Source: Pseudopedobacter saltans DSM 12145 (GTDB lineage: Bacteria > Bacteroidota > Bacteroidia > Sphingobacteriales > Sphingobacteriaceae). Taken from it: a DNA stretch of 64,000 nucleotides. Where the stretch lies: positions 2,666,001 to 2,730,000 of the forward strand of contig NC_015177.1 of the NCBI RefSeq assembly GCF_000190735.1, given 5' to 3'. Position 1 is the stretch's first letter; each line of letters starts with the position of its first letter. This document shows positions 1 through 64,000 of the stretch, one piece after another. Under the pieces are notes generated by a model. That model was not told where the DNA came from and did no database searches. It saw nothing but the letters and a program-made list of their open reading frames with translations. Made by a program: the position numbers and the translations under genes.

Positions 1-16
1 TATTTAATTTTGGTCT

Positions 17-487
17 ATGGAATTAAGCTTAGATTCAAAAGTTTGGATTTACCAATCAGACAGATTATTTACTACTGCTGAACTGGATCGTTTAGAATTG
101 CTATTAAACGATTTCACTAAGTCGTGGACTGCTCATAACCAACAACTTAAAGCATCCTATGAAATCAAATACCAAAGGTTTGTCATTCTGATTGTTGATG
201 AAACAGCTGCAACTGCCAGCGGTTGCTCTATAGACAAATCCGTTCATCTGATGAAGTCGATAGAACAAGAATTTAGTGTAAATCTCTTCGACCGATTTCA
301 GATTGCATGGAAAGATGGTAATGATATCAAGATTGCAGGACGTAGTGATTTCGAACAGCTGATTCAAAACCAGAGCATCAATTCAGACACAATAGTTTTT
401 AATAATCTGGTAAAAAGTCTATCCGATTTTCGTACTTCATGGGAAGTTCCGATAAAGGAAAGCTGGCATGCTAAAGTTTTCCTATAA
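17..487 (+). CDS. conserved Bacteroidetes protein of unknown function
   Basis: This is a 156-residue soluble protein with no signal peptide or membrane segment. From memory, close relatives in Bacteroidetes are often labelled 'ABC transporter ATPase', but I see no Walker A, signature or Walker B motif, so that label is not supported. The sequence alternates helix and strand, with a hydrophobic strand around residues 55-61 (FVILIVD) and a Trp-rich C-terminus ending SWHAKVFL. It stands alone, ending about 130 bp before cydA, with a promoter box for cydA in between. No function is proposed. Confidence 0.75.
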   Translation: MELSLDSKVWIYQSDRLFTTAELDRLELLLNDFTKSWTAHNQQLKASYEIKYQRFVILIVDETAATASGCSIDKSVHLMKSIEQEFSVNLFDRFQIAWKDGNDIKIAGRSDFEQLIQNQSINSDTIVFNNLVKSLSDFRTSWEVPIKESWHAKVFL

Positions 488-566
488 AAGCAAATACATT
501 CTTAATTAAGAATGATTATTTTTTTCAAAAAAAATCTGTTTCAGGAAATCTTATAAGGTATTCTTA

Positions 567-574
567 TATTTTTG
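567..574 (+). promoter_or_regulatory. candidate -7 box for cydAB
   Basis: TATTTTTG fits the Bacteroidetes TAnnTTTG -7 box. No convincing TTTG -33 element is seen upstream. Transcription would start near 578 and give a leader of about 40 nt. That leader holds a small hairpin, CACCT (587-591) with AGGTG (596-600) around a CATA loop. Confidence 0.5.
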
Positions 575-618
575 TTACGCAGACAACACCTCATAAGGTG
601 CCTTAAAGATTTCTTTGT

Positions 619-1950
619 ATGGACGATTTTTTAGCCGCTCGCTCCCAAATGGCCCTATCTCTGGGCTTCCACATTATTTTCTCCTGTATCGGCATGGTTA
701 TGCCTTTTTTCATGGCAGTATCTCATTTTTATTACCTAAAAACCAAAAAACAGGTATATAAAAATATTACTAAAGCATGGAGCAAAGGTGTCGCTATATT
801 CTTTGCAACAGGAGCTGTGTCTGGAACTGCACTTTCTTTTGAATTGGGCTTGTTATGGCCAGAGTTTATGAAGCATGCAGGCCCTATATTCGGAATGCCG
901 TTTTCTTTGGAAGGAACTGCTTTTTTCATTGAAGCTATAGCTTTAGGTTTTTTCCTTTATGGCTGGGACAGATTCAATCCATGGTTCCATTGGGTAACCG
1001 GACTGGTTGTAGGCATCAGCGGAATAGTATCGGGCATTCTGGTAGTGGCCGCCAATGCATGGATGAACAGTCCAGCCGGATTCGACTATATTAATGGAGA
1101 ATACTTAAATATTGATCCAATAAAAGCAATGTTTAACGATGCCTGGTTTTCGCAGGCATTACATATGTCTATCGCTGCTTTTTGTGCTACTGGCTTTGCT
1201 GTAGCTGGTGTTCATGCTTTTATGATTCTTAAAAAGAAAAACATAGAATTTCATGCGAAATCATTTAAAATAGCAGCAACATTTGCCTGTATTGCGGCTC
1301 TTGTTCAGCCACTCAGCGGTGACATCTCTGCTAAGGATGTAGCAAAAAGACAACCTGCGAAACTAGCGGCAATGGAGGCGCATTTCCAAACCGAAAGAAG
1401 AGCACCTTTTATTATTGGAGGTATTCCCGACGAAAAGAATAAGAAGGTAGATTATGCTATAAAGATACCGGGACTTTTAAGCTTTATCACCTACGGAGAT
1501 ATTAATGCAGAAGTGAAAGGCCTGGATCAGATTCCTGAAGAACACCATCCACCCGTAGCTATAACACATTATGCCTTTCAAATCATGGTAGGTCTCGGCA
1601 TGATTATGATGCTTATTTCACTACTCTATTTCTATCAACTATGGAAAAAGAAAGAAATATTATCTACCAAATGGCTATTAAAATTATTTGCTATCGCTAC
1701 TCCTATGGGATTCATTGCGGTAGAAGCCGGCTGGACAGTTACGGAGGTAGGCCGGCAACCCTGGATTATTTATAATGTAATGAAAACGTCCGAAGCGGTA
1801 ACTCCTATGCCGGGCATTGTCTATTCATTCTATATATTCACTGTTATCTATCTGTCACTTTCTTTCGTTGTAGGCTTTATGTTATACCGACAAATTAAAA
1901 TGGTAGACAAAATTTACGATATCCCTAACGATTCTGTACAAAAACATTAG
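619..1950 (+). CDS. cydA: cytochrome bd oxidase subunit I
   Basis: CydA is the quinol-oxidising, haem-bearing subunit of cytochrome bd, the high-oxygen-affinity terminal oxidase of the inner membrane. The N-terminus shows the conserved His of the LGFH motif (residue 18, matching the haem ligand of the family), then a second conserved His in QALHMSIAAF. Near the C-terminus lies the diagnostic GRQPWIIYNVMKT motif. About nine hydrophobic segments are visible. At 443 residues it is shorter than the E. coli protein, which agrees with a short-Q-loop type. cydB follows after 2 bp, so the two are co-transcribed. No cydX-like small ORF was found downstream. Confidence 0.95.
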   Translation: MDDFLAARSQMALSLGFHIIFSCIGMVMPFFMAVSHFYYLKTKKQVYKNITKAWSKGVAIFFATGAVSGTALSFELGLLWPEFMKHAGPIFGMPFSLEGTAFFIEAIALGFFLYGWDRFNPWFHWVTGLVVGISGIVSGILVVAANAWMNSPAGFDYINGEYLNIDPIKAMFNDAWFSQALHMSIAAFCATGFAVAGVHAFMILKKKNIEFHAKSFKIAATFACIAALVQPLSGDISAKDVAKRQPAKLAAMEAHFQTERRAPFIIGGIPDEKNKKVDYAIKIPGLLSFITYGDINAEVKGLDQIPEEHHPPVAITHYAFQIMVGLGMIMMLISLLYFYQLWKKKEILSTKWLLKLFAIATPMGFIAVEAGWTVTEVGRQPWIIYNVMKTSEAVTPMPGIVYSFYIFTVIYLSLSFVVGFMLYRQIKMVDKIYDIPNDSVQKH

Positions 1951-1952
1951 TT

Positions 1953-2957
1953 ATGACTTACGTTGTTATTGCATTTTTATGGGCTTCAATCTGGTTATAC
2001 CTATTACTGGGAGGTGCCGATTTTGGAGCGGGAATATTAGAACTTTTTACTTCAAAAAAACATCAAAAGAATACCAGAAAAACTGTTTACAGAGTTATTG
2101 GCCCAGTATGGGAAGCAAACCACATGTGGCTTATTATCGCTATAGTTATCTTGTTTGTAGGTTTCCCGGATATTTATACGACAATGTCTATACATATGCA
2201 TATTCCATTGGTTTTAATGTTATTTGGAATTATTGCAAGAGGTACTGCTTTCGCTTTCAGACATTATGATGCCGTTGTAGACGATATGCAAACTCTTTAC
2301 AATAAAATTTTCCAATACTCAAGCTTTATCACGCCATTCTTTTTAGGAATTATTGCAGCAAGTACTGTATCTGGATCTATAGATACCGAATCAACTGATT
2401 TTTTAAATGCTTATATTTTTAGCTGGTTCAATTGGTTTGGTATTGCCGTTGGCTTTTTTACTGTTGCCATCTGCGGCTTTTTAGCTGCGATATTTATTAT
2501 AGGCGAGACTGATACCGAAGAAGATAAAAAGAGATTTATAAAAAAGGCGAAGTACATGAATATCGGTGCTGTCATTTCAGGATCACTGGTTTTTATTATC
2601 GCCTATTTAGAGCAGATCCCCTTGATCGACTGGATTTTCGGAAATGTTGTGGGAATTGTTGCCATCACTGCGGCAACCGTTTCATTGATTATTTTATGGA
2701 GAACTATCGAACAGAAAAGAACTGTTTTGCTTAGAATATTAGCAGGTTTTCAGGTGACCATGATTCTATTAGCTATCACCTGGGAGCATTTCCCTAATAT
2801 TATTATGCTCAAAAATGGCAATTACCTGTCTCTAATAGAAAATGCGGGTCACGAAAAAGCGATAGCCTCTTTGGCTTACGCCCTATTGATAGGCAGTCTC
2901 TTTATACTTCCTGCTCTGTATTATTTGATATATAGCTTTCAGAAAAAAGGGAAGTAA
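1953..2957 (+). CDS. cydB: cytochrome bd oxidase subunit II
   Basis: CydB is the second structural subunit of cytochrome bd oxidase and pairs with CydA in the membrane. The 334-residue protein has about eight to nine hydrophobic segments. Its N-terminus carries the family pattern WxxLYLLLGGADFGAGILEL, followed by the GPVWEANHMWLI motif near residues 49-60. It starts 2 bp after the cydA stop. After its stop there are about 230 bp without a convincing gene before the convergent mtgA. Confidence 0.95.
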   Translation: MTYVVIAFLWASIWLYLLLGGADFGAGILELFTSKKHQKNTRKTVYRVIGPVWEANHMWLIIAIVILFVGFPDIYTTMSIHMHIPLVLMLFGIIARGTAFAFRHYDAVVDDMQTLYNKIFQYSSFITPFFLGIIAASTVSGSIDTESTDFLNAYIFSWFNWFGIAVGFFTVAICGFLAAIFIIGETDTEEDKKRFIKKAKYMNIGAVISGSLVFIIAYLEQIPLIDWIFGNVVGIVAITAATVSLIILWRTIEQKRTVLLRILAGFQVTMILLAITWEHFPNIIMLKNGNYLSLIENAGHEKAIASLAYALLIGSLFILPALYYLIYSFQKKGK

Positions 2958-3185
2958 ATGAGGTAAAGGTTGTTGTGAATTTTAAGTTTTACGTTATGAA
3001 CTTGCTTATTCCCACATGTCCGTTTGGAACAGTGCCAGGTGGACTGCGGGCCCCGTCCCTTGGGAAAAGGGCTCGGTTGTGCAATTTATTCCCTAAGTGC
3101 AACCATTTTTACAAAGAACATTGGAAATTCGCAGTTCCTTTAATAGTTCGAACCAGGCATTATAAGATTTAAAAAATCTCCCGCC

Positions 3186-3866
3186 TTAAAATTCTAAATT
3201 CCCTAAAGCAGCCATATTTCTTCTTATGATCGCCTGTCTTCTATAGATATATGCGGTAGGATTCACCGGAGTCCATTTTCTTGGATTTGGTAATACCGCA
3301 GCTAAAAGTGCTGCCTCACTTTTCAACAAGCTTTTGCACGATTTATGATAATAGGCTTGTGTAGCCGCTTCAGCACCATAAATACCATCCCCCATTTCAA
3401 TTACATTTAAATAGACTTCCATTATCCTTTGTTTCGACCAAAGCAATTCTATTAAAATTGTGAAATAGGCTTCAAATCCTTTACGGATATATGATCTTCC
3501 TGGCCACAGAAAAACATTTTTTGCTGTTTGCTGTGTTATCGTACTCCCTCCTCTGATCTTCTTACCTGTTTTATTCTTTTGATAAGCTTTTCCCAACGCA
3601 TCAAAATCAAAACCGTTATGGCTTAAAAACTGAGCATCTTCAGCACCAATAACCGCCTTTTTCAAATTCAGAGAGATGTCATCAAAGTCTTTCCATTCTT
3701 TTTCTATTTTCCAGGTCTTGCCATCGAATTTTCTTTCGAATGCCCGTGATATCATCAGATAGGTAAACGGAGGATTTATAAAACGATAGGCGAGAACCCA
3801 AAGAAATGTGAGTACAAAGAACCATAAAAAGAGTTTCTTTAGATATTTAATCAGCAGATTAGCCAC
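3186..3866 (-). CDS. mtgA: monofunctional peptidoglycan transglycosylase
   Basis: A GT51 glycosyltransferase that polymerises lipid II into glycan strands without a transpeptidase domain. One N-terminal membrane anchor (about residues 10-30) is followed by the catalytic domain. Motif 1 GAEDAQFLSHNGFD carries the expected catalytic Glu (residue 76). Motif 2 RGGSTITQQTAKN lies at 105-117, and later motifs include ELLWSKQRIMEVYLN. Length 226 residues is normal for MtgA. It converges on cydB and sits 80 bp downstream of rplI on the same strand, but a terminator separates the two. Confidence 0.93.
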   Translation of the reverse strand: MANLLIKYLKKLFLWFFVLTFLWVLAYRFINPPFTYLMISRAFERKFDGKTWKIEKEWKDFDDISLNLKKAVIGAEDAQFLSHNGFDFDALGKAYQKNKTGKKIRGGSTITQQTAKNVFLWPGRSYIRKGFEAYFTILIELLWSKQRIMEVYLNVIEMGDGIYGAEAATQAYYHKSCKSLLKSEAALLAAVLPNPRKWTPVNPTAYIYRRQAIIRRNMAALGNLEF

Positions 3867-3893
3867 AAGTTTAGATAGGATATTTATTACAAC

Positions 3894-3928
3894 AAAAAAA
3901 TGCCCCTTAGTAATTTAAGGAGCATTTT
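3894..3928 (-). terminator. terminator after rpsF-rpsR-rplI
   Basis: On the minus strand the rplI stop is followed by a stem of AAAATGCTCCTTA with TAAGGGGCATTTT around a short AT loop, then a run of T (plus-strand A run 3894-3900). It isolates the ribosomal operon from mtgA and has some symmetry on the plus strand as well. Confidence 0.85.
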
Positions 3929-3947
3929 CTATATAGCAAAAAGTTTA

Positions 3948-4391
3948 TTATTCAGCAATAACCTCGAAAGGAACCTGAATTTTAACTTCTTTATGTAAGT
4001 TTAAGTTTGCTTTGTACTCACCTACAAATTTAACATCAGAATCAAAAGTGATTCTTCTTCTGTCAACATCGAAACCTAATTTTTTCAATGCATCAGCAAC
4101 CTGAATTGTGTTAACCGCACCGAAGATTTTACCAGTTTCGCCCGCTTTAGCACCAATGCTTAATTTAACATCAGCCAATTTAGCTGCAGTAGCTTCAGCG
4201 TCTTTCTTAATTTTCTCTTGTTTAAACTGAGCTTGTTTAATGTTCTCAGCTAAAACTTTCTTTGCCGACTCAGTAGCTAAAATAGCTTGTCCCTGAGGAA
4301 TCAAATAATTACGGCCGTAACCAGGCTTTACATTAACGACATCGTCTTTCTCGCCTAGTTTTTTTACATCTTGTGTTAAAATTACTTCCAT
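3948..4391 (-). CDS. rplI: 50S ribosomal protein L9
   Basis: L9 binds 23S rRNA in the large subunit. The 147-residue sequence starts MEVILTQDVKKLGEKDDVV and has the N-terminal signature VKPGYGRNYLIPQGQA. A long charged linker helix (about residues 40-75) follows, then the C-terminal domain with KIFGAVNTIQVADALKKLG. Normal length. It is the last gene of rpsF-rpsR-rplI, 14 bp after rpsR, and is followed by a terminator. Confidence 0.97.
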   Translation of the reverse strand: MEVILTQDVKKLGEKDDVVNVKPGYGRNYLIPQGQAILATESAKKVLAENIKQAQFKQEKIKKDAEATAAKLADVKLSIGAKAGETGKIFGAVNTIQVADALKKLGFDVDRRRITFDSDVKFVGEYKANLNLHKEVKIQVPFEVIAE

Positions 4392-4405
4392 GTGAACAGC
4401 CCTCC

Positions 4406-4669
4406 TTATTTTAAACCATCAGTTACGAATGGTAAGATACCGATAATACGAGCTCTCTTAACAGCTTGAGCTACTTTACGCTGATATTTCAAAGAAGTTC
4501 CTGTCAAACGACGAGGTAAAATTTTACCTTGATCGTTGATAAATTTCAATAAAAAGTTAGCGTCTTTGTAATCGATATATTTAATACCGTTCTTTTTAAA
4601 ACGACAATATTTCTTTCTGTTATCCTCCACCTTGGGAGCAGTAACGTATTGGATTTGATCTTTAGCCAT
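4406..4669 (-). CDS. rpsR: 30S ribosomal protein S18
   Basis: S18 pairs with S6 on the platform of the small subunit. The 87-residue protein has the conserved core [18 protein letters not shown] and the C-terminal motif [27 protein letters not shown], split here by its key residues RRxTGTSxKxQR. The start overlaps the rpsF stop in a TAATG arrangement, which suggests translational coupling of the S6:S18 partners. Confidence 0.97.
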
Positions 4670-5034
4670 TAGTTTGCTGCCTCCGCTTTTTCAGATTTCT
4701 TTTTGTTAAAAGCACCAGAACGTTTTTTCTCATTGTACGCTACAGCATGCTTGTCTAATTTAACAGTTAAGAATCTCATTACACGCTCATCGCGTTTCAA
4801 TTCTAACTCATACTTGCCGATAACCTCTCCTGATACCTTGTATTCAGTAATGTGGTAATATCCAGTTGATTTCTTCTCAATTGGATACGCCAATTTTTTC
4901 AGACCCCAATTATCCTCTTGGACAATCTCGGCTCCATTATCAGTTAAGATTTTAGAGAAATTAGCAATTACTTCTTTCGCTGCCTCTTCTGATAATAACG
5001 GGGTAAGAATGATAGTGGTTTCGTATTGACCCAT
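4669..5034 (-). CDS. rpsF: 30S ribosomal protein S6
   Basis: S6 heads the rpsF-rpsR-rplI operon and forms a heterodimer with S18. The 121 residues start [19 protein letters not shown] and include [20 protein letters not shown], the usual S6 core, with the strand [16 protein letters not shown] basic Lys/Ala-rich tail of about 20 residues ([19 protein letters not shown]) extends the fold, which is common in Bacteroidetes. The promoter at 5079-5110 lies upstream. Confidence 0.97.
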
Positions 5035-5059
5035 TGTTATTAATAAATTGTTTTTTATC

Positions 5060-5074
5060 CCTTTACTTTAAAGG
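5060..5074 (-). promoter_or_regulatory. leader hairpin of the rpsF operon
   Basis: CCTTTA (5060-5065) pairs with TAAAGG (5069-5074) around a 3-nt loop in the short rpsF leader. In other bacteria S6:S18 bind a leader hairpin for feedback control. I cannot confirm here that this small stem has that role. Confidence 0.35.
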
Positions 5075-5078
5075 ACTG

Positions 5079-5110
5079 CAAAAATAGATATTTATAAATA
5101 AAAATGCAAC
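5079..5110 (-). promoter_or_regulatory. promoter of rpsF-rpsR-rplI
   Basis: On the minus strand a TATTTTTG -7 box (plus 5079-5086) has a GTTG -33-like element (plus 5107-5110) 20 nt upstream. Spacing and sequence fit the Bacteroidetes housekeeping sigma consensus. The predicted start near 5075 leaves a leader of about 40 nt. Confidence 0.65.
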
Positions 5111-5170
5111 ACAACTTTAAGAGTCTGTGTAAAATTATATTACAGTTTCTTTTATAAGCTATTTTAGGCT

Positions 5171-5200
5171 AAAAAAGACTGCCCAGAAGAAACAGCAGTC
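5171..5200 (-). terminator. second minus-strand terminator-like hairpin
   Basis: GACTGC (5177-5182) pairs with GCAGTC (5195-5200). Read on the minus strand, the stem is followed by six T (plus A run 5171-5176). It lies between the rpsF promoter and the stronger hairpin at 5267-5302. Confidence 0.5.
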
Positions 5201-5266
5201 GGCTCAAGAAAATATAAAGAAACCACACCCCTCATCGAAATATTAAACAGCTTTGAAAATCAAAAT

Positions 5267-5302
5267 AAAAAAGCGGTTCGGCCGGGAGGCCTACCGCTTT
5301 TA
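5267..5302 (-). terminator. strong hairpin terminator with no annotated upstream gene
   Basis: AAAAGCGGT (5269-5277) pairs with ACCGCTTTT (5293-5301), and an inner GGCC/GGCC stem extends it. On the minus strand it runs into CTTTTTTATTTTG, a good U-tract. It would terminate a short transcript starting near 5447. Confidence 0.75.
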
Positions 5303-5351
5303 CACACCTATTAAATTTAAAAATCGTATTGATTTTTGAGGGAAGGCACAA

Positions 5352-5432
5352 CTAAGGCTTTTTTATAGCATTTATATATAAGTAGCTAACAAAACCCATC
5401 ATCAACTTTGCCCAAAGTTTTGTTTTTCTCAT
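5352..5432 (-). CDS. candidate 26-aa small ORF in its own transcript
   Basis: The ORF starts ATG (complement of 5430-5432) and encodes a basic, partly hydrophobic peptide that begins MRKTKLWAKLMMGF and ends INAIKKP before TAG. A perfect TATATTTG -7 box (minus strand, 5451-5458) lies about 15 nt upstream and a strong terminator lies 50 nt downstream, so the unit has promoter, ORF and terminator. I do not recognise the peptide. It could equally be a non-coding RNA in which the ORF is accidental. Confidence 0.4.
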   Translation of the reverse strand: MRKTKLWAKLMMGFVSYLYINAIKKP

Positions 5433-5450
5433 GATTTTACAAATATTTCA

Positions 5451-5458
5451 CAAATATA
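5451..5458 (-). promoter_or_regulatory. -7 box for the candidate small transcript
   Basis: The plus sequence CAAATATA reads TATATTTG on the minus strand, an exact TAnnTTTG match. The nearest TTTG (plus 5485-5488) is 26 nt away, longer than the usual 19-21, so the -33 element is weak. Confidence 0.45.
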
Positions 5459-5669
5459 ACTATAAATTTCATATACAGAAAGATCAAAGCAGACTTAGCA
5501 GTGTGTTTTTTGAAAAAATATTTTTTTATCAATTTTATTAACATAAACAGCATAAAATATCTTATATTTAAAATAAGTGTATCGCTGTTTTCGCACACAC
5601 CTTATTCTTTTAAACTGCTTAACCAAATTTATTTTTCACAATATATCTCCCTCTTATTTTCTCAATAAT

Positions 5670-5701
5670 ATTGTATTATCTATAACATCTTTATATTTTT
5701 G
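5670..5701 (+). promoter_or_regulatory. dnaX promoter with almost no leader
   Basis: ATTG (5670-5673), 20 nt, then TATTTTTG (5694-5701) matches the Bacteroidetes -33/-7 pattern. Transcription would start about 4-5 nt after the G, only 2-3 nt before the dnaX ATG at 5708. This also argues against the TTG at 5699 as start codon, since it lies inside the -7 box. Confidence 0.65.
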
Positions 5702-5707
5702 CTAGCA

Positions 5708-7525
5708 ATGGAGAATTTTATCGTATCGGCAAGAAAATATCGCCCTGTCACGTTCGAAAGCGTAGTAGGTCAATTGCATATAACCAATACCTTAAAAAAT
5801 GCCATCAAAAGCAATCAGCTGGCACAGGCTTTCCTTTTTTGTGGTCCAAGAGGTGTGGGTAAAACTACATGTGCAAGAATTTTAGCAAAAACCATCAATT
5901 GTCAAAATCTTACAGCACAGGGTGAAGCTTGCGGAATCTGCGAATCCTGCAATTCTTTCCTGCATGGCAATTCTTTCAATTTCCATGAGCTGGATGCTGC
6001 ATCCAACAACTCTGTGGATGATATCAGAAATCTTATAGATCAGGTAAGAATTCCACCCCAAGGCGGAAAATACAAGGTTTATATTATTGATGAGGTACAT
6101 ATGTTATCTCAGAGTGCGTTCAATGCTTTCCTAAAAACGCTGGAAGAACCACCTGCCTATGCTATATTTATATTAGCTACAACAGAGAAACACAAAATCC
6201 TTCCTACTATATTATCCAGGTGTCAGATTTTCGACTTCAACAGGATAAAAGTGGAAGACATGGCTGGCCACCTTTCCAAAATTGCAACCCGGGAAGAGAT
6301 TACCTTTGATAATGATGGTCTTCATCTTATCGCCCAAAAAGCCGATGGCGGATTAAGGGACGCGCTCTCTATGTTCGACCAGATTGCAAGTTTTTCCAAC
6401 AGAAACATCAGCTATCAGGCAGTTATAGATAATCTGAATATTCTTGATTATGACTACTATTTCAAGCTAACTGATTTTCTCAATCAGGAAGACACTGCTT
6501 CTACCCTTTTACTATTCAATGAAATATTAAATAATGGGTTCGATGGCAATCATTTCATTAGCGGACTTGCTTCCCATTTCAGAAATGTACTGATATGTAA
6601 AGATCCATCCACTGTTCAGCTATTGGAGGTAAGTGAAAATATCAAACAAAAATACCTGGATCAAAGTAAAGCTACATCCAGTTCATTTTTAATCAGTGCG
6701 CTCAATATCGCCAACCAGTGTGATTTAAATTATAAAATCAGTAAAAACCAAAGATTACAGGTAGAACTGGCATTAATTAAAATAGCACATCTGCAACAAG
6801 CCTTCTCTTTAAGTAAAGATGGAAATGTTCGGGATCATATCGAGCAAGTAAAAAAAAAACCTGAAAATTTAGCACCGCAGGTCAACACAACTATTCCTTC
6901 ACAGGAAAAAAAAACTCCGTTAGTTACTGAAAATACGAACAGCAAGCCAGCAGCAGCTCCCCCTGTCACCTATCAACAGCCTGATAATTCTGCATCTGTT
7001 GTAAGGGAAGAGAAACGGCCTGCCATCAACATTCCTGCCTCTGGAAACAGTCTACTGAAAGGTGGAGGCACTTTGATACCAAATATCAAAAACCCATCTG
7101 CTATAAAAACAGTCAAGGAAGATAAAAATGAACCTGAATATGTTACGGGTGTTGCTACTACCCATTTTACACAGGATGATTTTATAAAAGTATGGGTAGA
7201 TTATTCCAGAATGGCAAAGGAACAGGGAAAAATGAGTTTGGTTTCTCTGATGGACAACTATACCCCTACGTTAAAGGACAATTATAGGATAGAACTTGTA
7301 CTGGAAAATAAGCTGCAGTCTGAAGAGTTAATTTCTGAAAGGATTGATATCCTCAATTATTTAAGAACAAAACTCTCGAACTTCTCTATCACTTTAGAAC
7401 CTATCATTGACGAAGTGGTAAGCGAGAGAAAATTATACACTTCCAAAGACAAATATCAGCATATGGTGGATAAGAATCCGAATATCGATCTGCTGAGACA
7501 GGCCTTTGGGCTAGAGCTGGATTAG
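5708..7525 (+). CDS. dnaX: DNA polymerase III subunit gamma/tau
   Basis: DnaX is the ATPase of the clamp loader of the replisome. In the 605-residue product, Walker A GPRGVGKT is at 46-53. A zinc-binding set of cysteines lies at 65, 75, 78 and 81 (CGICESC). Walker B IIDEVH, sensor LATTE and the SRC arginine-finger motif follow by residue 172. After the clamp-loader core (about 1-350) comes a Pro/Lys-rich linker (about 370-475) and a C-terminal tau-like region. I chose ATG 5708 rather than TTG 5699 because the latter overlaps the promoter. No obvious gamma-type frameshift heptamer was looked for exhaustively. Confidence 0.95.
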   Translation: MENFIVSARKYRPVTFESVVGQLHITNTLKNAIKSNQLAQAFLFCGPRGVGKTTCARILAKTINCQNLTAQGEACGICESCNSFLHGNSFNFHELDAASNNSVDDIRNLIDQVRIPPQGGKYKVYIIDEVHMLSQSAFNAFLKTLEEPPAYAIFILATTEKHKILPTILSRCQIFDFNRIKVEDMAGHLSKIATREEITFDNDGLHLIAQKADGGLRDALSMFDQIASFSNRNISYQAVIDNLNILDYDYYFKLTDFLNQEDTASTLLLFNEILNNGFDGNHFISGLASHFRNVLICKDPSTVQLLEVSENIKQKYLDQSKATSSSFLISALNIANQCDLNYKISKNQRLQVELALIKIAHLQQAFSLSKDGNVRDHIEQVKKKPENLAPQVNTTIPSQEKKTPLVTENTNSKPAAAPPVTYQQPDNSASVVREEKRPAINIPASGNSLLKGGGTLIPNIKNPSAIKTVKEDKNEPEYVTGVATTHFTQDDFIKVWVDYSRMAKEQGKMSLVSLMDNYTPTLKDNYRIELVLENKLQSEELISERIDILNYLRTKLSNFSITLEPIIDEVVSERKLYTSKDKYQHMVDKNPNIDLLRQAFGLELD

Positions 7526-7585
7526 ATCAACTGTTCATTACTCCTTAATCCTTGTTCTTGTCACCTTCAATCGGTTTCAGACTTC

Positions 7586-7987
7586 CTATCTCTTTCTATC
7601 ATTCTTAGGATATCCTTCCTCGTCCAAATCATCCCGGTAATCCTCAGGAGTTTTAGCGTCTTCTATATCTTCTTCTGTCAGGGTTAAATCTTCATCATCA
7701 GAAATATGCATTCCCAAAGCATCCACATTTGTCTCTAAAGACGCATTTTTATCATACTCATCTCCAATAAATGGATTGGCTTCATCATAATCCGAATTAA
7801 AATCGTCTCCATTAGGGGCTGTAGTTTCATATGGATCCAGATGCTGATAATCCTTATCTGTTGACTTATCAGGAGCCAGATCTAATTCAAAACTATTTTG
7901 TTCCTCATCATAATTCAAATTGGCGTCTCCATACTCGTTTATACGATCCTGATCGTCAGATTTGCCTATATTTTTTTTGCCTTCCAT
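7586..7987 (-). CDS. very acidic hypothetical protein
   Basis: A 133-residue protein without signal peptide or membrane segment. It is unusually rich in Asp, Glu, Asn and Tyr, for example DDEDLTLTEEDIEDAKTPED, and is likely largely disordered. It converges on dnaX. I recognise no domain. The consistent composition and the uninterrupted frame over 400 bp favour a real gene. Confidence 0.65.
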   Translation of the reverse strand: MEGKKNIGKSDDQDRINEYGDANLNYDEEQNSFELDLAPDKSTDKDYQHLDPYETTAPNGDDFNSDYDEANPFIGDEYDKNASLETNVDALGMHISDDEDLTLTEEDIEDAKTPEDYRDDLDEEGYPKNDRKR

Positions 7988-8087
7988 AAAATACTTTTTC
8001 CAAAAAACATCATAAACGATGCCATAATCTTACATATTCTTATTTTTCAGCATCCATTCATTTATTAATTTATCTTTTTATTATCTG

Positions 8088-8095
8088 TAGATTTG
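8088..8095 (+). promoter_or_regulatory. -7 box for the YwbE-family gene
   Basis: TAGATTTG is an exact TAnnTTTG match 17 nt before the ATG at 8113. The predicted start near 8099 gives a leader of about 14 nt. No clear -33 element. Confidence 0.45.
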
Positions 8096-8112
8096 TCATT
8101 CATTTATAGCTA

Positions 8113-8307
8113 ATGGATACCAGAAAAAGAGAAAATATTAAAATAGGACAAACTGTGGATATTGTTCTAAAAAAAGATCAGCGTACCGGCGAACTTACCA
8201 GAGGTATTGTAAAGGGAATACTTACAAAATCTTCGTTCCACACGCATGGCATAAAAGTTATACTGGAAAGCAATCAGGTGGGACGGGTGAAAGTCATTAT
8301 AGAATGA
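8113..8307 (+). CDS. YwbE-family protein
   Basis: A 64-residue protein of the YwbE family (DUF2196), which is small, basic and of unknown function. The family pattern is visible: an N-terminal region with IGQTVDIVLKKDQRTGELTRG, then GIVKGILTKSSFHTHGIKV and a C-terminal VGRVKVII. The fold is expected to be a small beta barrel. Full length for the family. It stands 42 bp before manA, which has its own -7 box. Confidence 0.85.
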   Translation: MDTRKRENIKIGQTVDIVLKKDQRTGELTRGIVKGILTKSSFHTHGIKVILESNQVGRVKVIIE

Positions 8308-8319
8308 TAATTTTTATAT

Positions 8320-8327
8320 TATTTTTG
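8320..8327 (+). promoter_or_regulatory. -7 box for manA
   Basis: TATTTTTG matches TAnnTTTG and lies 23 nt before the manA ATG. No TTTG is found at the expected -33 distance. Confidence 0.45.
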
Positions 8328-8349
8328 TCAGAAACCAAATTCTTATAAC

Positions 8350-9327
8350 ATGAGCTTATACCCTTTAAAGTTCGAGACCATTTTTAAAGATAAAATATGG
8401 GGCGGAAGAAAAATTAAAGATGTTCTGCATAAGGACTTTTCGCCTTTACCTAACTGTGGTGAAACCTGGGAAATCTCAGGCGTATCTTCAGACGTTTCTG
8501 TTGTAGCAAACGGTATTTTAAAAGGTCAAAAACTTTCTGATATTTTAGCCGAAGAAAAAGAAAATCTTGTAGGAAAGAAAAATTACCAAACATATGGAAA
8601 TGAATTCCCTCTTCTGGTAAAATTCATCGATGCTAACGATGATCTCTCTATTCAGGTACATCCTAATGATGAACTTGCAGAGAAAAGACACCACTCTAAA
8701 GGCAAGACTGAAATGTGGTATGTTTTACAGGCAGACTCGGGATCTACTTTGATTTCTGGATTTAACCAACCTGTAGACAGGGCTAAATATCTGGAGAAAT
8801 TCGAATCGGGGCAACTCATGGAAATCTTGAATAAAGAGGAAGTTAGCGCTGGTGATATATTTTTTCTACCAGCCGGAAGAATCCATACTATCGGAAAGGG
8901 ATTATTGATAGCTGAAATCCAACAAACTTCGGACATTACATATCGTATTTACGATTTCGACCGCGTTGATGATAAAGGAAACAAAAGGGAGCTGCATGTA
9001 AAGGAAGCTTTGGATGCTATTGATTTCAATTTTTATAATCAATATAAAACTGACTATAAAAAAGCAAAGAACGAAGCTATAGAAGCTGTAAAATGTCCTT
9101 TCTTCACTACCAATGTTTTAGACTATAACGAGTCTACCAATAGAGATTACAGCCAATTGGATAGTTTCGTTATCCATGTTTGTGTAGAAGGGTCTTATTC
9201 TTTAGGGTATGATGGAGGTGAACTGGCTGTAAAAAAAGGAGATTGTATTTTAGTCCCTGCCTCTGAGAAAGAAATTCAACTGGAAACCAGTGAAGGCTTT
9301 AAGATATTAGAGAGTTATATTGCATAA
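8350..9327 (+). CDS. manA: class I mannose-6-phosphate isomerase
   Basis: The enzyme interconverts fructose-6-phosphate and mannose-6-phosphate and feeds GDP-mannose synthesis. The 325-residue cupin protein begins with PLKFETIFKDKIWGG. It carries the metal-site motif SIQVHPND (His of QVHP near residue 103), the KTEMWYVL segment and the second cupin motif LPAGRIHTIGKG. Length fits the short class I form. It lies next to the polysaccharide locus and may supply its mannose, but it is a separate unit. Confidence 0.92.
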   Translation: MSLYPLKFETIFKDKIWGGRKIKDVLHKDFSPLPNCGETWEISGVSSDVSVVANGILKGQKLSDILAEEKENLVGKKNYQTYGNEFPLLVKFIDANDDLSIQVHPNDELAEKRHHSKGKTEMWYVLQADSGSTLISGFNQPVDRAKYLEKFESGQLMEILNKEEVSAGDIFFLPAGRIHTIGKGLLIAEIQQTSDITYRIYDFDRVDDKGNKRELHVKEALDAIDFNFYNQYKTDYKKAKNEAIEAVKCPFFTTNVLDYNESTNRDYSQLDSFVIHVCVEGSYSLGYDGGELAVKKGDCILVPASEKEIQLETSEGFKILESYIA

Positions 9328-9826
9328 GTTTGGTTAATCGATTTTGGGTCAGGTTGAGGCTCTCGAAACCTGTGTGCAGGGCTTGACAAAAGACAAAAGG
9401 AACAAGGGATAAAGTACTGCATTATATTTCGAGTGCCTCGGAATGCAGTGCTATTAAGTTAAGAAATTTTGCATCACCTTGAGTACAACGAAAGGTCTCA
9501 CATGCAAGTTTGCTTTTTATATCTAAACTTTACTATTACTAGTTTAACATGACGATACGCTTAACTTAATGACACTGCTCAGGATGACTCCCTATTTTTG
9601 TCATTGCGAGAGCCTGTTCCGATTTTTCGGAAAGGTACGACGCGGCAATCTCTTCCATGGTTATTTATAATCCCGCGTATTATTCTTAAAGAAGACCTGT
9701 AAAAACTCATTCCAAAAAAACAGCTAAGAAATGCGAATACTTCGATTATCTAGCGGTCCTCGGACAAAAACAAACACGCTATCCTTCGAGCACCTCAGGA
9801 TGAACCTTTTAAGGTCATCCAACGGG
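9328..9826. repeat. gene-free stretch with dispersed repeat copies
   Basis: No gene is seen. At 9601-9652 there is one complete copy of the AGATTGCC/GCAATGA repeat, here inverted, with the inner stem TTCCGATTTTTCGGAA. Around 9411-9445 and 9786-9806 are copies of a second family, 'TTCGAG(C/T)(A/G)CCTC(A/G)G(G/A)ATG'. The same families recur at 23.4, 41.0, 44.6-46.1 and 49.4 kb. Confidence 0.8.
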
Positions 9827-10336
9827 TTATTTACTTATTACATCCGCAACGGGAATATTCAATAAGATAGATTGCCCCAGTGCATCAATTCTCAAAATCA
9901 GCCTTTTCTCGTTCTGATATGAAACCATTTCCGCCTCGTACCCTTTAAATTTACCAGAGACAATCTTTACCTTATCTCCACTTTTAATAAATTGTCCCGT
10001 CGTTTCTACTGTAAAATCGCCAGATAAATAAGTTTGCAGGAAATTCATCTCCATATCCGGAACAGAAGCAATCTTACCGGAAAAGTAAATAAACCTTACC
10101 ACCCCCGGCGTTCTCACCACCTGATCATACTGTAAATAATTAATATGGATAAAAACATAGGATTTAAACAGAGGCTCATCCACCCATTTCTTTCGGTCGC
10201 TCCATTGCTTAAGAATCTTTTGCGAAGGCAGATAAACTTCTATTCCCTGCTTCAACAAATTCTCGGCTACCTTCTTTTCAAATCTGGGTTTTGTATAAAT
10301 TGGGTACCACCTATGTCGCTCATCTATCTTCAGCAT
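9827..10336 (-). CDS. UpxY-type NusG-like antiterminator
   Basis: A specialised NusG paralogue. In Bacteroides, UpxY proteins travel with RNA polymerase and allow full-length transcription of their own capsule operon. The 169-residue protein has an NGN domain (about 8-95, starting RWYPIYTKPRFEKKVAENLLKQ in its key residues WYxxYTxPRxEKKV) and a KOW motif at about 119-140 (SGDKVKIVSGKFKGYEAEM). It follows the WecA-like gene after 9 bp on the same strand, as the last gene of the minus-strand arm. The plus-strand export operon starts 7.6 kb away, so it may act in trans. Confidence 0.88.
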   Translation of the reverse strand: MLKIDERHRWYPIYTKPRFEKKVAENLLKQGIEVYLPSQKILKQWSDRKKWVDEPLFKSYVFIHINYLQYDQVVRTPGVVRFIYFSGKIASVPDMEMNFLQTYLSGDFTVETTGQFIKSGDKVKIVSGKFKGYEAEMVSYQNEKRLILRIDALGQSILLNIPVADVISK

Positions 10337-10345
10337 AACTTAGAC

Positions 10346-11449
10346 TTACTTCCAAAGATATTCAATCTTTAGTTCCTTTCTCTCTTTAATCCTTAACAGT
10401 ATAGTAGTTATCCAGTTAATTAACATGCAAACAACAAAAAACAAAGCTATTAATAGCCCATTTCCAAAGCCTCTAAAAATAATAGCCAGGTATATAAATA
10501 AAATATTGGTTATCGCCAGAGCGAGTGTTGCTTGTAAATGAGAAAATCCCAATTTCAATATTCTGTGGTGAATATGGTTTCTATCTGCACTGAAAGGAGA
10601 TCTGCCCTGCATAATCCTCAACATAAAAACCCGGAAGGTATCAAATAAGGGTATAATCAATACCGATACTGCCGTTGCCGGTGCAGATAAAAATGCAGGG
10701 CGTGGCATTGTACTGCTAAACTTATTCAGTTCGATAAATTTGATGGCCAATACAATCGAAATCAATCCCACCAACAGACTTCCTGTATCTCCCATAAATA
10801 TTCTTGATGGAGAGAAATTATAATACAGAAAACCAGCCAGGGCTCCTACCAAACTAAACGCTAAAATAGCCAGCCCCAGTTCACCCATATGTATAAACAT
10901 CACTGCAAAAGTCAGGCTTACAATAATACCAATTGTTCCGGCCAAGCCATCAATACCATCTATCAAATTAAAGGCATTGATAAAAAACATAATGATTAAT
11001 ACCGACAATGAAATACTGGAAAAGTAATTGATATCCCACATTCCGAAAACTCCGTACAAGCTGCTTAACCTTACATCCCCCATCGTTACTAAAATCAATG
11101 CTACAATAAACTGCATGATAAACTTAGTTGTCGGACTTGTACCCGCCAGATCATCCTTCAGGCCTACCGCAAAAAGTATGATACAGGAAGTCAGTAAGAC
11201 ATTTGTTGACAATACATCATCGTACTTGGCAAAAAGTAAAGAAACAATCGTAAATGCACAAAATATGGCTACCCCTCCCAAACGCGAAATACCATGCTGA
11301 TGGTCTTTTCGATCCTTCTCCAGATCATCATACAGATGCCTTGTGTTTGCTACAAATATGATAGAGGGTATTGCAAAAAAGGTTACCGCAGCAGAGAGCA
11401 TTATAATCAATACGTTATATAGCCAGGGCCATTCCAGGTTTAGTGACAT
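10346..11449 (-). CDS. WecA/MraY-type sugar-phosphate transferase
   Basis: An integral membrane enzyme (GT4-like PNPT family) that transfers a sugar-1-phosphate to undecaprenyl phosphate and starts the lipid-linked glycan. The 367 residues contain about ten hydrophobic segments. The active-site patterns of the family are present: DD at 99-100, NAFNLIDGIDGLAG at 158-171, FMGDTGS at 218-224 and the HIHH motif at 292-295 on cytoplasmic loops. WecA (GlcNAc-1-P) is more likely than MraY because of context. It lies between a GT2 and the UpxY gene. Confidence 0.92.
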   Translation of the reverse strand: MSLNLEWPWLYNVLIIMLSAAVTFFAIPSIIFVANTRHLYDDLEKDRKDHQHGISRLGGVAIFCAFTIVSLLFAKYDDVLSTNVLLTSCIILFAVGLKDDLAGTSPTTKFIMQFIVALILVTMGDVRLSSLYGVFGMWDINYFSSISLSVLIIMFFINAFNLIDGIDGLAGTIGIIVSLTFAVMFIHMGELGLAILAFSLVGALAGFLYYNFSPSRIFMGDTGSLLVGLISIVLAIKFIELNKFSSTMPRPAFLSAPATAVSVLIIPLFDTFRVFMLRIMQGRSPFSADRNHIHHRILKLGFSHLQATLALAITNILFIYLAIIFRGFGNGLLIALFFVVCMLINWITTILLRIKERKELKIEYLWK

Positions 11450-11500
11450 GGTTTAGTAGTTTTTTGTCTATAGATTCTATTTTAAATTTATATTATTTTA

Positions 11501-11613
11501 TAACCACAAAGGGGCGCAATTTCTTAAAGATACTGGTAACGAGTGTATTCACTTATCTCCTATTCAAATCTCTCTGCGTTCTTTGTATACTCTCCGTGTT
11601 CTTTGCAGTTAAT
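11501..11613. repeat. dispersed repeat, diverged copy of 55884-56010
   Basis: The stretch begins AACCACAAA and runs through TTCTTAAAGATACT, GTATACTC and CTTTGCAGTTAA. The same order of blocks occurs at 55884-56010 with many substitutions and small indels. It sits between the GT2 and the WecA-like gene and holds no gene. Confidence 0.6.
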
Positions 11614-11625
11614 ATGACTGTTCAT

Positions 11626-12372
11626 CTATTTTATATATTGCCCTATTTTGCGCAATGGTTTCAATGCTGCAACCAAAAACGGAAAAGCCACGCCATTTAC
11701 TTTCATTGCCGCCCGGTCTTCCGCATTCGCCCTTATGCGGTTCTTCAAAGTTTTATTGCTTATTCCCCCAACCCGCATCTTCACCAAAACCTGTGGCAAA
11801 TAAGCAGTTTCTATTTTATATTTATATAAAAAACGTAATATCAAATCGTAATCTGCAGCCGAACGATATTGTAAATCATAAAGCCCATACTTATGGAAGC
11901 ATTCCGTTTTAATAAACAATGCCGGGTGTGGTGGCATCCATCCATAAGCCAGCTTAGCTAAATCGTAACTACCTGACTTCCAGTTTCTGACCACTTTATC
12001 CGTATTATCACGCTCTACATAAAGCAAATCACCATAAACCGCATCTAAATGAGGATTGGCTTTAAAAGCTTCCGCCACGTTATTCAACACCTCTGCATTA
12101 TAAAACATATCGTCTGAATGCAATATGCCTATAATATCTCCCGAGGCAAGCTTTACCCCTTTATTCAATGCATCATAAATCCCTCCATCTTGCTCAGAAA
12201 TCATCTTACCAACAATTGCCGACTTTTCTATAATTTGTAAAGTTTCATCTGTTGATCCTCCATCTACCAATACCAGTTCTTTTTCAGCATAACTTTGTTC
12301 TTTAAAAGATTCCAAAGCATCGGCTAAAAAGCTGGCAGAATTATAGGTTGAGGTAATAATAGATATCAACAT
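11626..12372 (-). CDS. family 2 glycosyltransferase
   Basis: A 248-residue GT-A fold transferase. The nucleotide-binding start LISIITSTYNSASFLADALES is followed by LVLVDGGSTDETLQII, GGIYDALNKGVKLASGDIIG and the DxD-like HSDDM near residue 95. The GIYDALNKG motif is the WcaA-like subgroup that also occurs at 29556, 30429 and 32010. It starts 1 bp after the stop of the PID-tail peptide gene and so is likely co-transcribed with it. Acceptor and donor are unknown. Confidence 0.9.
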   Translation of the reverse strand: MLISIITSTYNSASFLADALESFKEQSYAEKELVLVDGGSTDETLQIIEKSAIVGKMISEQDGGIYDALNKGVKLASGDIIGILHSDDMFYNAEVLNNVAEAFKANPHLDAVYGDLLYVERDNTDKVVRNWKSGSYDLAKLAYGWMPPHPALFIKTECFHKYGLYDLQYRSAADYDLILRFLYKYKIETAYLPQVLVKMRVGGISNKTLKNRIRANAEDRAAMKVNGVAFPFLVAALKPLRKIGQYIK

Positions 12373-12373
12373 T

Positions 12374-12604
12374 CTATTCCTTTTCTGCGTTATCTTCTCT
12401 TTTCATTTTCAAAGCTTTGTAGCCTAAGGCTGCTCCGCCTGCAAGTAATGCGAAAGCTCCACCGTCTATGGGAACATCTCCCCATGGATCTGGAGGAGCT
12501 CCGCCATCATCACAAAAAGGATCCTCTTCTGGACATTGTGCATAGATTGCGATACAACAAAAAGACAGGCTTAAGCTCAACAAAATATATTTTAATCCTT
12601 TCAT
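12374..12604 (-). CDS. small secreted peptide with PID-type exosortase tail
   Basis: A 76-residue precursor. A signal peptide (about 1-22, ending IYAQ) is followed by a short acidic segment with two Cys (24, 31) and Pro-rich PPDPWGD. Then comes PIDGG at 45-49, a hydrophobic helix (about 50-62) and the basic end KALKMKR (63-69). This order of motif, helix and basic tail is the layout of PEP-CTERM-like exosortase substrates. I recall a Bacteroidetes 'PID-CTERM' variant, but cannot check it here. The presumed released product is only about 22-27 residues. It follows the 1174-aa protein by 8 bp, and an exosortase-like gene lies at 43999-44544. Confidence 0.8.
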   Translation of the reverse strand: MKGLKYILLSLSLSFCCIAIYAQCPEEDPFCDDGGAPPDPWGDVPIDGGAFALLAGGAALGYKALKMKREDNAEKE

Positions 12605-12612
12605 TTTTCTTA

Positions 12613-15600
12613 CTAGTTTTTAACAATCTTCTCCATACCAATTCTCTGTCCACTGGATCCTAACAATTCAATCATATAAACTCCGATTTTTAAATCTTCA
12701 ACAGGCAGATTAACCTCTTCGATATGTTCTCCTGAAAATTGAACAGATCTTATTAACGAGCCATTAGCTCCTAAAATATTCGCAGTCAATTTTCCGTAAA
12801 AAGCATTGCTGGTTTTAAACTTAACTTCACCCTTTACAGGATTTGGATATAAAACAAATACCTTATTTGAGACCGTTAAATCGATTTTTACAGTCTTGAT
12901 CGAGGTTACCTTTCCCACTCCATCAGCGTTTACCTGCTTAATTCTATAGTAATTATTACCCATATTTGGTTGCTGATCTACATACAAATAACTTCCTATG
13001 CCTACTGCATTTATCTTTGCTATTTCTTTAAAAACACCTCCATCATATCCCTTCTCTATTATATAGATATAGTCCTTTTCTTCTTTTACTACGCTCCATT
13101 TAAGCTCAACTACATTATCCAATTTTTTAACATCAAAACTAGTAAATTCCACAGGTAGTACACCGGATGGATTGTATGATAAAGAAAGCCTATTGCTACC
13201 GAAAGTATTAGCATTGCTTGTGTTTACTACAAAATCATATCGCCTATTGCTTTCGCTTATAATCTGCTCCGTATTTGTAAAAGCATCTTTCAATACTAGT
13301 AATTTATCTGCTATTTCAGGAATTTCATCAAAATTCAAAGTCATTACAGAACTAACCTTATTATTGACATTCAACTTCAAAGGGAGCTCCAAATCGTTGG
13401 AAGACATCAAGTTTATAGCCAAGGGCTTATTATCTGAAGACTGAGTGGATAGATTAATATTGTATCCCGAACCTGCCATATAAGGAGAGTCTTGTCCATC
13501 AGCGAGAGAACTAAATCCAGAATCAAACGCAACAATAGTCTCCTCTGAAAATGGCCCACTGCTTAGACGTAGTTTTAGTAAAGTTGGCTTCTCCAATGTA
13601 AAATTAGCAACAGGCACTAATAAAACTTTGCCAGATCTCGATTCTAAAACATTTCTTTCTTTTACATTTAATAGTCTTGCCGGCACTTCATTTATATTTT
13701 TATGCGACTCCCGGAAACTTAGCGTCCCTCCCCCTACATTTGCATAAACATAAAAGCCCTGCCCTGGTTGTATATATCTGGATCCACCGTTAACCCCTAC
13801 ACCTAAAGCAGCATTATACGTTGCCATTGGCCGTCCTCCAAAAACCACTGAAATAGAAGGTGTTAAATTAGATGAAGAAGCATATACTTTATGCCAGTCT
13901 ATCGTTGCTGGATATGGATTCCCTCCAATAAAGGCGCCTTGCAAAGTAGTTTTAGCAGAATTATACCCAATAGGCACGTCTATATTCCCTTTATTAATAG
14001 GTCCGGCATAAGTTAATGAGACACTCTCCGCATCAACAAAAGGCTGCCTTAATTTCCCTGGTGTAGAATCTTTAAAATCCCTATTTCCAATAAAAAGATA
14101 CAAAAAACCTCTTCCTCCGCCTGAAGGACTATTTATATTTGGTAGAGGAACAAAAGAGTTTGATGTTAAACTATTATCATAAGTCAACACCATATCTGCG
14201 TTTTTAAGGCCTGAGGGAACTTCATCAAAACCATTCACAACTCCACCATTTCCTGTAATAATCATATATTTCTTCAACTGTGCGAACGTCTTATCTCCAG
14301 AAATCAATGCGTCATTAATAGGAGAAGACATAGTTCGACTTCCTCTTACAGCTCCATAATCTATCCCACTTAAAAATGATTGAATCTTTACTTCACCAAC
14401 AACATCTGCAGTACCTTGCAAAGGGCCTATATTAGCATTAGAACTGGGTGAAGCTAATAAAGTCAGGTTTCCATTAGCATTTAAAACAGCATTGTTCACT
14501 GTTACATTATTACTCACTGTAGCCGGAGCCGTAATTGTTTTTGTTCCCGCTCCTGCAACATCTAAATCATAATAGGAAATTCCAGCCACATTCTGATTGC
14601 CAGAACCATTATAAGATATCTTATAGGTACTAGTATTTACAGAACTTGCCCCGCTGACATCAAAATCATTGCTAATTGAGAGATTCCCTGTTAAAGTTTT
14701 AGCACTTTCTGAAAGTTTCAAATTATTATATTGGCCGCTAACTATAGTCTGGGTAGAACTTCCATTGTACTCTACAGTACCATTCCATGTTTTGCCTGTA
14801 CTTAATGGATTTACCGAAGTATTTTGTGTTCTTAATGTTCCGCCTCCAGACAAACCAATAGCGCCAGTAGTGATTAGAGCATTGGCCCCCAAGTCCAAAT
14901 AACCATTTGAAATATTTAAACCTCCATTCACAGTTAAATTGCCCGACCTTAGGGTAACTCCTGAACTATTATCTATGGTTAAATTATTGACACTTGCCGG
15001 CAGGCCTGTGCCTGTTTGCTGTGCTATAGAAGCATTAAATACATAATTGGCGTTAGGGCTAAAAGTCCGGACTCCTGTAGATTGAATAGCTCCGGTTGTT
15101 CCTGTTAATGCTATTCCTTCTGGATGGGCTGTGATTAAAGTAACGCCATCTTGGACAGTAAACGTACCGGTAACTAAGTTACTTATAGTAGAAGTCGCTA
15201 AATTTACTATACTGTTTTCAGACACTTGAAACCGTAGTGCCCCGTAAAAATGCCCACTATTAATATCTATTTTCTGCTCTGACGTACCAGAAAATATAAT
15301 AACCCCTTTACTACTTCCGGATCCTTTTGCAAAATAGCCTCCTTGTAAATTCACGTCGCCAGTTACTCTTAATGTTGTTGTTAAAGAAGCATTGTTGGTA
15401 TTTATCATTGCAAAATAACCATCATATTGTAGTAGATTTTTTATCTTAAAATCCGAATTCGTAACTGACAAATTGGCTCCACCAAGCCCCGTACTTAATA
15501 TAGTAAAGTTATTTCTTACCGTTGCATTAACTATCAATAAAGAGGGACCGGTATTTACCAGTTGATTAGGACAATTCCAAGTTAAATTAAAAAAGTTTTG

Positions 15601-16137
15601 GTTTGCACCTTGAATCCCTCCGTTCGAGCTTGTAAAGCCTATTATCTGACAATCTGATCCATCTTCCCAAGTAGCTAAAGGTATTGTTCCTGGAGACGCC
15701 TTATAATTATGCTGATAGACCCCTTGACTATAAAAAACCAAACTTCCCATTGGTGTTACAGTTCCTTCACTTTTTAAAATCCCCGATACACCGAAATCTG
15801 TAGTTGCAGCACCGTTAGCTATAATCAAAGTAATTCCGGATAATACATCTACTGTACCACCAACTTCTATTTCTACATCATCCAGTGTTATATTTGCTGT
15901 CACTATTGCGGTATGCCCATACCGAATCTGGATTTTAGTGGCATCTGTATTTGGAATTAATGTTGCATTAGACCAGACAATATTGTCTACAGAACTTTCC
16001 CAAGTATTTATATCGTTCCAATTCCCACTTTGTTTGGTTCGGAAATAATCTGTAGCAGAGCTTGCTTTTACTACTTTAGAGAGCGCCATTATAGCACATA
16101 CAGATACAATATATCTAAAAAGTATATTTTTCACCAT
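12613..16137 (-). CDS. large T9SS-sorted surface protein
   Basis: A 1174-residue secreted protein. The signal peptide is about residues 1-26 (ending KVVKASSA). A long region rich in Gly, Asn, Thr and Ser, with repeated strand-turn patterns such as LTVNGGLNISNGYLDLGANAL in its short motifs, suggests a beta-helix or adhesin body. Near the C-terminus is the LPVEFTSF segment common in Bacteroidetes, then a typical type IX secretion domain (about 1095-1174, starting VLYPNPVKG and ending GMEKIVKN). It heads the minus-strand arm. I infer an adhesin or matrix protein; the ligand is unknown. Confidence 0.85.
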   Translation of the reverse strand: MVKNILFRYIVSVCAIMALSKVVKASSATDYFRTKQSGNWNDINTWESSVDNIVWSNATLIPNTDATKIQIRYGHTAIVTANITLDDVEIEVGGTVDVLSGITLIIANGAATTDFGVSGILKSEGTVTPMGSLVFYSQGVYQHNYKASPGTIPLATWEDGSDCQIIGFTSSNGGIQGANQNFFNLTWNCPNQLVNTGPSLLIVNATVRNNFTILSTGLGGANLSVTNSDFKIKNLLQYDGYFAMINTNNASLTTTLRVTGDVNLQGGYFAKGSGSSKGVIIFSGTSEQKIDINSGHFYGALRFQVSENSIVNLATSTISNLVTGTFTVQDGVTLITAHPEGIALTGTTGAIQSTGVRTFSPNANYVFNASIAQQTGTGLPASVNNLTIDNSSGVTLRSGNLTVNGGLNISNGYLDLGANALITTGAIGLSGGGTLRTQNTSVNPLSTGKTWNGTVEYNGSSTQTIVSGQYNNLKLSESAKTLTGNLSISNDFDVSGASSVNTSTYKISYNGSGNQNVAGISYYDLDVAGAGTKTITAPATVSNNVTVNNAVLNANGNLTLLASPSSNANIGPLQGTADVVGEVKIQSFLSGIDYGAVRGSRTMSSPINDALISGDKTFAQLKKYMIITGNGGVVNGFDEVPSGLKNADMVLTYDNSLTSNSFVPLPNINSPSGGGRGFLYLFIGNRDFKDSTPGKLRQPFVDAESVSLTYAGPINKGNIDVPIGYNSAKTTLQGAFIGGNPYPATIDWHKVYASSSNLTPSISVVFGGRPMATYNAALGVGVNGGSRYIQPGQGFYVYANVGGGTLSFRESHKNINEVPARLLNVKERNVLESRSGKVLLVPVANFTLEKPTLLKLRLSSGPFSEETIVAFDSGFSSLADGQDSPYMAGSGYNINLSTQSSDNKPLAINLMSSNDLELPLKLNVNNKVSSVMTLNFDEIPEIADKLLVLKDAFTNTEQIISESNRRYDFVVNTSNANTFGSNRLSLSYNPSGVLPVEFTSFDVKKLDNVVELKWSVVKEEKDYIYIIEKGYDGGVFKEIAKINAVGIGSYLYVDQQPNMGNNYYRIKQVNADGVGKVTSIKTVKIDLTVSNKVFVLYPNPVKGEVKFKTSNAFYGKLTANILGANGSLIRSVQFSGEHIEEVNLPVEDLKIGVYMIELLGSSGQRIGMEKIVKN

Positions 16138-16155
16138 ACGCCAGTTTAAGTTCTA

Positions 16156-16163
16156 CAAAAATA
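16156..16163 (-). promoter_or_regulatory. -7 box for the surface-protein operon
   Basis: The plus sequence CAAAAATA reads TATTTTTG on the minus strand, 18 nt before the ATG of the 1174-aa protein. No clear -33 element was found at the usual distance. Confidence 0.45.
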
Positions 16164-16313
16164 TAAAATTTTAATATAAGCTTATCATTTTCACATAATT
16201 AAACAAGAATATACCTAATTTTAGGTATATTCAAGAAAATAATTTGAGCAGACTGCTTAAATCCTTCATTGCATGTTCAACTTCCGCAACGGTGTTAATA
16301 TGTGTTTGTGAAG

Positions 16314-16377
16314 TTTTTCACTCTGTTCAAAATGACGAAAGGATGAAGCGATACAAGGATCGTCATCTATGTAATTT
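16314..16377 (+). repeat. left part of a dispersed repeat split by the IS
   Basis: The segment TTTTTCACTC...ATGACGAAA...GATGAAGCGAT...AAGGATCGT matches 17620-17690 closely. It stops at the left end of the IS982 element, and the rest of the same repeat resumes at 17384. Confidence 0.75.
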
Positions 16378-17383
16378 AACGTGAGTTCGGGATAATAGAA
16401 TTGTCTTTTTAAAGAACAAAAAATAGATTAAATTACTGATTATCAAATAATTAAGCATATTTTATTATATTTAAGTACCAAATTAAAACTATAACTTGAT
16501 ATGCTTACTCCTTCTAAAGTTACCGAAATTTTTGTTCAAGTTGATATTTCTGTAAAGAATTTGAACTTGAGATCATCCAACATAAGCTTAATGCGGGAAA
16601 TTGCAAAGCCAGAAACCGTAAGGCCTCACTTGCTGATAGTGAGATCATCACTATTCTGATAGCTTTTCATACCGGACATTTCACCAATCTCAAGCACTTT
16701 TACATTGGTCACATCTGTTCTTATTACAGAGATTATTTTCCTGGACTTGTATCCTATAACCGTTTTGTAGAACTGCAGCAAAGAGTAGCGATACCCATGA
16801 TGCTGTTTCTGAAAAACAGATGTCTGGGACAGTCCCATGGCATCAACTTTATCGATTCTACACATATCAAAGTATGCCATAACAGGCGCATACATAGCCA
16901 TAAAGTGTTTTCCCTGGTTGCAGAGCGAGGGCAATGTTCCATCGGATGGTTCTATGGATTCAAGCTTCACCCGATCATCAATGACAGGGGGGAAATATTA
17001 TCCTTTTATCTTACAAAGGGCAATTGATGACCTCTATGACCCAGCAGGATATTCGGCAAGCTGTTTGGGACAAAGGTTACATATCAAAAGCATTAGCTGA
17101 TCTGCTCTGGGGAAATGGTGTTCAAATGATTACCAAACCAAGAAAGAACATGAAGGATTTTAACATCTCGCAAGCTGATAAGATTATGCTCAGAAAAAGA
17201 GCCTTAATCGAATGTGTGAACGATGAATTAAAGAATATATGCAAGCTGCAGCATACCGGGCACCGTTCGGTAAATAACTTCCTGATGAACACAATGGGCG
17301 CACTTTGTGCCTATCATTTCTTCCCTAAAAAGCCCTCTAAAGACAGACAGATGTTATTGACCGCTTAAACCGAATTCACGTTT
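16378..17383 (+). mobile_element. decayed IS982-family insertion sequence
   Basis: A 1.0-kb element with imperfect terminal inverted repeats: left ACGTGAGTTCGGGATA (16379-16394), right complement ACGTGAATTCGGTTTA (17366-17381), 13 of 16 matching. Its stop codon lies inside the right repeat. ATTT occurs once on each side (16374-16377 and 17384-17387). A nearby intact copy of the host repeat has it only once, so it is the likely target duplication, although a longer one is possible. Confidence 0.8.
16501..17368 (+). pseudogene. frameshifted IS982 transposase
   Basis: The reading frame starts MLTPSKVTEIFVQVD and then loses one base near 16545 (VDxFCKEFE continues in another frame). A second lesion at about 17024 cuts the frame after LSFYLTKGN, and at least one more lies before DKGYIS near 17068. 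Joined, the pieces give the IS982 catalytic pattern: NFIDSTHIKVC, RIHSHKVF, GFKLHPIINDRGEILSF, DKGYIS and KRALIECVNDELKN with the final Glu. The element cannot make an intact transposase. Confidence 0.88.
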
Positions 17384-17943
17384 ATTTAACAATACCCTCT
17401 CTGCACATTGAGCATACTCCCTGCTCCAAAGGAGTCCCTTCGAGAAAGGTCGAGATGGTTGCTATGAAAGGAAGCCTTTACCATATTTCCGCTTCTTGTT
17501 CAATAAGCACAGGAATCAAATTAAAGAAAACAGTATTAGGAACTAAGATATAATATAACACTTCCTTCATTATTTAAAGAAGTATCTTGAAAATAGCTTA
17601 GAAATATTTGCTAATGGGATTTTTCACTCCGTTTAAAATGACGAAAAGATGAAGCGATGCAAGGATCGTAATCCATGTTAATTTAACAAAACCCTCTGCC
17701 ACTTGGGCATCTCTCCCTACTCCAAAGGAGTCCCTTAGGGAATAGGGCGAGAATGTTGCTATGAAAGGAAGCACTTTCTTGTCATTCCAAATCTCGCTGA
17801 AACGGCGGGCAGCCATACCTCTCCAAATAACACCAAAAGCAACAAACCAACACACTTCTTTTCCAGTATCTTATAAAAAACATGTTCTTTTTTTCCACAC
17901 GAAAAAAAATCACTAATATTGAGCCTTATTACTAAACCACCTA
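17384..17943. repeat. gene-free stretch: repeat remainder and an intact repeat copy
   Basis: 17384-17480 is the right part of the repeat interrupted by the IS (ATTTAACAA...CCTCT...AAAGGAGTCCCTT...GCTATGAAAGGAAGC). 17620-17780 is an uninterrupted copy of the whole repeat. No gene is supported; open frames here follow the repeats. Confidence 0.75.
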
Positions 17944-18735
17944 ATGTTTAATTATTGTAAAACACTACTATTATTTAGTTTTGTAGTCTTTACCCTAAGT
18001 TCCTGTTCTTCGAGAAGGAATATTCTATTTAATACGGTTAATGAAAAAAGCATCCCTGATTTGCCTGTATATACTGTACAAGAAGGCTCTACAGAGTCAA
18101 ACACAAAAGAACAGATTATACAACCCGGCGATTTATTAAGTATACGCAACTTGCAGAATGAAGCATTAATATCCGGCCTGGGTGGACAGAATCTGCAAAC
18201 GATGAGCCATACCAACAGCATAGGATATCGTGTAGAAGCAGATGGTACTGTTTTACTTCCAGTTATTGGCAAAGTGAAATTGGGTGGCATGGACCGTTTA
18301 CAGGCACAGGAGGAATTAAACCGACTTTATCAGACTCAATTGCTAAATGCTCCTATTATCACCCTGCAGATCAGCAACCTGACGGTTACTTTCCTGGGGG
18401 AATTTGGCAGACAAGGTAATTTTATCTTACAAAAAGACCAGGTACACCTGGTACAGATGCTGGGCGAAGCGGGCGGATTGAATACACGCGCTAACAAAAG
18501 GAAAGTTAAAATTATACGTGGTGATCTAAAACATCCTGAAGTGTTAATTGCCAATCTGGAAGATATCAATAGCCTCTCTGACCCCAGGTTAATGCTTAGA
18601 AACAATGACGTTGTTTATGCGGAACCCCGCGGCGCATTCCAGACTTTAGACCGCTTAGGTCCTACCACTTCGCTATTGGGGATAGGGTTAAGCATATTAA
18701 ATATTTATCTGTTAATCTCCAATTTAAGCAAATAA
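17944..18735 (+). CDS. Wza-type outer-membrane polysaccharide export lipoprotein
   Basis: An OPX-family protein that forms the periplasmic/outer-membrane exit channel for polysaccharide. The 263-residue precursor has a lipoprotein signal with lipobox LSSC (Cys about residue 21). It then has a Poly_export domain (about 50-140, with QPGDLLSIR and a VEADGTVLLPVIGKVKLGG segment in short motifs) and one SLBB-like domain (about 145-235, with VTFLGEFGRQG). A single hydrophobic segment near the C-terminus (GIGLSILNIYLLI) may be a membrane anchor. The wzc-like gene starts at its last base. Confidence 0.9.
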   Translation: MFNYCKTLLLFSFVVFTLSSCSSRRNILFNTVNEKSIPDLPVYTVQEGSTESNTKEQIIQPGDLLSIRNLQNEALISGLGGQNLQTMSHTNSIGYRVEADGTVLLPVIGKVKLGGMDRLQAQEELNRLYQTQLLNAPIITLQISNLTVTFLGEFGRQGNFILQKDQVHLVQMLGEAGGLNTRANKRKVKIIRGDLKHPEVLIANLEDINSLSDPRLMLRNNDVVYAEPRGAFQTLDRLGPTTSLLGIGLSILNIYLLISNLSK

Positions 18736-21110
18736 TGGCCGGTACCGATAAACGTGTGAAACAAGAGATTAACTACGCTAAATTCTTTAATATTATATTA
18801 AGCAGATGGTATTGGGTAACCCTTACCCTGTTACTTTCTTTGGGTGCAGCTTATGCCTATTTATGGTATACCCCAAAAATCTATAGTACCTCTGCTTTTC
18901 TTAAATTCGAAGAAAAACAGCCTAACCTGAGTAATTCCGTAAGTTTAGCTCCGCTCACACGCACTTATACTAATAAAATATTATCAGAAAGCTGGACCTT
19001 CAAAAGTAGAAAAGTAATACAGGAAGCTGTTAGCCTGATTGACTGGCAGGTGAGCTATTTTCTAAAGGGAAAAATCAGAATTACCGATCTGTATCCAAAC
19101 AAACCTTTTACAGTACATATCCTCAAGCAGGATTCTTCTTTTTATAACCAGGCTATAGATATTACGCCTTTAGAGAAAGGATTCCGACTGGAATATGCCA
19201 ATCACAAAAAAGATTATGCATTTGGCAGCCCTATCAATATACCAGGTATCAGCTTCTATATCGAAGCTAAAGACAAGCTATCTACTGTAGCCACTTACCA
19301 GATCAAGTTCAACTATCCTTCTGAATTTTATGGCAGGATGGGCGCCAATCTCAACATTTCGGAGACAGCGAAATACTCTAATATAGCCAGCGTATCTAAA
19401 ACAGATGAAAACCCCTATTTTGCTGCTGATGCATTAAATGCTATTATTAAAGTTTACCTGTCTCAGGATCTGCAGAATAAATCCCAGTCTGCCAAACAGA
19501 TTATCGAATTTATTGATACCCAGCTAGATCAGCTATCCAGCTCTGTACGACTATCTGGGGAGAAATTACAAAACTTCAAACAGTCTAATAATTTTCTGGA
19601 TTTAAGTTCGAGTGCGTCCACTGCACTAGCCGAAGTTACTAAGCTAGAAACGGCGATGCGCACCGCAGACATCCAGCTTTTACAACTGGAGCAATTGCAA
19701 AAGCAGTTTTTGAAGAATAATCAAACCATCAGCTTAAATTTTAACCTGGATGGCACCGTAGATCCTATGCTCAGCAACCTGCTAAACCAATGGAATACTT
19801 TAGTACAGGAACGTATCTCGTTAGTAGGAACATATAAAGAAAATGCCAAACCTATAATAGATATTGACAGCAAGCTGGATATCATCAGATCTGCTGCAGA
19901 GGAGAATATCAAGTCGAGTATTAACCGGATTAAACAGTTCAAAAACTTTAATCAGGCCGAACTAAATAAAGCTTATACCTCTTTGCAAAGCATGCCCTCA
20001 CAGGAAAGGCAACTGTTTGGCCTGCAAAGAGATTATAATATCAACGACAAGATCTATAGCTTTTTGTCGGAAAAAAAACTAGAAGCACAGATTAGCAAAG
20101 CTTCCATTATGCCTGATGCCAGCTCTATAGATCCTGCTATACCTAATTTTGCTCCGGTATCTCCTGTTGCCAATGCTGTATGGCGTTTTGCTTTTGTTAT
20201 TGGCATTCTGTCTGGCGTAGGCTTAATCTTTTTAGCGAGAGCACTCAATCCTTATATTTACGATAAGGAGACTATCGAAAGTATCAGTAATACTCCTATC
20301 ATTGGAATTATCCGTCATTTCCCGGTAAAGGTAGATGAAAACAACACCCAAATTTTAACTGCTTTAAAACCTAAGTCTGTTTTTGCGGAATCGGTACGTT
20401 CGGTAAGAACTAACTTAAGTTTTATCGCCAGCGAGAAATCCAGCAAGGTCATTTTTGTTTCTTCGGAAATCGCAGGTGAAGGTAAATCTTTTGTTACCAT
20501 CAACCTGGCCAGCAGTCTGGCATTGATCGATAAAAAAGTGATTATTATAGCAGCGGACTTACGTCGTTCTAAAGTGCATCATACTTTCGATATTAAGAGT
20601 AAGGCGGGCCTGAGTACCTATCTGGCGCATAAAAACAATCTGGATGATATTATCCATCACACTCAACAGGAAAATATGGATTTAATTGTTGCGGGGCAAA
20701 ATCCGCCTAATCCATCGGAGCTGATGTATTCGCCCAGATTATTGGAAATGATTGAAGAATTGAAAAAGAGATATGATTATATTCTCTTCGATACGGCACC
20801 TATAGGCCTGGTTTCCGATGCTTTACCACTTATTCAATATTCCGATATTAATCTATTTGTCATCCGTACCGGTGTTTCCAAACTTTCTGCTGCAGAAATT
20901 CCTGACCGTATCAATAATGAACATGAGTTAAAAAATACTTATATAATTCTGAACGACTACCGTCCGGAAGTGCTTTATTCAACATATTACAATACTAAAT
21001 ACAATGATAACTACGCCGGTTACTATTATGCAAACAATACCGGTTATGACTATGGGTATTATACGGATGAAATGAAGAAAAAGTCCTGGTGGAAGTTTTG
21101 GGATAAATAG
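18735..21110 (+). CDS. Wzc-type copolymerase with tyrosine kinase
   Basis: A 791-residue inner-membrane protein that controls chain length and couples polymerisation with export. The N-terminal Wzz domain is flanked by two membrane segments (about 28-48 and about 478-500), with a coiled-coil periplasmic part between. A GNVR-like QERQLFGLQRDY lies near residue 418. The cytoplasmic BY-kinase domain has Walker A EIAGEGKS (about 576-583), Walker A' IIAADLRRS and Walker B YILFDTAP. The C-terminus is a Tyr cluster (STYYNTKYNDNYAGYYYANN and more), the expected autophosphorylation sites. It overlaps the export gene by 1 bp. Confidence 0.95.
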   Translation: MAGTDKRVKQEINYAKFFNIILSRWYWVTLTLLLSLGAAYAYLWYTPKIYSTSAFLKFEEKQPNLSNSVSLAPLTRTYTNKILSESWTFKSRKVIQEAVSLIDWQVSYFLKGKIRITDLYPNKPFTVHILKQDSSFYNQAIDITPLEKGFRLEYANHKKDYAFGSPINIPGISFYIEAKDKLSTVATYQIKFNYPSEFYGRMGANLNISETAKYSNIASVSKTDENPYFAADALNAIIKVYLSQDLQNKSQSAKQIIEFIDTQLDQLSSSVRLSGEKLQNFKQSNNFLDLSSSASTALAEVTKLETAMRTADIQLLQLEQLQKQFLKNNQTISLNFNLDGTVDPMLSNLLNQWNTLVQERISLVGTYKENAKPIIDIDSKLDIIRSAAEENIKSSINRIKQFKNFNQAELNKAYTSLQSMPSQERQLFGLQRDYNINDKIYSFLSEKKLEAQISKASIMPDASSIDPAIPNFAPVSPVANAVWRFAFVIGILSGVGLIFLARALNPYIYDKETIESISNTPIIGIIRHFPVKVDENNTQILTALKPKSVFAESVRSVRTNLSFIASEKSSKVIFVSSEIAGEGKSFVTINLASSLALIDKKVIIIAADLRRSKVHHTFDIKSKAGLSTYLAHKNNLDDIIHHTQQENMDLIVAGQNPPNPSELMYSPRLLEMIEELKKRYDYILFDTAPIGLVSDALPLIQYSDINLFVIRTGVSKLSAAEIPDRINNEHELKNTYIILNDYRPEVLYSTYYNTKYNDNYAGYYYANNTGYDYGYYTDEMKKKSWWKFWDK

Positions 21111-22289
21111 TTCATTAGTTATCCTTTTGTTCTTCGTTCGTTGGTAAAATAACCGTCTGAATCACAGATTATACAGATACAAAGAACACCATGAACGAAC
21201 ATATCAGACAGCGATAAATATCGTCCAAATTTGCAGAATTCCAGTCAGAATGCGCCATTCGGTTCTCAGAATCGAAGCACGGCAATGATTCTGCGAGAGC
21301 CTCAGGGTGACACGGGACTGTGTATCAAACTTCAATCTTCGCAAAGCAATTTCGGGATGTATTCGAGACAGGTTCGAGACAGCTTCCAGAATTGTTCGGG
21401 AAATCTTGCAGTTTCTTCGAGTGTTCTTCGACAATCCTTCGACAAAAGGTACTGTTTCTTCGACAAGTGTTCGACAAACCTTCGGCAAGTGCCGAAGCAA
21501 ACCCGAAGGATTCCCGAAGAAAAGTCGGGTTTGGTATTCATCTGTCTCGAATCAATCTGGATTTAATCACCTTATTTTATTTAAACTGCTTCAAACAAAG
21601 GGAAGGATTTCCCCTCCCTCCCGGAGTATTGTGTATCGGAATCCGTTGCCTATGGTCCAAAATGACTGTCTGAATCACAGATTATACAGATTAAAACATT
21701 CCACGGAATCTGCGAAGACAACAATCCGCAGAATCACCCGTCAGGTTTACCTGGAGTTCCAGTCTTCAAACTTTAACGATTCAGTTGTGTACAAGCACTT
21801 CGTTCATTAATTATTCGTTCATTCAAGCTATGTTTCAAAATCATGCGATAAAGCATGTATAGCCTCATAATTCTTTTGTCTTTAAACACTTTTAATCAGA
21901 AAATTATAATATTTTTGCGACACTAAACTAGCCTAAACTCTTCCCACCTTTTTGGGACTGAGGAGGCGGAGCCGTGAGCGGCCAAAATGTCTTCGAATTG
22001 GTTCCTTCAAAATCCAAAATATTATTGTACTGAATTTCTGATATTTTAAAGATGATCAGGAATAAAATTAGAGAAAAGCCCGACCCTTCAAGAACCTCAG
22101 GACTCGAAACCTTGAGCATGAGAAAAAACATCTTGGGAGTTTCACGGTGATATGTGTTTACAGAAGCCACATTGACCCTTCGACAGGTTCAGGATGACTT
22201 TTAGAAATGTAGCGAAAATAGTAATGAATGGCGAAAGCCTCAGGCAGCGCATTGACTTAAGTGAGCCGAATTAAGAAATTATTATAACA
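21111..22289. repeat. 1.2-kb gene-free region rich in repeats
   Basis: No gene is supported; the open frames have poor coding character and follow repeats. It holds an 11-nt-period array at 21351-21524. Outside the array are two direct copies of a 24-nt sequence (GTCTGAATCACAG...ATACAGAT) at 21155-21178 and 21668-21691. Further on are copies of the 'cttcgag...ctcag' family near 22085-22110 and 22180-22195. Confidence 0.75.
21351..21524 (+). repeat. 11-nt-period array, core TTCGACA, inverting to CCGAAG
   Basis: About 16 successive units of 11 nt (two of 10), each beginning TTCG or similar: TTCGGGATGTA, TTCGAGACAGG, TTCGAGACAGC, TTCGGGAAATC, TTCGAGTGTTC, TTCGACAATCC, TTCGACAAAAG, TTCGACAAGTG, TTCGACAAACC, TTCGGCAAGTG. 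Then three units in opposite orientation follow: CCGAAGCAAAC, CCGAAGGATTC, CCGAAGAAAAG. The five bases after the core vary freely. Confidence 0.8.
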
Positions 22290-23417
22290 TTGACTAAGAA
22301 AGTCCTATTTCTTACTTTAAAGACTTTTAGTTTTACCGGAGGTATTGAAAAAGCCTGCCGTACACTTATCAGTGCGTTAAAATCCATACCTGAAGTCCAG
22401 CTACAAGTTTGGTCTATGTATGATGATACAGCTCAGGTGGATCCTAAATATATTACTTCTCCCCAATTCAAAGGTTTCAATAATAAAAAGCTACATTTTG
22501 CCAAAAAAATATTTACACAATCATCCTATTTCGATACGGTAGTTTTAAGCCATATCAATCTGTTGTTATTTGGGTTGATAATAAAGTGGCTTGCCCCAAA
22601 AACAAAAATCATTCTTTGGGCACACGGTATTGAAGTATGGCGAGCAATTCCTAAATGGAAGAAGAACTTTATACAGAGAAGTTGTGGGATATGGGCAGTT
22701 AGTACGTTTACAAAAAATGAATTGATCAGGCTTCACCAACTTAATGAATCTCAAATACAGGTGGTAAATAATTCATTAGATCCCTTTTTCACAGTTGACA
22801 AACCTTTACAAAAGCCTGATTATCTATTGGAGCGATATGGCATCGGAAAAGAACAAAAGGTCTTTTTCACATTGACCAGGTTATCGCATACAGAACACCA
22901 AAAGAATTACGATACTATTATTTCCTGTATTGAAAAGTTGAAGACCATTTATCCTGATATTATTTATCTTATTGGTGGTAAAGCGGACACAGTAGAACAG
23001 GAAAGACTAAGTCAGCTGATTGCGTCAAAAGATCTGACAGCACAAGTCAAATTAATTGGTTTTGTTCCAAACAGCGAATTAGAAGACCATTATTTACTCG
23101 CTGATTATTTTGTCTTACCGAGTCAAAAAGAAGGCTTCGGCATTGTATTTATAGAAGCTACTGCAAATGGTTGTAATGTATTGGCCGGCAATCAGGATGG
23201 CAGTGTGGATGCGCTAAGAAATGGAGAATTAGGCATATTAGTTAATCCGAACGACCCAAAAGAAATTTATACAGGTTTAGAGCGAATGATGCTGCATCCA
23301 ATTGATAAGGACAAACAACGGGAATTGACTCTGAAGCATTTTTCGTTTGAGAGCTATGAAAAACGGATTGAGGAGTTGTTGTTGGGAGAGGAAATCCTTT
23401 ATGATACATCATACTGA
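22290..23417 (+). CDS. family 4 glycosyltransferase
   Basis: A 375-residue GT-B fold transferase. The N-terminal Rossmann half starts KVLFLTLKTFSFTGGIEKAC (acceptor side, with the GG loop). The C-terminal half shows FTLTRLSH and the E-x7-E motif in EGFGIVFIEA near residue 285, which binds the nucleotide sugar. The start is TTG at 22290: no ATG occurs in frame before the conserved GGIEK, so a rare start is forced. It stands alone between repeat-rich spacers, probably within the same long transcript. Confidence 0.88.
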   Translation: MTKKVLFLTLKTFSFTGGIEKACRTLISALKSIPEVQLQVWSMYDDTAQVDPKYITSPQFKGFNNKKLHFAKKIFTQSSYFDTVVLSHINLLLFGLIIKWLAPKTKIILWAHGIEVWRAIPKWKKNFIQRSCGIWAVSTFTKNELIRLHQLNESQIQVVNNSLDPFFTVDKPLQKPDYLLERYGIGKEQKVFFTLTRLSHTEHQKNYDTIISCIEKLKTIYPDIIYLIGGKADTVEQERLSQLIASKDLTAQVKLIGFVPNSELEDHYLLADYFVLPSQKEGFGIVFIEATANGCNVLAGNQDGSVDALRNGELGILVNPNDPKEIYTGLERMMLHPIDKDKQRELTLKHFSFESYEKRIEELLLGEEILYDTSY

Positions 23418-23767
23418 ACTTGTTTGGCTAAAGCCTTGGGTACCTGATGAGATTGGATTGCTTCACAAGCTCGCAATGACATTCATAGGAGCGTCATTAC
23501 GAGCCATAGCGAAGTAATCTTTCCATAAATAAAGTTAAACACAAGCAGAAATAGATTGCCACGTCGTTCCTTTCCGAAAAATCGGAACAGGCTCTCGCAA
23601 TGACATTCATAGGAACGTCATTACGAGCCATAGCGAAGTAATCTCTATGAACAAAAAAGTCTCGCTTCCTCTCAATGACACACTTTTGTCGTCTATGGTG
23701 TTTGTAACACCTAACTACTTGATATTAAATAATAGCTACCTGATACTAAGTACTTGATACTATCCAC
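23418..23767. repeat. spacer with two AGATTGCC/GCAATGA repeat units
   Basis: No gene. 23452-23656 holds alternating arms: GGATTGCTTC...GCAATGACA, TCATTACGAGCCATAGCGAAG, AGATTGCCACGTCG with the TTCCGAAAAATCGGAA inner stem, and TCATTACGAGCC again. 23715-23761 holds a short palindromic repeat (GATACTAAGTACTTGATACT) shared with 57670-57738 in front of atpC. Confidence 0.8.
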
Positions 23768-24616
23768 ATGAAAGAATACGATTGGAGCATAGAGCCGCAA
23801 AATAAATTATTCGATTTAAAACTAAAAGATACCTGGCACTATCGCGACTTATTGATGTTATTGGTAAGAAGAGATTTTGTATCTTTTTACAAACAGACGA
23901 TTTTAGGACCACTTTGGTTCTTTATACAGCCGTTGCTGACGACCATCATGTTTACTTTCATTTTTGGTAATCTGGCGGGGATATCTACAGACGGTTTACC
24001 ACAACCCCTATTTTACATGGCTGGTATTACGGCCTGGAATTATTTTGCAGACTGCCTCACCAAAACTTCCACGGTGTTTAAAGACAATGCCAATATATTC
24101 GGAAAAGTCTATTTCCCAAGATTAATTATGCCTCTAAGCATTGTGGTTTCCAATCTGGTGAAATTTGGCGTTCAGTTCCTACTTTTTATGGCGCTATTGC
24201 TTTATTATTACCTAACAGGAGCTGATTTCCAGGTGACCTGGGCCATTACTTTATTTCCTTTATTGGTTGTTTTGATGGCTTTACTAGGTTTAGGTTCAGG
24301 CATGATCATCTCTGCCATGACCACCAAATACCGTGACTTGGCTTTCTTAGTCACTTTTGGAGTACAACTGTTAATGTACGCAACTACGGTAATCTATCCT
24401 TTAAGTACAGCGATAGAAAACTATCCGGACTATGCCTGGGTAATCGAATATAATCCCATGACGCCAATCATCGAAATCTTTAGATACGGATTTTTGGGAG
24501 CCGGATCATTCTCATGGGATATGTTAGCTTATACATGCGTGGTTACTTTATCAATTACTTTCGGAGGTATATTGATCTTTAATAAAGTAGAAAAGAATTT
24601 TGTAGATACGGTGTAA
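23768..24616 (+). CDS. Wzm-type ABC transporter permease
   Basis: The membrane half of an ABC exporter for lipid-linked polysaccharide (ABC2 family). It has 282 residues with six hydrophobic segments. The N-terminal cytoplasmic part carries DLLMLLVRRDFVSFYKQT and LGPLWFFIQPL, the amphipathic entry typical of polysaccharide permeases, and the C-terminus ends KVEKNFVDTV. Its partner ATPase lies 2.05 kb downstream at 26672. The two are separated by a toxin-antitoxin island and a four-helix-bundle gene, an unusual split. Confidence 0.93.
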   Translation: MKEYDWSIEPQNKLFDLKLKDTWHYRDLLMLLVRRDFVSFYKQTILGPLWFFIQPLLTTIMFTFIFGNLAGISTDGLPQPLFYMAGITAWNYFADCLTKTSTVFKDNANIFGKVYFPRLIMPLSIVVSNLVKFGVQFLLFMALLLYYYLTGADFQVTWAITLFPLLVVLMALLGLGSGMIISAMTTKYRDLAFLVTFGVQLLMYATTVIYPLSTAIENYPDYAWVIEYNPMTPIIEIFRYGFLGAGSFSWDMLAYTCVVTLSITFGGILIFNKVEKNFVDTV

Positions 24617-24824
24617 GTCGTTTGTCGTCTTTCGTCCATCGAATAATGAGCAACAGCCCCTCCATATTTGTCCTTCTACCTCTGGGAGAAGGTGCCCAAA
24701 GGGCGGATGAGGGAAAACAAAATAGAATTCCGTCCATCGTTTCTCGTCTTTCGTTCATCGAATACGAATAACGACACCAAAAAATTCGTATATTTATGTA
24801 TACCTGTTGATTAATAATTAAGAA

Positions 24825-24878
24825 ATGGAAACTTTAATTGTACATCAGGAGATTGAAACACTTATCAAACTTAACTAA
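24825..24878 (+). pseudogene. truncated antitoxin remnant
   Basis: A 17-codon frame starts METLIVHQEIE and stops after LIKLN. Its start equals those of the intact antitoxins at 25593 (METLIIQPESKEQ) and 49644 (METLIVRPENKEQ). The DNA upstream (ATTCGTATATTTATG) also resembles the promoter region of 25593 (ATTCGTTATATTTG), but with the -7 box broken. It is best read as the residue of a lost antitoxin gene. Confidence 0.6.
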
Positions 24879-24904
24879 TAATAAATTATAATAAACAAAT
24901 TTTT

Positions 24905-25147
24905 ATGACGGGAGCAGATAATATCAGGAACAGTATCATAGATAAATTGTTGACTATAACGAATCAGGAATACCTGACCGCACTTTATCAATTAGTTAAT
25001 AAAAGTAATGTTAATGACGATTGCATAAACCTTTCCGAAGCGCAGATTCTCATGTTAAACATGAGCGATGATGACATAAAAAACAACAGAGTAATTAGTC
25101 AAAAAGAACTGGACAAAACAGACTTGGAGTGGCTAAAAAGCTTGTAA
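24905..25147 (+). CDS. antitoxin of a ParE/RelE-type module
   Basis: An 80-residue acidic protein placed directly before a ParE/RelE-like toxin, whose GTG start lies 19 bp inside this gene. No DNA-binding domain is clear; the middle has NLSEAQILMLNMSDDDIKNN and the C-terminus ends LDKTDLEWLKSL, probably the toxin-binding part. The role is inferred from gene order, size and overlap. Confidence 0.7.
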   Translation: MTGADNIRNSIIDKLLTITNQEYLTALYQLVNKSNVNDDCINLSEAQILMLNMSDDDIKNNRVISQKELDKTDLEWLKSL

Positions 25148-25605
25148 TATGGACACAAACTGCTATCAAGCAAAGACGTGAAATACTTAAATATTGGACG
25201 TCACGTAACAAATCAACTACTTACGCTGAAAAATTAATCAAGCTAATTGAAAAGCGTACATCTGTCATTGCAAAAAATCCGGAATCTGGAAAAACAACTA
25301 ATCATTTAGATACCAGAGAAGCTGCAATGGGTAATTTTAGTATTTACTATCGGATTATTGATCCGCATATTTATATTACTTCGTTCTGGGATAACCGACA
25401 GGACCCCGAAAAATTCATTGAGTTACTAATTCCTAGTATTAATTTTCCTGTAAAATCTCCTACTGCCGTCCATCTAGCTTCGTCTTTCGTTTGTCATTTG
25501 TCATTTGTCAAAACAATGAACAACGATCAACGAATATCGAATAACAAACACAAAAATTCGTTATATTTGTTAAAGTCAAGAAATAAAACATTATGGAAAC
25601 TTTAA
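25129..25605 (+). CDS. ParE/RelE-type toxin with an extra C-terminal tail
   Basis: The first 105 residues form a typical ParE/RelE-superfamily toxin: VIWTQTAIKQRREILKYWTSR, then a helical part, NPESGKTTN, and the strands NFSIYYRIIDPHIYITSFWDNRQDPEKF in short motifs. Toxins of this kind end near the FWDNRQDP motif. Here the frame runs on for about 50 residues through repeat-like DNA (TCATTTGTCATTTGTCA) and overlaps the next antitoxin gene by 13 bp. This suggests loss of the original stop. The start is GTG inside the antitoxin gene. Whether the tailed protein is active is unknown. Confidence 0.75.
   Translation: MAKKLVIWTQTAIKQRREILKYWTSRNKSTTYAEKLIKLIEKRTSVIAKNPESGKTTNHLDTREAAMGNFSIYYRIIDPHIYITSFWDNRQDPEKFIELLIPSINFPVKSPTAVHLASSFVCHLSFVKTMNNDQRISNNKHKNSLYLLKSRNKTLWKL
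25562..25569 (+). promoter_or_regulatory. -7 box for the antitoxin at 25593
   Basis: TATATTTG exactly matches TAnnTTTG, 24 nt before the ATG. It lies inside the extended tail of the upstream toxin gene. Confidence 0.45.
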
Positions 25606-25796
25606 TTATACAACCAGAGAGCAAGGAGCAATTGGCTGCCATTAAAGCTTTTCTTAAAGTATTGAACGTAAACTTTAAGGCTAACCATGTAAAACACCCA
25701 GCTAATCAATTCGACTTTTCTGATATTGCCGGAAAATTAGAGTGGGAAGGAGATGCTTTAAAAGAACAAAAGAAATTACGTTCTGAATGGGATTGA
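25593..25796 (+). CDS. antitoxin paired with a PIN-domain toxin
   Basis: A 67-residue protein starting METLIIQPESKEQLAAIKAFLK, a start shared with the antitoxin at 49644 and the remnant at 24825. The C-terminal half (DFSDIAGKLEW...KLRSEWD) likely binds the toxin. It overlaps the PIN gene start by 10 bp. That the same antitoxin N-terminus serves a PIN toxin here and a YoeB-type toxin at 49829 points to module shuffling. Confidence 0.8.
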   Translation: METLIIQPESKEQLAAIKAFLKVLNVNFKANHVKHPANQFDFSDIAGKLEWEGDALKEQKKLRSEWD

Positions 25797-26164
25797 AGTT
25801 ATTTTTGGATAACAATGCCATTATTTCTCTTCTAAAAAATGAAGATGATTTACTTGGGTTAGTGTCTAAATCATCCTCAGTTCATATTTCAGTCATCAGT
25901 GAACTTGAGTTTTTGTCTTTCTCGGGACTTACGACAAATGACATCAATTTATTCCGTAAATTTATTAAAAGAATCAGTGTTATAGATTTGAAGCAATCAG
26001 ATCTTAAACTCATAAACAAAATTACTGAGGTAAGAAAAAATTATCATCTCAAACTTCCGGATGCTATCATTGTTGCATCTGCAATAATTACTAACTCTAC
26101 ATTAATAAGTCGAGATAAAGAACTGTCAAAAGTAAAAGAAGTAAAATTGAGTGACTGGAAATAA
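25787..26164 (+). CDS. PIN-domain (VapC-type) toxin
   Basis: A 125-residue PIN ribonuclease-like toxin. Acidic residues expected at the metal site are visible: LFLDNNAI near the N-terminus, SVISELEFLSF in the middle, KLPDAIIVASAI toward the C-terminus and ISRDKELSKV. ATG 25787 is used, although TTG 25793 (MKLFLDNN) would give a more typical N-terminus. It is co-transcribed with the antitoxin at 25593. Confidence 0.85.
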   Translation: MGLKLFLDNNAIISLLKNEDDLLGLVSKSSSVHISVISELEFLSFSGLTTNDINLFRKFIKRISVIDLKQSDLKLINKITEVRKNYHLKLPDAIIVASAIITNSTLISRDKELSKVKEVKLSDWK

Positions 26165-26284
26165 AAATCGAACTTCGTTGAACGACAAATTATAATCTGA
26201 ATAGACCTAAGCATCAGTATTCATTAAGGCTAAGATTAAGCAATTCCTCAACCTCAGTCTCAACCTTAATCTCAACCTAAAAAC

Positions 26285-26647
26285 ATGTACCAAGACTTTC
26301 AGGATCTTCCAGTTTGGCAAAAAGCAATGCAAATTGCATTAAGTGTTTTTAAAATAACCGAAAACTTGCCTAGAAAAGAAGATTATGGCTTAACATCTCA
26401 AATACGCAGATCGTCCCTAAGTATTTCAGACAATATCGCAGAAGGATTTGGAAGACACCATAAAGCAGATAAGATAAATTTTTATATATACTCAAGAGGT
26501 TCAGCGAACGAAACAAAAAATCAACTGATATATGGGAACAAAGTTGGTTACTTTGATACAACCGAGGCTAACAACCTCATCAATTCATGTAACGAAGTAA
26601 TCGAGTCACTGAACAGGCTCATGAAAGCACTTCGATCTCAGCCTTAA
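26285..26647 (+). CDS. four-helix-bundle (S23/IVS-type) protein
   Basis: A 120-residue helical protein of the 23S rRNA intervening-sequence family. It shows the usual pattern DLPVWQKAMQIALSV, LPRKEDYGLTSQIRRSSLSI and DNIAEGFGRHHK, then helices ending NRLMKALR. Its molecular role is not established; the related Avd protein works with diversity-generating retroelements, but no reverse transcriptase is near. CAACCT/TTAACC-rich short repeats flank it on both sides. Confidence 0.88.
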   Translation: MYQDFQDLPVWQKAMQIALSVFKITENLPRKEDYGLTSQIRRSSLSISDNIAEGFGRHHKADKINFYIYSRGSANETKNQLIYGNKVGYFDTTEANNLINSCNEVIESLNRLMKALRSQP

Positions 26648-26671
26648 CCTTAACCTCATTCTCAACCTCAT

Positions 26672-27886
26672 ATGTCCAACATAGCTATTAAAGCAGAAAA
26701 CCTCTCCAAAGCCTACCAACTCGGCCAGATAGGCACCGGAACCATCAGTCGTGATCTTGAACGCTGGTATGCCCGCGTACGCGGCAAAGAAGATCCTTTT
26801 TTGAAGATTGGCGAAACCAACGACCGTACGAGCAAAGGCAGTTCCGATATCGTATGGTCTTTAAAAGATATCAATTTCGAGATTGAACAGGGTGATGCCG
26901 TAGGTATTATAGGCCGTAACGGTGCCGGTAAATCTACTTTATTAAAGGTATTAAGCCGGGTGACCTCCCCTACTACGGGTCGTATTACAGGCAAGGGACG
27001 TATTGCTTCTTTACTAGAAGTAGGTACAGGATTTCACCCAGAATTGACTGGCAGGGAAAATATCTATTTAAATGGCACAATTTTGGGTATGCGAAAAAAA
27101 GAAATTACCCGGAAATTTGACGAAATTGTAGATTTCGCCGGGGTAGAACGCTATATCGATACTCCTGTTAAACGTTATTCTTCTGGAATGTATGTACGTT
27201 TGGCTTTCGCAGTGGCTGCGCATCTGGAATCCGAAATTTTAATTGTAGATGAGGTATTAGCCGTGGGTGATGCCGAGTTTCAAAAGAAATGTTTGGGAAA
27301 GATGGGGGAAGTGAGTAAGGGCGAAGGGAGGACGGTGTTGTTTGTGAGTCATAATATGGGGAGTGTAAAACAATTATGCGAAAAGGCTATTTTATTAGAA
27401 TACGGAAACATTAAAGGATATGAGAACTCCACAAAAATAGTAGAAAAATACCTATCAGATAGAAACACATCTACGAATAAAAAACAATACGATGATTTCC
27501 TAACATATATAGAAATTAACCAACATAGCAGTCACATAAGAATTGACGCAGAATATAAGAGTAAAATCAAATTAGACATTCCACATTTAGGATTTATCAT
27601 AAAAAACTCAGAGGGTACCCCTATATTCGCCTCTAACCCTACCTTAGCAAATCTTTCTATTAATCAATCCAATCCATATCATGGAAAAATACACGTGGAC
27701 ATTACAGAGCCTAAATTAATAGACGGAGTATACAACCTATCTATATGGTTTGGAGACAGCAAACAAAATTTCATAGAAGACATAGACGCTCTATCTTTTG
27801 AAATAATAGGTATGACGGAGAACAAACAATACAACCAATCGTTAACTGGAAATATTAGCCCCAACACCAACTGGATTTTTAAATAA
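26672..27886 (+). CDS. Wzt-type ABC transporter ATPase with C-terminal substrate domain
   Basis: The ATP-binding half of the polysaccharide exporter. The 404 residues hold an NBD (about 1-240): Walker A GRNGAGKST (about 89-97), the signature region YSSGMYVRLAF and Walker B ILIVDEVLAVGD, with the switch His in FVSHNMGS. A variable C-terminal domain (about 270-404), of the type that recognises the glycan end, follows. The base composition becomes clearly more AT-rich after about 27365, near the end of the NBD, which suggests recombination inside the gene. The methyltransferase gene overlaps its stop by 1 bp. Confidence 0.93.
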   Translation: MSNIAIKAENLSKAYQLGQIGTGTISRDLERWYARVRGKEDPFLKIGETNDRTSKGSSDIVWSLKDINFEIEQGDAVGIIGRNGAGKSTLLKVLSRVTSPTTGRITGKGRIASLLEVGTGFHPELTGRENIYLNGTILGMRKKEITRKFDEIVDFAGVERYIDTPVKRYSSGMYVRLAFAVAAHLESEILIVDEVLAVGDAEFQKKCLGKMGEVSKGEGRTVLFVSHNMGSVKQLCEKAILLEYGNIKGYENSTKIVEKYLSDRNTSTNKKQYDDFLTYIEINQHSSHIRIDAEYKSKIKLDIPHLGFIIKNSEGTPIFASNPTLANLSINQSNPYHGKIHVDITEPKLIDGVYNLSIWFGDSKQNFIEDIDALSFEIIGMTENKQYNQSLTGNISPNTNWIFK

Positions 27887-28596
27887 TGATTGATTATATA
27901 CATACCGAAGAAATTCACAACACGAAAGCTGCTCGGGCATTTTTACCTTTTTTATATGAGTATCTAAAACCTACCAGTGCTATTGACATTGGGTGTGGTT
28001 TGGGAACCTGGTTACAAGTATTGAAAGAAAATGGTACTTCCGAAATATTAGGAGTAGATGGGGATCATGTCGATAAGTCGAAACTTAAGATTTTTCAAAA
28101 TGAATTTCTCGCTCACGATTTATGTGTTCCACTGATTCTAAACAAAAAATATGATTTATCAATCTGTCTAGAAGTCGCTGAGCACTTACCGGAAGAAAAA
28201 GCTGAAATAATCATAGATACGCTGACAAATTCAGCCGACACGATTTTGTTTTCTGCAGCCTTACCTTTTCAGGGTGGACAGAACCATATTAACGAACAAC
28301 CATTTGCTTACTGGGTCACCAAGTTTAATAAAAGAGGTTTTATCGTCAAAGATGTTTTCAGGCAAAAAATATGGGACAATCCAGAAATTGAATGGTGGTA
28401 TAAACAAAATATGTTTCTGATAGTCAAATCTAACGAGAAGCAAGATATAATAGCAGACTACTATCACCCTGAAAGGTATTTACAGATTATACATGAAAGG
28501 AGCAGATTAAACAGGCAATACTTTAATATTATACAGGGCAAAATCCAAGCCTTAACAGCACTTAAAATTTTAATAAAGTCTCTTATTAGATGGTAG
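27886..28596 (+). CDS. SAM-dependent methyltransferase
   Basis: A 236-residue class I methyltransferase. Motif I SAIDIGCGLGTW lies near residues 32-44, then LGVDGDHVDKS (motif II, the acidic residue that binds the SAM ribose) and LSICLEVAEHLPEE (motif IV). Directly after wzt, it may cap or modify the glycan, possibly as the chain-end methylation that some Wzt C-terminal domains read; this is an inference from position. It overlaps the next GT by 7 bp. Confidence 0.85.
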   Translation: MIDYIHTEEIHNTKAARAFLPFLYEYLKPTSAIDIGCGLGTWLQVLKENGTSEILGVDGDHVDKSKLKIFQNEFLAHDLCVPLILNKKYDLSICLEVAEHLPEEKAEIIIDTLTNSADTILFSAALPFQGGQNHINEQPFAYWVTKFNKRGFIVKDVFRQKIWDNPEIEWWYKQNMFLIVKSNEKQDIIADYYHPERYLQIIHERSRLNRQYFNIIQGKIQALTALKILIKSLIRW

Positions 28597-29549
28597 CAGA
28601 AGGAATATCTATCATTATATGTTGCTATAACAGCGCAGAACGGTTACCAGAAACCATTAAACATATTGGACTACAAAAGATCTCAGATAATATTTCTTGG
28701 GAAGTTATTATAGTTAATAACAATTCAATAGATAATACTAGAGAAATTGCAGAAAAAGAATGTCAAAAACACCAAATATTATACTCGATTGTCGATGAAC
28801 CCCAGGCAGGGCTTAGCCACGCTAGAAATAAGGGTATAAAAAGTGCCAATTATGAATATATTATTTTTTGCGATGACGATAACTGGTTACAGAAAGATTA
28901 TTTACAAATAGCATACAACATTATATCTGTAAATAGAGAAATAGGAGCCCTCGGCGGAACAGGTATAGCTGTATCAGACATTGAACTTCCCTACTGGTTC
29001 GCTGACTTCCACAGAGGCTACGCTGTAGGTAAGCAAGGCATAAAAACTGGAGATATATCCTATAGAAAATTTTTATGGGGTGCAGGTATGGTATGCAGAA
29101 AATCTGCCTTATTAGAGGCTTATTCCAAAGTACCTTCTCTCCTAACTGATAGAAAAGGTAAAGAACTAAGTTCAGGAGGAGACTCTGAACTTTCTGTACG
29201 ATTATTATTGCTAGGCTATATATTATACTATTCAGAAGATTTAGTTTTTAAACATTATATCCCTTCTAACAGATTAACCATAGAATACAGAGAAAGGTTA
29301 TTTAAAGGTCATAGAGAATCAAATAAAATATTATATTCTTATTTTAAAAAAGCAGATATATTTAGGTTGACAAGAAAAGAAAAAATCAAACTATTTTTTT
29401 CCAGTCATATCCGGCTTTTTCTTTCTTATATATTTAAGCTAAAAAAATGGAATGCAGCTCATGAAAATCTGGTAATATATTATTTAAGAGGATTTAGCTA
29501 TCTTCCGATTACTAAAGAGCAAAGATTGATTAATCAAATCGAGAAATAA
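28590..29549 (+). CDS. family 2 glycosyltransferase
   Basis: A 319-residue GT-A transferase. The pattern is ISIIICCYNSAERLPETIKH, then EVIIVNNNSIDNTREIA, GLSHARNKGIKSA and the metal-binding FCDDDNW near residue 95. A basic C-terminal helix region (about 255-290) may contact the membrane. It overlaps the methyltransferase gene by 7 bp, so the two are translationally coupled. Donor and acceptor cannot be told. Confidence 0.9.
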   Translation: MVAEGISIIICCYNSAERLPETIKHIGLQKISDNISWEVIIVNNNSIDNTREIAEKECQKHQILYSIVDEPQAGLSHARNKGIKSANYEYIIFCDDDNWLQKDYLQIAYNIISVNREIGALGGTGIAVSDIELPYWFADFHRGYAVGKQGIKTGDISYRKFLWGAGMVCRKSALLEAYSKVPSLLTDRKGKELSSGGDSELSVRLLLLGYILYYSEDLVFKHYIPSNRLTIEYRERLFKGHRESNKILYSYFKKADIFRLTRKEKIKLFFSSHIRLFLSYIFKLKKWNAAHENLVIYYLRGFSYLPITKEQRLINQIEK

Positions 29550-29555
29550 TCTTCT

Positions 29556-30422
29556 ATGTCTTTCTTCCCAAAGATATCTATTGTAACACCAAACTATAAT
29601 CAGGAAAAACACCTAGAACAAACTATTCTTTCTGTCATTAATCAGGGATATCCAAACTTAGAATATATTATTATTGACGGAGGAAGTACTGATAATAGTT
29701 TAGATATCATTCATAAATACAGCGAGCTATTAACTTATTGGGTAAGTGAAAAGGACAAAGGGATGTATGATGCTCTTCAGAAAGGTTTTAACCAATGTAC
29801 GGGTGATATTATGGGTTGGATAAATTCTGACGATTTCCTGTTACCAAATTCACTTTTTGTGATTGCTAAAATATTCAATGAACATAAAAATATAAAATGG
29901 TTAACTGGTTCTTCAACCAGTTGTAATGAGAATAATCAATTTGTTGTTTCTCAAAGCCCTAGAATTTGGTCTAAGTTCCATTTTTATTTAGACGATTATC
30001 AATGGATTTCTCAGGAATCTACTTTTTGGAAAAAAGAACTTTGGTATAAATCAGGGGCCTATATAGAAACTAGCCTCCATTATGCAGGTGATTTTGAGCT
30101 CTGGCTCAGGTTTTTCAGGCATGAAAAATTATATTCTGTAATTGCTCCATTTGGATGTTTTAGGTTTAGAAAATACAACCAGATAAGTTTAAATTATATA
30201 AAGGAATATCATAAAGAAGCAAGAGGATTAATTAGTAAAGAGCTCGTTAATAAAAGTAAGTTCGATTTATATTTTTTAAAAATATACAATAGACTTACAA
30301 AACCCAGAACTGCATTTTTTAAAAATGTTCCTTTTCTAAAAAGTATATATTACAAAATCATGGACTTTCCTCTCCTATTACGATACAACAGAGCAACAGA
30401 CTCGTTTGATTATTATAAATAA
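29556..30422 (+). CDS. family 2 glycosyltransferase
   Basis: A 288-residue GT-A transferase starting ISIVTPNYNQEKHLEQTILS, followed by YIIIDGGSTDNSLDII, GMYDALQKGFNQCTGDIMGW and INSDDF (DxD-like, near residue 95). The 'MYDALQKGF' motif places it with the WcaA-like subgroup seen three other times in this locus. It starts 6 bp after the previous stop. Confidence 0.9.
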   Translation: MSFFPKISIVTPNYNQEKHLEQTILSVINQGYPNLEYIIIDGGSTDNSLDIIHKYSELLTYWVSEKDKGMYDALQKGFNQCTGDIMGWINSDDFLLPNSLFVIAKIFNEHKNIKWLTGSSTSCNENNQFVVSQSPRIWSKFHFYLDDYQWISQESTFWKKELWYKSGAYIETSLHYAGDFELWLRFFRHEKLYSVIAPFGCFRFRKYNQISLNYIKEYHKEARGLISKELVNKSKFDLYFLKIYNRLTKPRTAFFKNVPFLKSIYYKIMDFPLLLRYNRATDSFDYYK

Positions 30423-30428
30423 GCAACT

Positions 30429-31151
30429 TTGTTTTCCATTATAATCCCTACGTACAATAGCGAGAAGACAATACATAGAGCAATCAAAAGCTGTATCAAC
30501 CAATCTTTTAAAGATTTCGAAGTAATAGTAATAGATAATCTCTCTACGGATAACACAATAAATCTAATAACTTCGTTTGACGACAAGCGAATTAGTGTTT
30601 TTTCACAAGCGGATATAGGTATTTACGATGCAATGAACAAGGGTATTTTAAAATCTGCAGGTGAATGGTTATTATTTCTGGGAAGTGACGATCAGCTATT
30701 TAATTCTAATACACTGGCTCTGGTGTGGGAAACTATTCTTAAAGCACCACGATCAAAACTTATATATGGTGATGTTATGAAGAGCGATGGTACATTGAGA
30801 AGCTATAGTAATTACAACTACATTAAACTGTTACGTACCTGCATCTGTCATCAATCAATTTATTATCATAAAAGCCTTTTTATAAATATAAAATACGATA
30901 CAAACTATAAAATATGCGCAGACTGGGATTTTAACTTAAAAGTTTTCAGAAAAAAAAACCACCCGACTTATATTAATACACCGCTATCTATATTTAATTT
31001 AAGCGGTATAAGTTCAAACTGGAGTAAACATCCCGAGTACCTTCAAAATTTTGCTAATAACAAAACAGCTGCTATAAGATACAGAGGGTATATATATATA
31101 GCATATTATTATTTTTACAGGCTAATTGAAGCTCTTAAAAACAATAGATGA
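30429..31151 (+). CDS. family 2 glycosyltransferase, TTG start
   Basis: A 240-residue GT-A transferase. TTG at 30429 is the only start that keeps the opening strand FSIIIPTYNSEKTI, since no ATG precedes it in frame after the previous stop 6 bp upstream. The motifs VIVIDNLSTDNTINLI, GIYDAMNKGILKSAGEW and LGSDDQ follow. It closely resembles the protein at 32010 over the first 100 residues, so the two are probable paralogues. It overlaps the next gene by 4 bp. Confidence 0.88.
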   Translation: MFSIIIPTYNSEKTIHRAIKSCINQSFKDFEVIVIDNLSTDNTINLITSFDDKRISVFSQADIGIYDAMNKGILKSAGEWLLFLGSDDQLFNSNTLALVWETILKAPRSKLIYGDVMKSDGTLRSYSNYNYIKLLRTCICHQSIYYHKSLFINIKYDTNYKICADWDFNLKVFRKKNHPTYINTPLSIFNLSGISSNWSKHPEYLQNFANNKTAAIRYRGYIYIAYYYFYRLIEALKNNR

Positions 31152-31936
31152 TGGATCTTTCTGTTATTATTCCTTGTTTTAACTCCGGAACTTATTTAAC
31201 TGAAGCTATTGCAAGTATAGAAACTTATGAAGGCAGATACAAAATAGAAGTAATCATTATAGATGATGGTTCTACGGAACATAGAACCCTGGGTTTACTC
31301 AACCAATACCGAAAAAAACTTACAGTTTTAGAACAAGCCAATAAAGGTCCCGGAGCCGCTAGAAACGCCGGCTGCAAAATAGCCAAAGGGAAATATCTGC
31401 TATTTCTGGACAGTGACAACAAACTGTCTAACAATTATATCCATAAAACGCTGGATTATCTTTACGATAATCTAGACATAGATGTTTTATATACAAATGT
31501 AATTTTCTTTGATAGTAATGAAAGCCGGTTTAAACCTGATGTCTTTGACATTGAAAAAATACTTGATAAAAATTACATAGACACATGTGCTGTCGTAAAA
31601 AAAGATTTCTTTGAGAAAATCGGAGGGTTTGATGAAAATAAAGTGCTTATAGGAAGAGAGGATTGGGAATTGTGGATACGTTGTTATAGCAATGGTGCAA
31701 GGTTTCATTTCCTTAACGAACCATTATATTATTACAGAATAAGAAAAAGGTCACTTTCTACTTATAACTCCATTGAGCAGCGAGACTTTCAATCATACTC
31801 ATACATTGTTAACAAGAACATTTATCTATTTAGAAAATGTTATAAAGAAACATTACAAAAAAGCCTGGAGTACTCTTACGATAAAAACAGACCACTACGT
31901 TCTTTAATAAAATATCTGTGGTATAAATTAATATAA
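31148..31936 (+). CDS. family 2 glycosyltransferase
   Basis: A 262-residue GT-A transferase: LSVIIPCFNSGTYLTEAIAS, VIIIDDGSTEHRTL, GPGAARNAGCKIAKGKYLLF and the metal-binding LDSDNK near residue 92, where the usual second Asp is replaced by Asn. It begins with two ATG codons in a row, and I use the first, which overlaps the previous stop. It is followed by a 73-bp gap before the next gene, the widest in this run. Confidence 0.9.
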   Translation: MMDLSVIIPCFNSGTYLTEAIASIETYEGRYKIEVIIIDDGSTEHRTLGLLNQYRKKLTVLEQANKGPGAARNAGCKIAKGKYLLFLDSDNKLSNNYIHKTLDYLYDNLDIDVLYTNVIFFDSNESRFKPDVFDIEKILDKNYIDTCAVVKKDFFEKIGGFDENKVLIGREDWELWIRCYSNGARFHFLNEPLYYYRIRKRSLSTYNSIEQRDFQSYSYIVNKNIYLFRKCYKETLQKSLEYSYDKNRPLRSLIKYLWYKLI

Positions 31937-32009
31937 CCCCATATCATAGTTATAGTTTACTAAGCATTAATATCCATATTTTTCCTGTTGAATTAAACTA
32001 CAAATTAGG

Positions 32010-32855
32010 ATGCCTTTATTTTCAATAATAATCCCAACCTACAATTCAGAACTTTTTTTACATTCTGCTATTGATAGTGTTTTAAAACAAACTTATAGTG
32101 ATTTTGAAATACTTATAATAGACGGAGCATCTCTAGATAATACACTAAACGTAGCTAACAGTTTCAATGATAATCGTATTAAAATATATTCAGAAAAAGA
32201 TAAAGGTATTTATGATGCCATGAACAAAGGGATTCAAAAATCAAATGGAGAGTGGCTATATTTTTTAGGGAGCGATGACAAACTATATGACACTGAGGTA
32301 TTAGCTGATGTTAAAAGTAATATAAAATCAACAAATAGTTTTATCTATGGAAACGTAAAAATAATTAGTGATACAAATTGGGCAAAAAAAGGAGAATTAT
32401 ATGATGGCAAATTCGATATGAAGAAGCTTTTTAAAAAAAATATTTCACATCAGGCCATATTTTACAATAGAAATACTTTTGTCAAGTTTGGAGTTTTCAA
32501 TATCGACTATAAAATATGTGCAGATTTCGATTATAATCTAAAGATATTTTCAAACTCAACTCCACAATATATAAACAGGACTATAGCATATTTTAGCGGA
32601 GGAGGAATAAGCACAACCGGTGTAGATGAAGCCTTTTCTAATGATTTCGCATCAAATATAATCCACTATCATAAAAACATAATATATCTATCATTATTTA
32701 GCACTTTTGAAGTACAGATCCTAAAGCAAGCAAAAAAACACTTGATTAAAAAAAAAACATTAGTTGGGGTTTATCTTTATCTTGTGGGAATATACTTTAA
32801 AACCCGCAGACACTTCAAACAAACTTTCGGATTTTTCAATGCCAGAAAAAATTAG
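32010..32855 (+). CDS. family 2 glycosyltransferase
   Basis: A 281-residue GT-A transferase, paralogous to that at 30429: LFSIIIPTYNSELFLHSAID, ILIIDGASLDNTLNVA, GIYDAMNKGIQKSNGEW and FLGSDDKLYD. The region before it (31937-32009) is AT-rich and may carry an internal promoter, but no clear box is seen. The next gene starts inside its last 17 bp. Confidence 0.9.
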   Translation: MPLFSIIIPTYNSELFLHSAIDSVLKQTYSDFEILIIDGASLDNTLNVANSFNDNRIKIYSEKDKGIYDAMNKGIQKSNGEWLYFLGSDDKLYDTEVLADVKSNIKSTNSFIYGNVKIISDTNWAKKGELYDGKFDMKKLFKKNISHQAIFYNRNTFVKFGVFNIDYKICADFDYNLKIFSNSTPQYINRTIAYFSGGGISTTGVDEAFSNDFASNIIHYHKNIIYLSLFSTFEVQILKQAKKHLIKKKTLVGVYLYLVGIYFKTRRHFKQTFGFFNARKN

Positions 32856-33945
32856 ACCAATCGCTATACACCTACCTCAATTCCACCCATTCCCCGAGAA
32901 TGATGAATGGTGGGGTAAAGGCTTTACTGAATGGACGAATGTCACAAAAGCAAGACCATTATTTCAAGGTCATTATCAACCACATCTACCTGCCGACTTA
33001 GGTTTCTATGATTTACGCTTAGAAGAAGCAAGGTTAGCTCAAGAGGCATTAGCAAAAGAATATAACATCTATGGCTTTTGCTACTATCATTATTGGTTTA
33101 ATGGCAAAAGATTAATGAATGAGCCTATTGACAGAAAGTTAAATAACCCGAAAGAAGATTTACCTTTTATGCTATGCTGGGCTAACGAAAATTGGGCAAG
33201 AACCTGGGATGGGGCAGATCATGATATTTTAATACAACAGAACTATAATGAAGCGGATGATTTGGAACATATAAATTTTCTGTTAGAAATATTTGAAGAT
33301 AAAAGATACATCAGAATAAATAATAAACCCATAATTGTTATCTATAAATCGGCAGAATTACCAAATCCTAAAAAAACAATAGAAATATGGAGACAGAAAG
33401 CCTCTGAAAAAGGAATGGATCTCTATATCTGCAGAATGGACAGATGGAATACTGAAAACGGTCAGCACATTTTGGATACAGGATTTGACGCGTCTATAGA
33501 TTTCCAACCATTAAGCCCTTCTCTTAAAGAATATTTAAAAAAAAGTTATAAAAAACAAAATTTGGTAACCAGAGTATATGATAAGCTTAAAAAAATACTT
33601 TATAAAAAGAGAGTTAAACAACCTACAATTATAGACTACGCTAAGTTTACAGAATTTGATTCAAGTTTAGTAAATAAACCGTACAAATTATACCCTTGTG
33701 TTAGTCCGGGTTGGGACAATACAGCTAGAAAAAAGGAAAACGGTATTGTTTTCATTAATTCGACACCGACTAATTTTTATAATTGGACAAAAAAGAAAAT
33801 AAAAAAATTCCAGCCTTACTCTAAAGAAGAAAACCTTCTCTTTATTAATGCATGGAATGAATGGGCAGAAGGAAACCATCTCGAACCCTGTAATAAAAAT
33901 GGTTTGGGGTATTTAAAAGCACTTAAAAAAGCATTAGATGAATAA
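32839..33945 (+). CDS. WbsX/GH99-like protein
   Basis: A 368-residue protein of the WbsX family, found in polysaccharide loci and distantly related to GH99 endomannosidases. Visible patterns are IAIHLPQFHPFPENDEWWGKG, FTEWTNV, YGFCYYHYWFNGKRL, CWANENWARTWDG and the C-terminal NAWNEWAEGNHLEP. I chose ATG 32839 (MPEKIRPIAIH) over the upstream frame opening at 32764, since that extension is only read-through of the previous gene. Whether it cuts or transfers sugars is not known. Confidence 0.88.
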   Translation: MPEKIRPIAIHLPQFHPFPENDEWWGKGFTEWTNVTKARPLFQGHYQPHLPADLGFYDLRLEEARLAQEALAKEYNIYGFCYYHYWFNGKRLMNEPIDRKLNNPKEDLPFMLCWANENWARTWDGADHDILIQQNYNEADDLEHINFLLEIFEDKRYIRINNKPIIVIYKSAELPNPKKTIEIWRQKASEKGMDLYICRMDRWNTENGQHILDTGFDASIDFQPLSPSLKEYLKKSYKKQNLVTRVYDKLKKILYKKRVKQPTIIDYAKFTEFDSSLVNKPYKLYPCVSPGWDNTARKKENGIVFINSTPTNFYNWTKKKIKKFQPYSKEENLLFINAWNEWAEGNHLEPCNKNGLGYLKALKKALDE

Positions 33946-34843
33946 CGGAGTTGTTAGAGTTCTTTCTATAATAGTAACCTATAATGCTTTACGGAATAAC
34001 TGGATTGAAAAGTGTGTTAGCTCATTGCTGAGTTCAAACTTTAAAACTGATATAATCATTATAGATAATGCATCAACAGACAATACCACAAGGTATATTG
34101 AGCAAAACTATTCTTCTGTTAAGCTAATAAAATCCGAGAAAAACTTAGGTTTTGGCCAAGCAAATAGTGTTGGCCTAAAAAAATGCTTAGCTGAAAATTA
34201 CAACTATGCTTTTTTACTAAATCAAGACGCATGGGTGGAAGAGGATACCTTAGAAAAACTTATTAAGGTATCTGAGAACAACACAAATTATGGGATTATC
34301 AGTCCCATTCATTTAAATGGAGAGGGCAATGCGTTAGACTTTAATTTCTCAAATTACATTATCCCTAACAATTGTAAAGGTTTTTTTTCAGACATCTTTC
34401 TAAACAAACAAAAAGAGATTTATGAGGTAAAGTTTGTAAATGCAGCAGCCTGGCTAATTACAAAAGAGTGTATTGAAAAGGTTGGAGGATTTTCTCCTAT
34501 TTTTTACCATTATGGAGAAGATGAGAATTACTGTCATAGGGCTTTATACCACCAGTTAAGGATTGGTGTAACTCCAGGAACAGTTATATATCACGACAGA
34601 GAAAATAGAGTAGAGTTTTCATCTCCTCAAAAACAATGGAATAATACTGTAAGAGCTTTTAATATTCATTACGCCAATCCAAACAACAAAACCTCCATAT
34701 TAAAATACTATATTACATTATTGAAAATATCCATCACCCCCCCTTTTTTATTCAAGAAATTTATTCAACATATACTCTCGTTTAATCCCTTTTATTTTTC
34801 AAAAGTGAAGAATGAGTCAAAAAAAATAAAAGTATTTTTATAA
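33938..34843 (+). CDS. family 2 glycosyltransferase, rhamnosyltransferase-like
   Basis: A 301-residue GT-A transferase of the WbbL-like group: VLSIIVTYNALRNNWIEKCV, IIIIDNASTDNTTRYIE, NLGFGQANSVGLKKC and the LLNQDAWVEEDTLEKL region where the DxD motif is relaxed to NQDA. The C-terminal half has a YGEDENYCHRALYH segment with the catalytic-type acidic residues. It overlaps the previous gene by 8 bp and shares one base with the next (TAATG). A rhamnose donor is plausible from the subgroup but unproven. Confidence 0.88.
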   Translation: MNNGVVRVLSIIVTYNALRNNWIEKCVSSLLSSNFKTDIIIIDNASTDNTTRYIEQNYSSVKLIKSEKNLGFGQANSVGLKKCLAENYNYAFLLNQDAWVEEDTLEKLIKVSENNTNYGIISPIHLNGEGNALDFNFSNYIIPNNCKGFFSDIFLNKQKEIYEVKFVNAAAWLITKECIEKVGGFSPIFYHYGEDENYCHRALYHQLRIGVTPGTVIYHDRENRVEFSSPQKQWNNTVRAFNIHYANPNNKTSILKYYITLLKISITPPFLFKKFIQHILSFNPFYFSKVKNESKKIKVFL

Positions 34844-35808
34844 TGGAAAAAAAATTACAAGTTTCCATAATTATCCCTTGTTACAATTCCGAAAAATACG
34901 TTACAGAAACTCTTGATTCCGTCATTGAGCAAACGTATGAAATTTGGGAATGTATTATTGTAGACGACCATTCCACAGATAATACTTGGAGGATTTTGGA
35001 GGATTATCAATATAAATATCCAGATAAAATCTTTTTATATAAAAATCCAAGAAAAGGAGCATGTGCCGCCAGAAATATTGGAATGGAAAAGTCTAAAGGA
35101 GAATATTTAAAATTTCTGGATAGCGATGATATCCTGTTTGATAAAAATATAATAAAAAAACAAATTGAGTTCCTACAAAAAACACAAGCAGATATAGCAC
35201 ATGGAATTGAGATTCACTACAATAATGTATTTGAGATTAATAATATTATAAAAAAAAGGGGGGGAATTATCTCCTTAAAGAAAGTAAATAGCTTTTTTAA
35301 AAACTTCCCAATTACTTCTAACTTTATCGCAAGTAGAAAAAAGTTCTTTCCTCTTGAATGGGATGAATCATTAAGTTCTGGACAAGAATTTGACATTTTA
35401 TTTAGAGCATACACTAATGGGTTAAAATTTAGTTTTCAAAAAACTCCTTACTGTAAAATAAGAGCACATGGAGGTATCTATAGAATATCCAATATGGATA
35501 AATTTAATTTTTTTAACAATACAGTTTTTTTATATAAAAAATTAATTTCGCACCTGAATTGTGATAAAATTGAGGACAACACCGATTTAAAAAAAGAAAT
35601 AAAAAACCAATTAATTATACACAGAATAAATGCTATAAGGTTTAGTAATATTACAGCTTTTGAGGATTTCGGAAAAATTATAAATACACCGTCTCTTGCT
35701 CAAAGCCATGCATCTTTAACATATTGTATTCTTTATAAAATTAGTATTGTCAATAAAAATGTCAGCCTATTACTATATAAGATTCTAAACCGCCTGAGGC
35801 TTACTTAA
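34843..35808 (+). CDS. family 2 glycosyltransferase
   Basis: A 321-residue GT-A transferase: VSIIIPCYNSEKYVTETLDS, CIIVDDHSTDNTWRIL, GACAARNIGMEKSKGEYLKF and LDSDDI (DxD) near residue 95. Highly AT-rich with long A runs, as in its neighbours. It is coupled to the previous gene by a TAATG overlap and followed after 5 bp by an acetyltransferase. Confidence 0.9.
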   Translation: MEKKLQVSIIIPCYNSEKYVTETLDSVIEQTYEIWECIIVDDHSTDNTWRILEDYQYKYPDKIFLYKNPRKGACAARNIGMEKSKGEYLKFLDSDDILFDKNIIKKQIEFLQKTQADIAHGIEIHYNNVFEINNIIKKRGGIISLKKVNSFFKNFPITSNFIASRKKFFPLEWDESLSSGQEFDILFRAYTNGLKFSFQKTPYCKIRAHGGIYRISNMDKFNFFNNTVFLYKKLISHLNCDKIEDNTDLKKEIKNQLIIHRINAIRFSNITAFEDFGKIINTPSLAQSHASLTYCILYKISIVNKNVSLLLYKILNRLRLT

Positions 35809-35813
35809 TATCA

Positions 35814-36380
35814 ATGAAAAAATTAAGAAGTATATTTTTTAAAGCTATATTTAAGATTAGACATAATAATGCCCTTGCATTTATTTACTTAAAAGTTTTA
35901 AAACTATATGGGTTAGACAGTAAAAGTACTATACCATGTAGTACTAAATTCACCTGGCCCCATAAAGTTAAAATTGGTAAAAACACATATTTAGAACATG
36001 ATATTTTTTTCAAACACGATGGGCCTTATACTTCCGGAAACTCTATTTTAATTGGTAATAATGTCTTTATAGGAAATCATTGTGAGTTTAATATAGCTGC
36101 ATCTATTCTGATAGAAGACAATGTATTAATAGCATCGGGATGTAAATTTATAGATCACGATCATGGGATAGAATCTAACCAACTTATTAGAACACAACGT
36201 GGGCTTAATAAACCAATTACAATAGAGCAAGACGTATGGATAGGCTGTAACTCAGTGATATTAAAAGGGGTTAAAATAGGACATGGTACTATAATAGGAG
36301 CTGGTTCCATTGTGACGAAATCAATCCCTTCAAATGAAATATGGGCGGGCGTACCTGCTAAACTTATAAAAAAACGATGA
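35814..36380 (+). CDS. hexapeptide-repeat acyltransferase
   Basis: A 188-residue left-handed beta-helix acetyltransferase. The repeats run from about residue 50 (KIGKNTYLEHDIFF, ILIGNNVFIGNHCEF, ILIEDNVLIASGCKF), with the active-site His in KFIDHDHGI. It ends with WIGCNSVILKGVKIGHGTIIGAGSIVTKSIPSNEIWAGVPAKLI, given here only in its short parts. It likely O-acetylates a sugar of the locus glycan. Overlaps the next gene by ATGA. Confidence 0.9.
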   Translation: MKKLRSIFFKAIFKIRHNNALAFIYLKVLKLYGLDSKSTIPCSTKFTWPHKVKIGKNTYLEHDIFFKHDGPYTSGNSILIGNNVFIGNHCEFNIAASILIEDNVLIASGCKFIDHDHGIESNQLIRTQRGLNKPITIEQDVWIGCNSVILKGVKIGHGTIIGAGSIVTKSIPSNEIWAGVPAKLIKKR

Positions 36381-37318
36381 GAAAACGCAGCACGGCTATT
36401 ATAATCGCTACCTATCTCAGACCTCTGCTCTTAAAGAATTGTGTAGATTCCGTTTTAAAAGGAGACATGCTTCCTGATAAAATTGTCATAGCCCATAGAG
36501 ACACGGATGAACTCACCCAATCTGCTATTGATGACATTAGGTCAGAATATTCTTCAAATGAGGTAAAAATAATAAAATGTACCGTTACAGAACCTGGTCA
36601 CATACCTCCCATTGAATCATCACTAAATCTCATCGAGGAAGAGTTAACAATTATTCTTGATGATGACACAGAGGTCAAAAAAAATTGGTTTAGAGAGCTC
36701 CTATCTCCCTTTGACAATGAAGAAGTTGGAGTAGTAGGAGGTCAGGTATTTACCCCTAGTGTTCCAACACCTAAATTAAAAGGAAAACCTGGCACAATCA
36801 ACTGGTATGGAAGATATTATGGTAATATTGGATGGGTTAAATCTGATAATTTATTAGAGGTTGATACTGTAATGGAAGGAAATAGTGCTTGGAGAACTCA
36901 AATATTAAAAAGCATATCAATCCCCAAAATATTTAGAGAAGATGTGTCTCCTCTATATGGTCTATATTTAACGCTTACATTTAAAAAACTAGGGTATAAA
37001 ATCATCTACAATTCAAAAGCTTATGTCGATCATTTTAATGGAGTTAGAGCACCTAATCTAAAAAGGGATTTGGAGCGGTTAAAATATGGAAATAGAAACT
37101 ATTTCTATATCTCTTATGTATTTTTTTCACCACAAAAGCAATTGTTTTATTTTTTATATTCAACATTTATCGGTAATAACGCATCAATCGGAATAATGAG
37201 TTTTGCATACAATATACTAACAGGAAAATTTGATATCCTTAAGCGAGTTGTAGCCAAATTATGGGCCAGAAAAGATAGCTTAATCTTTTACTTCAAAGAA
37301 TTTTGTGAAAAAAATTGA
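36377..37318 (+). CDS. family 2 glycosyltransferase
   Basis: A 313-residue GT-A transferase with a less common opening TAIIIATYLRPLLLKNCVDS, a nucleotide-binding DKIVIAHRDTDE and a clear DxD in ILDDDTEVKKNW near residue 97. A conserved GVVGGQVFTPS and MEGNSAWRT segment follow. A C-terminal hydrophobic stretch (FLYSTFIGNNASIGIMSFAY) may touch the membrane. The next gene starts 14 bp before its end. Confidence 0.87.
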   Translation: MRKRSTAIIIATYLRPLLLKNCVDSVLKGDMLPDKIVIAHRDTDELTQSAIDDIRSEYSSNEVKIIKCTVTEPGHIPPIESSLNLIEEELTIILDDDTEVKKNWFRELLSPFDNEEVGVVGGQVFTPSVPTPKLKGKPGTINWYGRYYGNIGWVKSDNLLEVDTVMEGNSAWRTQILKSISIPKIFREDVSPLYGLYLTLTFKKLGYKIIYNSKAYVDHFNGVRAPNLKRDLERLKYGNRNYFYISYVFFSPQKQLFYFLYSTFIGNNASIGIMSFAYNILTGKFDILKRVVAKLWARKDSLIFYFKEFCEKN

Positions 37319-38591
37319 TCTGACTATCCTTATTTCATTCTTGCTCATTTCACTTGGAGGAGCTATTAGGAAATGGATGACTAGCTCTTCCGTTATCAAT
37401 TTATTTATAACAGCATTCCCTGTTATATGTATCTTTATTATTTTAATATTCTTTAAGAAAGAGCTACCTAAAGAAAGAAAATTATATAATACGGAGTATT
37501 CTGTAGCACTTACTATATACCTGATATTACTCATCCCGATGGCAGTAAATCCTCTAAATCATACCATAGTACATGGTGTAGTGGGGATACTGTTACATAG
37601 TAGTTTTTGGTTATTATTATTTGCCTATTTTTCCAATAGGGATATTATAAACTTTAAGAAACTTATCCCTTATTTTGTTGTACTAAGTATTATACAAGTT
37701 GTTATTGGATTAATTCAATACAACTCTTCTCCTGACGACCCTATTAATCAATATATTCAGTCTGGAATATCTAATATATACGAAGAGGAGCCTCAAGAAG
37801 AAATAATTTACGCTGCAACTGTAGATAAAGCGACTAGGGCCTCTGGTACATTCAGTTATATAGGAGGTTATTCGTCATACATATTTTTTCTCCTATACCT
37901 CCTTTTAAGCTGCTATATTCAAGCAAAGAACAAGTATATACTAATCGGTTTATTCTTTTTAAGTGCAATAGGTACTTTAACAACAGGTTCCAGAAGTTCA
38001 ATACTAATATACATAGTTACAATAACCTGTTTTGTATTTTTTCAAGTAAAAGAAAAAACAACATTAATACGAGGCTTGTTTCTTACTATTTTACTTTTCA
38101 TCCTCAATATCGGATTAAATGATATTACTGGTATTCAACATCAGCTTCAAAATGCAATCGATAATATTTCTACACGTATTATAGAAAATCGAGAAGAAGG
38201 GAGTCAACGAATCTCTGGACCTATTAATACGCTATTAGACTCCGGATCCGAGTATATAATATTTGGTGTAGGATTAGGAACAAGTTATCAGGGGATTAAC
38301 TCCTTATTAGGAAGTTCCAAATATGGAGGAACAGTACCTATAGAACATGAAATTGGCCGTATCCTATTAGATGGAGGTTACCCACTATTGCTATTAAAGC
38401 TTATCTTATTCTTTCTTTTGATAAAGAATATATACGGCAATAAGTCTTTTTATTTAATTGTCCTACCCATCACATTTCTAGCTACCATAATTACTACCAA
38501 TCCTTATACTAATTTTTATCTGGCTTTAGGTATTATATTGTTAGATTACAGCTTATATAAGAATGAAAATAATAGTCTCCCACTCGGGTAA
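37305..38591 (+). CDS. Wzy-like polymerase / O-antigen ligase family protein
   Basis: A 428-residue membrane protein with about ten to eleven hydrophobic segments and a large external loop (about 155-185, ending ATRASGTFSYIGGYSSY). TTGSRSSILIY and the loop with a Gly-rich GVGLGTSYQG are typical of O-antigen ligase/polymerase proteins. The start is GTG at 37305, overlapping the previous gene by 14 bp. I recall an exosortase-associated class of Wzy-like proteins in Bacteroidetes. Since an exosortase gene lies downstream, this could be one; that is inference. Confidence 0.88.
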   Translation: MKKIDLTILISFLLISLGGAIRKWMTSSSVINLFITAFPVICIFIILIFFKKELPKERKLYNTEYSVALTIYLILLIPMAVNPLNHTIVHGVVGILLHSSFWLLLFAYFSNRDIINFKKLIPYFVVLSIIQVVIGLIQYNSSPDDPINQYIQSGISNIYEEEPQEEIIYAATVDKATRASGTFSYIGGYSSYIFFLLYLLLSCYIQAKNKYILIGLFFLSAIGTLTTGSRSSILIYIVTITCFVFFQVKEKTTLIRGLFLTILLFILNIGLNDITGIQHQLQNAIDNISTRIIENREEGSQRISGPINTLLDSGSEYIIFGVGLGTSYQGINSLLGSSKYGGTVPIEHEIGRILLDGGYPLLLLKLILFFLLIKNIYGNKSFYLIVLPITFLATIITTNPYTNFYLALGIILLDYSLYKNENNSLPLG

Positions 38592-39792
38592 GCAACATGT
38601 ATATAAACTGATAAATGCCTTAATTAAAGATGGTCATGAAGTTATATTTTACACCTTATTTTGGTATAAACCAAGAAGTATATTTTGGAAGTCTTTATTA
38701 TCGATAGCACCACAAGGCATAAAAGTGCAATTAAGCAAACAGCTTCAAAAGAAATATGACAAAAATCTAGCACAAATACAAATAGTACATTATCCCTTAA
38801 TAGAATTATTAAGAAAGCTATTGTTAAAACTCAAACCTAAGAAAGGAGAAAATATACAATTATGGGCAGACACTTTTCATGATAAATGGGTTGCTAAACA
38901 ACTAAAAAAACAAGATTATGATATTTTTATTGGTTATGAAATGAGTTCTTTGGAATCGTTTAAAATAGCTAAAAGACAAAATAAAATAACAATATTAGAC
39001 TTAGCACAAATACATTATCAGGAAATTGAAGACCTGTCAAAACAACATTCCAGTTTGTCTCATTTACAAATGAACAATTTCAGAATAAGGCTTAATAAAA
39101 TAAAAGAACAAGAGTACCAATTGGCAGATAAAATCATCACCTTATCTAGTTTCGCTTGTAATTCTATGGTTAAACATGCAATTTCATCTGACAAATTATG
39201 GGTTGTCAATTTAGGTTATAATGAAAATATATTTCGATTCAAAGAAAAAACACTAAAACAAAATAATTTCAACTTAATTTATACAGGTGCTATCATTAAA
39301 CGAAAAGGAATTATAGAACTAAAAAACGCTCTAGAGAAAATTGACAAAACCACCGATTTTAAAATTACACTTACATTAGTGGGAGGGTTAATTGATCAGA
39401 ACTTTTTTACCAACACAAATTTTCCCATTATTCATAAACCTTTTATGAATCATGAGAAGCTAGTAAAAGAATATCAACAAGCAGATATATTTGTTTTTCC
39501 TTCCTTATTAGACTCATGGGCTATGGTGGTATTAGAAAGTATGGGTTGTGGAACCCCTGTCATTATTACAGAGAATACTGGAGCTAAAGATGTTGTTGCT
39601 CAATATGGGGGTGGAAAAATTATAGAAACGGGAAATATTGACGCATTAAAGGCTGCTCTTTTGGATTATTTTGAACATTATGAAAATATTTTGGAAGATT
39701 CTGTAAAAGCTTATGAAGCTGCACAACATTTCACATGGGGACATTATGAAAACAATATTATATCTCTTATTCGTAAAATGACCTATTCATGA
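38563..39792 (+). CDS. family 4 glycosyltransferase
   Basis: A 409-residue GT-B transferase. Opening KIIVSHSGKQHVYKLINALI, then a middle segment with ILDLAQIHYQEIEDL, and the C-terminal donor domain with NLIYTGAIIKRKGIIEL and the E-x7-E region SWAMVVLESMGCGTPVI near residue 320. It begins 29 bp inside the Wzy-like gene. From memory, transferases with the LDLAQIHY-type middle occur beside exosortase loci in this phylum, but I cannot verify that. Confidence 0.88.
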   Translation: MKIIVSHSGKQHVYKLINALIKDGHEVIFYTLFWYKPRSIFWKSLLSIAPQGIKVQLSKQLQKKYDKNLAQIQIVHYPLIELLRKLLLKLKPKKGENIQLWADTFHDKWVAKQLKKQDYDIFIGYEMSSLESFKIAKRQNKITILDLAQIHYQEIEDLSKQHSSLSHLQMNNFRIRLNKIKEQEYQLADKIITLSSFACNSMVKHAISSDKLWVVNLGYNENIFRFKEKTLKQNNFNLIYTGAIIKRKGIIELKNALEKIDKTTDFKITLTLVGGLIDQNFFTNTNFPIIHKPFMNHEKLVKEYQQADIFVFPSLLDSWAMVVLESMGCGTPVIITENTGAKDVVAQYGGGKIIETGNIDALKAALLDYFEHYENILEDSVKAYEAAQHFTWGHYENNIISLIRKMTYS

Positions 39793-40667
39793 AAAATATT
39801 ATAACTCTTTTCTCTGATCACACCATATTACCAGGTACTCATGCAACATTAGTTTCCTTAATGCAGCATAATATAAATTCAACGCCTATACATATTATTC
39901 TTTTTGCCGATAAACTATCTTCAGAACATAAAGGAAACCTTTATAAAACTTTTAAGCTTCATAAAAGACCTCATCAATCATTCGAAATTAAAGACGCCCC
40001 CACTACTTATATAGAAGGTGCCAATACATTACATGGTAACACCACTACCTATGGCCGTTTATTTTTAGCCGATCTTCTCCCTGACAAAAACACAGTGCTG
40101 TATTTGGATACAGATCTAATAATACAAAAAGATGTTAATGATGTTTTTAATAAAATGAATAACGAATTTCTTTTATACGTTGATGGGACAGGCATTAGAA
40201 GCTATTCATTAGATAAGAATTTATTTACAAAGGCCAATTTAAATTTAAATGGGGCTTGTTTTAATGCAGGTGTATTAGGCATAAATCTCAAATTATGGAG
40301 GAAAACAGATGGATTAAATAGATGTTTAGAAACCATTAAAAAATATCCAGGACACTTTCTCTCCGCAGATCAGGCTGTTTTAAATACAACATTTAGCGAT
40401 GAGTTTTTTGCTTTGGGTAAATCATTTAATCATCAATTGCATGCGAACTCCAAAGATAAAGTTTACAAAGACGATGAAGCAATATTCCATTTTATAGGAT
40501 CTCCCAAGCCATGGGATTTTTTGGGTAAGTATTTTCATAACCATTATAAGCTTTGGAAGAGTTACTATGAACAGTCTGCTATTGGACAGCATTCTGCTTT
40601 AAGATATACTTCTTTGAAAAGAACAATTCTTATATCGAGGTCTTATCTTAAAAATCTCAAAAAATAA
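39789..40667 (+). CDS. family 8 glycosyltransferase
   Basis: A 292-residue retaining GT8 transferase (LPS galactosyl/glucosyltransferase type). It shows the N-terminal ITLFSDHTILPGTHATLVSL, TTYGRLFLADLLPDKNTVLYLDTDLI with the DxD (DTD) motif near residue 106, NAGVLGINLKLWR, and HFIGSPKPW, the conserved sugar-binding end. It overlaps the previous gene by ATGA and is the last of the tightly packed AT-rich run 27.4-40.7 kb. Confidence 0.93.
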   Translation: MKNIITLFSDHTILPGTHATLVSLMQHNINSTPIHIILFADKLSSEHKGNLYKTFKLHKRPHQSFEIKDAPTTYIEGANTLHGNTTTYGRLFLADLLPDKNTVLYLDTDLIIQKDVNDVFNKMNNEFLLYVDGTGIRSYSLDKNLFTKANLNLNGACFNAGVLGINLKLWRKTDGLNRCLETIKKYPGHFLSADQAVLNTTFSDEFFALGKSFNHQLHANSKDKVYKDDEAIFHFIGSPKPWDFLGKYFHNHYKLWKSYYEQSAIGQHSALRYTSLKRTILISRSYLKNLKK

Positions 40668-41116
40668 CAATCCCTCATAATGGTTCAAGGAATGATTGCG
40701 AAACTAAATGGGCACATACTTCTTGGATCTTCGAAAAATAAAAAACATTACATATAATTTGTTGGTTAAGGAGTTAGAGGGTGTCGCATTTTTCCTCTTG
40801 GCTTATAGCTCCTGAAACAAGTTCAGGATGACGGGGCGAACAGTAAATAACTAATACCGAATAATTACACATAACCTTGAAAATCCCCTAAAATGGCGCA
40901 AGAATGAAGCGAAGGAGATTGTGCAATGTTTCTTGTGCCTTTGTAACCTTAAAAATTAAGTCGCTTCCACTTAGAACCGGCATTAATAATTTGGATAAAC
41001 TTATATAGATGCTTCGAGAACCTCAGCATGACAATTAACGAAGTATCGGGATGACAATATTTAATTTTACCTTATCAACGAATAACGAAGAGGCTTCGAG
41101 TACCTTAGTCTGACAA
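40668..41116. other. gene-free spacer with dispersed repeat fragments
   Basis: I see no gene. Copies of the 'cttcgag(a/t)acct(c/t)ag...tgaca' family lie at about 41010-41033 and 41092-41116, the last ending only at the start codon of the next gene. Another fragment with AACAAGTTCAGGATGAC lies near 40813. Confidence 0.65.
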
Positions 41117-42430
41117 ATGAAAATACTCCACATCATAGCATCCTATAAACCAGCGTATATTTACGGCGGGCCAATTATGTCTGTGGCGAAGCTGTGTCAG
41201 GAATTAGTAAAAAGTGCAAAGTGGAAAGTGGAAAGCAAGACGCAGATTGCAAGATCAAAGGAACGAGAAGAGGAGATACTGAATCAGCCTGTCTCGAATT
41301 CGATTAGGGAAGTTCAAAATGGCAGATATAATTTCGGAATAGAAGGGACTTTTAACACTAAACTTTTAACTTTAAACTCAATAAAGGTATACACCACCCT
41401 TGCCAATGGAGCAGAAGAACTTCCCTACCCCTCCGGAACTGTACAAAGTATAGATGGCGTAGAAGTACATTATTTTAAGCGTTGGACTAAAGACCACAGT
41501 CATTTTTCACCGGCTTTATTTTGGAAGTTATGGAAGACAGCTAAAGAGTTTGATATTATCCATATCCATGCCTGGTGGAATCTGGTTTCCATATTTTCTT
41601 GTCTGATTGCGGTGATGAAAGGTAAAAAGATAGTTTTTACGCCCAGAGGGACATTAAGCACTTATTCTTTTAACAACAGAACCAGCGCAGCTAAAAAACT
41701 TTTTCATCAATATATTGGAAAGCCCTTATTAAAAAAATGCCATATCCATACCACCAGTAAAAGAGAAGAAATGGATATGCAAATCCTGTTAAATCCAAAA
41801 GGTATTACGACAATTTCAAATTTGGTGGAATTGCCATGGGAACAAGTGGATACTTTGCTGCAAAGACATCAGGATGTTAACGGTAGCTTAAAAATCATAT
41901 TCCTTTCCCGAATTGAGCAAAAGAAAGGATTGGAACTGTTATTTATAGTGCTTTCTAAAACAGTATATCCTTTTCACTTACAAATTGCTGGAACAGGAGA
42001 AGCTGATTATATCTCTGAACTGAAGCAATTGAGTAATCAACTAGGAATTGCGCAACATTTATCGTGGCTGGGAATGCTGAATAAGGAAGAGAAATTCCTG
42101 CAGTTGGCAGCGAATGATTTGTTTGTACTTCCCTCCTATGATGAAAACTTCGCCAATGTAGTGATTGAATCTCTGTTTAGCGGAACTCCGGTTTTGATTA
42201 CTGAGAATGTTGGTTTAAGTGATTATGTATTGGAGAAAGATTTAGGTTGGGTATGTGAGCGAGCGGAAGAGGATCTGCTGGAAAAACTCAATAAAGCATA
42301 CAATAAAATAAGCAGGCAGAAGATAGACAGCAAGCGGATACAGGATACAGTTATAGAAGATTTTAAAGAAGACAAATTGGTGGAGAGGTATTGGGAGATG
42401 TATAGGGAGGTTTTAAGTGGGAAGTTGTAG
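41117..42430 (+). CDS. family 4 glycosyltransferase with an internal insertion
   Basis: A 437-residue GT-B transferase. The N-terminus MKILHIIASYKPAYIYGGPI and a later VYTTLANGAEELPYPSG form the usual opening, but between residues 33 and 91 lies a polar stretch (KWKVESKTQIARSKEREEE and following) encoded by DNA resembling intergenic repeats. The rest is normal: IFTPRGTLSTYSFNNR-like acceptor part, KIIFLSRIEQKKGLELL and the E-x7-E motif ENFANVVIESLFSGTPVLITE. Relatives are expected to be about 57 residues shorter. It may still fold if the insert forms a surface loop. Confidence 0.87.
   Translation: MKILHIIASYKPAYIYGGPIMSVAKLCQELVKSAKWKVESKTQIARSKEREEEILNQPVSNSIREVQNGRYNFGIEGTFNTKLLTLNSIKVYTTLANGAEELPYPSGTVQSIDGVEVHYFKRWTKDHSHFSPALFWKLWKTAKEFDIIHIHAWWNLVSIFSCLIAVMKGKKIVFTPRGTLSTYSFNNRTSAAKKLFHQYIGKPLLKKCHIHTTSKREEMDMQILLNPKGITTISNLVELPWEQVDTLLQRHQDVNGSLKIIFLSRIEQKKGLELLFIVLSKTVYPFHLQIAGTGEADYISELKQLSNQLGIAQHLSWLGMLNKEEKFLQLAANDLFVLPSYDENFANVVIESLFSGTPVLITENVGLSDYVLEKDLGWVCERAEEDLLEKLNKAYNKISRQKIDSKRIQDTVIEDFKEDKLVERYWEMYREVLSGKL
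41216..41386 (+). repeat. probable in-frame insertion of repeat DNA in the GT4 gene
   Basis: About 171 bp (57 codons) between the conserved ELVKS and VYTTLANG segments. The DNA has repeat-like words (GTGGAAAGTGGAAAGC near the left end, AACTTTTAACTTTAAACTC near the right) of the kind seen in intergenic spacers here. Its length is a multiple of three, so the frame is kept. Confidence 0.55.
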
Positions 42431-42496
42431 GTTATAAGTTTTAAGTTGTAGGTTTTAAGTTGAAACCAGGCACTAAATAAACTGCATAGTATTTGT

Positions 42497-42504
42497 TATA
42501 TTTG
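42497..42504 (+). promoter_or_regulatory. -7 box giving a likely leaderless antitoxin mRNA
   Basis: TATATTTG is an exact TAnnTTTG match and ends only 5 nt before the ATG at 42510, so transcription would begin at or next to the start codon. The -33 element is weak. Confidence 0.5.
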
Positions 42505-42509
42505 AGATT

Positions 42510-42713
42510 ATGACAACGTTGACTATAGAACTTACAAATGAAAAAGCATTAAAACTTTTGCAACACCTGGAGGATCTCCAGCTGATACGCGTTGTAAAAA
42601 AAGAGTCTGCAAAACTGTCAGATTTAAGAAAAAAAGTAAAAACGCCAATGAGCAAAGAAGCAATTGATGAACAATTGGAGATAATTAGAAATCAATGGCA
42701 AAGAGATATTTAA
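42510..42713 (+). CDS. antitoxin of a PIN-domain module
   Basis: A 67-residue protein starting MTTLTIELTNEKALKLLQHL, a beta strand and helix opening common in short Bacteroidetes antitoxins. A basic middle (LSDLRKKVKTPMSKEAID) and an acidic/polar C-terminus follow. The PIN gene starts 19 bp before its end. Role inferred from overlap and size. Confidence 0.8.
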   Translation: MTTLTIELTNEKALKLLQHLEDLQLIRVVKKESAKLSDLRKKVKTPMSKEAIDEQLEIIRNQWQRDI

Positions 42714-43090
42714 TAGATACCTCGGCAGTAATAAAATATATAAACAATTCTTTATCTCCTAAAGGCTTGTCTTTACTTGACAAAATTGTTGATAAAGAAT
42801 GCCTGCTTTCATTTATAACTGAGATTGAGCTTCAGGTTTGGAATCCAAATAATCAAGAAAATATTGAAGTGTATAAGATCTTTGTTGAAAATTCATCAAT
42901 TTATTATGTTGATGATCAAGTTATAAAAGAAACTATCCGAATTAGAAAGCTATATAATATTAAAATACCGGACGCTATTATCGCTGCAACAGCAATCGTT
43001 AATAAACTGATATTAGTATCTGATAATGACAAGGACTTTTTAAGGATTCCTGAAATAAAGTACTTTAATCCCAATAGAATTGATATCTAA
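42695..43090 (+). CDS. PIN-domain (VapC-type) toxin
   Basis: A 131-residue PIN ribonuclease toxin. Acidic site residues: YLIDTSAVIKYI, SFITEIELQVW, KIPDAIIAATAIV and LVSDNDKDFLRI. All four usual positions appear intact, so it is likely active. It forms a pair with the antitoxin at 42510 and lies between two glycosyltransferase genes. Confidence 0.88.
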   Translation: MAKRYLIDTSAVIKYINNSLSPKGLSLLDKIVDKECLLSFITEIELQVWNPNNQENIEVYKIFVENSSIYYVDDQVIKETIRIRKLYNIKIPDAIIAATAIVNKLILVSDNDKDFLRIPEIKYFNPNRIDI

Positions 43091-43154
43091 AGCTTTACAC
43101 AGCTTACTTCGTAAATATCCATCAGCATTACCTATTAAATTTTAGAATAAAAAA

Positions 43155-44018
43155 ATGACAGCACCTATAAGTGCCGTAATACTTACGTATAACGAAGAGA
43201 ATAATATTAAAGACTGTATAGACAGTGTATATGGTTTTGCCGAGGAAATATTTATAGTTGATTCCGGATCGACAGATCGGACATTAACGATACTCGCTCA
43301 ATATGAGAATATAAAAGTTATCAATCATCCTTTCGAGAATTATAGTCAGCAGAGGAATTGGGCTATCAGCAACCTCCCTTTTTCTACTGAATGGATATTG
43401 AATATAGATGCGGACCACAGACTGACACCTGAATTTAAACAGAATGTACTACAACATTTTCAAATCGGAATTAGCCAGGATACTAATGGCTTCCTAGCCA
43501 GCAGAAAAACCATGTTCATGGGAAAATGGATTAAATATGGGGGCCATTACCCTACCTATCATGCGGTGTTGTTCAGAAAAGGTTTTGGGCAATGTGAGGA
43601 TAAACTATATGACCAGCATTTTAAGGTTGAGGGACAAGCCATCAAGTTGAAAGGAGATATTATTGATTTGATTACAGAATCTTTAAGCACTTTTACCCTG
43701 AGACATGATAAATGGTCTAACCTGGAAGCGTGGGAACAGTTTTCCCAAACTAATTATAATGATCGGGTAATAAAGGGGAGCTTATCCACAGGAAATCCTA
43801 TTGCACAACGGAGAATGCTGAAGAACATTTATCAGAAGTTCCCATTGTTTGTCAGGCCTTTTATTTATTTCTTTATTCGTTATTTTTTACGACTGGGATT
43901 TTTGGACGGAACAAGAGGTTTGATTTTCCATTTCCTGCAATGCTTCTGGTTTCGGTTCCTGATTGACGCAAAAATCTACGAGCTTAAGCAAAGACAACAT
44001 GAACAAAGCGCAGATTAG
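43155..44018 (+). CDS. family 2 glycosyltransferase, WaaE/KdtX-like
   Basis: A 287-residue GT-A transferase of the group that adds sugars to LPS cores: ISAVILTYNEENNIKDCIDS, IFIVDSGSTDRTL, YSQQRNWAISN and LNIDADHRLTPEF with the DAD motif near residue 97. The C-terminal half includes a conserved LFRKGFGQC and membrane-near helices. The exosortase gene starts 20 bp before its stop, so the two are coupled. A role in preparing the glycan for the exosortase substrate is conceivable but not shown. Confidence 0.9.
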   Translation: MTAPISAVILTYNEENNIKDCIDSVYGFAEEIFIVDSGSTDRTLTILAQYENIKVINHPFENYSQQRNWAISNLPFSTEWILNIDADHRLTPEFKQNVLQHFQIGISQDTNGFLASRKTMFMGKWIKYGGHYPTYHAVLFRKGFGQCEDKLYDQHFKVEGQAIKLKGDIIDLITESLSTFTLRHDKWSNLEAWEQFSQTNYNDRVIKGSLSTGNPIAQRRMLKNIYQKFPLFVRPFIYFFIRYFLRLGFLDGTRGLIFHFLQCFWFRFLIDAKIYELKQRQHEQSAD

Positions 44019-44544
44019 ATTCTTGCTGATATTAATTGGTTCATACCTGTTAATTTATGGCTTCTGCCAATTATGGATAGGATTATGCGCTCCAGGTGGT
44101 TTATATTGGCCTTTTGCAGAACAGCATTTAAATTTCATTAAATGGTATCGGGAATTACTGATATGGATTGCGGTTAAAATTGCTGCTATTTTTGATTTAC
44201 AGACTTTAAGTAATTCTACCCAAATGCGCATTATTGGTAAGGGAGGAATTAATATTGTTTACTCCTGTATTGGTTATGGTATTTTAAGTGCTCTAGCAGC
44301 CATTGGCGTAGCGCTGCCGCAAAAAGAAATTAAACAGCGTATTTACTTTGTTTTAACCGGTTTTACCATATTTACCCTGCTGAATTCTTTGAGGATTTTT
44401 CTGATTGCCTATTATATGAAACAAGCCAGGGAACTTCGCATAGATCACCATGATATTTTTAATTATATCTGTTATGCATTGCTCTTATTGGGTATTTATT
44501 GGTGGAATAGAAGGAGAGGTAAAATGACTTATATTTCTCCATAA
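43999..44544 (+). CDS. exosortase/archaeosortase-family membrane protease
   Basis: A 181-residue integral membrane protein with about five to six hydrophobic segments. The family's three active-site residues can be placed: Cys90 in VYSCIGYG, Arg132 in LLNSLRIF and His150/151 in DHHDIFNY. Exosortases cut small C-terminal sorting tails and are thought to join the new end to a lipid or glycan. ATG 43999 is chosen; a TTG at 43963 would only add a polar 12-residue stretch. The likely substrate is the PID-tail peptide at 12374-12604. Other integral membrane proteins can share weak motifs, but order and spacing fit well. Confidence 0.82.
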   Translation: MNKAQIRFLLILIGSYLLIYGFCQLWIGLCAPGGLYWPFAEQHLNFIKWYRELLIWIAVKIAAIFDLQTLSNSTQMRIIGKGGINIVYSCIGYGILSALAAIGVALPQKEIKQRIYFVLTGFTIFTLLNSLRIFLIAYYMKQARELRIDHHDIFNYICYALLLLGIYWWNRRRGKMTYISP

Positions 44545-45042
44545 GTTTTACTCTTATAGAGATTGCCACGTCGTTCCTTTCCGAAAAATCGGAACAGGCT
44601 CTCGCAATGACAAAAGTAAAGAGTTATTACAAGCCTGCGAAGTAATCTCTTATCAATCAATTGAAAGATTGCCGCGTCGTTCCTTCTCGCAATGACATTC
44701 ATAGGAGCGTCATTACGAACCTGCGAAGTAATCTATCCCATAAATAAAGTAAAAAGACAAACAGGAACAGATTGCCCGCACCGTTCCTCCCCGCAATGAC
44801 ATTGATAGGAGCTTCATTACGAGCCATAGCGAAGCAATCTATCCCATAAATAAAGTAAAAAGACAAATAGATTGCCACGTCGTTCCTTCTCGCAATGACA
44901 AAAGTAGATAGAGTCATTGCGAGCCTGCGAAGCAATCTCTTATCAATCAATTGAAAGATTGCCGCGTCGTTCCTTCTCGCAATGACATTCATAGGAGCGT
45001 CATTACGAGCGATAGCGAAGTAATCTCCGATAAAATAGTCAT
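44545..45042. repeat. cluster of AGATTGCC/GCAATGA repeats, left part
   Basis: Arms alternate along the region. AGATTGCC(A/G)CGTCGTTCCTT type arms occur near 44560, 44666, 44769, 44871 and 44957. TCATT(A/G)CGAG...GAAG(C/T)AATCT type arms occur near 44709, 44815, 44914 and 44999. Some copies keep the inner TTCCGAAAAATCGGAA stem and others have lost it. Short linkers (CATAAATAAAGTAAAAAGACAA; TTATCAATCAATTGAAAG) repeat too. No gene. Confidence 0.88.
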
Positions 45043-45345
45043 ATGATAAAATCAGTTATCAAACAATATTCTGTTTATATTATGACTAATCGAAACAATA
45101 CTGTTCTTTATACTGGGGTAACCAATGATCTCGAACGCAGAATATGGGAACATAAATTTGAAAATGGGTCTAAATTCACATCATTGTATAAGTGCCATAA
45201 ATTAGTTTACTATGAGGATTATGCTTCAGTTAAAGAAGCTATAGCCAGAGAGAAACAAATAAAAGCAGGACCCAGATCAAAAAAACTGGAACTCATTAAT
45301 TTAGAGAATCCTAATTGGTCTGACTTGAGTAAGGACTGGTTTTAG
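45043..45345 (+). CDS. GIY-YIG nuclease-family protein
   Basis: A 100-residue single-domain GIY-YIG protein. The motif is read as VYIMTNRNNTVLYTGVT, where the two halves are YI...YTG. Downstream RRIWEHK holds the Arg and LVYYEDYASVKEAIAREKQIK the conserved Glu region of the family. It lies between two clusters of the same repeat and probably has lineage-specific copies elsewhere. Its substrate is unknown; no endonuclease partner is seen. Confidence 0.9.
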   Translation: MIKSVIKQYSVYIMTNRNNTVLYTGVTNDLERRIWEHKFENGSKFTSLYKCHKLVYYEDYASVKEAIAREKQIKAGPRSKKLELINLENPNWSDLSKDWF

Positions 45346-46110
45346 TTATGAATTTACATGAAGTCACTGCGCATATTGACATCTCTGATAAATCACACAA
45401 ATGAGATTGCCGCGTCGTTCCTTTCCGAAAAATCGGAACAGGCTCTCGCAATGACATTGATAGGAGCGTCATTACGAGCGATAGCGAAGTAATCTATCTT
45501 ATATAAAGTAAAAAGACAAACAGGAATAGATTGCCACGTCGTTCCTTTCCGAAAAATCGGAACAGGCTCTTGCAATGACAAAAGTAGATAGAGTCATTGC
45601 GAGCCTGCGAAGCAATCTCTTATCAATCAATTGAAAGATTGCCACGTCGTTCCTCCTCGCAATGACATTGATAGGAGCGTCATTACGAGCCATAGCGAAG
45701 CAATCTATCTTATATAAAGTTAAAAGACAAGCAGAAATAGATTGCCACGTCGTTCCTTTCCGAAAAATCGGAACAGGCTCTCGCAATGACAAAAGTAGAG
45801 AGAGTCGTTGCGAGCCTGCGAAGCAATCTCTTATCAATCAATTGAAAGATTGCCACGTCGTTCCTCCTCGCAATGACATTCATAGGAGCGTCATTACGAG
45901 CCATAGCGAAGTAATCTATCTTATATAAAGTAAAAAGACAAATAGAAATAGATTGCCACGTCGTTCCTTCCCGCAATGACATTCATAGGAGCGTCATTAC
46001 GAGCCATAGCGAAGTAATCTATCCATAAATAAAGTAAAACAGAAATAGATTGCCGCGTCGTTCCTTTCCGAAAAATCGGAACAGGCTCTCGCAATCACAT
46101 CAAAACGTAT
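45346..46110. repeat. cluster of AGATTGCC/GCAATGA repeats, right part
   Basis: Seven plus-oriented arms (near 45404, 45528, 45636, 45740, 45847, 45951, 46048) and five opposite arms (near 45468, 45594, 45680, 45805, 45890, 45992 region) separated by the same linkers as in the left cluster. The spacing between like arms is mostly 100-110 bp. Open frames here are repeat translations, not genes. The last arm ends at the promoter side of the acetyltransferase gene. Confidence 0.88.
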
Positions 46111-46665
46111 ATGCAAAACAAAGTACAACTCAAAAAAGATTTTGATACCAAAGAGTTCGATATTGGAGCTTCCCTTATCAAGCAACTTTTATGGTATTTT
46201 ACCAGCGCTCTATTTTTCCGTTCCGGAATAATACCTTTCAGTTCGGTACTGGTATTTATCCTCAGATGCTTCGGTGCCAAAATAGGTAAAGACGTACGTA
46301 TAAAACCCTTTATACACATTAAATACCCCTGGAAGTTAGAAATGGGTAATCACTCCTGGCTGGCAGAATGCTATATAGAGAATCTGGATTGGGTGCGGAT
46401 TGGTGAAAACTGCTGTATTTCTCAAGGGGCTATGCTACTAACGGGTAACCACAATTATAAATCTACAAAGTTCGATCTTGCTATATCTCCAATAACCTTA
46501 GAAGGTGGCGTATGGATTGGTGCTAAAGCTACCGTTTGCCCGGGAGTTATCTGCCACTCCCATGCTGTATTGAGTGTTGGAAGCGTGGCTACAAAAAATA
46601 TGGATGCTTATAGCATTTATCAGGGCAATCCAGCTGTAAAAGTTAGAGAGAGAGTGATAGGTTAA
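46111..46665 (+). CDS. WcaF-type putative colanic-acid acetyltransferase
   Basis: A 184-residue hexapeptide-repeat acetyltransferase like WcaF: LIKQLLWYFTSALFFRSG near the N-terminus, RCFGAKIGKDVRIKPF, then beta-helix repeats ending with GVWIGAKATVCPGVICHSHAV and IYQGNPAVKVRERVIG, quoted in parts. The catalytic-type His lies in LTGNHNYKS. It closes the plus-strand glycan locus, and the next gene (obg) is on the opposite strand. It starts right after the repeat cluster. Confidence 0.9.
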   Translation: MQNKVQLKKDFDTKEFDIGASLIKQLLWYFTSALFFRSGIIPFSSVLVFILRCFGAKIGKDVRIKPFIHIKYPWKLEMGNHSWLAECYIENLDWVRIGENCCISQGAMLLTGNHNYKSTKFDLAISPITLEGGVWIGAKATVCPGVICHSHAVLSVGSVATKNMDAYSIYQGNPAVKVRERVIG

Positions 46666-46776
46666 TGTAAAGTACGTAGTTTATTTTCCCTCATCCGCCT
46701 TTCAGGCACCTTCTCCAAGAGGGGAGAAGGATAAACGAAATTCAATCTCTGAGACCTAACTACTAAACAATACAGT

Positions 46777-47772
46777 CTAACTATTTATCGCTTTCCAAAG
46801 CAGATCTTTCAGTTCTGTTAGTCCTTTCTGTGCGACTGAAGAGATAAAAACATAAGGCAAATCAGGTAAGTCCTTTTTCATTTCCGCTTCAAGCTCCTCA
46901 TCCAGCATATCTGATTTGGTAATAGCCAGTATTTTTGGCTTATGCAGTAACTCTTCGTTATATGCAGACAGCTCTGCCAACAAGATTTCGTATTCCTCTT
47001 TAATGGTTCGTCCAGTATCTGCAGGCACCATAAATAGCAATACCGAGTTACGTTCGATATGTCTTAAAAAACGAAAGCCTAACCCCTTGCCTTGCGACGC
47101 TCCTTCGATAATTCCAGGGATATCTGCCACAATGAAAGATTTCCCTCCGCGATAAGAAACGATTCCCAGGTTAGGAACAATGGTTGTAAAAGGATAATCA
47201 CCAATCTCAGGTTTTGCTGCAGTTATAACAGATAATAAGGTAGATTTACCCGCATTAGGGAATCCAACCAAACCTACATCCGCCAATACCTTTAATTCCA
47301 ATACTTTCCATTCTTCCAGACCTTTTTCGCCGGGTTGGGCAAATCTTGGTGTCTGATTGGTAGGAGATTTAAAATGCCAGTTACCTAATCCTCCACGGCC
47401 ACCTTTTACGAGGATCTTCTCTTCCCCATCTTTAGTAATCTCGAAAAGCACTTCTCCGGTTTCTGCATCTTTTGCTACAGTTCCCAGTGGAACTTCTAAT
47501 ATTTCATCATTACCGTCACGTCCGGTCTTCAAGGCACTGCCTCCCGACATTCCGTGTTCGGCTATTACATGTTTGCGATATTTAAGGTGTAATAATGTCC
47601 ATAATTGTGCATTACCACGAACAATAACATGTCCCCCTCTTCCACCATCTCCACCATCCGGACCTCCTTTAGCTGTACGAACATCTCTGTGAAGATGAGC
47701 TGATCCAGCTCCTCCGTTACCAGAACGACCACAAATCTTTACATAATCTACGAAATTCGACCCTTGTGACAT
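46777..47772 (-). CDS. obg: Obg GTPase
   Basis: A large-subunit assembly GTPase. The N-terminal Gly-rich OBG fold is evident ([33 protein letters not shown] at about 36-49). The G domain starts near 160 with G1 GFPNAGKS (170-177), G2/G3 [10 protein letters not shown] and DIPGIIEGA, and G4 TKSD. Length 331 residues without a long C-terminal domain. I chose ATG at 47772 ([12 protein letters not shown]) because the 14 codons before it (from 47814) are not family-like. It is followed by no clear terminator. Confidence 0.95.
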
Positions 47773-47850
47773 GACATTAACCTTATAAACAGAAATTGCA
47801 GTTACTTGATTCAAAAGTACTGCAATTCCTTACTATTTTAAATTTCCCTA

Positions 47851-48423
47851 CTAATACGAATCTACCACATTAACAATATTTTGGAAAATCTGTTCGATCT
47901 GTCCAATACCGTTGATACCTGTGAATTTGTTTTGCTCTTTGTAGTAATTAGCTACGGGAGCAGTTTTGTTATTATACTCTTCTACCCTTTTTTTAATAAT
48001 TTCAGGGTTTTGATCATCCGGACGACCGGATTCTTTTCCTCTTAACAATAAACGTTTTTCCAACTCTTCATTGTCTACTTCCAATGCAATCATTCCGGAA
48101 ATAGATGAACCTTTAGAAATCAATAGCTGATCTAAAGCAGCGGCCTGCGCCACTGTACGAGGGAAACCATCAAAAATAAATCCTTTTGCGTCTTTATTAG
48201 CATCCAATTTATTGCTAATCATACCAATCACCACTTCATCAGGTACCAGTAATCCCTGATCCATCAGTTTCTTTGCCTCTAAGCCAAGCGCTGTTCCGTT
48301 ACTTATCTCAGCTCTTAAAATATCTCCTGTAGAAAGGTGAATTAAAGCATATTTGTCGATTAATTTCTGAGATTGGGTGCCCTTACCTGCCCCTGGAGGG
48401 CCAAATAGTACTAAGTTTAGCAT
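47851..48423 (-). CDS. adk: adenylate kinase
   Basis: Adk interconverts ATP + AMP and two ADP. The 190-residue short type has the P-loop GPPGAGKGT (8-16), AMP-site STGDILRAE and DGFPRTVAQA, and the LID region RGKESGRPDDQNPEIIKKR without zinc Cys. It lies 78 bp upstream of obg on the same strand. Confidence 0.96.
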   Translation of the reverse strand: MLNLVLFGPPGAGKGTQSQKLIDKYALIHLSTGDILRAEISNGTALGLEAKKLMDQGLLVPDEVVIGMISNKLDANKDAKGFIFDGFPRTVAQAAALDQLLISKGSSISGMIALEVDNEELEKRLLLRGKESGRPDDQNPEIIKKRVEEYNNKTAPVANYYKEQNKFTGINGIGQIEQIFQNIVNVVDSY

Positions 48424-48442
48424 AGTTTTTTGGTTTGAAATT

Positions 48443-48476
48443 AAAAAGCCTCTCTGCCCGGGGCAAAAAGGCTTTT
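48443..48476 (-). terminator. terminator of the tRNA-Arg gene
   Basis: On the minus strand, AAAAGCCT pairs with AGGCTTTT (plus 48444-48451 and 48469-48476) and an inner GCCC/GGGC stem extends it, followed by T residues. It separates tRNA-Arg from adk. Confidence 0.75.
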
Positions 48477-48487
48477 GATTAAATCAG

Positions 48488-48561
48488 TGGACCTGAAGGG
48501 AGTCGAACCCCTAACCTCCTGATCCGTAGTCAGGTGCTCTATCCAGTTAAGCTACAGATCC
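48488..48561 (-). tRNA. tRNA-Arg (anticodon ACG)
   Basis: The minus-strand sequence starts GGATCTG, pairs with CAGGTCC at the 3' end (seven pairs, one of them T-G) and has discriminator A. The anticodon stem-loop CCTGA-CTACGGA-TCAGG carries ACG, reading CGN arginine codons. The T loop GGTTCGACTCC is standard. CCA is not encoded; the next bases are CTG. Length 74 nt. Confidence 0.95.
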
Positions 48562-48789
48562 AATTTCAAAAGACATCTTACAATCCAAGACATCTATCAT
48601 TTCCCGCGATTGGGAATGCAAAGATAGACAATAGGACGATTAGTGCAAATTTTATTTTAAAAATTTAGCTATCGGATGTTTGCGAACCGCTTCTATCGTT
48701 CGAATGCCGTTATAACCCAGGCTTACTCTACTCCTTCCCTCGACATTTCGGAAGCCTCAATGTGACCAATCTATAAAGATATCAAAAAG

Positions 48790-48877
48790 ACAATTCAACC
48801 TTGCTACTCCCACTTTACTAGCACTTTACTCCCAGTATACTCCCACCTTAGTTCCACTTTGAAGTATTGCACTGGTT
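48790..48877 (+). repeat. 11-nt-period array, core ACTTTACTCCC
   Basis: Eight consecutive 11-nt units in constant phase: ACAATTCAACC, TTGCTACTCCC, ACTTTACTAGC, ACTTTACTCCC, AGTATACTCCC, ACCTTAGTTCC, ACTTTGAAGTA, TTGCACTGGTT. The first and last units are weak. No inverted half is evident. Confidence 0.7.
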
Positions 48878-49612
48878 TCAAGATAATAGTAGCGAGCAGT
48901 AACTAGCCAGACTTGAAGATTAGCAAAAAAAGATCCTTAATTAAATTCAGTATGATGAAATCCTTTATTCGCCCTTTGGGTACCTTCTCTTCCTTCAAAG
49001 GAATCGCTTCGGGACAAAGGAACTCCTTCGGAGCAGGTAGAAGGACATAATAGCACTGCAAATCACAATCAATACCCTTGATAGAACGAAAATGGCGTAT
49101 ATAAGATTTGGAAGCGTAATCAAATAAATCTTTGTGCACTAACTAATAGAATAGCATAACCAAGCAATTCAATGTGTTGTAGAAAGCATTGCTAATGCAC
49201 TAACATTTGCGCATATCCGGATTGCGCATGTTAAAGACTATTTAGATGAAGCTACAAAGCTTATGGGCCACGGCTCTTTGGTTCTTTCCAGCTGAAGGGA
49301 AAGAACTAGGCCAGTCTGGATATGAGGACGGAAGCGTGTGCAGGGGGATTAATACTTAGATCCTATAAAGAAAAAAGGCTTCGAGTGCCTCAGCCTGACA
49401 AAATTTGGCGAACTCCTTTAGGATGTTCGTTGCTCGATAGACAATGAAAGACAGACGATAAACAAAAAAACACTAAACCTCCGCACACATGTCGAGAACC
49501 TTAATGTGACTCCTATATTTTCTGACCTATTCTCTTTGCATCACATTTCGAGGGCACTTAATGTGACACTTGTTTTGTCAGGCTGGCTTGTATTATCCAT
49601 TCTAAAAATCAC

Positions 49613-49620
49613 TATATTTG
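49613..49620 (+). promoter_or_regulatory. -7 box for the antitoxin/YoeB module
   Basis: TATATTTG is an exact TAnnTTTG match 23 nt before the ATG at 49644. A CTTG about 22 nt upstream (49587-49590) could serve as a weak -33 element. Confidence 0.5.
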
Positions 49621-49643
49621 TATAAATCAAATCATTAGAGATT

Positions 49644-49847
49644 ATGGAAACTTTAATAGTTCGCCCAGAAAACAAAGAGCAATTGGAGGCTATCAAAGCA
49701 TTCTTAAAAGCTCTTAAGATTAACTTTGAAAAAAAAGAATATACAGAAAATTATGACCCGGAATTTGTAAAGACAATAAAAGTTGCTGAAGAGCGGGCTG
49801 ATTATAAAACTATAGATCCGCATAATCTATGGGAAAGTTTGAAGTAA
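49644..49847 (+). CDS. antitoxin of a YoeB-type module
   Basis: A 67-residue protein starting METLIVRPENKEQLEAIKAFLKALK, with the same N-terminus as the antitoxin at 25593. The C-terminus (ADYKTIDPHNLWESLK) differs and should bind the toxin. The toxin gene starts 19 bp before its end. Confidence 0.82.
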   Translation: METLIVRPENKEQLEAIKAFLKALKINFEKKEYTENYDPEFVKTIKVAEERADYKTIDPHNLWESLK

Positions 49848-50110
49848 AAGTAGAAGCTTTAGCTCTGGCTCAACTAAAAAAACATTATAAGTCAGGAAAT
49901 AAATCCAATATCAGAAAAATAGAAAAAATTTTCAAAGAACTTTCTGAACATCCATATAAAGGGACCGGAAACCCAGAACAATTAAAACATGAACTTTCTG
50001 GTTTTTGGTCGCGAAGGATCAATCAAAAAGACCGATTATGATACAAAATTGAAGAAGAAACTGTAATGGTTTTTGTTATCTCTGCAATGGGTCACTACAG
50101 TCAGAAATAG
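49829..50110 (+). pseudogene. YoeB-type toxin broken by a nonsense codon
   Basis: The first 70 codons encode a normal YoeB/Txe start (KVEALALAQLKKHYKSGN, ELSEHPYKGTGNPEQLKHEL, FWSRRINQKDRL). TGA at 50039-50041 then stops translation. The same frame continues without further fault for 22 codons, YKIEEETVMVFVISAMGHYS and QK, before TAG. The lost part holds the conserved His-Tyr end (GHY) that the family needs for RNA cleavage. The antitoxin gene is intact. Confidence 0.85.
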
Positions 50111-50199
50111 ATAAATATTGTTCAGATAAGGCGGAATCAAAACTCTTACCCTTTAAGAAGATATTTCGAGTCCGCCTAATACGAATAATTAATCTTTAA

Positions 50200-51189
50200 T
50201 TATTTTTTATCCGTCTTACCAGAAGAAGAGCCTGGTTTTGCAATAGCACCTCTCATTTCGGTATCTGCCTGGATATTTTGCATTTTATAATAATCCATAA
50301 TACCCAGATTTCCGTTTCTAAAGGCTTCGGCCATAGCCAAAGGAACCTGTGCCTCTGCCTCAATAACTTTCGCTCTTGCATCCTGTGCTTTTGCCCGCAT
50401 TTCCTGCTCAAACGCCACAGCAATAGCTCTTCGCTCCTCGGCTTTGGCATTTGCAACTTTAAGATCAGCTTCCGCCTGATCTGTTTGCAATTTAGCTCCG
50501 ATATTTTCGCCAATATCTATATCAGCAATATCGATAGACAAAATTTCGAATGCAGTACCAGAATCCAATCCTTTAGACAATACTACCTTCGAAATGCTAT
50601 CGGGATTTTCCAAAACTTCTTTATGGCTTGTAGACGATCCGATTGTACTCACAATCCCCTCGCCTACCCTGGCAAGAATAGTTTCTTCTCCGGCACCACC
50701 CACCAATTGGTTGATATTTGCCCTAACTGTAACCCTTGCTTTTGCAATGAGTTGAATACCGTCTTTAGCAACGGCTGCAACCGGAGGAGTATTGATTACC
50801 CTTGGATTTACAGAAAGCTGTACGGCTTCGAAAACATCACGCCCCGCCAGATCAATTGCTGTCGCCAATTTGAAATCCAGAGGAATATTCGCTTTATCAG
50901 CAGAAATAAGCGCCTTGATTACATTATTTACATGTCCACCTGCCAAATAATGGGTTTCGATCTCATTGGAGGTGATATTTAGTCCGGCTTTTGTAGAGGT
51001 AATCATAGCATTTACAACTAATGAAGGCGGAACTCTCCTCAACCTCATTAATACCAGATTCAATAGATTAATCCTTACCCCAGACAACTGGGCCGTAAAC
51101 CAAAGATTTACCGGCAGAATATACAGAAACAGTGATATCGCTACAACTGCCCCGACTATTATAAATATAATACTTACTGATGGTTCCAT
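50200..51189 (-). CDS. floA: flotillin-like protein FloA
   Basis: A 329-residue flotillin-like membrane-organising protein (UPF0365). One N-terminal membrane segment (about 8-27) is followed by [27 protein letters not shown] in short motifs, a band-7-like core with [20 protein letters not shown], and a long Ala/Glu-rich coiled coil (about 240-300, [21 protein letters not shown]). Length is normal. It begins 4 bp after the peroxiredoxin stop, so the two are likely co-transcribed. Confidence 0.92.
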
Positions 51190-51193
51190 ATTT

Positions 51194-51655
51194 TTATTTA
51201 ATTAAAGCATCTATTGCCTGGAAGTTAGGTAAATCCGAAGCTTTCTCTAATACTTCTGCGTAGATAACCTTTTGATTTTCGTCAATTACAAATGCCGCTC
51301 TTTTTGCCACTCCTTTTAAACCTAAAACAAAATCCTCGTAAAAAGCACCATAAGCTTTTGACACTTCTTTATTGAAATCGGAAAGTAAAGGGAACTGATA
51401 ATTGTTTTCTTCTTTGAATTTAGCTAATGTAAAAGGTGAATCTACAGAAACGCCTAGTACCTGTGCACCAATTCCTTCGTAGAAACCGAAATTATCTCTT
51501 AATGTACACAATTGTGTTGTACAAACTCCGGTGAACGCCAATGGGAAGAAATGTAAAACAACTTTTTTACCAGCAAAATCAGATAAACTTACTTCTTTCG
51601 CTTCTGTATTCAACAATGTGAAGGCTGGTGCCTGATCTCCTACTTTTAATGCCAT
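51194..51655 (-). CDS. peroxiredoxin
   Basis: A 153-residue thioredoxin-fold peroxidase that reduces peroxides. The peroxidatic Cys is in the [13 protein letters not shown] motif (Cys45), with another Cys at 50 and the Thr two residues before... the family TxxC is visible. [28 protein letters not shown] in short parts and the C-terminal conserved Arg ([10 protein letters not shown]) complete it. It resembles the AhpE/redoxin group more than AhpC. No C-terminal resolving Cys was found. Confidence 0.9.
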
Positions 51656-51698
51656 GTCTTTTTAATATTAATGTTATTGTGATGTATAATAATTCCGC

Positions 51699-52607
51699 TT
51701 ATTGTAAAACGGCCAATTGTTTCTCCATAATACGAATTCCTTCTTCGAAACTATGCGGGTTGTAGCCAAGTTCTCTGATAGATTTATCTAAAATAAAACC
51801 TGTTCTTTTGGGCCTTTTAGCTGCCTGATTTAATGTAGTTGAAGAGATTGGCTTGATCAGGGATTTATCCAGCCCGTAATAGTCCGCTACTCTTTCTACC
51901 AATTCAATAATGCTCATCAGATCTTTCCCCGAAGCATTATATACACCCTGTGCCTCTTTTTCGACAGCTAATAAACAGATATCGGCCAGGTCTTCGGCTA
52001 AAGTAGGCATTCTCCACTGATCATTTACGACATTGATAGGGTTTCCTTTTTCCAGGGCTCCCTTTGCCCAAAGAATGATATTGCTTCTGCTCATGTCATT
52101 TACGATACCATATACAATAATCGTTCTTAGAATTGCATAATGTATTCCTGACTTCTCCAACAATTGTTCTGCTGCCAATTTAGATTCTCCATAATAAGAA
52201 AGCGGATTAGGCTGCCCTTCTTCGGTATATGGTCCGTCCTCACCATCGAAAATAAAGTCTGTAGATAAATGAATCAGTTGAATGCTGTTCTCCCGGCAAA
52301 TATCAATAAGGTATTCTACTGCAGTAACATTCAACAACCAGCATTCCTCACGTTGAGTTTCGCAGGTATCCACATTGGTCATCGCAGCGGTATTGATAAT
52401 AGCATCAGGTTGATGTTTATTTACTATAAATGCTATGCTTTCTTTATCGATTATATCCATTTCTTCGTAGATATAACCTTCTTTAACAGGATGCCGATTC
52501 GTTCCTTTTCCCGTCGCGATAAGTTCAAATTGCTTGTTTTTCAAAACGGCGTCTGTTAATTTTTGTCCTAACAGACCATTGCTTCCTGTCACCAAGATTT
52601 TCTTCAT
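51699..52607 (-). CDS. RmlD-like SDR oxidoreductase
   Basis: A 302-residue NAD(P)-dependent reductase of the extended SDR family, similar to dTDP-4-dehydrorhamnose reductase (RmlD). Rossmann motif VTGSNGLLGQKL is near the start, LIHLSTDFIFDGEDGPYTEE follows, and the catalytic YxxxK is in YYGESKLAAEQ. It lies apart from the glycan locus, and no other rml genes are in view, so the substrate is unsure. Confidence 0.88.
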   Translation of the reverse strand: MKKILVTGSNGLLGQKLTDAVLKNKQFELIATGKGTNRHPVKEGYIYEEMDIIDKESIAFIVNKHQPDAIINTAAMTNVDTCETQREECWLLNVTAVEYLIDICRENSIQLIHLSTDFIFDGEDGPYTEEGQPNPLSYYGESKLAAEQLLEKSGIHYAILRTIIVYGIVNDMSRSNIILWAKGALEKGNPINVVNDQWRMPTLAEDLADICLLAVEKEAQGVYNASGKDLMSIIELVERVADYYGLDKSLIKPISSTTLNQAAKRPKRTGFILDKSIRELGYNPHSFEEGIRIMEKQLAVLQ

Positions 52608-52670
52608 GTTCCGAAGTTAACTTTTTGAGATGAAAGGAACAATTTTTAAACCGGGAATCCTTACGAAGCT

Positions 52671-52712
52671 AAAATTAAAAAGGAGGACAATCTTCACAAG
52701 ATCATCCTCCTT
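52671..52712 (-). terminator. terminator after the SGNH lipoprotein gene
   Basis: AAGGAGGA (52680-52687) pairs with TCCTCCTT (52705-52712), and an inner ATCTT/AAGAT stem extends it. On the minus strand it is followed by TTTTAATTT. Confidence 0.8.
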
Positions 52713-52749
52713 CTAAAATAAATTCACCAGATGCAAATAGAAGTTTATT

Positions 52750-54042
52750 CTAAGGGAACTTAACTCCTGAATAATTTGCTACGTTGATTTTAGGTATAGT
52801 TGAGCTAAACTTGGCATTAATAGCCGCAATAAATGCATTTGCTACGATAGCATTACCAATAGGTGTTAAATGAACCCCATCTAAAGAAAAAGCATTACCA
52901 GTTATGAATGATGATGAAACATGTACACCATCGAAATCCTGACCTGTTTTAATCTTATTTAAAATTGCATAAGTATCAACAAAGGCAAGGCCTTTCGCAT
53001 CAGCAACCTGTTTAATTGCCGAATTGAATGATTTTATAGCATTTTGAACAGTTATCACCTCATCTTTATCGAGTACATAATCGCTTTCCATTGGATTCAA
53101 AGGGCTAACACCATAACCTCCTACTCCTAACTTCGTTCTGTCAAAAGTCAGCACAATCAAATCTTCATCAACTGCTGCCCGTACCGCCCCCGTTCCTGTT
53201 CTGATGATTAATTTTGTTGCTCCCGCCTGTTGCAATTGTGGATTTGCTTCCAAAGCTTTATTAATAGCTGCAACTGTTACCGTATTAAAAAATGGAATTG
53301 CAGAGACATCGGGCACAGTAGCGATAGCTCCCTTTTGGTTATTTGCCGTCAGTGCAGTAACAAACTGATTCAACAATCCAGTGAATGTTGCTAAAGGAGT
53401 CAGAACCTTTGTAGGATCATTTTTTGGATTACCACCACTTGTTGCCCAATTTAAAGCATCTATATTTCCCAGCCAGAATGTAAAGAAGGTATGGCTTTTT
53501 GAAGTAGCGAACTGCTGGTAAGAGATGGTTCCGGCGTTGGCATCCGGTACTAAACGTTCGAAATACATATTCCCCCCAACAGAACTCATCACTGTCTGCC
53601 CCGAAAAAAGTACACTCATACCAGGAACACCCAGATTTTGAATTTCATTAGTATACTTGGTCAAAAGCAAAGGAGAAGAGCTTCTATAAGCAAGCTTATC
53701 TGAAACCTGGGTTAATACGGGAGAGCCATCAGCATTAAAACCTGTTAGCTTTACATATCCAGATCCATTAGCTTGTGCTTCGGTAAAGAAAGGCGATGTA
53801 AAACTTCCGCCTCCTACAGCTTTCATCTGTTCGGCGATCAAATTAGGATAAGCAACTTTCTGACCTTCCAAATAAAGCCCGCCATCAGCATAACCAGCTG
53901 TTAACGAATTTCCTACCGCAATATATTTTGAAAAATTTGCGCTACCTGCAGAAGACGCGGGTACATCTATTTCTGGCCTGCATGAAACAAAAGCGATTAA
54001 CGCCAAAGCACCAAGCCAGTTTTGTATATTTTTGATTTTCAT
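52750..54042 (-). CDS. SGNH/GDSL-type hydrolase lipoprotein
   Basis: A 430-residue lipoprotein (lipobox AFVSC, Cys21) with a SGNH hydrolase fold. Block I carries the nucleophile Ser in GNSLTAGYADGG (44-55). Asp and His of block V are in LDGVHLTPIGNAIVANAF (388-394 core). A large beta-rich insert between the blocks includes TFWLGNIDALN. Relatives are typical in Bacteroidetes, often next to a FadL porin as here. An esterase acting on lipids carried by the porin is possible but not shown. Start 28 bp after the porin gene. Confidence 0.87.
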   Translation of the reverse strand: MKIKNIQNWLGALALIAFVSCRPEIDVPASSAGSANFSKYIAVGNSLTAGYADGGLYLEGQKVAYPNLIAEQMKAVGGGSFTSPFFTEAQANGSGYVKLTGFNADGSPVLTQVSDKLAYRSSSPLLLTKYTNEIQNLGVPGMSVLFSGQTVMSSVGGNMYFERLVPDANAGTISYQQFATSKSHTFFTFWLGNIDALNWATSGGNPKNDPTKVLTPLATFTGLLNQFVTALTANNQKGAIATVPDVSAIPFFNTVTVAAINKALEANPQLQQAGATKLIIRTGTGAVRAAVDEDLIVLTFDRTKLGVGGYGVSPLNPMESDYVLDKDEVITVQNAIKSFNSAIKQVADAKGLAFVDTYAILNKIKTGQDFDGVHVSSSFITGNAFSLDGVHLTPIGNAIVANAFIAAINAKFSSTIPKINVANYSGVKFP

Positions 54043-54069
54043 GATTTCTACTTAAAGTTTAACAATTGA

Positions 54070-55293
54070 TTACCATCTATAAGCTAGAGAAATACCAGGA
54101 ATATAAACATGAGATTTAAACTTACCTGATAACTGGGTTTCGTAATTGGTTTCATCGATTTCTTTTAGCTTTTCAAACATAAAAGAGATATCCATACCAA
54201 ATTTCTGCGTAAAGTTATATCCCATACCTGCTGTCAATACCACCCTGTTCGCATCCGGAACTTCTGGAGTTACATAACCGCTTCTAACAGGAGAAACCAC
54301 ATAAGCAGCTCCTGCCCTAAGTGCAAATTTGTTGGTAGCCATATGCTGTGCTCCTAATCTTATCGCATATCCATCTCCGTAATCTCTGGGGGAAGAGGTG
54401 TTTGGAACCCTGGTATTATTATTATAAACAAAGTCTAAACTCTTATATACTTTCCAATCCGTCCAACTCAAATCAAACGCCAGTTGAGTTTTTGGACTCG
54501 CCTGATAGCCCAGACCGAATGCCAGAGTTCCAGGTAAAGGAAGTTCAGCATTAAATTTTGTCGGAAAAGTAGGCTGCAAAGAACTAGCTACTTTAAAATT
54601 AGCATCTCCGTCTTCTACTTTGGTTACAATTTTCGAACGGTAAGATAAACCCGCGGTTAGGCCAATATCGCTTTTCATGAATAATCCAACATTCCAGCCG
54701 TAAGCATTACCACTACCTTTCAACTGTGCACTTCCCGGTTCGCCCTGATCATTTGCAATAGGTACCCTTCTCTGCAAATCAACTATTCCATGATTGAATA
54801 CAAATCCGGCACCGAAGCCTATATTATCTGTCAACTTAACGCTGATAGTTGGCTGTATATAGATTGCCTTGAGGTCAAGTGAAGTTATCGTAAATTTCCC
54901 TGACCAATCTTCACCCCAGTTATTTAATCCACCAAACGGTGTATAAACGCCTAAACCGAGTTTTACTCTACCTGATTTTGGTCCCCAAACACCATAAATC
55001 TGAATCGGAGTGGCCACTTCGTCTCTGTTATATTCTACCTGTGTTCCTCCGCGTTGCAAAAATGCCGATTTAAAAAAGACCGGACTGATACCTGCACTTA
55101 TCGCATTTTTATCAATCATTGAAACTGCACCGGGATTGTAAAATACAGCGGCCTCATCTAAAGCCAAACCTACTCCTGCGCCAGCCATACCGATTTGCTT
55201 CTGGCCTTGAAGATTCACCTGAAACCCCTGTGCAAATAACGAGGCAGATGAGATACTTAATAGCGCTGCAAGAACTATCTTTTTTGTCATCAT
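54070..55293 (-). CDS. FadL/OmpP1/TodX-type outer-membrane transport protein
   Basis: A 407-residue beta-barrel porin for hydrophobic compounds such as long-chain fatty acids. The signal peptide is about residues 1-22 (ending SLFAQ). The N-terminal hatch region has GMAGAGVGLALDEAAVFYNPGAVSMID in short parts (the NPGA motif is diagnostic), and the C-terminus ends with aromatic SLAYRW, the barrel-insertion signal. It is followed by the SGNH lipoprotein gene. Upstream lie two palindromic sites spaced 20 bp apart that could bind a regulator. Confidence 0.9.
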   Translation of the reverse strand: MMTKKIVLAALLSISSASLFAQGFQVNLQGQKQIGMAGAGVGLALDEAAVFYNPGAVSMIDKNAISAGISPVFFKSAFLQRGGTQVEYNRDEVATPIQIYGVWGPKSGRVKLGLGVYTPFGGLNNWGEDWSGKFTITSLDLKAIYIQPTISVKLTDNIGFGAGFVFNHGIVDLQRRVPIANDQGEPGSAQLKGSGNAYGWNVGLFMKSDIGLTAGLSYRSKIVTKVEDGDANFKVASSLQPTFPTKFNAELPLPGTLAFGLGYQASPKTQLAFDLSWTDWKVYKSLDFVYNNNTRVPNTSSPRDYGDGYAIRLGAQHMATNKFALRAGAAYVVSPVRSGYVTPEVPDANRVVLTAGMGYNFTQKFGMDISFMFEKLKEIDETNYETQLSGKFKSHVYIPGISLAYRW

Positions 55294-55322
55294 AGTGGTA
55301 ATATTAGGTTATTAATCGCTTA

Positions 55323-55366
55323 ATTTATTATGTTAACATAATAAATACTATGCTAACATAATAAAA
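55323..55366. promoter_or_regulatory. tandem palindromic operator upstream of the FadL-type gene
   Basis: A perfect 24-bp palindrome (55323-55346; half ATTTATTATGTT mirrored) has its centre between 55334 and 55335. A second, imperfect copy (TATGCTAACATA, 55349-55360) is centred at 55354/55355, exactly 20 bp further, about two helical turns. Both lie 30-70 bp before the porin start codon. Confidence 0.6.
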
Positions 55367-55611
55367 ATTATTGATAAAAGAAATAGCATTTTTGCTAAAT
55401 AAATAGTGCCTCTTTTATGAATGGGTCATAATCGATAAATGCTCTTTCTCTTCTTTGAAAAAGTCTTATATATAAACTTTTGAGGGCGTTAAGAAGAGCT
55501 CTAACCAGATGTTTAAAGTTAAAATTTGCCATATATCCAAGTTAAAATAAATGATAAGCAAGATTCAAGCCATATTCTAACTTCTCTGCAAAACTTCTGA
55601 TACAGATAACT

Positions 55612-55831
55612 TCTCTCCTTCGCCTCTCTCTTGTTTTACTTACAGTTCTCCTCTACTCTTCCGTACCATCTCCCTTGCAAAGCTTACGATTGGCTTGCAT
55701 TTCTCTTACGATTTTCCTACGTTCCTCTTACGGTTCTTTTACGATTGGCTTACGTTTCTCTTACGCCGGTCTTACGCTATGAAGGAAAACTGTTAGAAAA
55801 GTGAAGGAAAATTGTAAGCAAACCGGCGGAT
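55612..55831 (+). repeat. 11-nt-period array, core CTTACG, then inverted
   Basis: About 20 consecutive units in one unbroken 11-nt phase. Middle units are clear: CTTACGATTGG, CTTGCATTTCT, CTTACGATTTT, CCTACGTTCCT, CTTACGGTTCT, TTTACGATTGG, CTTACGTTTCT, CTTACGCCGGT, CTTACGCTATG (55683-55781). From 55782 the units read in the opposite sense: AAGGAAAACTG, TTAGAAAAGTG, AAGGAAAATTG, TAAGCAAACCG. No reading frame crosses it without stops in this period. Confidence 0.85.
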
Positions 55832-55883
55832 CTGTACCAGCTTTGGTTATAACCAGTTCCGGTAAGGCGCGATAAAATCGTAT

Positions 55884-56010
55884 AAACCACAAAAGACATT
55901 AATTCTTAAAGATACTTATAACACCGGCGGCAGCAAGTGTTTATTCCTCTACTCCCTTATCAAAATCTCCTGATACATTTGGTATACTCCTGTACAACTT
56001 TGCGGTTAAT
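55884..56010. repeat. diverged copy of the 11501-11613 repeat
   Basis: Blocks AACCACAAAA, TTCTTAAAGATACT, GTGT(T)ATTC, GGTATACTCCTG and CTTTGCGGTTAAT occur in the same order as at 11501-11613. It fills part of the 855-bp spacer upstream of atpD, which otherwise holds the 11-nt array, the operator and the atpD promoter. Confidence 0.6.
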
Positions 56011-56052
56011 CTATCTTTATAAAAAAATATGAAATAATTATTAAAAATAGGT

Positions 56053-56082
56053 TTTGAATTAAAGTAATAAAATGTAATTTCG
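56053..56082 (+). promoter_or_regulatory. candidate atpD promoter
   Basis: TTTG (56053-56056), 18 nt, then TAATTTCG (56075-56082), one mismatch from TAnnTTTG. A leader of about 60 nt would carry the hairpin AGCCC-TAAA-GGGCT (56098-56111). Confidence 0.45.
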
Positions 56083-56133
56083 CACACTCAAAGTAGTAGC
56101 CCTAAAGGGCTTAAAAACAATTGATTTTAATAA

Positions 56134-57657
<1,524 letters not shown>

Positions 57658-57746
57658 ATAGAATCAGGTAGCTAGTATCAAGTATCGGGACGTTTGATTA
57701 TCTTGAATCTTGATACTAAGTACTTTCTACTAGATACTTAAAAGAT

Positions 57747-57995
57747 ATGATTTTAGAAATATTAACTCCAGATAAAAAAGTATTTGACGGCAACATTACT
57801 TCGGTAACTGTTCCTGGGACTCAAGGTTCTTTTGAAGTTCTGAACAACCATGCTCCTATTATCTCTACTTTAGAGAAAGGAAAAGTGATTGTGAGAAATG
57901 GAAGCAATGAACAAAAGTTCTTAATTACTGGCGGAGTTATTGAAGTGATTAATAATAAGATTATTTTACTTGCCGAGAGTGCTCAGCAACAGTAA
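57747..57995 (+). CDS. atpC: F1 ATP synthase subunit epsilon, short form
   Basis: An 82-residue epsilon subunit made of the N-terminal beta-sandwich only: LEILTPDKKVFDGNITSVTVPGTQGSFEVLNNHAPI in short motifs (PG..G.FEVL..H.P is diagnostic). The C-terminal helical hairpin that inhibits ATPase activity in many bacteria is missing, common in this phylum. It is 89 bp after atpD, with a palindromic repeat in the gap (57670-57738), and a strong terminator follows. Confidence 0.93.
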   Translation: MILEILTPDKKVFDGNITSVTVPGTQGSFEVLNNHAPIISTLEKGKVIVRNGSNEQKFLITGGVIEVINNKIILLAESAQQQ

Positions 57996-58020
57996 TCTTT
58001 AATAATTTACAGATATTAAA

Positions 58021-58052
58021 GGTTGGCAAAATTTGCCAACCTTTTCTTTTTA
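58021..58052 (+). terminator. terminator after atpDC
   Basis: GGTTGGCAAA pairs with TTTGCCAACC in a near-perfect stem (58021-58041) followed by TTTTCTTTTTAT. Confidence 0.9.
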
Positions 58053-58346
58053 TATCTATCCTGATTTCTATCACTTTTTTTACACTTTTTGTCATTTCAG
58101 GAAGAATCAGCACCACAAACTATGCAAGCATAGCTTTTATACCGAATACCATTTTGATGTTTGGTTCAGAACGATAAGAATTAAATTCTAAACAAATATT
58201 TCATTACAAAATAATAAGAATGTTTTTAATATAAATTTGACACATTATTTTTTTTTAACTTTTTTCTGGGAGCTATTGACATTAATTAAAGGATATATTA
58301 CCTTACAACAATCAAAATGATATTACTGATATAATACATTATCAAC

Positions 58347-58427
58347 ATGCTGGTCATTATCAACTTAATTTTCTTATTGGTCATTCGCCTGATTTTAGGT
58401 GGTATGCAGAAGGCATGTTTTAGATAA
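58347..58427 (+). promoter_or_regulatory. ilv leader peptide (26 codons)
   Basis: The ORF starts MLVIINLIFLLVIRLILGG and ends MQKACFR before TAA. Of residues 2-17, thirteen are Leu, Val or Ile, the end products of the downstream operon. Ribosome stalling there for lack of these tRNAs would expose 58408-58416 for pairing with the terminator stem. It is too short for a standard ORF scan. Confidence 0.85.
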
Positions 58428-58475
58428 AATATAATAGATATTTAAAAATGCCTTCTTAGTGGAGGCATTTTTTTT
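58408..58475 (+). terminator. ilv attenuator: antiterminator and terminator
   Basis: Terminator stem 58444-58455 (AAAAATGCCTTC) pairs with 58461-58472 (GGAGGCATTTTT) around loop TTAGT and runs into T to 58475. The alternative antiterminator is a perfect 9-bp match of AGAAGGCAT (58408-58416) with ATGCCTTCT (58448-58456), which disrupts the terminator. The segment AGAAGGCAT lies at the end of the leader ORF, where a translating ribosome would cover it. Confidence 0.85.
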
Positions 58476-58499
58476 GAGTAAATTTCAATTGTAACAAAG

Positions 58500-59378
58500 A
58501 TGAAAAAATACATATACACTAAAGGAGAGTTTGTGGAATCTACATCCACGGGCATCGACATTTTCAGTCAGAGTGTACATTATGGTTTTGGAGTTTTTGA
58601 GGGGTTACGCTCTTATGTTACAGACAATGGTGTAAAGATTTTCAAAGCAAAAGAACATTTCGAACGCTTGATGAAATCTTGCGAAAAGATAGGGATTCCT
58701 TTTAAAAGAGATGTTTACGAATTAATCAGGGCTTCTTACCGTCTATTGGAACTCAACAAATTGGACAATGCCTATATAAGACCTCTGGTAACAACCGGGA
58801 GAGGCATGGATTTGAAAATTAATGATGTAGCTGATATCACCATAATGGCTTGGGAGTGGGACTTTTATAATGGCAATAAGCTATTGAATACTTGTATTTC
58901 TTCGCATAGAAGATCAAGTCCGAAGACATCTCCTATCGATGCCAAGATTACCGGAAACTACATCAACTCTATCATAGCAACAACAGAGGCTACAAATAAT
59001 GGCTATGATGATGCCATTCAGTTAGATGAAAGAGGCTTTGTAGCCGAAACACCGGGCGCAAATCTTTTCTGTGAGAAGGATGGAAAAATATATACTCCGG
59101 CTTCTTCAGAATATATACTGGCGGGAATAACAAGAGCAACCTTAATTCGGATTGCAAAGTCTTTTGATATAGACGTTATAGAAAAAGATATAACACCAGA
59201 AGAGTTTAAAGATGCAGACAGCGCATTCCTGTGCAGCACCGCTGCAGAAGTCGTGGGCATTGGTTCTGTGGACGATGTACCTTACAGATTAAATTTCGAA
59301 GATAGTGTTGGAGCTACACTTCAAAGAGCATATAAAAAATTAGTATTGGATAAATTAAGTTACGAGGTTATAATATAA
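58500..59378 (+). CDS. ilvE: branched-chain amino-acid aminotransferase
   Basis: A fold-type IV PLP enzyme that transaminates the 2-keto acids of Leu, Ile and Val. The 292 residues begin [13 protein letters not shown], with [18 protein letters not shown] and the PLP lysine in [13 protein letters not shown] (Lys149). [14 protein letters not shown] and [10 protein letters not shown] are further conserved parts. It is the first gene after the attenuator and shares its last base with ilvD. Confidence 0.95.
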
Positions 59379-61054
59379 TGGAATTAAACAAGTACAGTAA
59401 GACAATTACTCAAGACAAAACGCAACCTGCCTCACAGGCTCAACTTTATGCCATAGGCCTAACTACTGCTGACATGTCTAAAGCACAAGTCGGTATTGCC
59501 AGCATGGGTTATGATGGAAACAATTGCAATATGCACTTAAACGGCCTGGCCGCAGAAGTAAAAAAAGGTGTCTGGGATAATGGTCTGGTCGGTTTAACAT
59601 TCCATACCATTGGTGTAAGCGATGGTATTACCAACGGCACTACGGGCATGAGATATTCCCTGGTATCAAGAGATTTAATTGCCGACTCTATAGAAACTGT
59701 TACCGGTGCTCATTTTTATGATGGTTTAATTACCGTACCTGGTTGTGATAAAAACATGCCTGGATCTTTAATTGCAATGGCGAGATTAAACCGTCCTTCT
59801 ATTATGGTTTACGGTGGTTCTATCCATCCCGGAGAATACAAAGGAGAAGCTCTTAATATTGTTTCTGCTTTTGAAGCATTGGGTCAGAAACTTGCCGGAA
59901 ACTTAAGCGACGAAGATTATCAGGGTGTTATTGAGCATGCCTGCCCCGGTGCCGGTGCTTGTGGCGGAATGTACACCGCAAATACCATGTCTTCTGCAAT
60001 TGAAGCAATGGGTATGAGTTTACCTTACAGTTCGTCTAATCCGGCTTTAAGTCAGGAAAAAATAAACGAATGTAGAGAAGCTGGAAAATATATTAAAATC
60101 TTATTAGAGAAAGATATTAAGCCTAGCGATATCCTAACCAAAAAAGCTTTTGAAAACGCGATTACGGTTATTATGGTTTTAGGAGGTAGTACTAATGCGG
60201 TATTGCATATGATTGCAATGGCTGATTCTGTTGGTTTGGAGTTGACATTAAAAGATTTCCAGGATATCAGTGATAGAATCCCTGTATTGGCAGACTTGAA
60301 ACCAAGCGGAAAATACCTGATGGAAGATCTTCACAATATTGGTGGTGTTCCTATGGTAATGAAATACTTACTGAACAAAGGATTAATCCACGGAGATTGT
60401 TTAACTGTAACAGGAAAAACGATTGCTGAAAACTTAGAATCGGTACCTGATATCGAGTTTGAAAATCAAAAAGTGATTTTCCCATTGGAAAAACCTATAA
60501 AAGCGACCGGACACTTACAAATGCTTTACGGAAATGTGGCTACTGAAGGTTCTGTAGCAAAGATTTCCGGAAAAGAAGGCGAACGCTTTAAAGGGACAGC
60601 CCGTACCTTTAACGGTGAAAGTGAATTGATTCAGGGTATTTCTTCAGGAAAAGTAAAAGCTGGTGATGTAGTAGTAATCCGTTACGTAGGGCCAAAAGGA
60701 GGGCCTGGTATGTCGGAAATGTTAAAACCTACTGCTGCCATCATTGGTGCCGGACTGGGTTCTTCTGTAGCGTTAATTACCGATGGTCGTTTCTCTGGTG
60801 GTACACATGGTTTCGTTGTGGGACACATTGTACCGGAAGCTTACGAGGGAGGTACAATTGCATTAATTCAGGACGAGGATATCATAGAAATCGATGCAAC
60901 TACCAATACAATTAATGTATTGCTTTCTGACGAGGAATTAGCTGCAAGAAGAGCACAATGGAAACAACCAGAACCTCCGGTTAAAAGAGGGGTATTGTAT
61001 AAATATTTTAAAAGTGTAGAAAATGCAACAAAAGGATGTGTTACTGACCACTAG
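59378..61054 (+). CDS. ilvD: dihydroxy-acid dehydratase
   Basis: An iron-sulphur dehydratase, third step of Ile/Val synthesis. Cluster cysteines are seen at 50 (DGNNCNMH), 123 ([11 protein letters not shown]) and in [16 protein letters not shown]. The C-terminal [24 protein letters not shown], in its short motifs, is diagnostic. Length 558 is normal. The next gene, ilvB, begins 32 bp before its stop. Confidence 0.97.
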
Positions 61055-62771
61055 TCCGGAAGAAACTGCTACTGTAGCAGTTCAACAACTAAAAGGTCAA
61101 GAAATTGTACTTAAGTGCCTTATCGAGGAAAATGTTGATACGATATTCGGCTATCCTGGAGGCGCGATAATGCCGATATATGATGCTTTATTTGATTACG
61201 AAGATAAACTGCATCATGTTTTGGTTAGACATGAACAAGGTGCTACCCACGCCGCACAAGGTTATGCCAGAACTTCTGGTAAAGTGGGTGTGGTTTTCGC
61301 AACCAGCGGACCAGGTGCGACTAACCTGATTACTGGTTTAGCAGATGCCCAAATAGATAGCACTCCAATGGTTGCTATCACCGGACAGGTATTTGCTCAT
61401 TTATTGGGTACAGATGCTTTTCAGGAGACTGACGTAATCAATATCACTACACCGGTAACTAAATGGAATTACCAGATTACCGATGCTTCTGAAATTGAGG
61501 AAGTAATGGCTAAGGCTTTCTATATCGCAAGAACAGGAAGACCGGGACCTGTATTAATTGATATTACAAAGAATGCTCAATTGCAATTGACAGATTACTA
61601 TGGCTACAAAAAATGTGATCACATCAGAAGCTACAGACCTGCCCCAATTGTAAGAAAAGAATATGTAGAACAAGCTGCTGAATTAATCAATAAAGCTGAA
61701 AAACCTTTTGTTTTATTTGGACAAGGTGTTTTATTGGGAAATGCAGAAGCAGAGTTTAAAGCTTTTATAGAAAAAGCAGGTATCCCTTCGGCGTGGACAA
61801 TTATGGGCGCTGGTGCTATTCCTACAGATCACGAGTTAAACGTGGGTATGTTGGGTATGCATGGTAACTATGGACCCAATGTTTTAACGAATGAATGTGA
61901 TGTACTAATTGCTATAGGTATGCGTTTTGACGACCGTGTAACTGGCCGCTTAGACAAATATGCTAAACAAGCAAAAGTTATCCATTTAGATATTGATCCT
62001 GCCGAAATAGACAAAAATGTTAAAACCACAGTTCCTGTTTGGGGAGATTGTAAAGAAACTTTACCACTTTTAACCGAGCTGGTTGAGAAAAAAGAGCATA
62101 AAGCATGGTTGCAAAAATTCAGAGATTACGAAAAAGAAGAAATCGCTGAATGTATCGACAAAGAAATCAATCCTCAAGAAGGTGAGATGACTATGGGCGA
62201 AGTAATTAATTTGCTGAACCAATTAACTGGCGGCGATGCTGTTATTGTTACTGACGTAGGCCAGCATCAGATGGTTGCTTGTCGTTATGCTAAGTTTAAT
62301 CATACCAGAAGCAATATTACCAGTGGCGGATTAGGCACTATGGGATTTGCGCTTCCGGCTGCTATTGGCGCTAAATTTGGAGCTCAGGACAGAACCGTTG
62401 TCGCTATTATTGGTGATGGTGGTTTTCAAATGACTTTACAAGAGTTAGGTACCATTATGCAAAGTGGCGTGGATGTTAAAATTGTTATCTTAAATAACCA
62501 GTTCCTGGGAATGGTTAGACAGTGGCAGGAACTTTTCCACGACAGAAGATACTCTTTCGTAAATATTACCAGTCCGGATTTCGTAGCATTAGCAAAAAGC
62601 TATTATATAGACGGACAAAAAGTTTCTGAAAGGGATCAGTTAAAAGGTGCCCTGGAAACAATGCTTAACCATAAAGGATCTTACTTATTGGAAATTATGG
62701 TTACCAAAGAAAACAATGTTTTCCCTATGGTTCCGCAAGGATGCAGTGTAAGTGAAATCAGGCTTAAATAA
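61023..62771 (+). CDS. ilvB: acetolactate synthase large subunit
   Basis: The ThDP-dependent catalytic subunit, which condenses pyruvate with pyruvate or 2-ketobutyrate. The 582 residues show [15 protein letters not shown] and [16 protein letters not shown] with the activating Glu, a FAD-domain part with [12 protein letters not shown], and the ThDP motif [17 protein letters not shown]...NNQFLGMV. A 25-residue N-terminal extension precedes the core. It overlaps ilvD and precedes ilvN by 13 bp. Confidence 0.96.
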
Positions 62772-62784
62772 TTAGTAAATCATT

Positions 62785-63387
62785 ATGGACGCAAAAATAG
62801 AAAAGCAGGAATATAACATCACAGTTTATACCGAAAACCAAGTTGGTTTACTGAGTAGAATTGCTATTATATTTAGTCGTAGAAAGCTCAATATAGAAAG
62901 TTTAAATACTTCCCCTTCTGAAGTAGACAGTATCCATAGATTTACTATCGTGATACATGAAACTGAAGAAGTGGTTAGAAAAGTAGCGAGACAACTGGAA
63001 AAGCAGGTTGAGGTTCTGAAAGTGTATTACAACAAAAATGAAGAAATTGTTTGGCAGGAATTGGCTCTATATAAAGTCCCTACAGATATCATAGCGGAAA
63101 AAGCTAGTGTAGAGCGTTTATTGAGAGAACATGGAGCCAGAGCTGTTGTGATTAGAAAAGACTATACTGTTTTTGAAACCACAGGCCACAGAGAAGAAAC
63201 GGATAAACTGATAGATGTATTGCAACCTTATGGTTTGATTGAATTTGTAAGAAGCGCCAGGGTGGCTATCATTAAAAACAGTGATGGTTTCCATTCTAAG
63301 CTGAAACAATTTGAAAATACACTTCCGGGCGAACAGGCATCGGAAAATGAATATCTAAACAAAAGAGACAAAGTATTTACAATGTAA
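62785..63387 (+). CDS. ilvN: acetolactate synthase small subunit
   Basis: The regulatory subunit. The N-terminal ACT domain (about 10-85) reads ITVYTENQVGLLSRIAIIFSRRKLNIESL in its short motifs, with valine-binding-type NxxGxLxRI. A second domain (about 95-170) holds ERLLREHGARAVVIRKDYTV and ETGH-like residues. Length 200 is slightly longer than in E. coli IlvN. Directly upstream of the DinB-like gene (2 bp gap). Confidence 0.93.
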   Translation: MDAKIEKQEYNITVYTENQVGLLSRIAIIFSRRKLNIESLNTSPSEVDSIHRFTIVIHETEEVVRKVARQLEKQVEVLKVYYNKNEEIVWQELALYKVPTDIIAEKASVERLLREHGARAVVIRKDYTVFETTGHREETDKLIDVLQPYGLIEFVRSARVAIIKNSDGFHSKLKQFENTLPGEQASENEYLNKRDKVFTM

Positions 63388-63389
63388 TA

Positions 63390-63860
63390 ATGACAGAACA
63401 AGTTTTTAATTTCATTATCCAAACCCGTCAGGCTTTTATTCAATTAGTAGATTCTCTTTCTGTTGAAGAGTTGAATCGCATTCCAGAAGGTTTTAATAAC
63501 AATATTATATGGAATTTCGGCCATATAGTTGTAAGTACACAAACGCTTTGCTATGTTCGTACCGGAATTAAAAACGATGCATCTGAAGTAAAATATAACG
63601 ATGATTATAGAAAGGATACTAAACCTTCCCGTTATATAAATTCCGACGAAATTAATGAGCTAAAGTCTCTTGCTTTATCAACTATTGAATCGATCAGGGA
63701 GGATTATAAAAAAGGCTTTTTTAAAAACGTACAATCGTTTGCCACATCGACTTATAAGGTGGAAATGAATTCTTTCGAAGAAGTACTTGTTACAACTTCA
63801 GGACATGACAATATCCATTTAGGCTATGCTTTGGCTCAAAAAAAATTAATTAAAAAATAG
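63390..63860 (+). CDS. DinB-like four-helix protein within the ilv operon
   Basis: A 156-residue helical protein of the DinB/YfiT superfamily. Likely metal ligands are His in WNFGHIVVS and in [11 protein letters not shown] near the C-terminus. It starts 2 bp after ilvN and lies between ilvN and ilvC, so it is co-transcribed with amino-acid synthesis genes. The reason is not known; such proteins often act as bacillithiol- or mycothiol-dependent enzymes or have unknown roles. Confidence 0.85.
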
Positions 63861-63891
63861 TAGAATTAAATACAGTATAACAAATAACAAA

Positions 63892-64000
63892 ATGGCAAAT
63901 TATTTTAACACCTTACCGTTAAGAGAGCAATTGAACCAATTAGGCGTTTGTGAGTTTATGGAAAACTCTGAATTCGCTGATGGTATAAACGCATTAAAAG
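63892..64000 (+). CDS. ilvC: ketol-acid reductoisomerase, N-terminal part only
   Basis: The gene is cut by the window end after 36 codons. The start [18 protein letters not shown] and [17 protein letters not shown] match the long, enterobacterial-type (class II) IlvC opening. It would catalyse the second step of Ile/Val synthesis, so the operon ilvE-D-B-N-dinB-like-C is complete in order. The frame is open to the last base. Confidence 0.93.

Follow-up and report, generated by a model that had tools for sequence, protein, structure and literature searches.

A PID-CTERM micropeptide of Pseudopedobacter saltans as probable exosortase substrate, and the pairing of such micropeptides with domain-defined type IX secretion cargo

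Introduction

Why would a genome with a single exosortase carry its only recognisable sorting tail on a micropeptide rather than on a conventional surface protein? The question is raised by a small gene at 12374-12604 (minus strand) of what we call the window, the whole 64,000-nucleotide stretch of the Pseudopedobacter saltans DSM 12145 genome that was analysed (contig NC_015177.1, positions 2,666,001 to 2,730,000). An earlier note on this DNA had described the gene as encoding a 76-aa precursor with the tail of an exosortase substrate, and its coordinates and length proved correct.

The PEP-CTERM/EpsH (XrtA) system shares with the present one a C-terminal motif combined with a transmembrane helix and further motifs, as well as exopolysaccharide genes, and EpsH was linked to PEP-CTERM by profile comparison; it differs in having many substrates per genome (83 in a Nostoc/Anabaena pair), whereas a single micropeptide is found here (PMC1569441).

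Results

The micropeptide precursor carries a PID-CTERM tail

Minus-strand translation of 12374-12604 gives MKGLKYILLSLSLSFCCIAIYAQ-CPEEDPFCDDGGAPPDPWGDVPIDGG-AFALLAGGAALGYKALKMKREDNAEKE, with a signal peptide at the N-terminus and a sorting tail at the C-terminus, both predicted from hydropathy and sequence. The N-terminus is hydrophobic up to Ala22 and ends in IYA before a Gln; residues 1-22 (12539-12604, minus strand) form the predicted signal peptide, with a putative signal peptidase I site of the Q-rule type between A22 and Q23. Substrates of signal peptidase I in Bacteroidetes typically have this form, with the Gln cyclised (PMC5837995). The predicted mature body, Q23-D47 (12464-12538, minus strand), has the length of about 25 residues that had been expected to remain after processing, and it is acidic (8 acidic, 0 basic, 6 Pro and 2 Cys over 25 residues). 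The tail runs from P45 (12377-12472, minus strand) and consists of PIDGG, a hydrophobic stretch and basic residues. The layout proposed before, a signal peptide, an acidic two-Cys body, PIDGG, a helix and a basic end, was thus retained as a whole, but its last two elements were less clear-cut: the short, Gly/Ala-rich stretch after PIDGG makes a weak helix, because its best 15-residue mean hydropathy is only 1.5, and the C-terminal residues REDNAEKE are of mixed character, not basic throughout.

The precursor matched NF046080 (PID-CTERM) at 32.9 bits against a cut-off of 26 (E = 4e-8). In a search of the whole genome it scored 34.6 bits and was the sole match at E <= 10, which is the outcome of the search for further tails that the note had suggested; Pfam returned nothing for the micropeptide at E <= 1, including no T9SS tail. 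The assignment as an exosortase sorting tail held up on three grounds, namely the score over the cut-off, one tail and one exosortase in this genome, and the strict co-occurrence of the two (below), and we consider it very probable that the micropeptide is an exosortase substrate that would be cleaved at this tail. As such it is a fresh member of a curated family, and this part of the reading was mostly already known: we take NCBI to pair the PID-CTERM model with its XrtX (NF046081) and XrtY (NF046083) models, and the window shares with that system the tail over the cut-off, one XrtY-like exosortase and the glycosyltransferase XYAG1. NF046080 covers the 25-residue tail only, and the pairing with T9SS cargo is what we add here.

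The small size of the peptide is a family trait. When PID proteins were parsed into signal peptide, Q, body and P-x-D, a scheme that fitted 75 of 88, the bodies measured 14-59 residues with a median of 17, and 73/75 fell within 14-38.

A single exosortase lies in the same locus

One exosortase over threshold was found in the genome, at 43999-44544 on the plus strand (ATG at 43999, ORF 43963-44544). Its ORF starts 31.4 kb from the peptide gene, in agreement with the 31 kb and the common locus noted earlier. It exceeds the cut-offs of the exosortase/archaeosortase superfamily (TIGR04178, 42.7 vs. 23 bits; PF09721, 37.6 vs. 25.7 bits), and we name it XrtY-like because NF046083 scored highest among the exosortase models listed and yet stayed under its cut-off (133 vs. 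160 bits). The XrtY-associated XYAG1, which accompanies XrtY systems, is encoded nearby (41117-42430, plus strand; 559 bits vs. a cut-off of 400). Cys, Arg and His, presumably the catalytic residues, are invariant in 15/15 aligned exosortases, the window's included. The exosortase gene is overlapped by a GT2 glycosyltransferase gene (43155-44018, plus strand), which in some relatives is fused to it: eight long GT2-XrtY-type frames were found in the XrtY search, and PF00535 stood at the N-terminus of all five long forms scanned (L244, L245, L246, L248, L249). Small ORFs like toxin-antitoxin parts (RelE/ParE-like and PIN-like, by eye) were seen inside the polysaccharide locus at 25129-26647 and 42695-43090.

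Tail and exosortase co-occur across genomes

We surveyed 296 sampled Bacteroidota genomes (tail threshold E <= 1e-4) and found an exosortase in 112 and a PID-CTERM tail in 48. The co-occurrence of tail and protease, which the earlier note had named as one of its checks, was strict: the exosortase was present in 48/48 genomes with the tail, and the tail in 0/184 genomes without the exosortase (exosortase in 48/48 PID genomes vs. 64/248 others; Fisher p = 2e-24, phylogeny ignored). For the family, we searched 101 genomes with a broader profile (A1; frames < 160 aa, E <= 1e-3) and found the tail in 34/43 genomes with an exosortase from the XrtY search vs. 1/58 without, and the exosortase in 34/35 tail genomes vs. 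9/66 others (p = 2e-17, phylogeny ignored). The lone family genome with a tail and no exosortase (G034) is 93% complete and in about 70 contigs.

The peptide gene follows a T9SS cargo gene

The neighbour upstream of the peptide gene, its stop 8 bp away, is the gene of a 1174-aa T9SS cargo, the partner (12613-16137, minus strand), with a Por_Secre_tail T9SS type A sorting domain at 12643-12852 (minus strand); the score of 31.1 bits for PF18962, against a cut-off of 27, bears out the previous description of a large T9SS-sorted neighbour. A glycosyltransferase gene (11626-12372, minus strand) starts 1 bp downstream of the peptide gene, and because these gaps are only 8 bp and 1 bp, the T9SS, peptide and glycosyltransferase genes are likely co-transcribed. 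On the same strand follow genes for a WecA-like undecaprenyl-phosphate sugar-1-phosphate transferase (10346-11449, under NCBI's WecA cut-off) and a UpxY-family antiterminator (9827-10336); a Wza-like polysaccharide export protein (17944-18735) and a Wzc-like chain-length/tyrosine kinase (18735-21110) are encoded divergently on the plus strand. This layout, the T9SS-peptide-glycosyltransferase block with divergent Wza-Wzc, is repeated in 4/8 other genomes of the genus (G018, G040, G054, G084), with the WecA-like gene seen in three of these four blocks and split into two pieces in one. Elsewhere in the genus the PID gene adjoins the exosortase instead (G075), the exosortase is present and no tail was detected (G097), or neither PID tail nor exosortase was found (G065, G091). 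By partner domain, the closest named loci are those of Pedobacter puniceum, glucosidilyticus, psychrophilus and segetis. Short ORFs resembling transposase remnants (by eye) occupy 16626-17368 of the window, in the gap that separates the T9SS gene from Wza.

PID neighbourhoods were collected from all 48 PID genomes of the phylum survey (46, G021 and the window) and from further family genomes, one or two places being taken per genome and not every PID gene. Ninety PID-like ORFs were scored, and those of G013 and G081 (< 20 bits) were dropped, leaving 88 from 80 genomes (34 family, 46 others). A T9SS-tail gene, recognised by our own T9SS profile, lay within 500 bp upstream and in the same orientation for 69/88 PID genes, and many of these pairs overlap or are separated by gaps of a few bases; Pfam PF18962 (E <= 0.01) was found on 69/79 distinct upstream genes. 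The window's genome has 30 PF18962-type tails in 4.6 Mb, and with about 1 gene per kb we estimate that such a neighbour is expected by chance for roughly one gene in a hundred. Nothing else around the peptide gene is as conserved as the T9SS neighbour. The earlier note had seen a peptide in place of a typical surface protein, and while the tiny body stands, the peptide is usually accompanied by a surface protein. Among the 19/88 PID genes that had no T9SS-tail gene just upstream by our profile, five stand directly before an exosortase (L127, L144, L196, L197, L207), one (G215) has a partner recognised by the domain described below only, and the remaining 13 have neither explanation. In L195 and L203 the genes for T9SS cargo, peptide and exosortase directly follow one another.

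The partners share a pre-tail domain

A domain profile was grown from the window's own partner protein on the partner set. The domain spans about 310 residues (GNPYPxTIDW, GQGFFV and RF.L.F motifs) between the body and the T9SS tail, lies at 13174-14160 (minus strand; GNPYP...GQGFYV...) in the window's partner, and occurs in 67/69 distinct partners, one of which is truncated where its stretch ends; the two partners without it are contig-end stubs of 116 and 117 aa. It is absent from the 29 other T9SS cargos of the genome (0/29, best 7.1 bits), and the whole genome gave a single match at E <= 1e-10. Across the phylum, at a best E <= 1e-25, the domain was found in 93 genomes, 75 of them with an exosortase, and in 47/48 PID genomes; an exosortase was present in 37/203 genomes without the domain. 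We rejected the domain as an exosortase-specific marker, since 18/93 domain genomes have no exosortase. It often occurs in several copies per genome and therefore marks a cargo family, only part of which has a micropeptide.

A structure model of the domain was predicted with a mean pLDDT of 78.7 and had no clear relative in the PDB (Foldseek best E 0.32, VIA best Z 4.9), and a profile search gave a weak partial match (E = 2.6e-4, query positions 46-124) to Mfa5 (6to1), whose annotation is minor fimbrium subunit. A regular expression for a penultimate LPVE-type domain matched only 4/69 partners and was dropped.

A search from the domain leads to XrtF loci with micropeptides

For a test in the reverse direction, 78 named loci were picked by the pre-tail domain alone, blind to the peptide. 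The exosortase profile found an exosortase in the stretch around the domain gene in 14 of them (L363, L369, L370, L371, L374, L375, L378, L383, L386, L388, L392, L402, L404, L406), and a micropeptide with a signal peptide and a P-I/L-x tail was present in 14/14 of these loci, a count that rests on reading the tails by eye. Its position ranged from a 4 bp overlap with the T9SS-domain gene to 84 bp after it. A hydropathy scan for ORFs with signal peptide and tail was noisy (candidates at 38/95 domain ORFs vs. 23/170 other long ORFs of the same loci); of the 12 listed candidates at other long ORFs, most lack a P-I/L-x tail and one, in L360, has a PLD tail.

XrtF exceeded its NCBIfam cut-off in eight of the 14 loci (L363, L369, L378, L386, L388, L402, L404, L406) and XrtY in L370, the exosortase of L392 was nearest to XrtX and under the cut-off, and the fragment in L374 was also under the cut-off; these assignments cover the 11/14 exosortases given to NCBIfam, with L371, L375 and L383 left out. 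The micropeptides of L370 and L392 end in PIDDY and PIANG tails, respectively. In the other twelve loci (L363, L369, L371, L374, L375, L378, L383, L386, L388, L402, L404, L406) we observed a distinct tail subtype beside the exosortase, VPITGIE, VPISGIE or close to these (VPITGLE in L378, APISGIE in L374, VPLTGIE in L406). All ten micropeptides scanned with NCBIfam were below the PID-CTERM cut-off, and the nine of the PITGIE/PISGIE type among those scanned reached no curated cut-off. The XrtF system of Flavobacterium johnsoniae (TIGR04128, TIGR04127) combines an exosortase with a small membrane partner; the XrtF loci found here resemble the window in that T9SS cargo and micropeptide are present, and differ from it in the mostly PITGIE/PISGIE ends of the micropeptides, which in those scanned score under the PID-CTERM cut-off.

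The order of genes in L404 is a NeuD-like acetyltransferase, XrtF, a TIGR04127-like membrane protein (28.9 bits, cut-off 35), a DegT-family aminotransferase, the T9SS cargo, the micropeptide and a Polysacc_synt_2 dehydratase-like protein, so that, by predicted function, this locus holds the makings of an amino sugar beside the sorting enzyme. A NeuD-family gene also precedes the exosortase in L386.

The targets of XrtF were called not yet known in a 2025 paper (PMC12188702). In F. johnsoniae, deletions of xrtF, Fjoh_1449 (the xrtF neighbour), porU, porZ, Fjoh_0334 (a DegT aminotransferase gene) and Fjoh_0651 share one phenotype row, with little biofilm and zorbs absent; Fjoh_0651 is a small hypothetical gene, complemented by a 434-bp insert that includes the presumed promoter (PMC10936215). 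We regard Fjoh_0651 as a candidate micropeptide gene, and the genetics fits a joint action of the exosortase and the T9SS.

The micropeptide accompanies part of the cargo family. In the blind set, a PID-profile match (E <= 0.05) lay downstream of 29/92 domain ORFs with room downstream, and in a further scan of 30 domain genes from 28 selected genomes, Flavobacterium-like ones among them, a P-I/L-x micropeptide was found at 8 (L301, L322, L407, L434, L410, L411, L413, L425) and none downstream of the other 22. These two fractions and the 19 PID genes without a T9SS-tail gene just upstream weigh against the overall explanation proposed below, as do the several copies of the domain and its presence without an exosortase, the lack of a clear structural relative for it, the exosortase of G097 with no tail detected, the score of the window's exosortase under the XrtY cut-off, and XrtY genomes of another genus (g14) with longer proteins and no T9SS partner. 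We nevertheless hold that micropeptide and T9SS partner probably do form a functional unit. The novel part of this work is that, in many families, micropeptides are paired with T9SS cargo defined by one domain.

The mature body is constrained, and its cysteines recur

In two pairs of genus relatives the mature body is under purifying selection. The bodies of L124 and L128 differ by 12 synonymous and 1 nonsynonymous codon differences over 24 codons, vs. 2 synonymous and 10 nonsynonymous over 23 codons in their signal peptides; those of L125 and L126 differ by 10 synonymous and 1 nonsynonymous over 23 codons, vs. 7 and 12, respectively, over 29 codons. Taken with partner proteins that are 71% and 62% identical in these pairs, the codon differences indicate that the body is more constrained than its own signal peptide and the partner. 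Bodies elsewhere are short and mostly a Pro-rich stretch, which argues that the exact body sequence matters less there.

Two Cys are present in 21/24 parsed bodies of the window's family, while 50/51 parsed bodies outside it are Cys-free, the remaining one (G144) having two; by eye, a Cys pair was also seen in five XrtF-type micropeptides (L371, L374, L375, L383, L386). A peptide-partner disulfide as a general rule was dropped, the Cys pair being recurrent and not universal.

Discussion

As the best explanation of the whole we propose, with moderate confidence, that the micropeptide is the sole PID substrate of the sole exosortase, becomes linked to a glycan and acts together with the T9SS cargo. 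The Sec machinery and signal peptidase I would remove residues 1-22, leaving the 25-residue peptide anchored by its tail in the inner membrane; the exosortase would then cut at P-I-D or immediately behind it. Acting like a sortase, it would pass the new C-terminus of the peptide on, and the acceptor we consider most likely is an amine on a lipid-linked glycan belonging to this locus. In this scheme the cleavage, the acceptor and the docking described below are inferred. We favour a glycan because the locus is glycan-rich, GT2-XrtY fusions exist and amino-sugar genes surround XrtF in L404; conjugation of the peptide to a glycan, which the earlier note had suggested, is plausible, if slightly on the doubtful side. 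The T9SS cargo would reach the cell surface by the other secretion system, and the conjugate would act with it there, a glycan-borne peptide serving most likely as a site for docking or retention of the cargo in the capsule or biofilm matrix. Docking as the role of the peptide we nonetheless think rather unlikely when taken by itself. T9SS type A cargo is glycolipid-anchored through a linking sugar (PMC7468200), and the partner protein shares the T9SS tail of such cargo; the micropeptide differs from it in having no T9SS tail and would take the exosortase route.

Glycan-linking by the exosortase would also be compatible with a T9SS neighbour that is there through shared regulation, or as one half of a mobile gene pair, and has no joint function with the peptide. 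The glycan-rich locus, XYAG1 and the GT2-XrtY fusions agree with this, as do the five PID genes that adjoin an exosortase and not a T9SS gene; however, the pairing is kept across families and also outside any polysaccharide locus, start-stop overlaps and few-bp gaps are frequent, and the T9SS genes belong to a single domain-defined family, so that we judge this alternative unlikely. We give less weight again to an uncleaved 76-aa helper, a membrane-anchored chaperone or inhibitor by which the T9SS cargo would stay in a competent state while in the periplasm. Gene order and the tight coupling to the cargo gene would suit such a helper, and some PID proteins extend past the basic patch, but it would carry a curated sorting signal that strictly co-occurs with an exosortase, and its mature part is short (median 17) and differs between lineages, unlike a chaperone.

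A diffusible, pheromone-like signal, cut free by the exosortase and tied to matrix production, appears improbable to us: length and a two-Cys body would suit a peptide signal, as would the conservation of the body among genus relatives, yet on viewing the neighbourhoods, non-systematically, we saw no gene for a receptor or sensor next to those of the peptides, and the mostly Pro-rich bodies outside the family, Cys-free in 50/51, are unlike a specific signal. Least probable is a relic, in which a PID tail that once ended a large protein was detached as the T9SS tail replaced it. The peptide gene does lie immediately 3' of the cargo gene, and L254 has a large membrane protein to which a PID-like tail is fused, but the peptide has its own signal peptide and a body under purifying selection, co-occurs strictly with the exosortase and is spread over many families.

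Extending the glycan-linked unit of micropeptide and T9SS cargo beyond the window, we advance more tentatively the idea that XrtF, XrtX and XrtY of Bacteroidota mainly make a glycan-conjugated micropeptide of about 14-40 residues, the dedicated partner of T9SS adhesins with the GNPYP domain, and that the missing XrtF targets are these micropeptides. If so, two secretion routes would build one surface structure. Exosortases are widespread in the phylum (112/296 sampled genomes), and the module supplies candidate targets for them, many with a domain-bearing T9SS partner; it would explain why a micropeptide, and no ordinary surface protein, bears the only tail of the genome. It also predicts shared phenotypes of exosortase and T9SS mutants, with which several F. 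johnsoniae deletions agree (PMC10936215). The pairing includes XrtF loci with tails that the curated models miss, which makes it worth following. In the literature searched, with subscription papers and preprints outside its scope, the term 'PID-CTERM' was not found, and within the same scope the partial texts on exosortases with type IX secretion, T9SS or Pedobacter held no account of the pairing; for XrtX, XrtY, XrtF and XrtN, exosortase work was evident for XrtF only, judged from titles.

Two further kinds of protein were seen. At 3615-6536 (minus strand) of L254 (genome G261) lies the gene of a multi-pass membrane protein of 973 aa that has a PID-like tail at its end (DVPIDGEVWVLLAGG...) and resembles what we take to be the large partner of another exosortase system. 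XrtY genomes of one genus (g14; L155, L156, L157) encode Cys-containing secreted proteins that are small (about 126-193 aa) and have no T9SS partner, several per locus and in two loci beside Wza/Wzc, whose weak tails are PLDD-, PIDD-, PIDN- or PIDQ-like.
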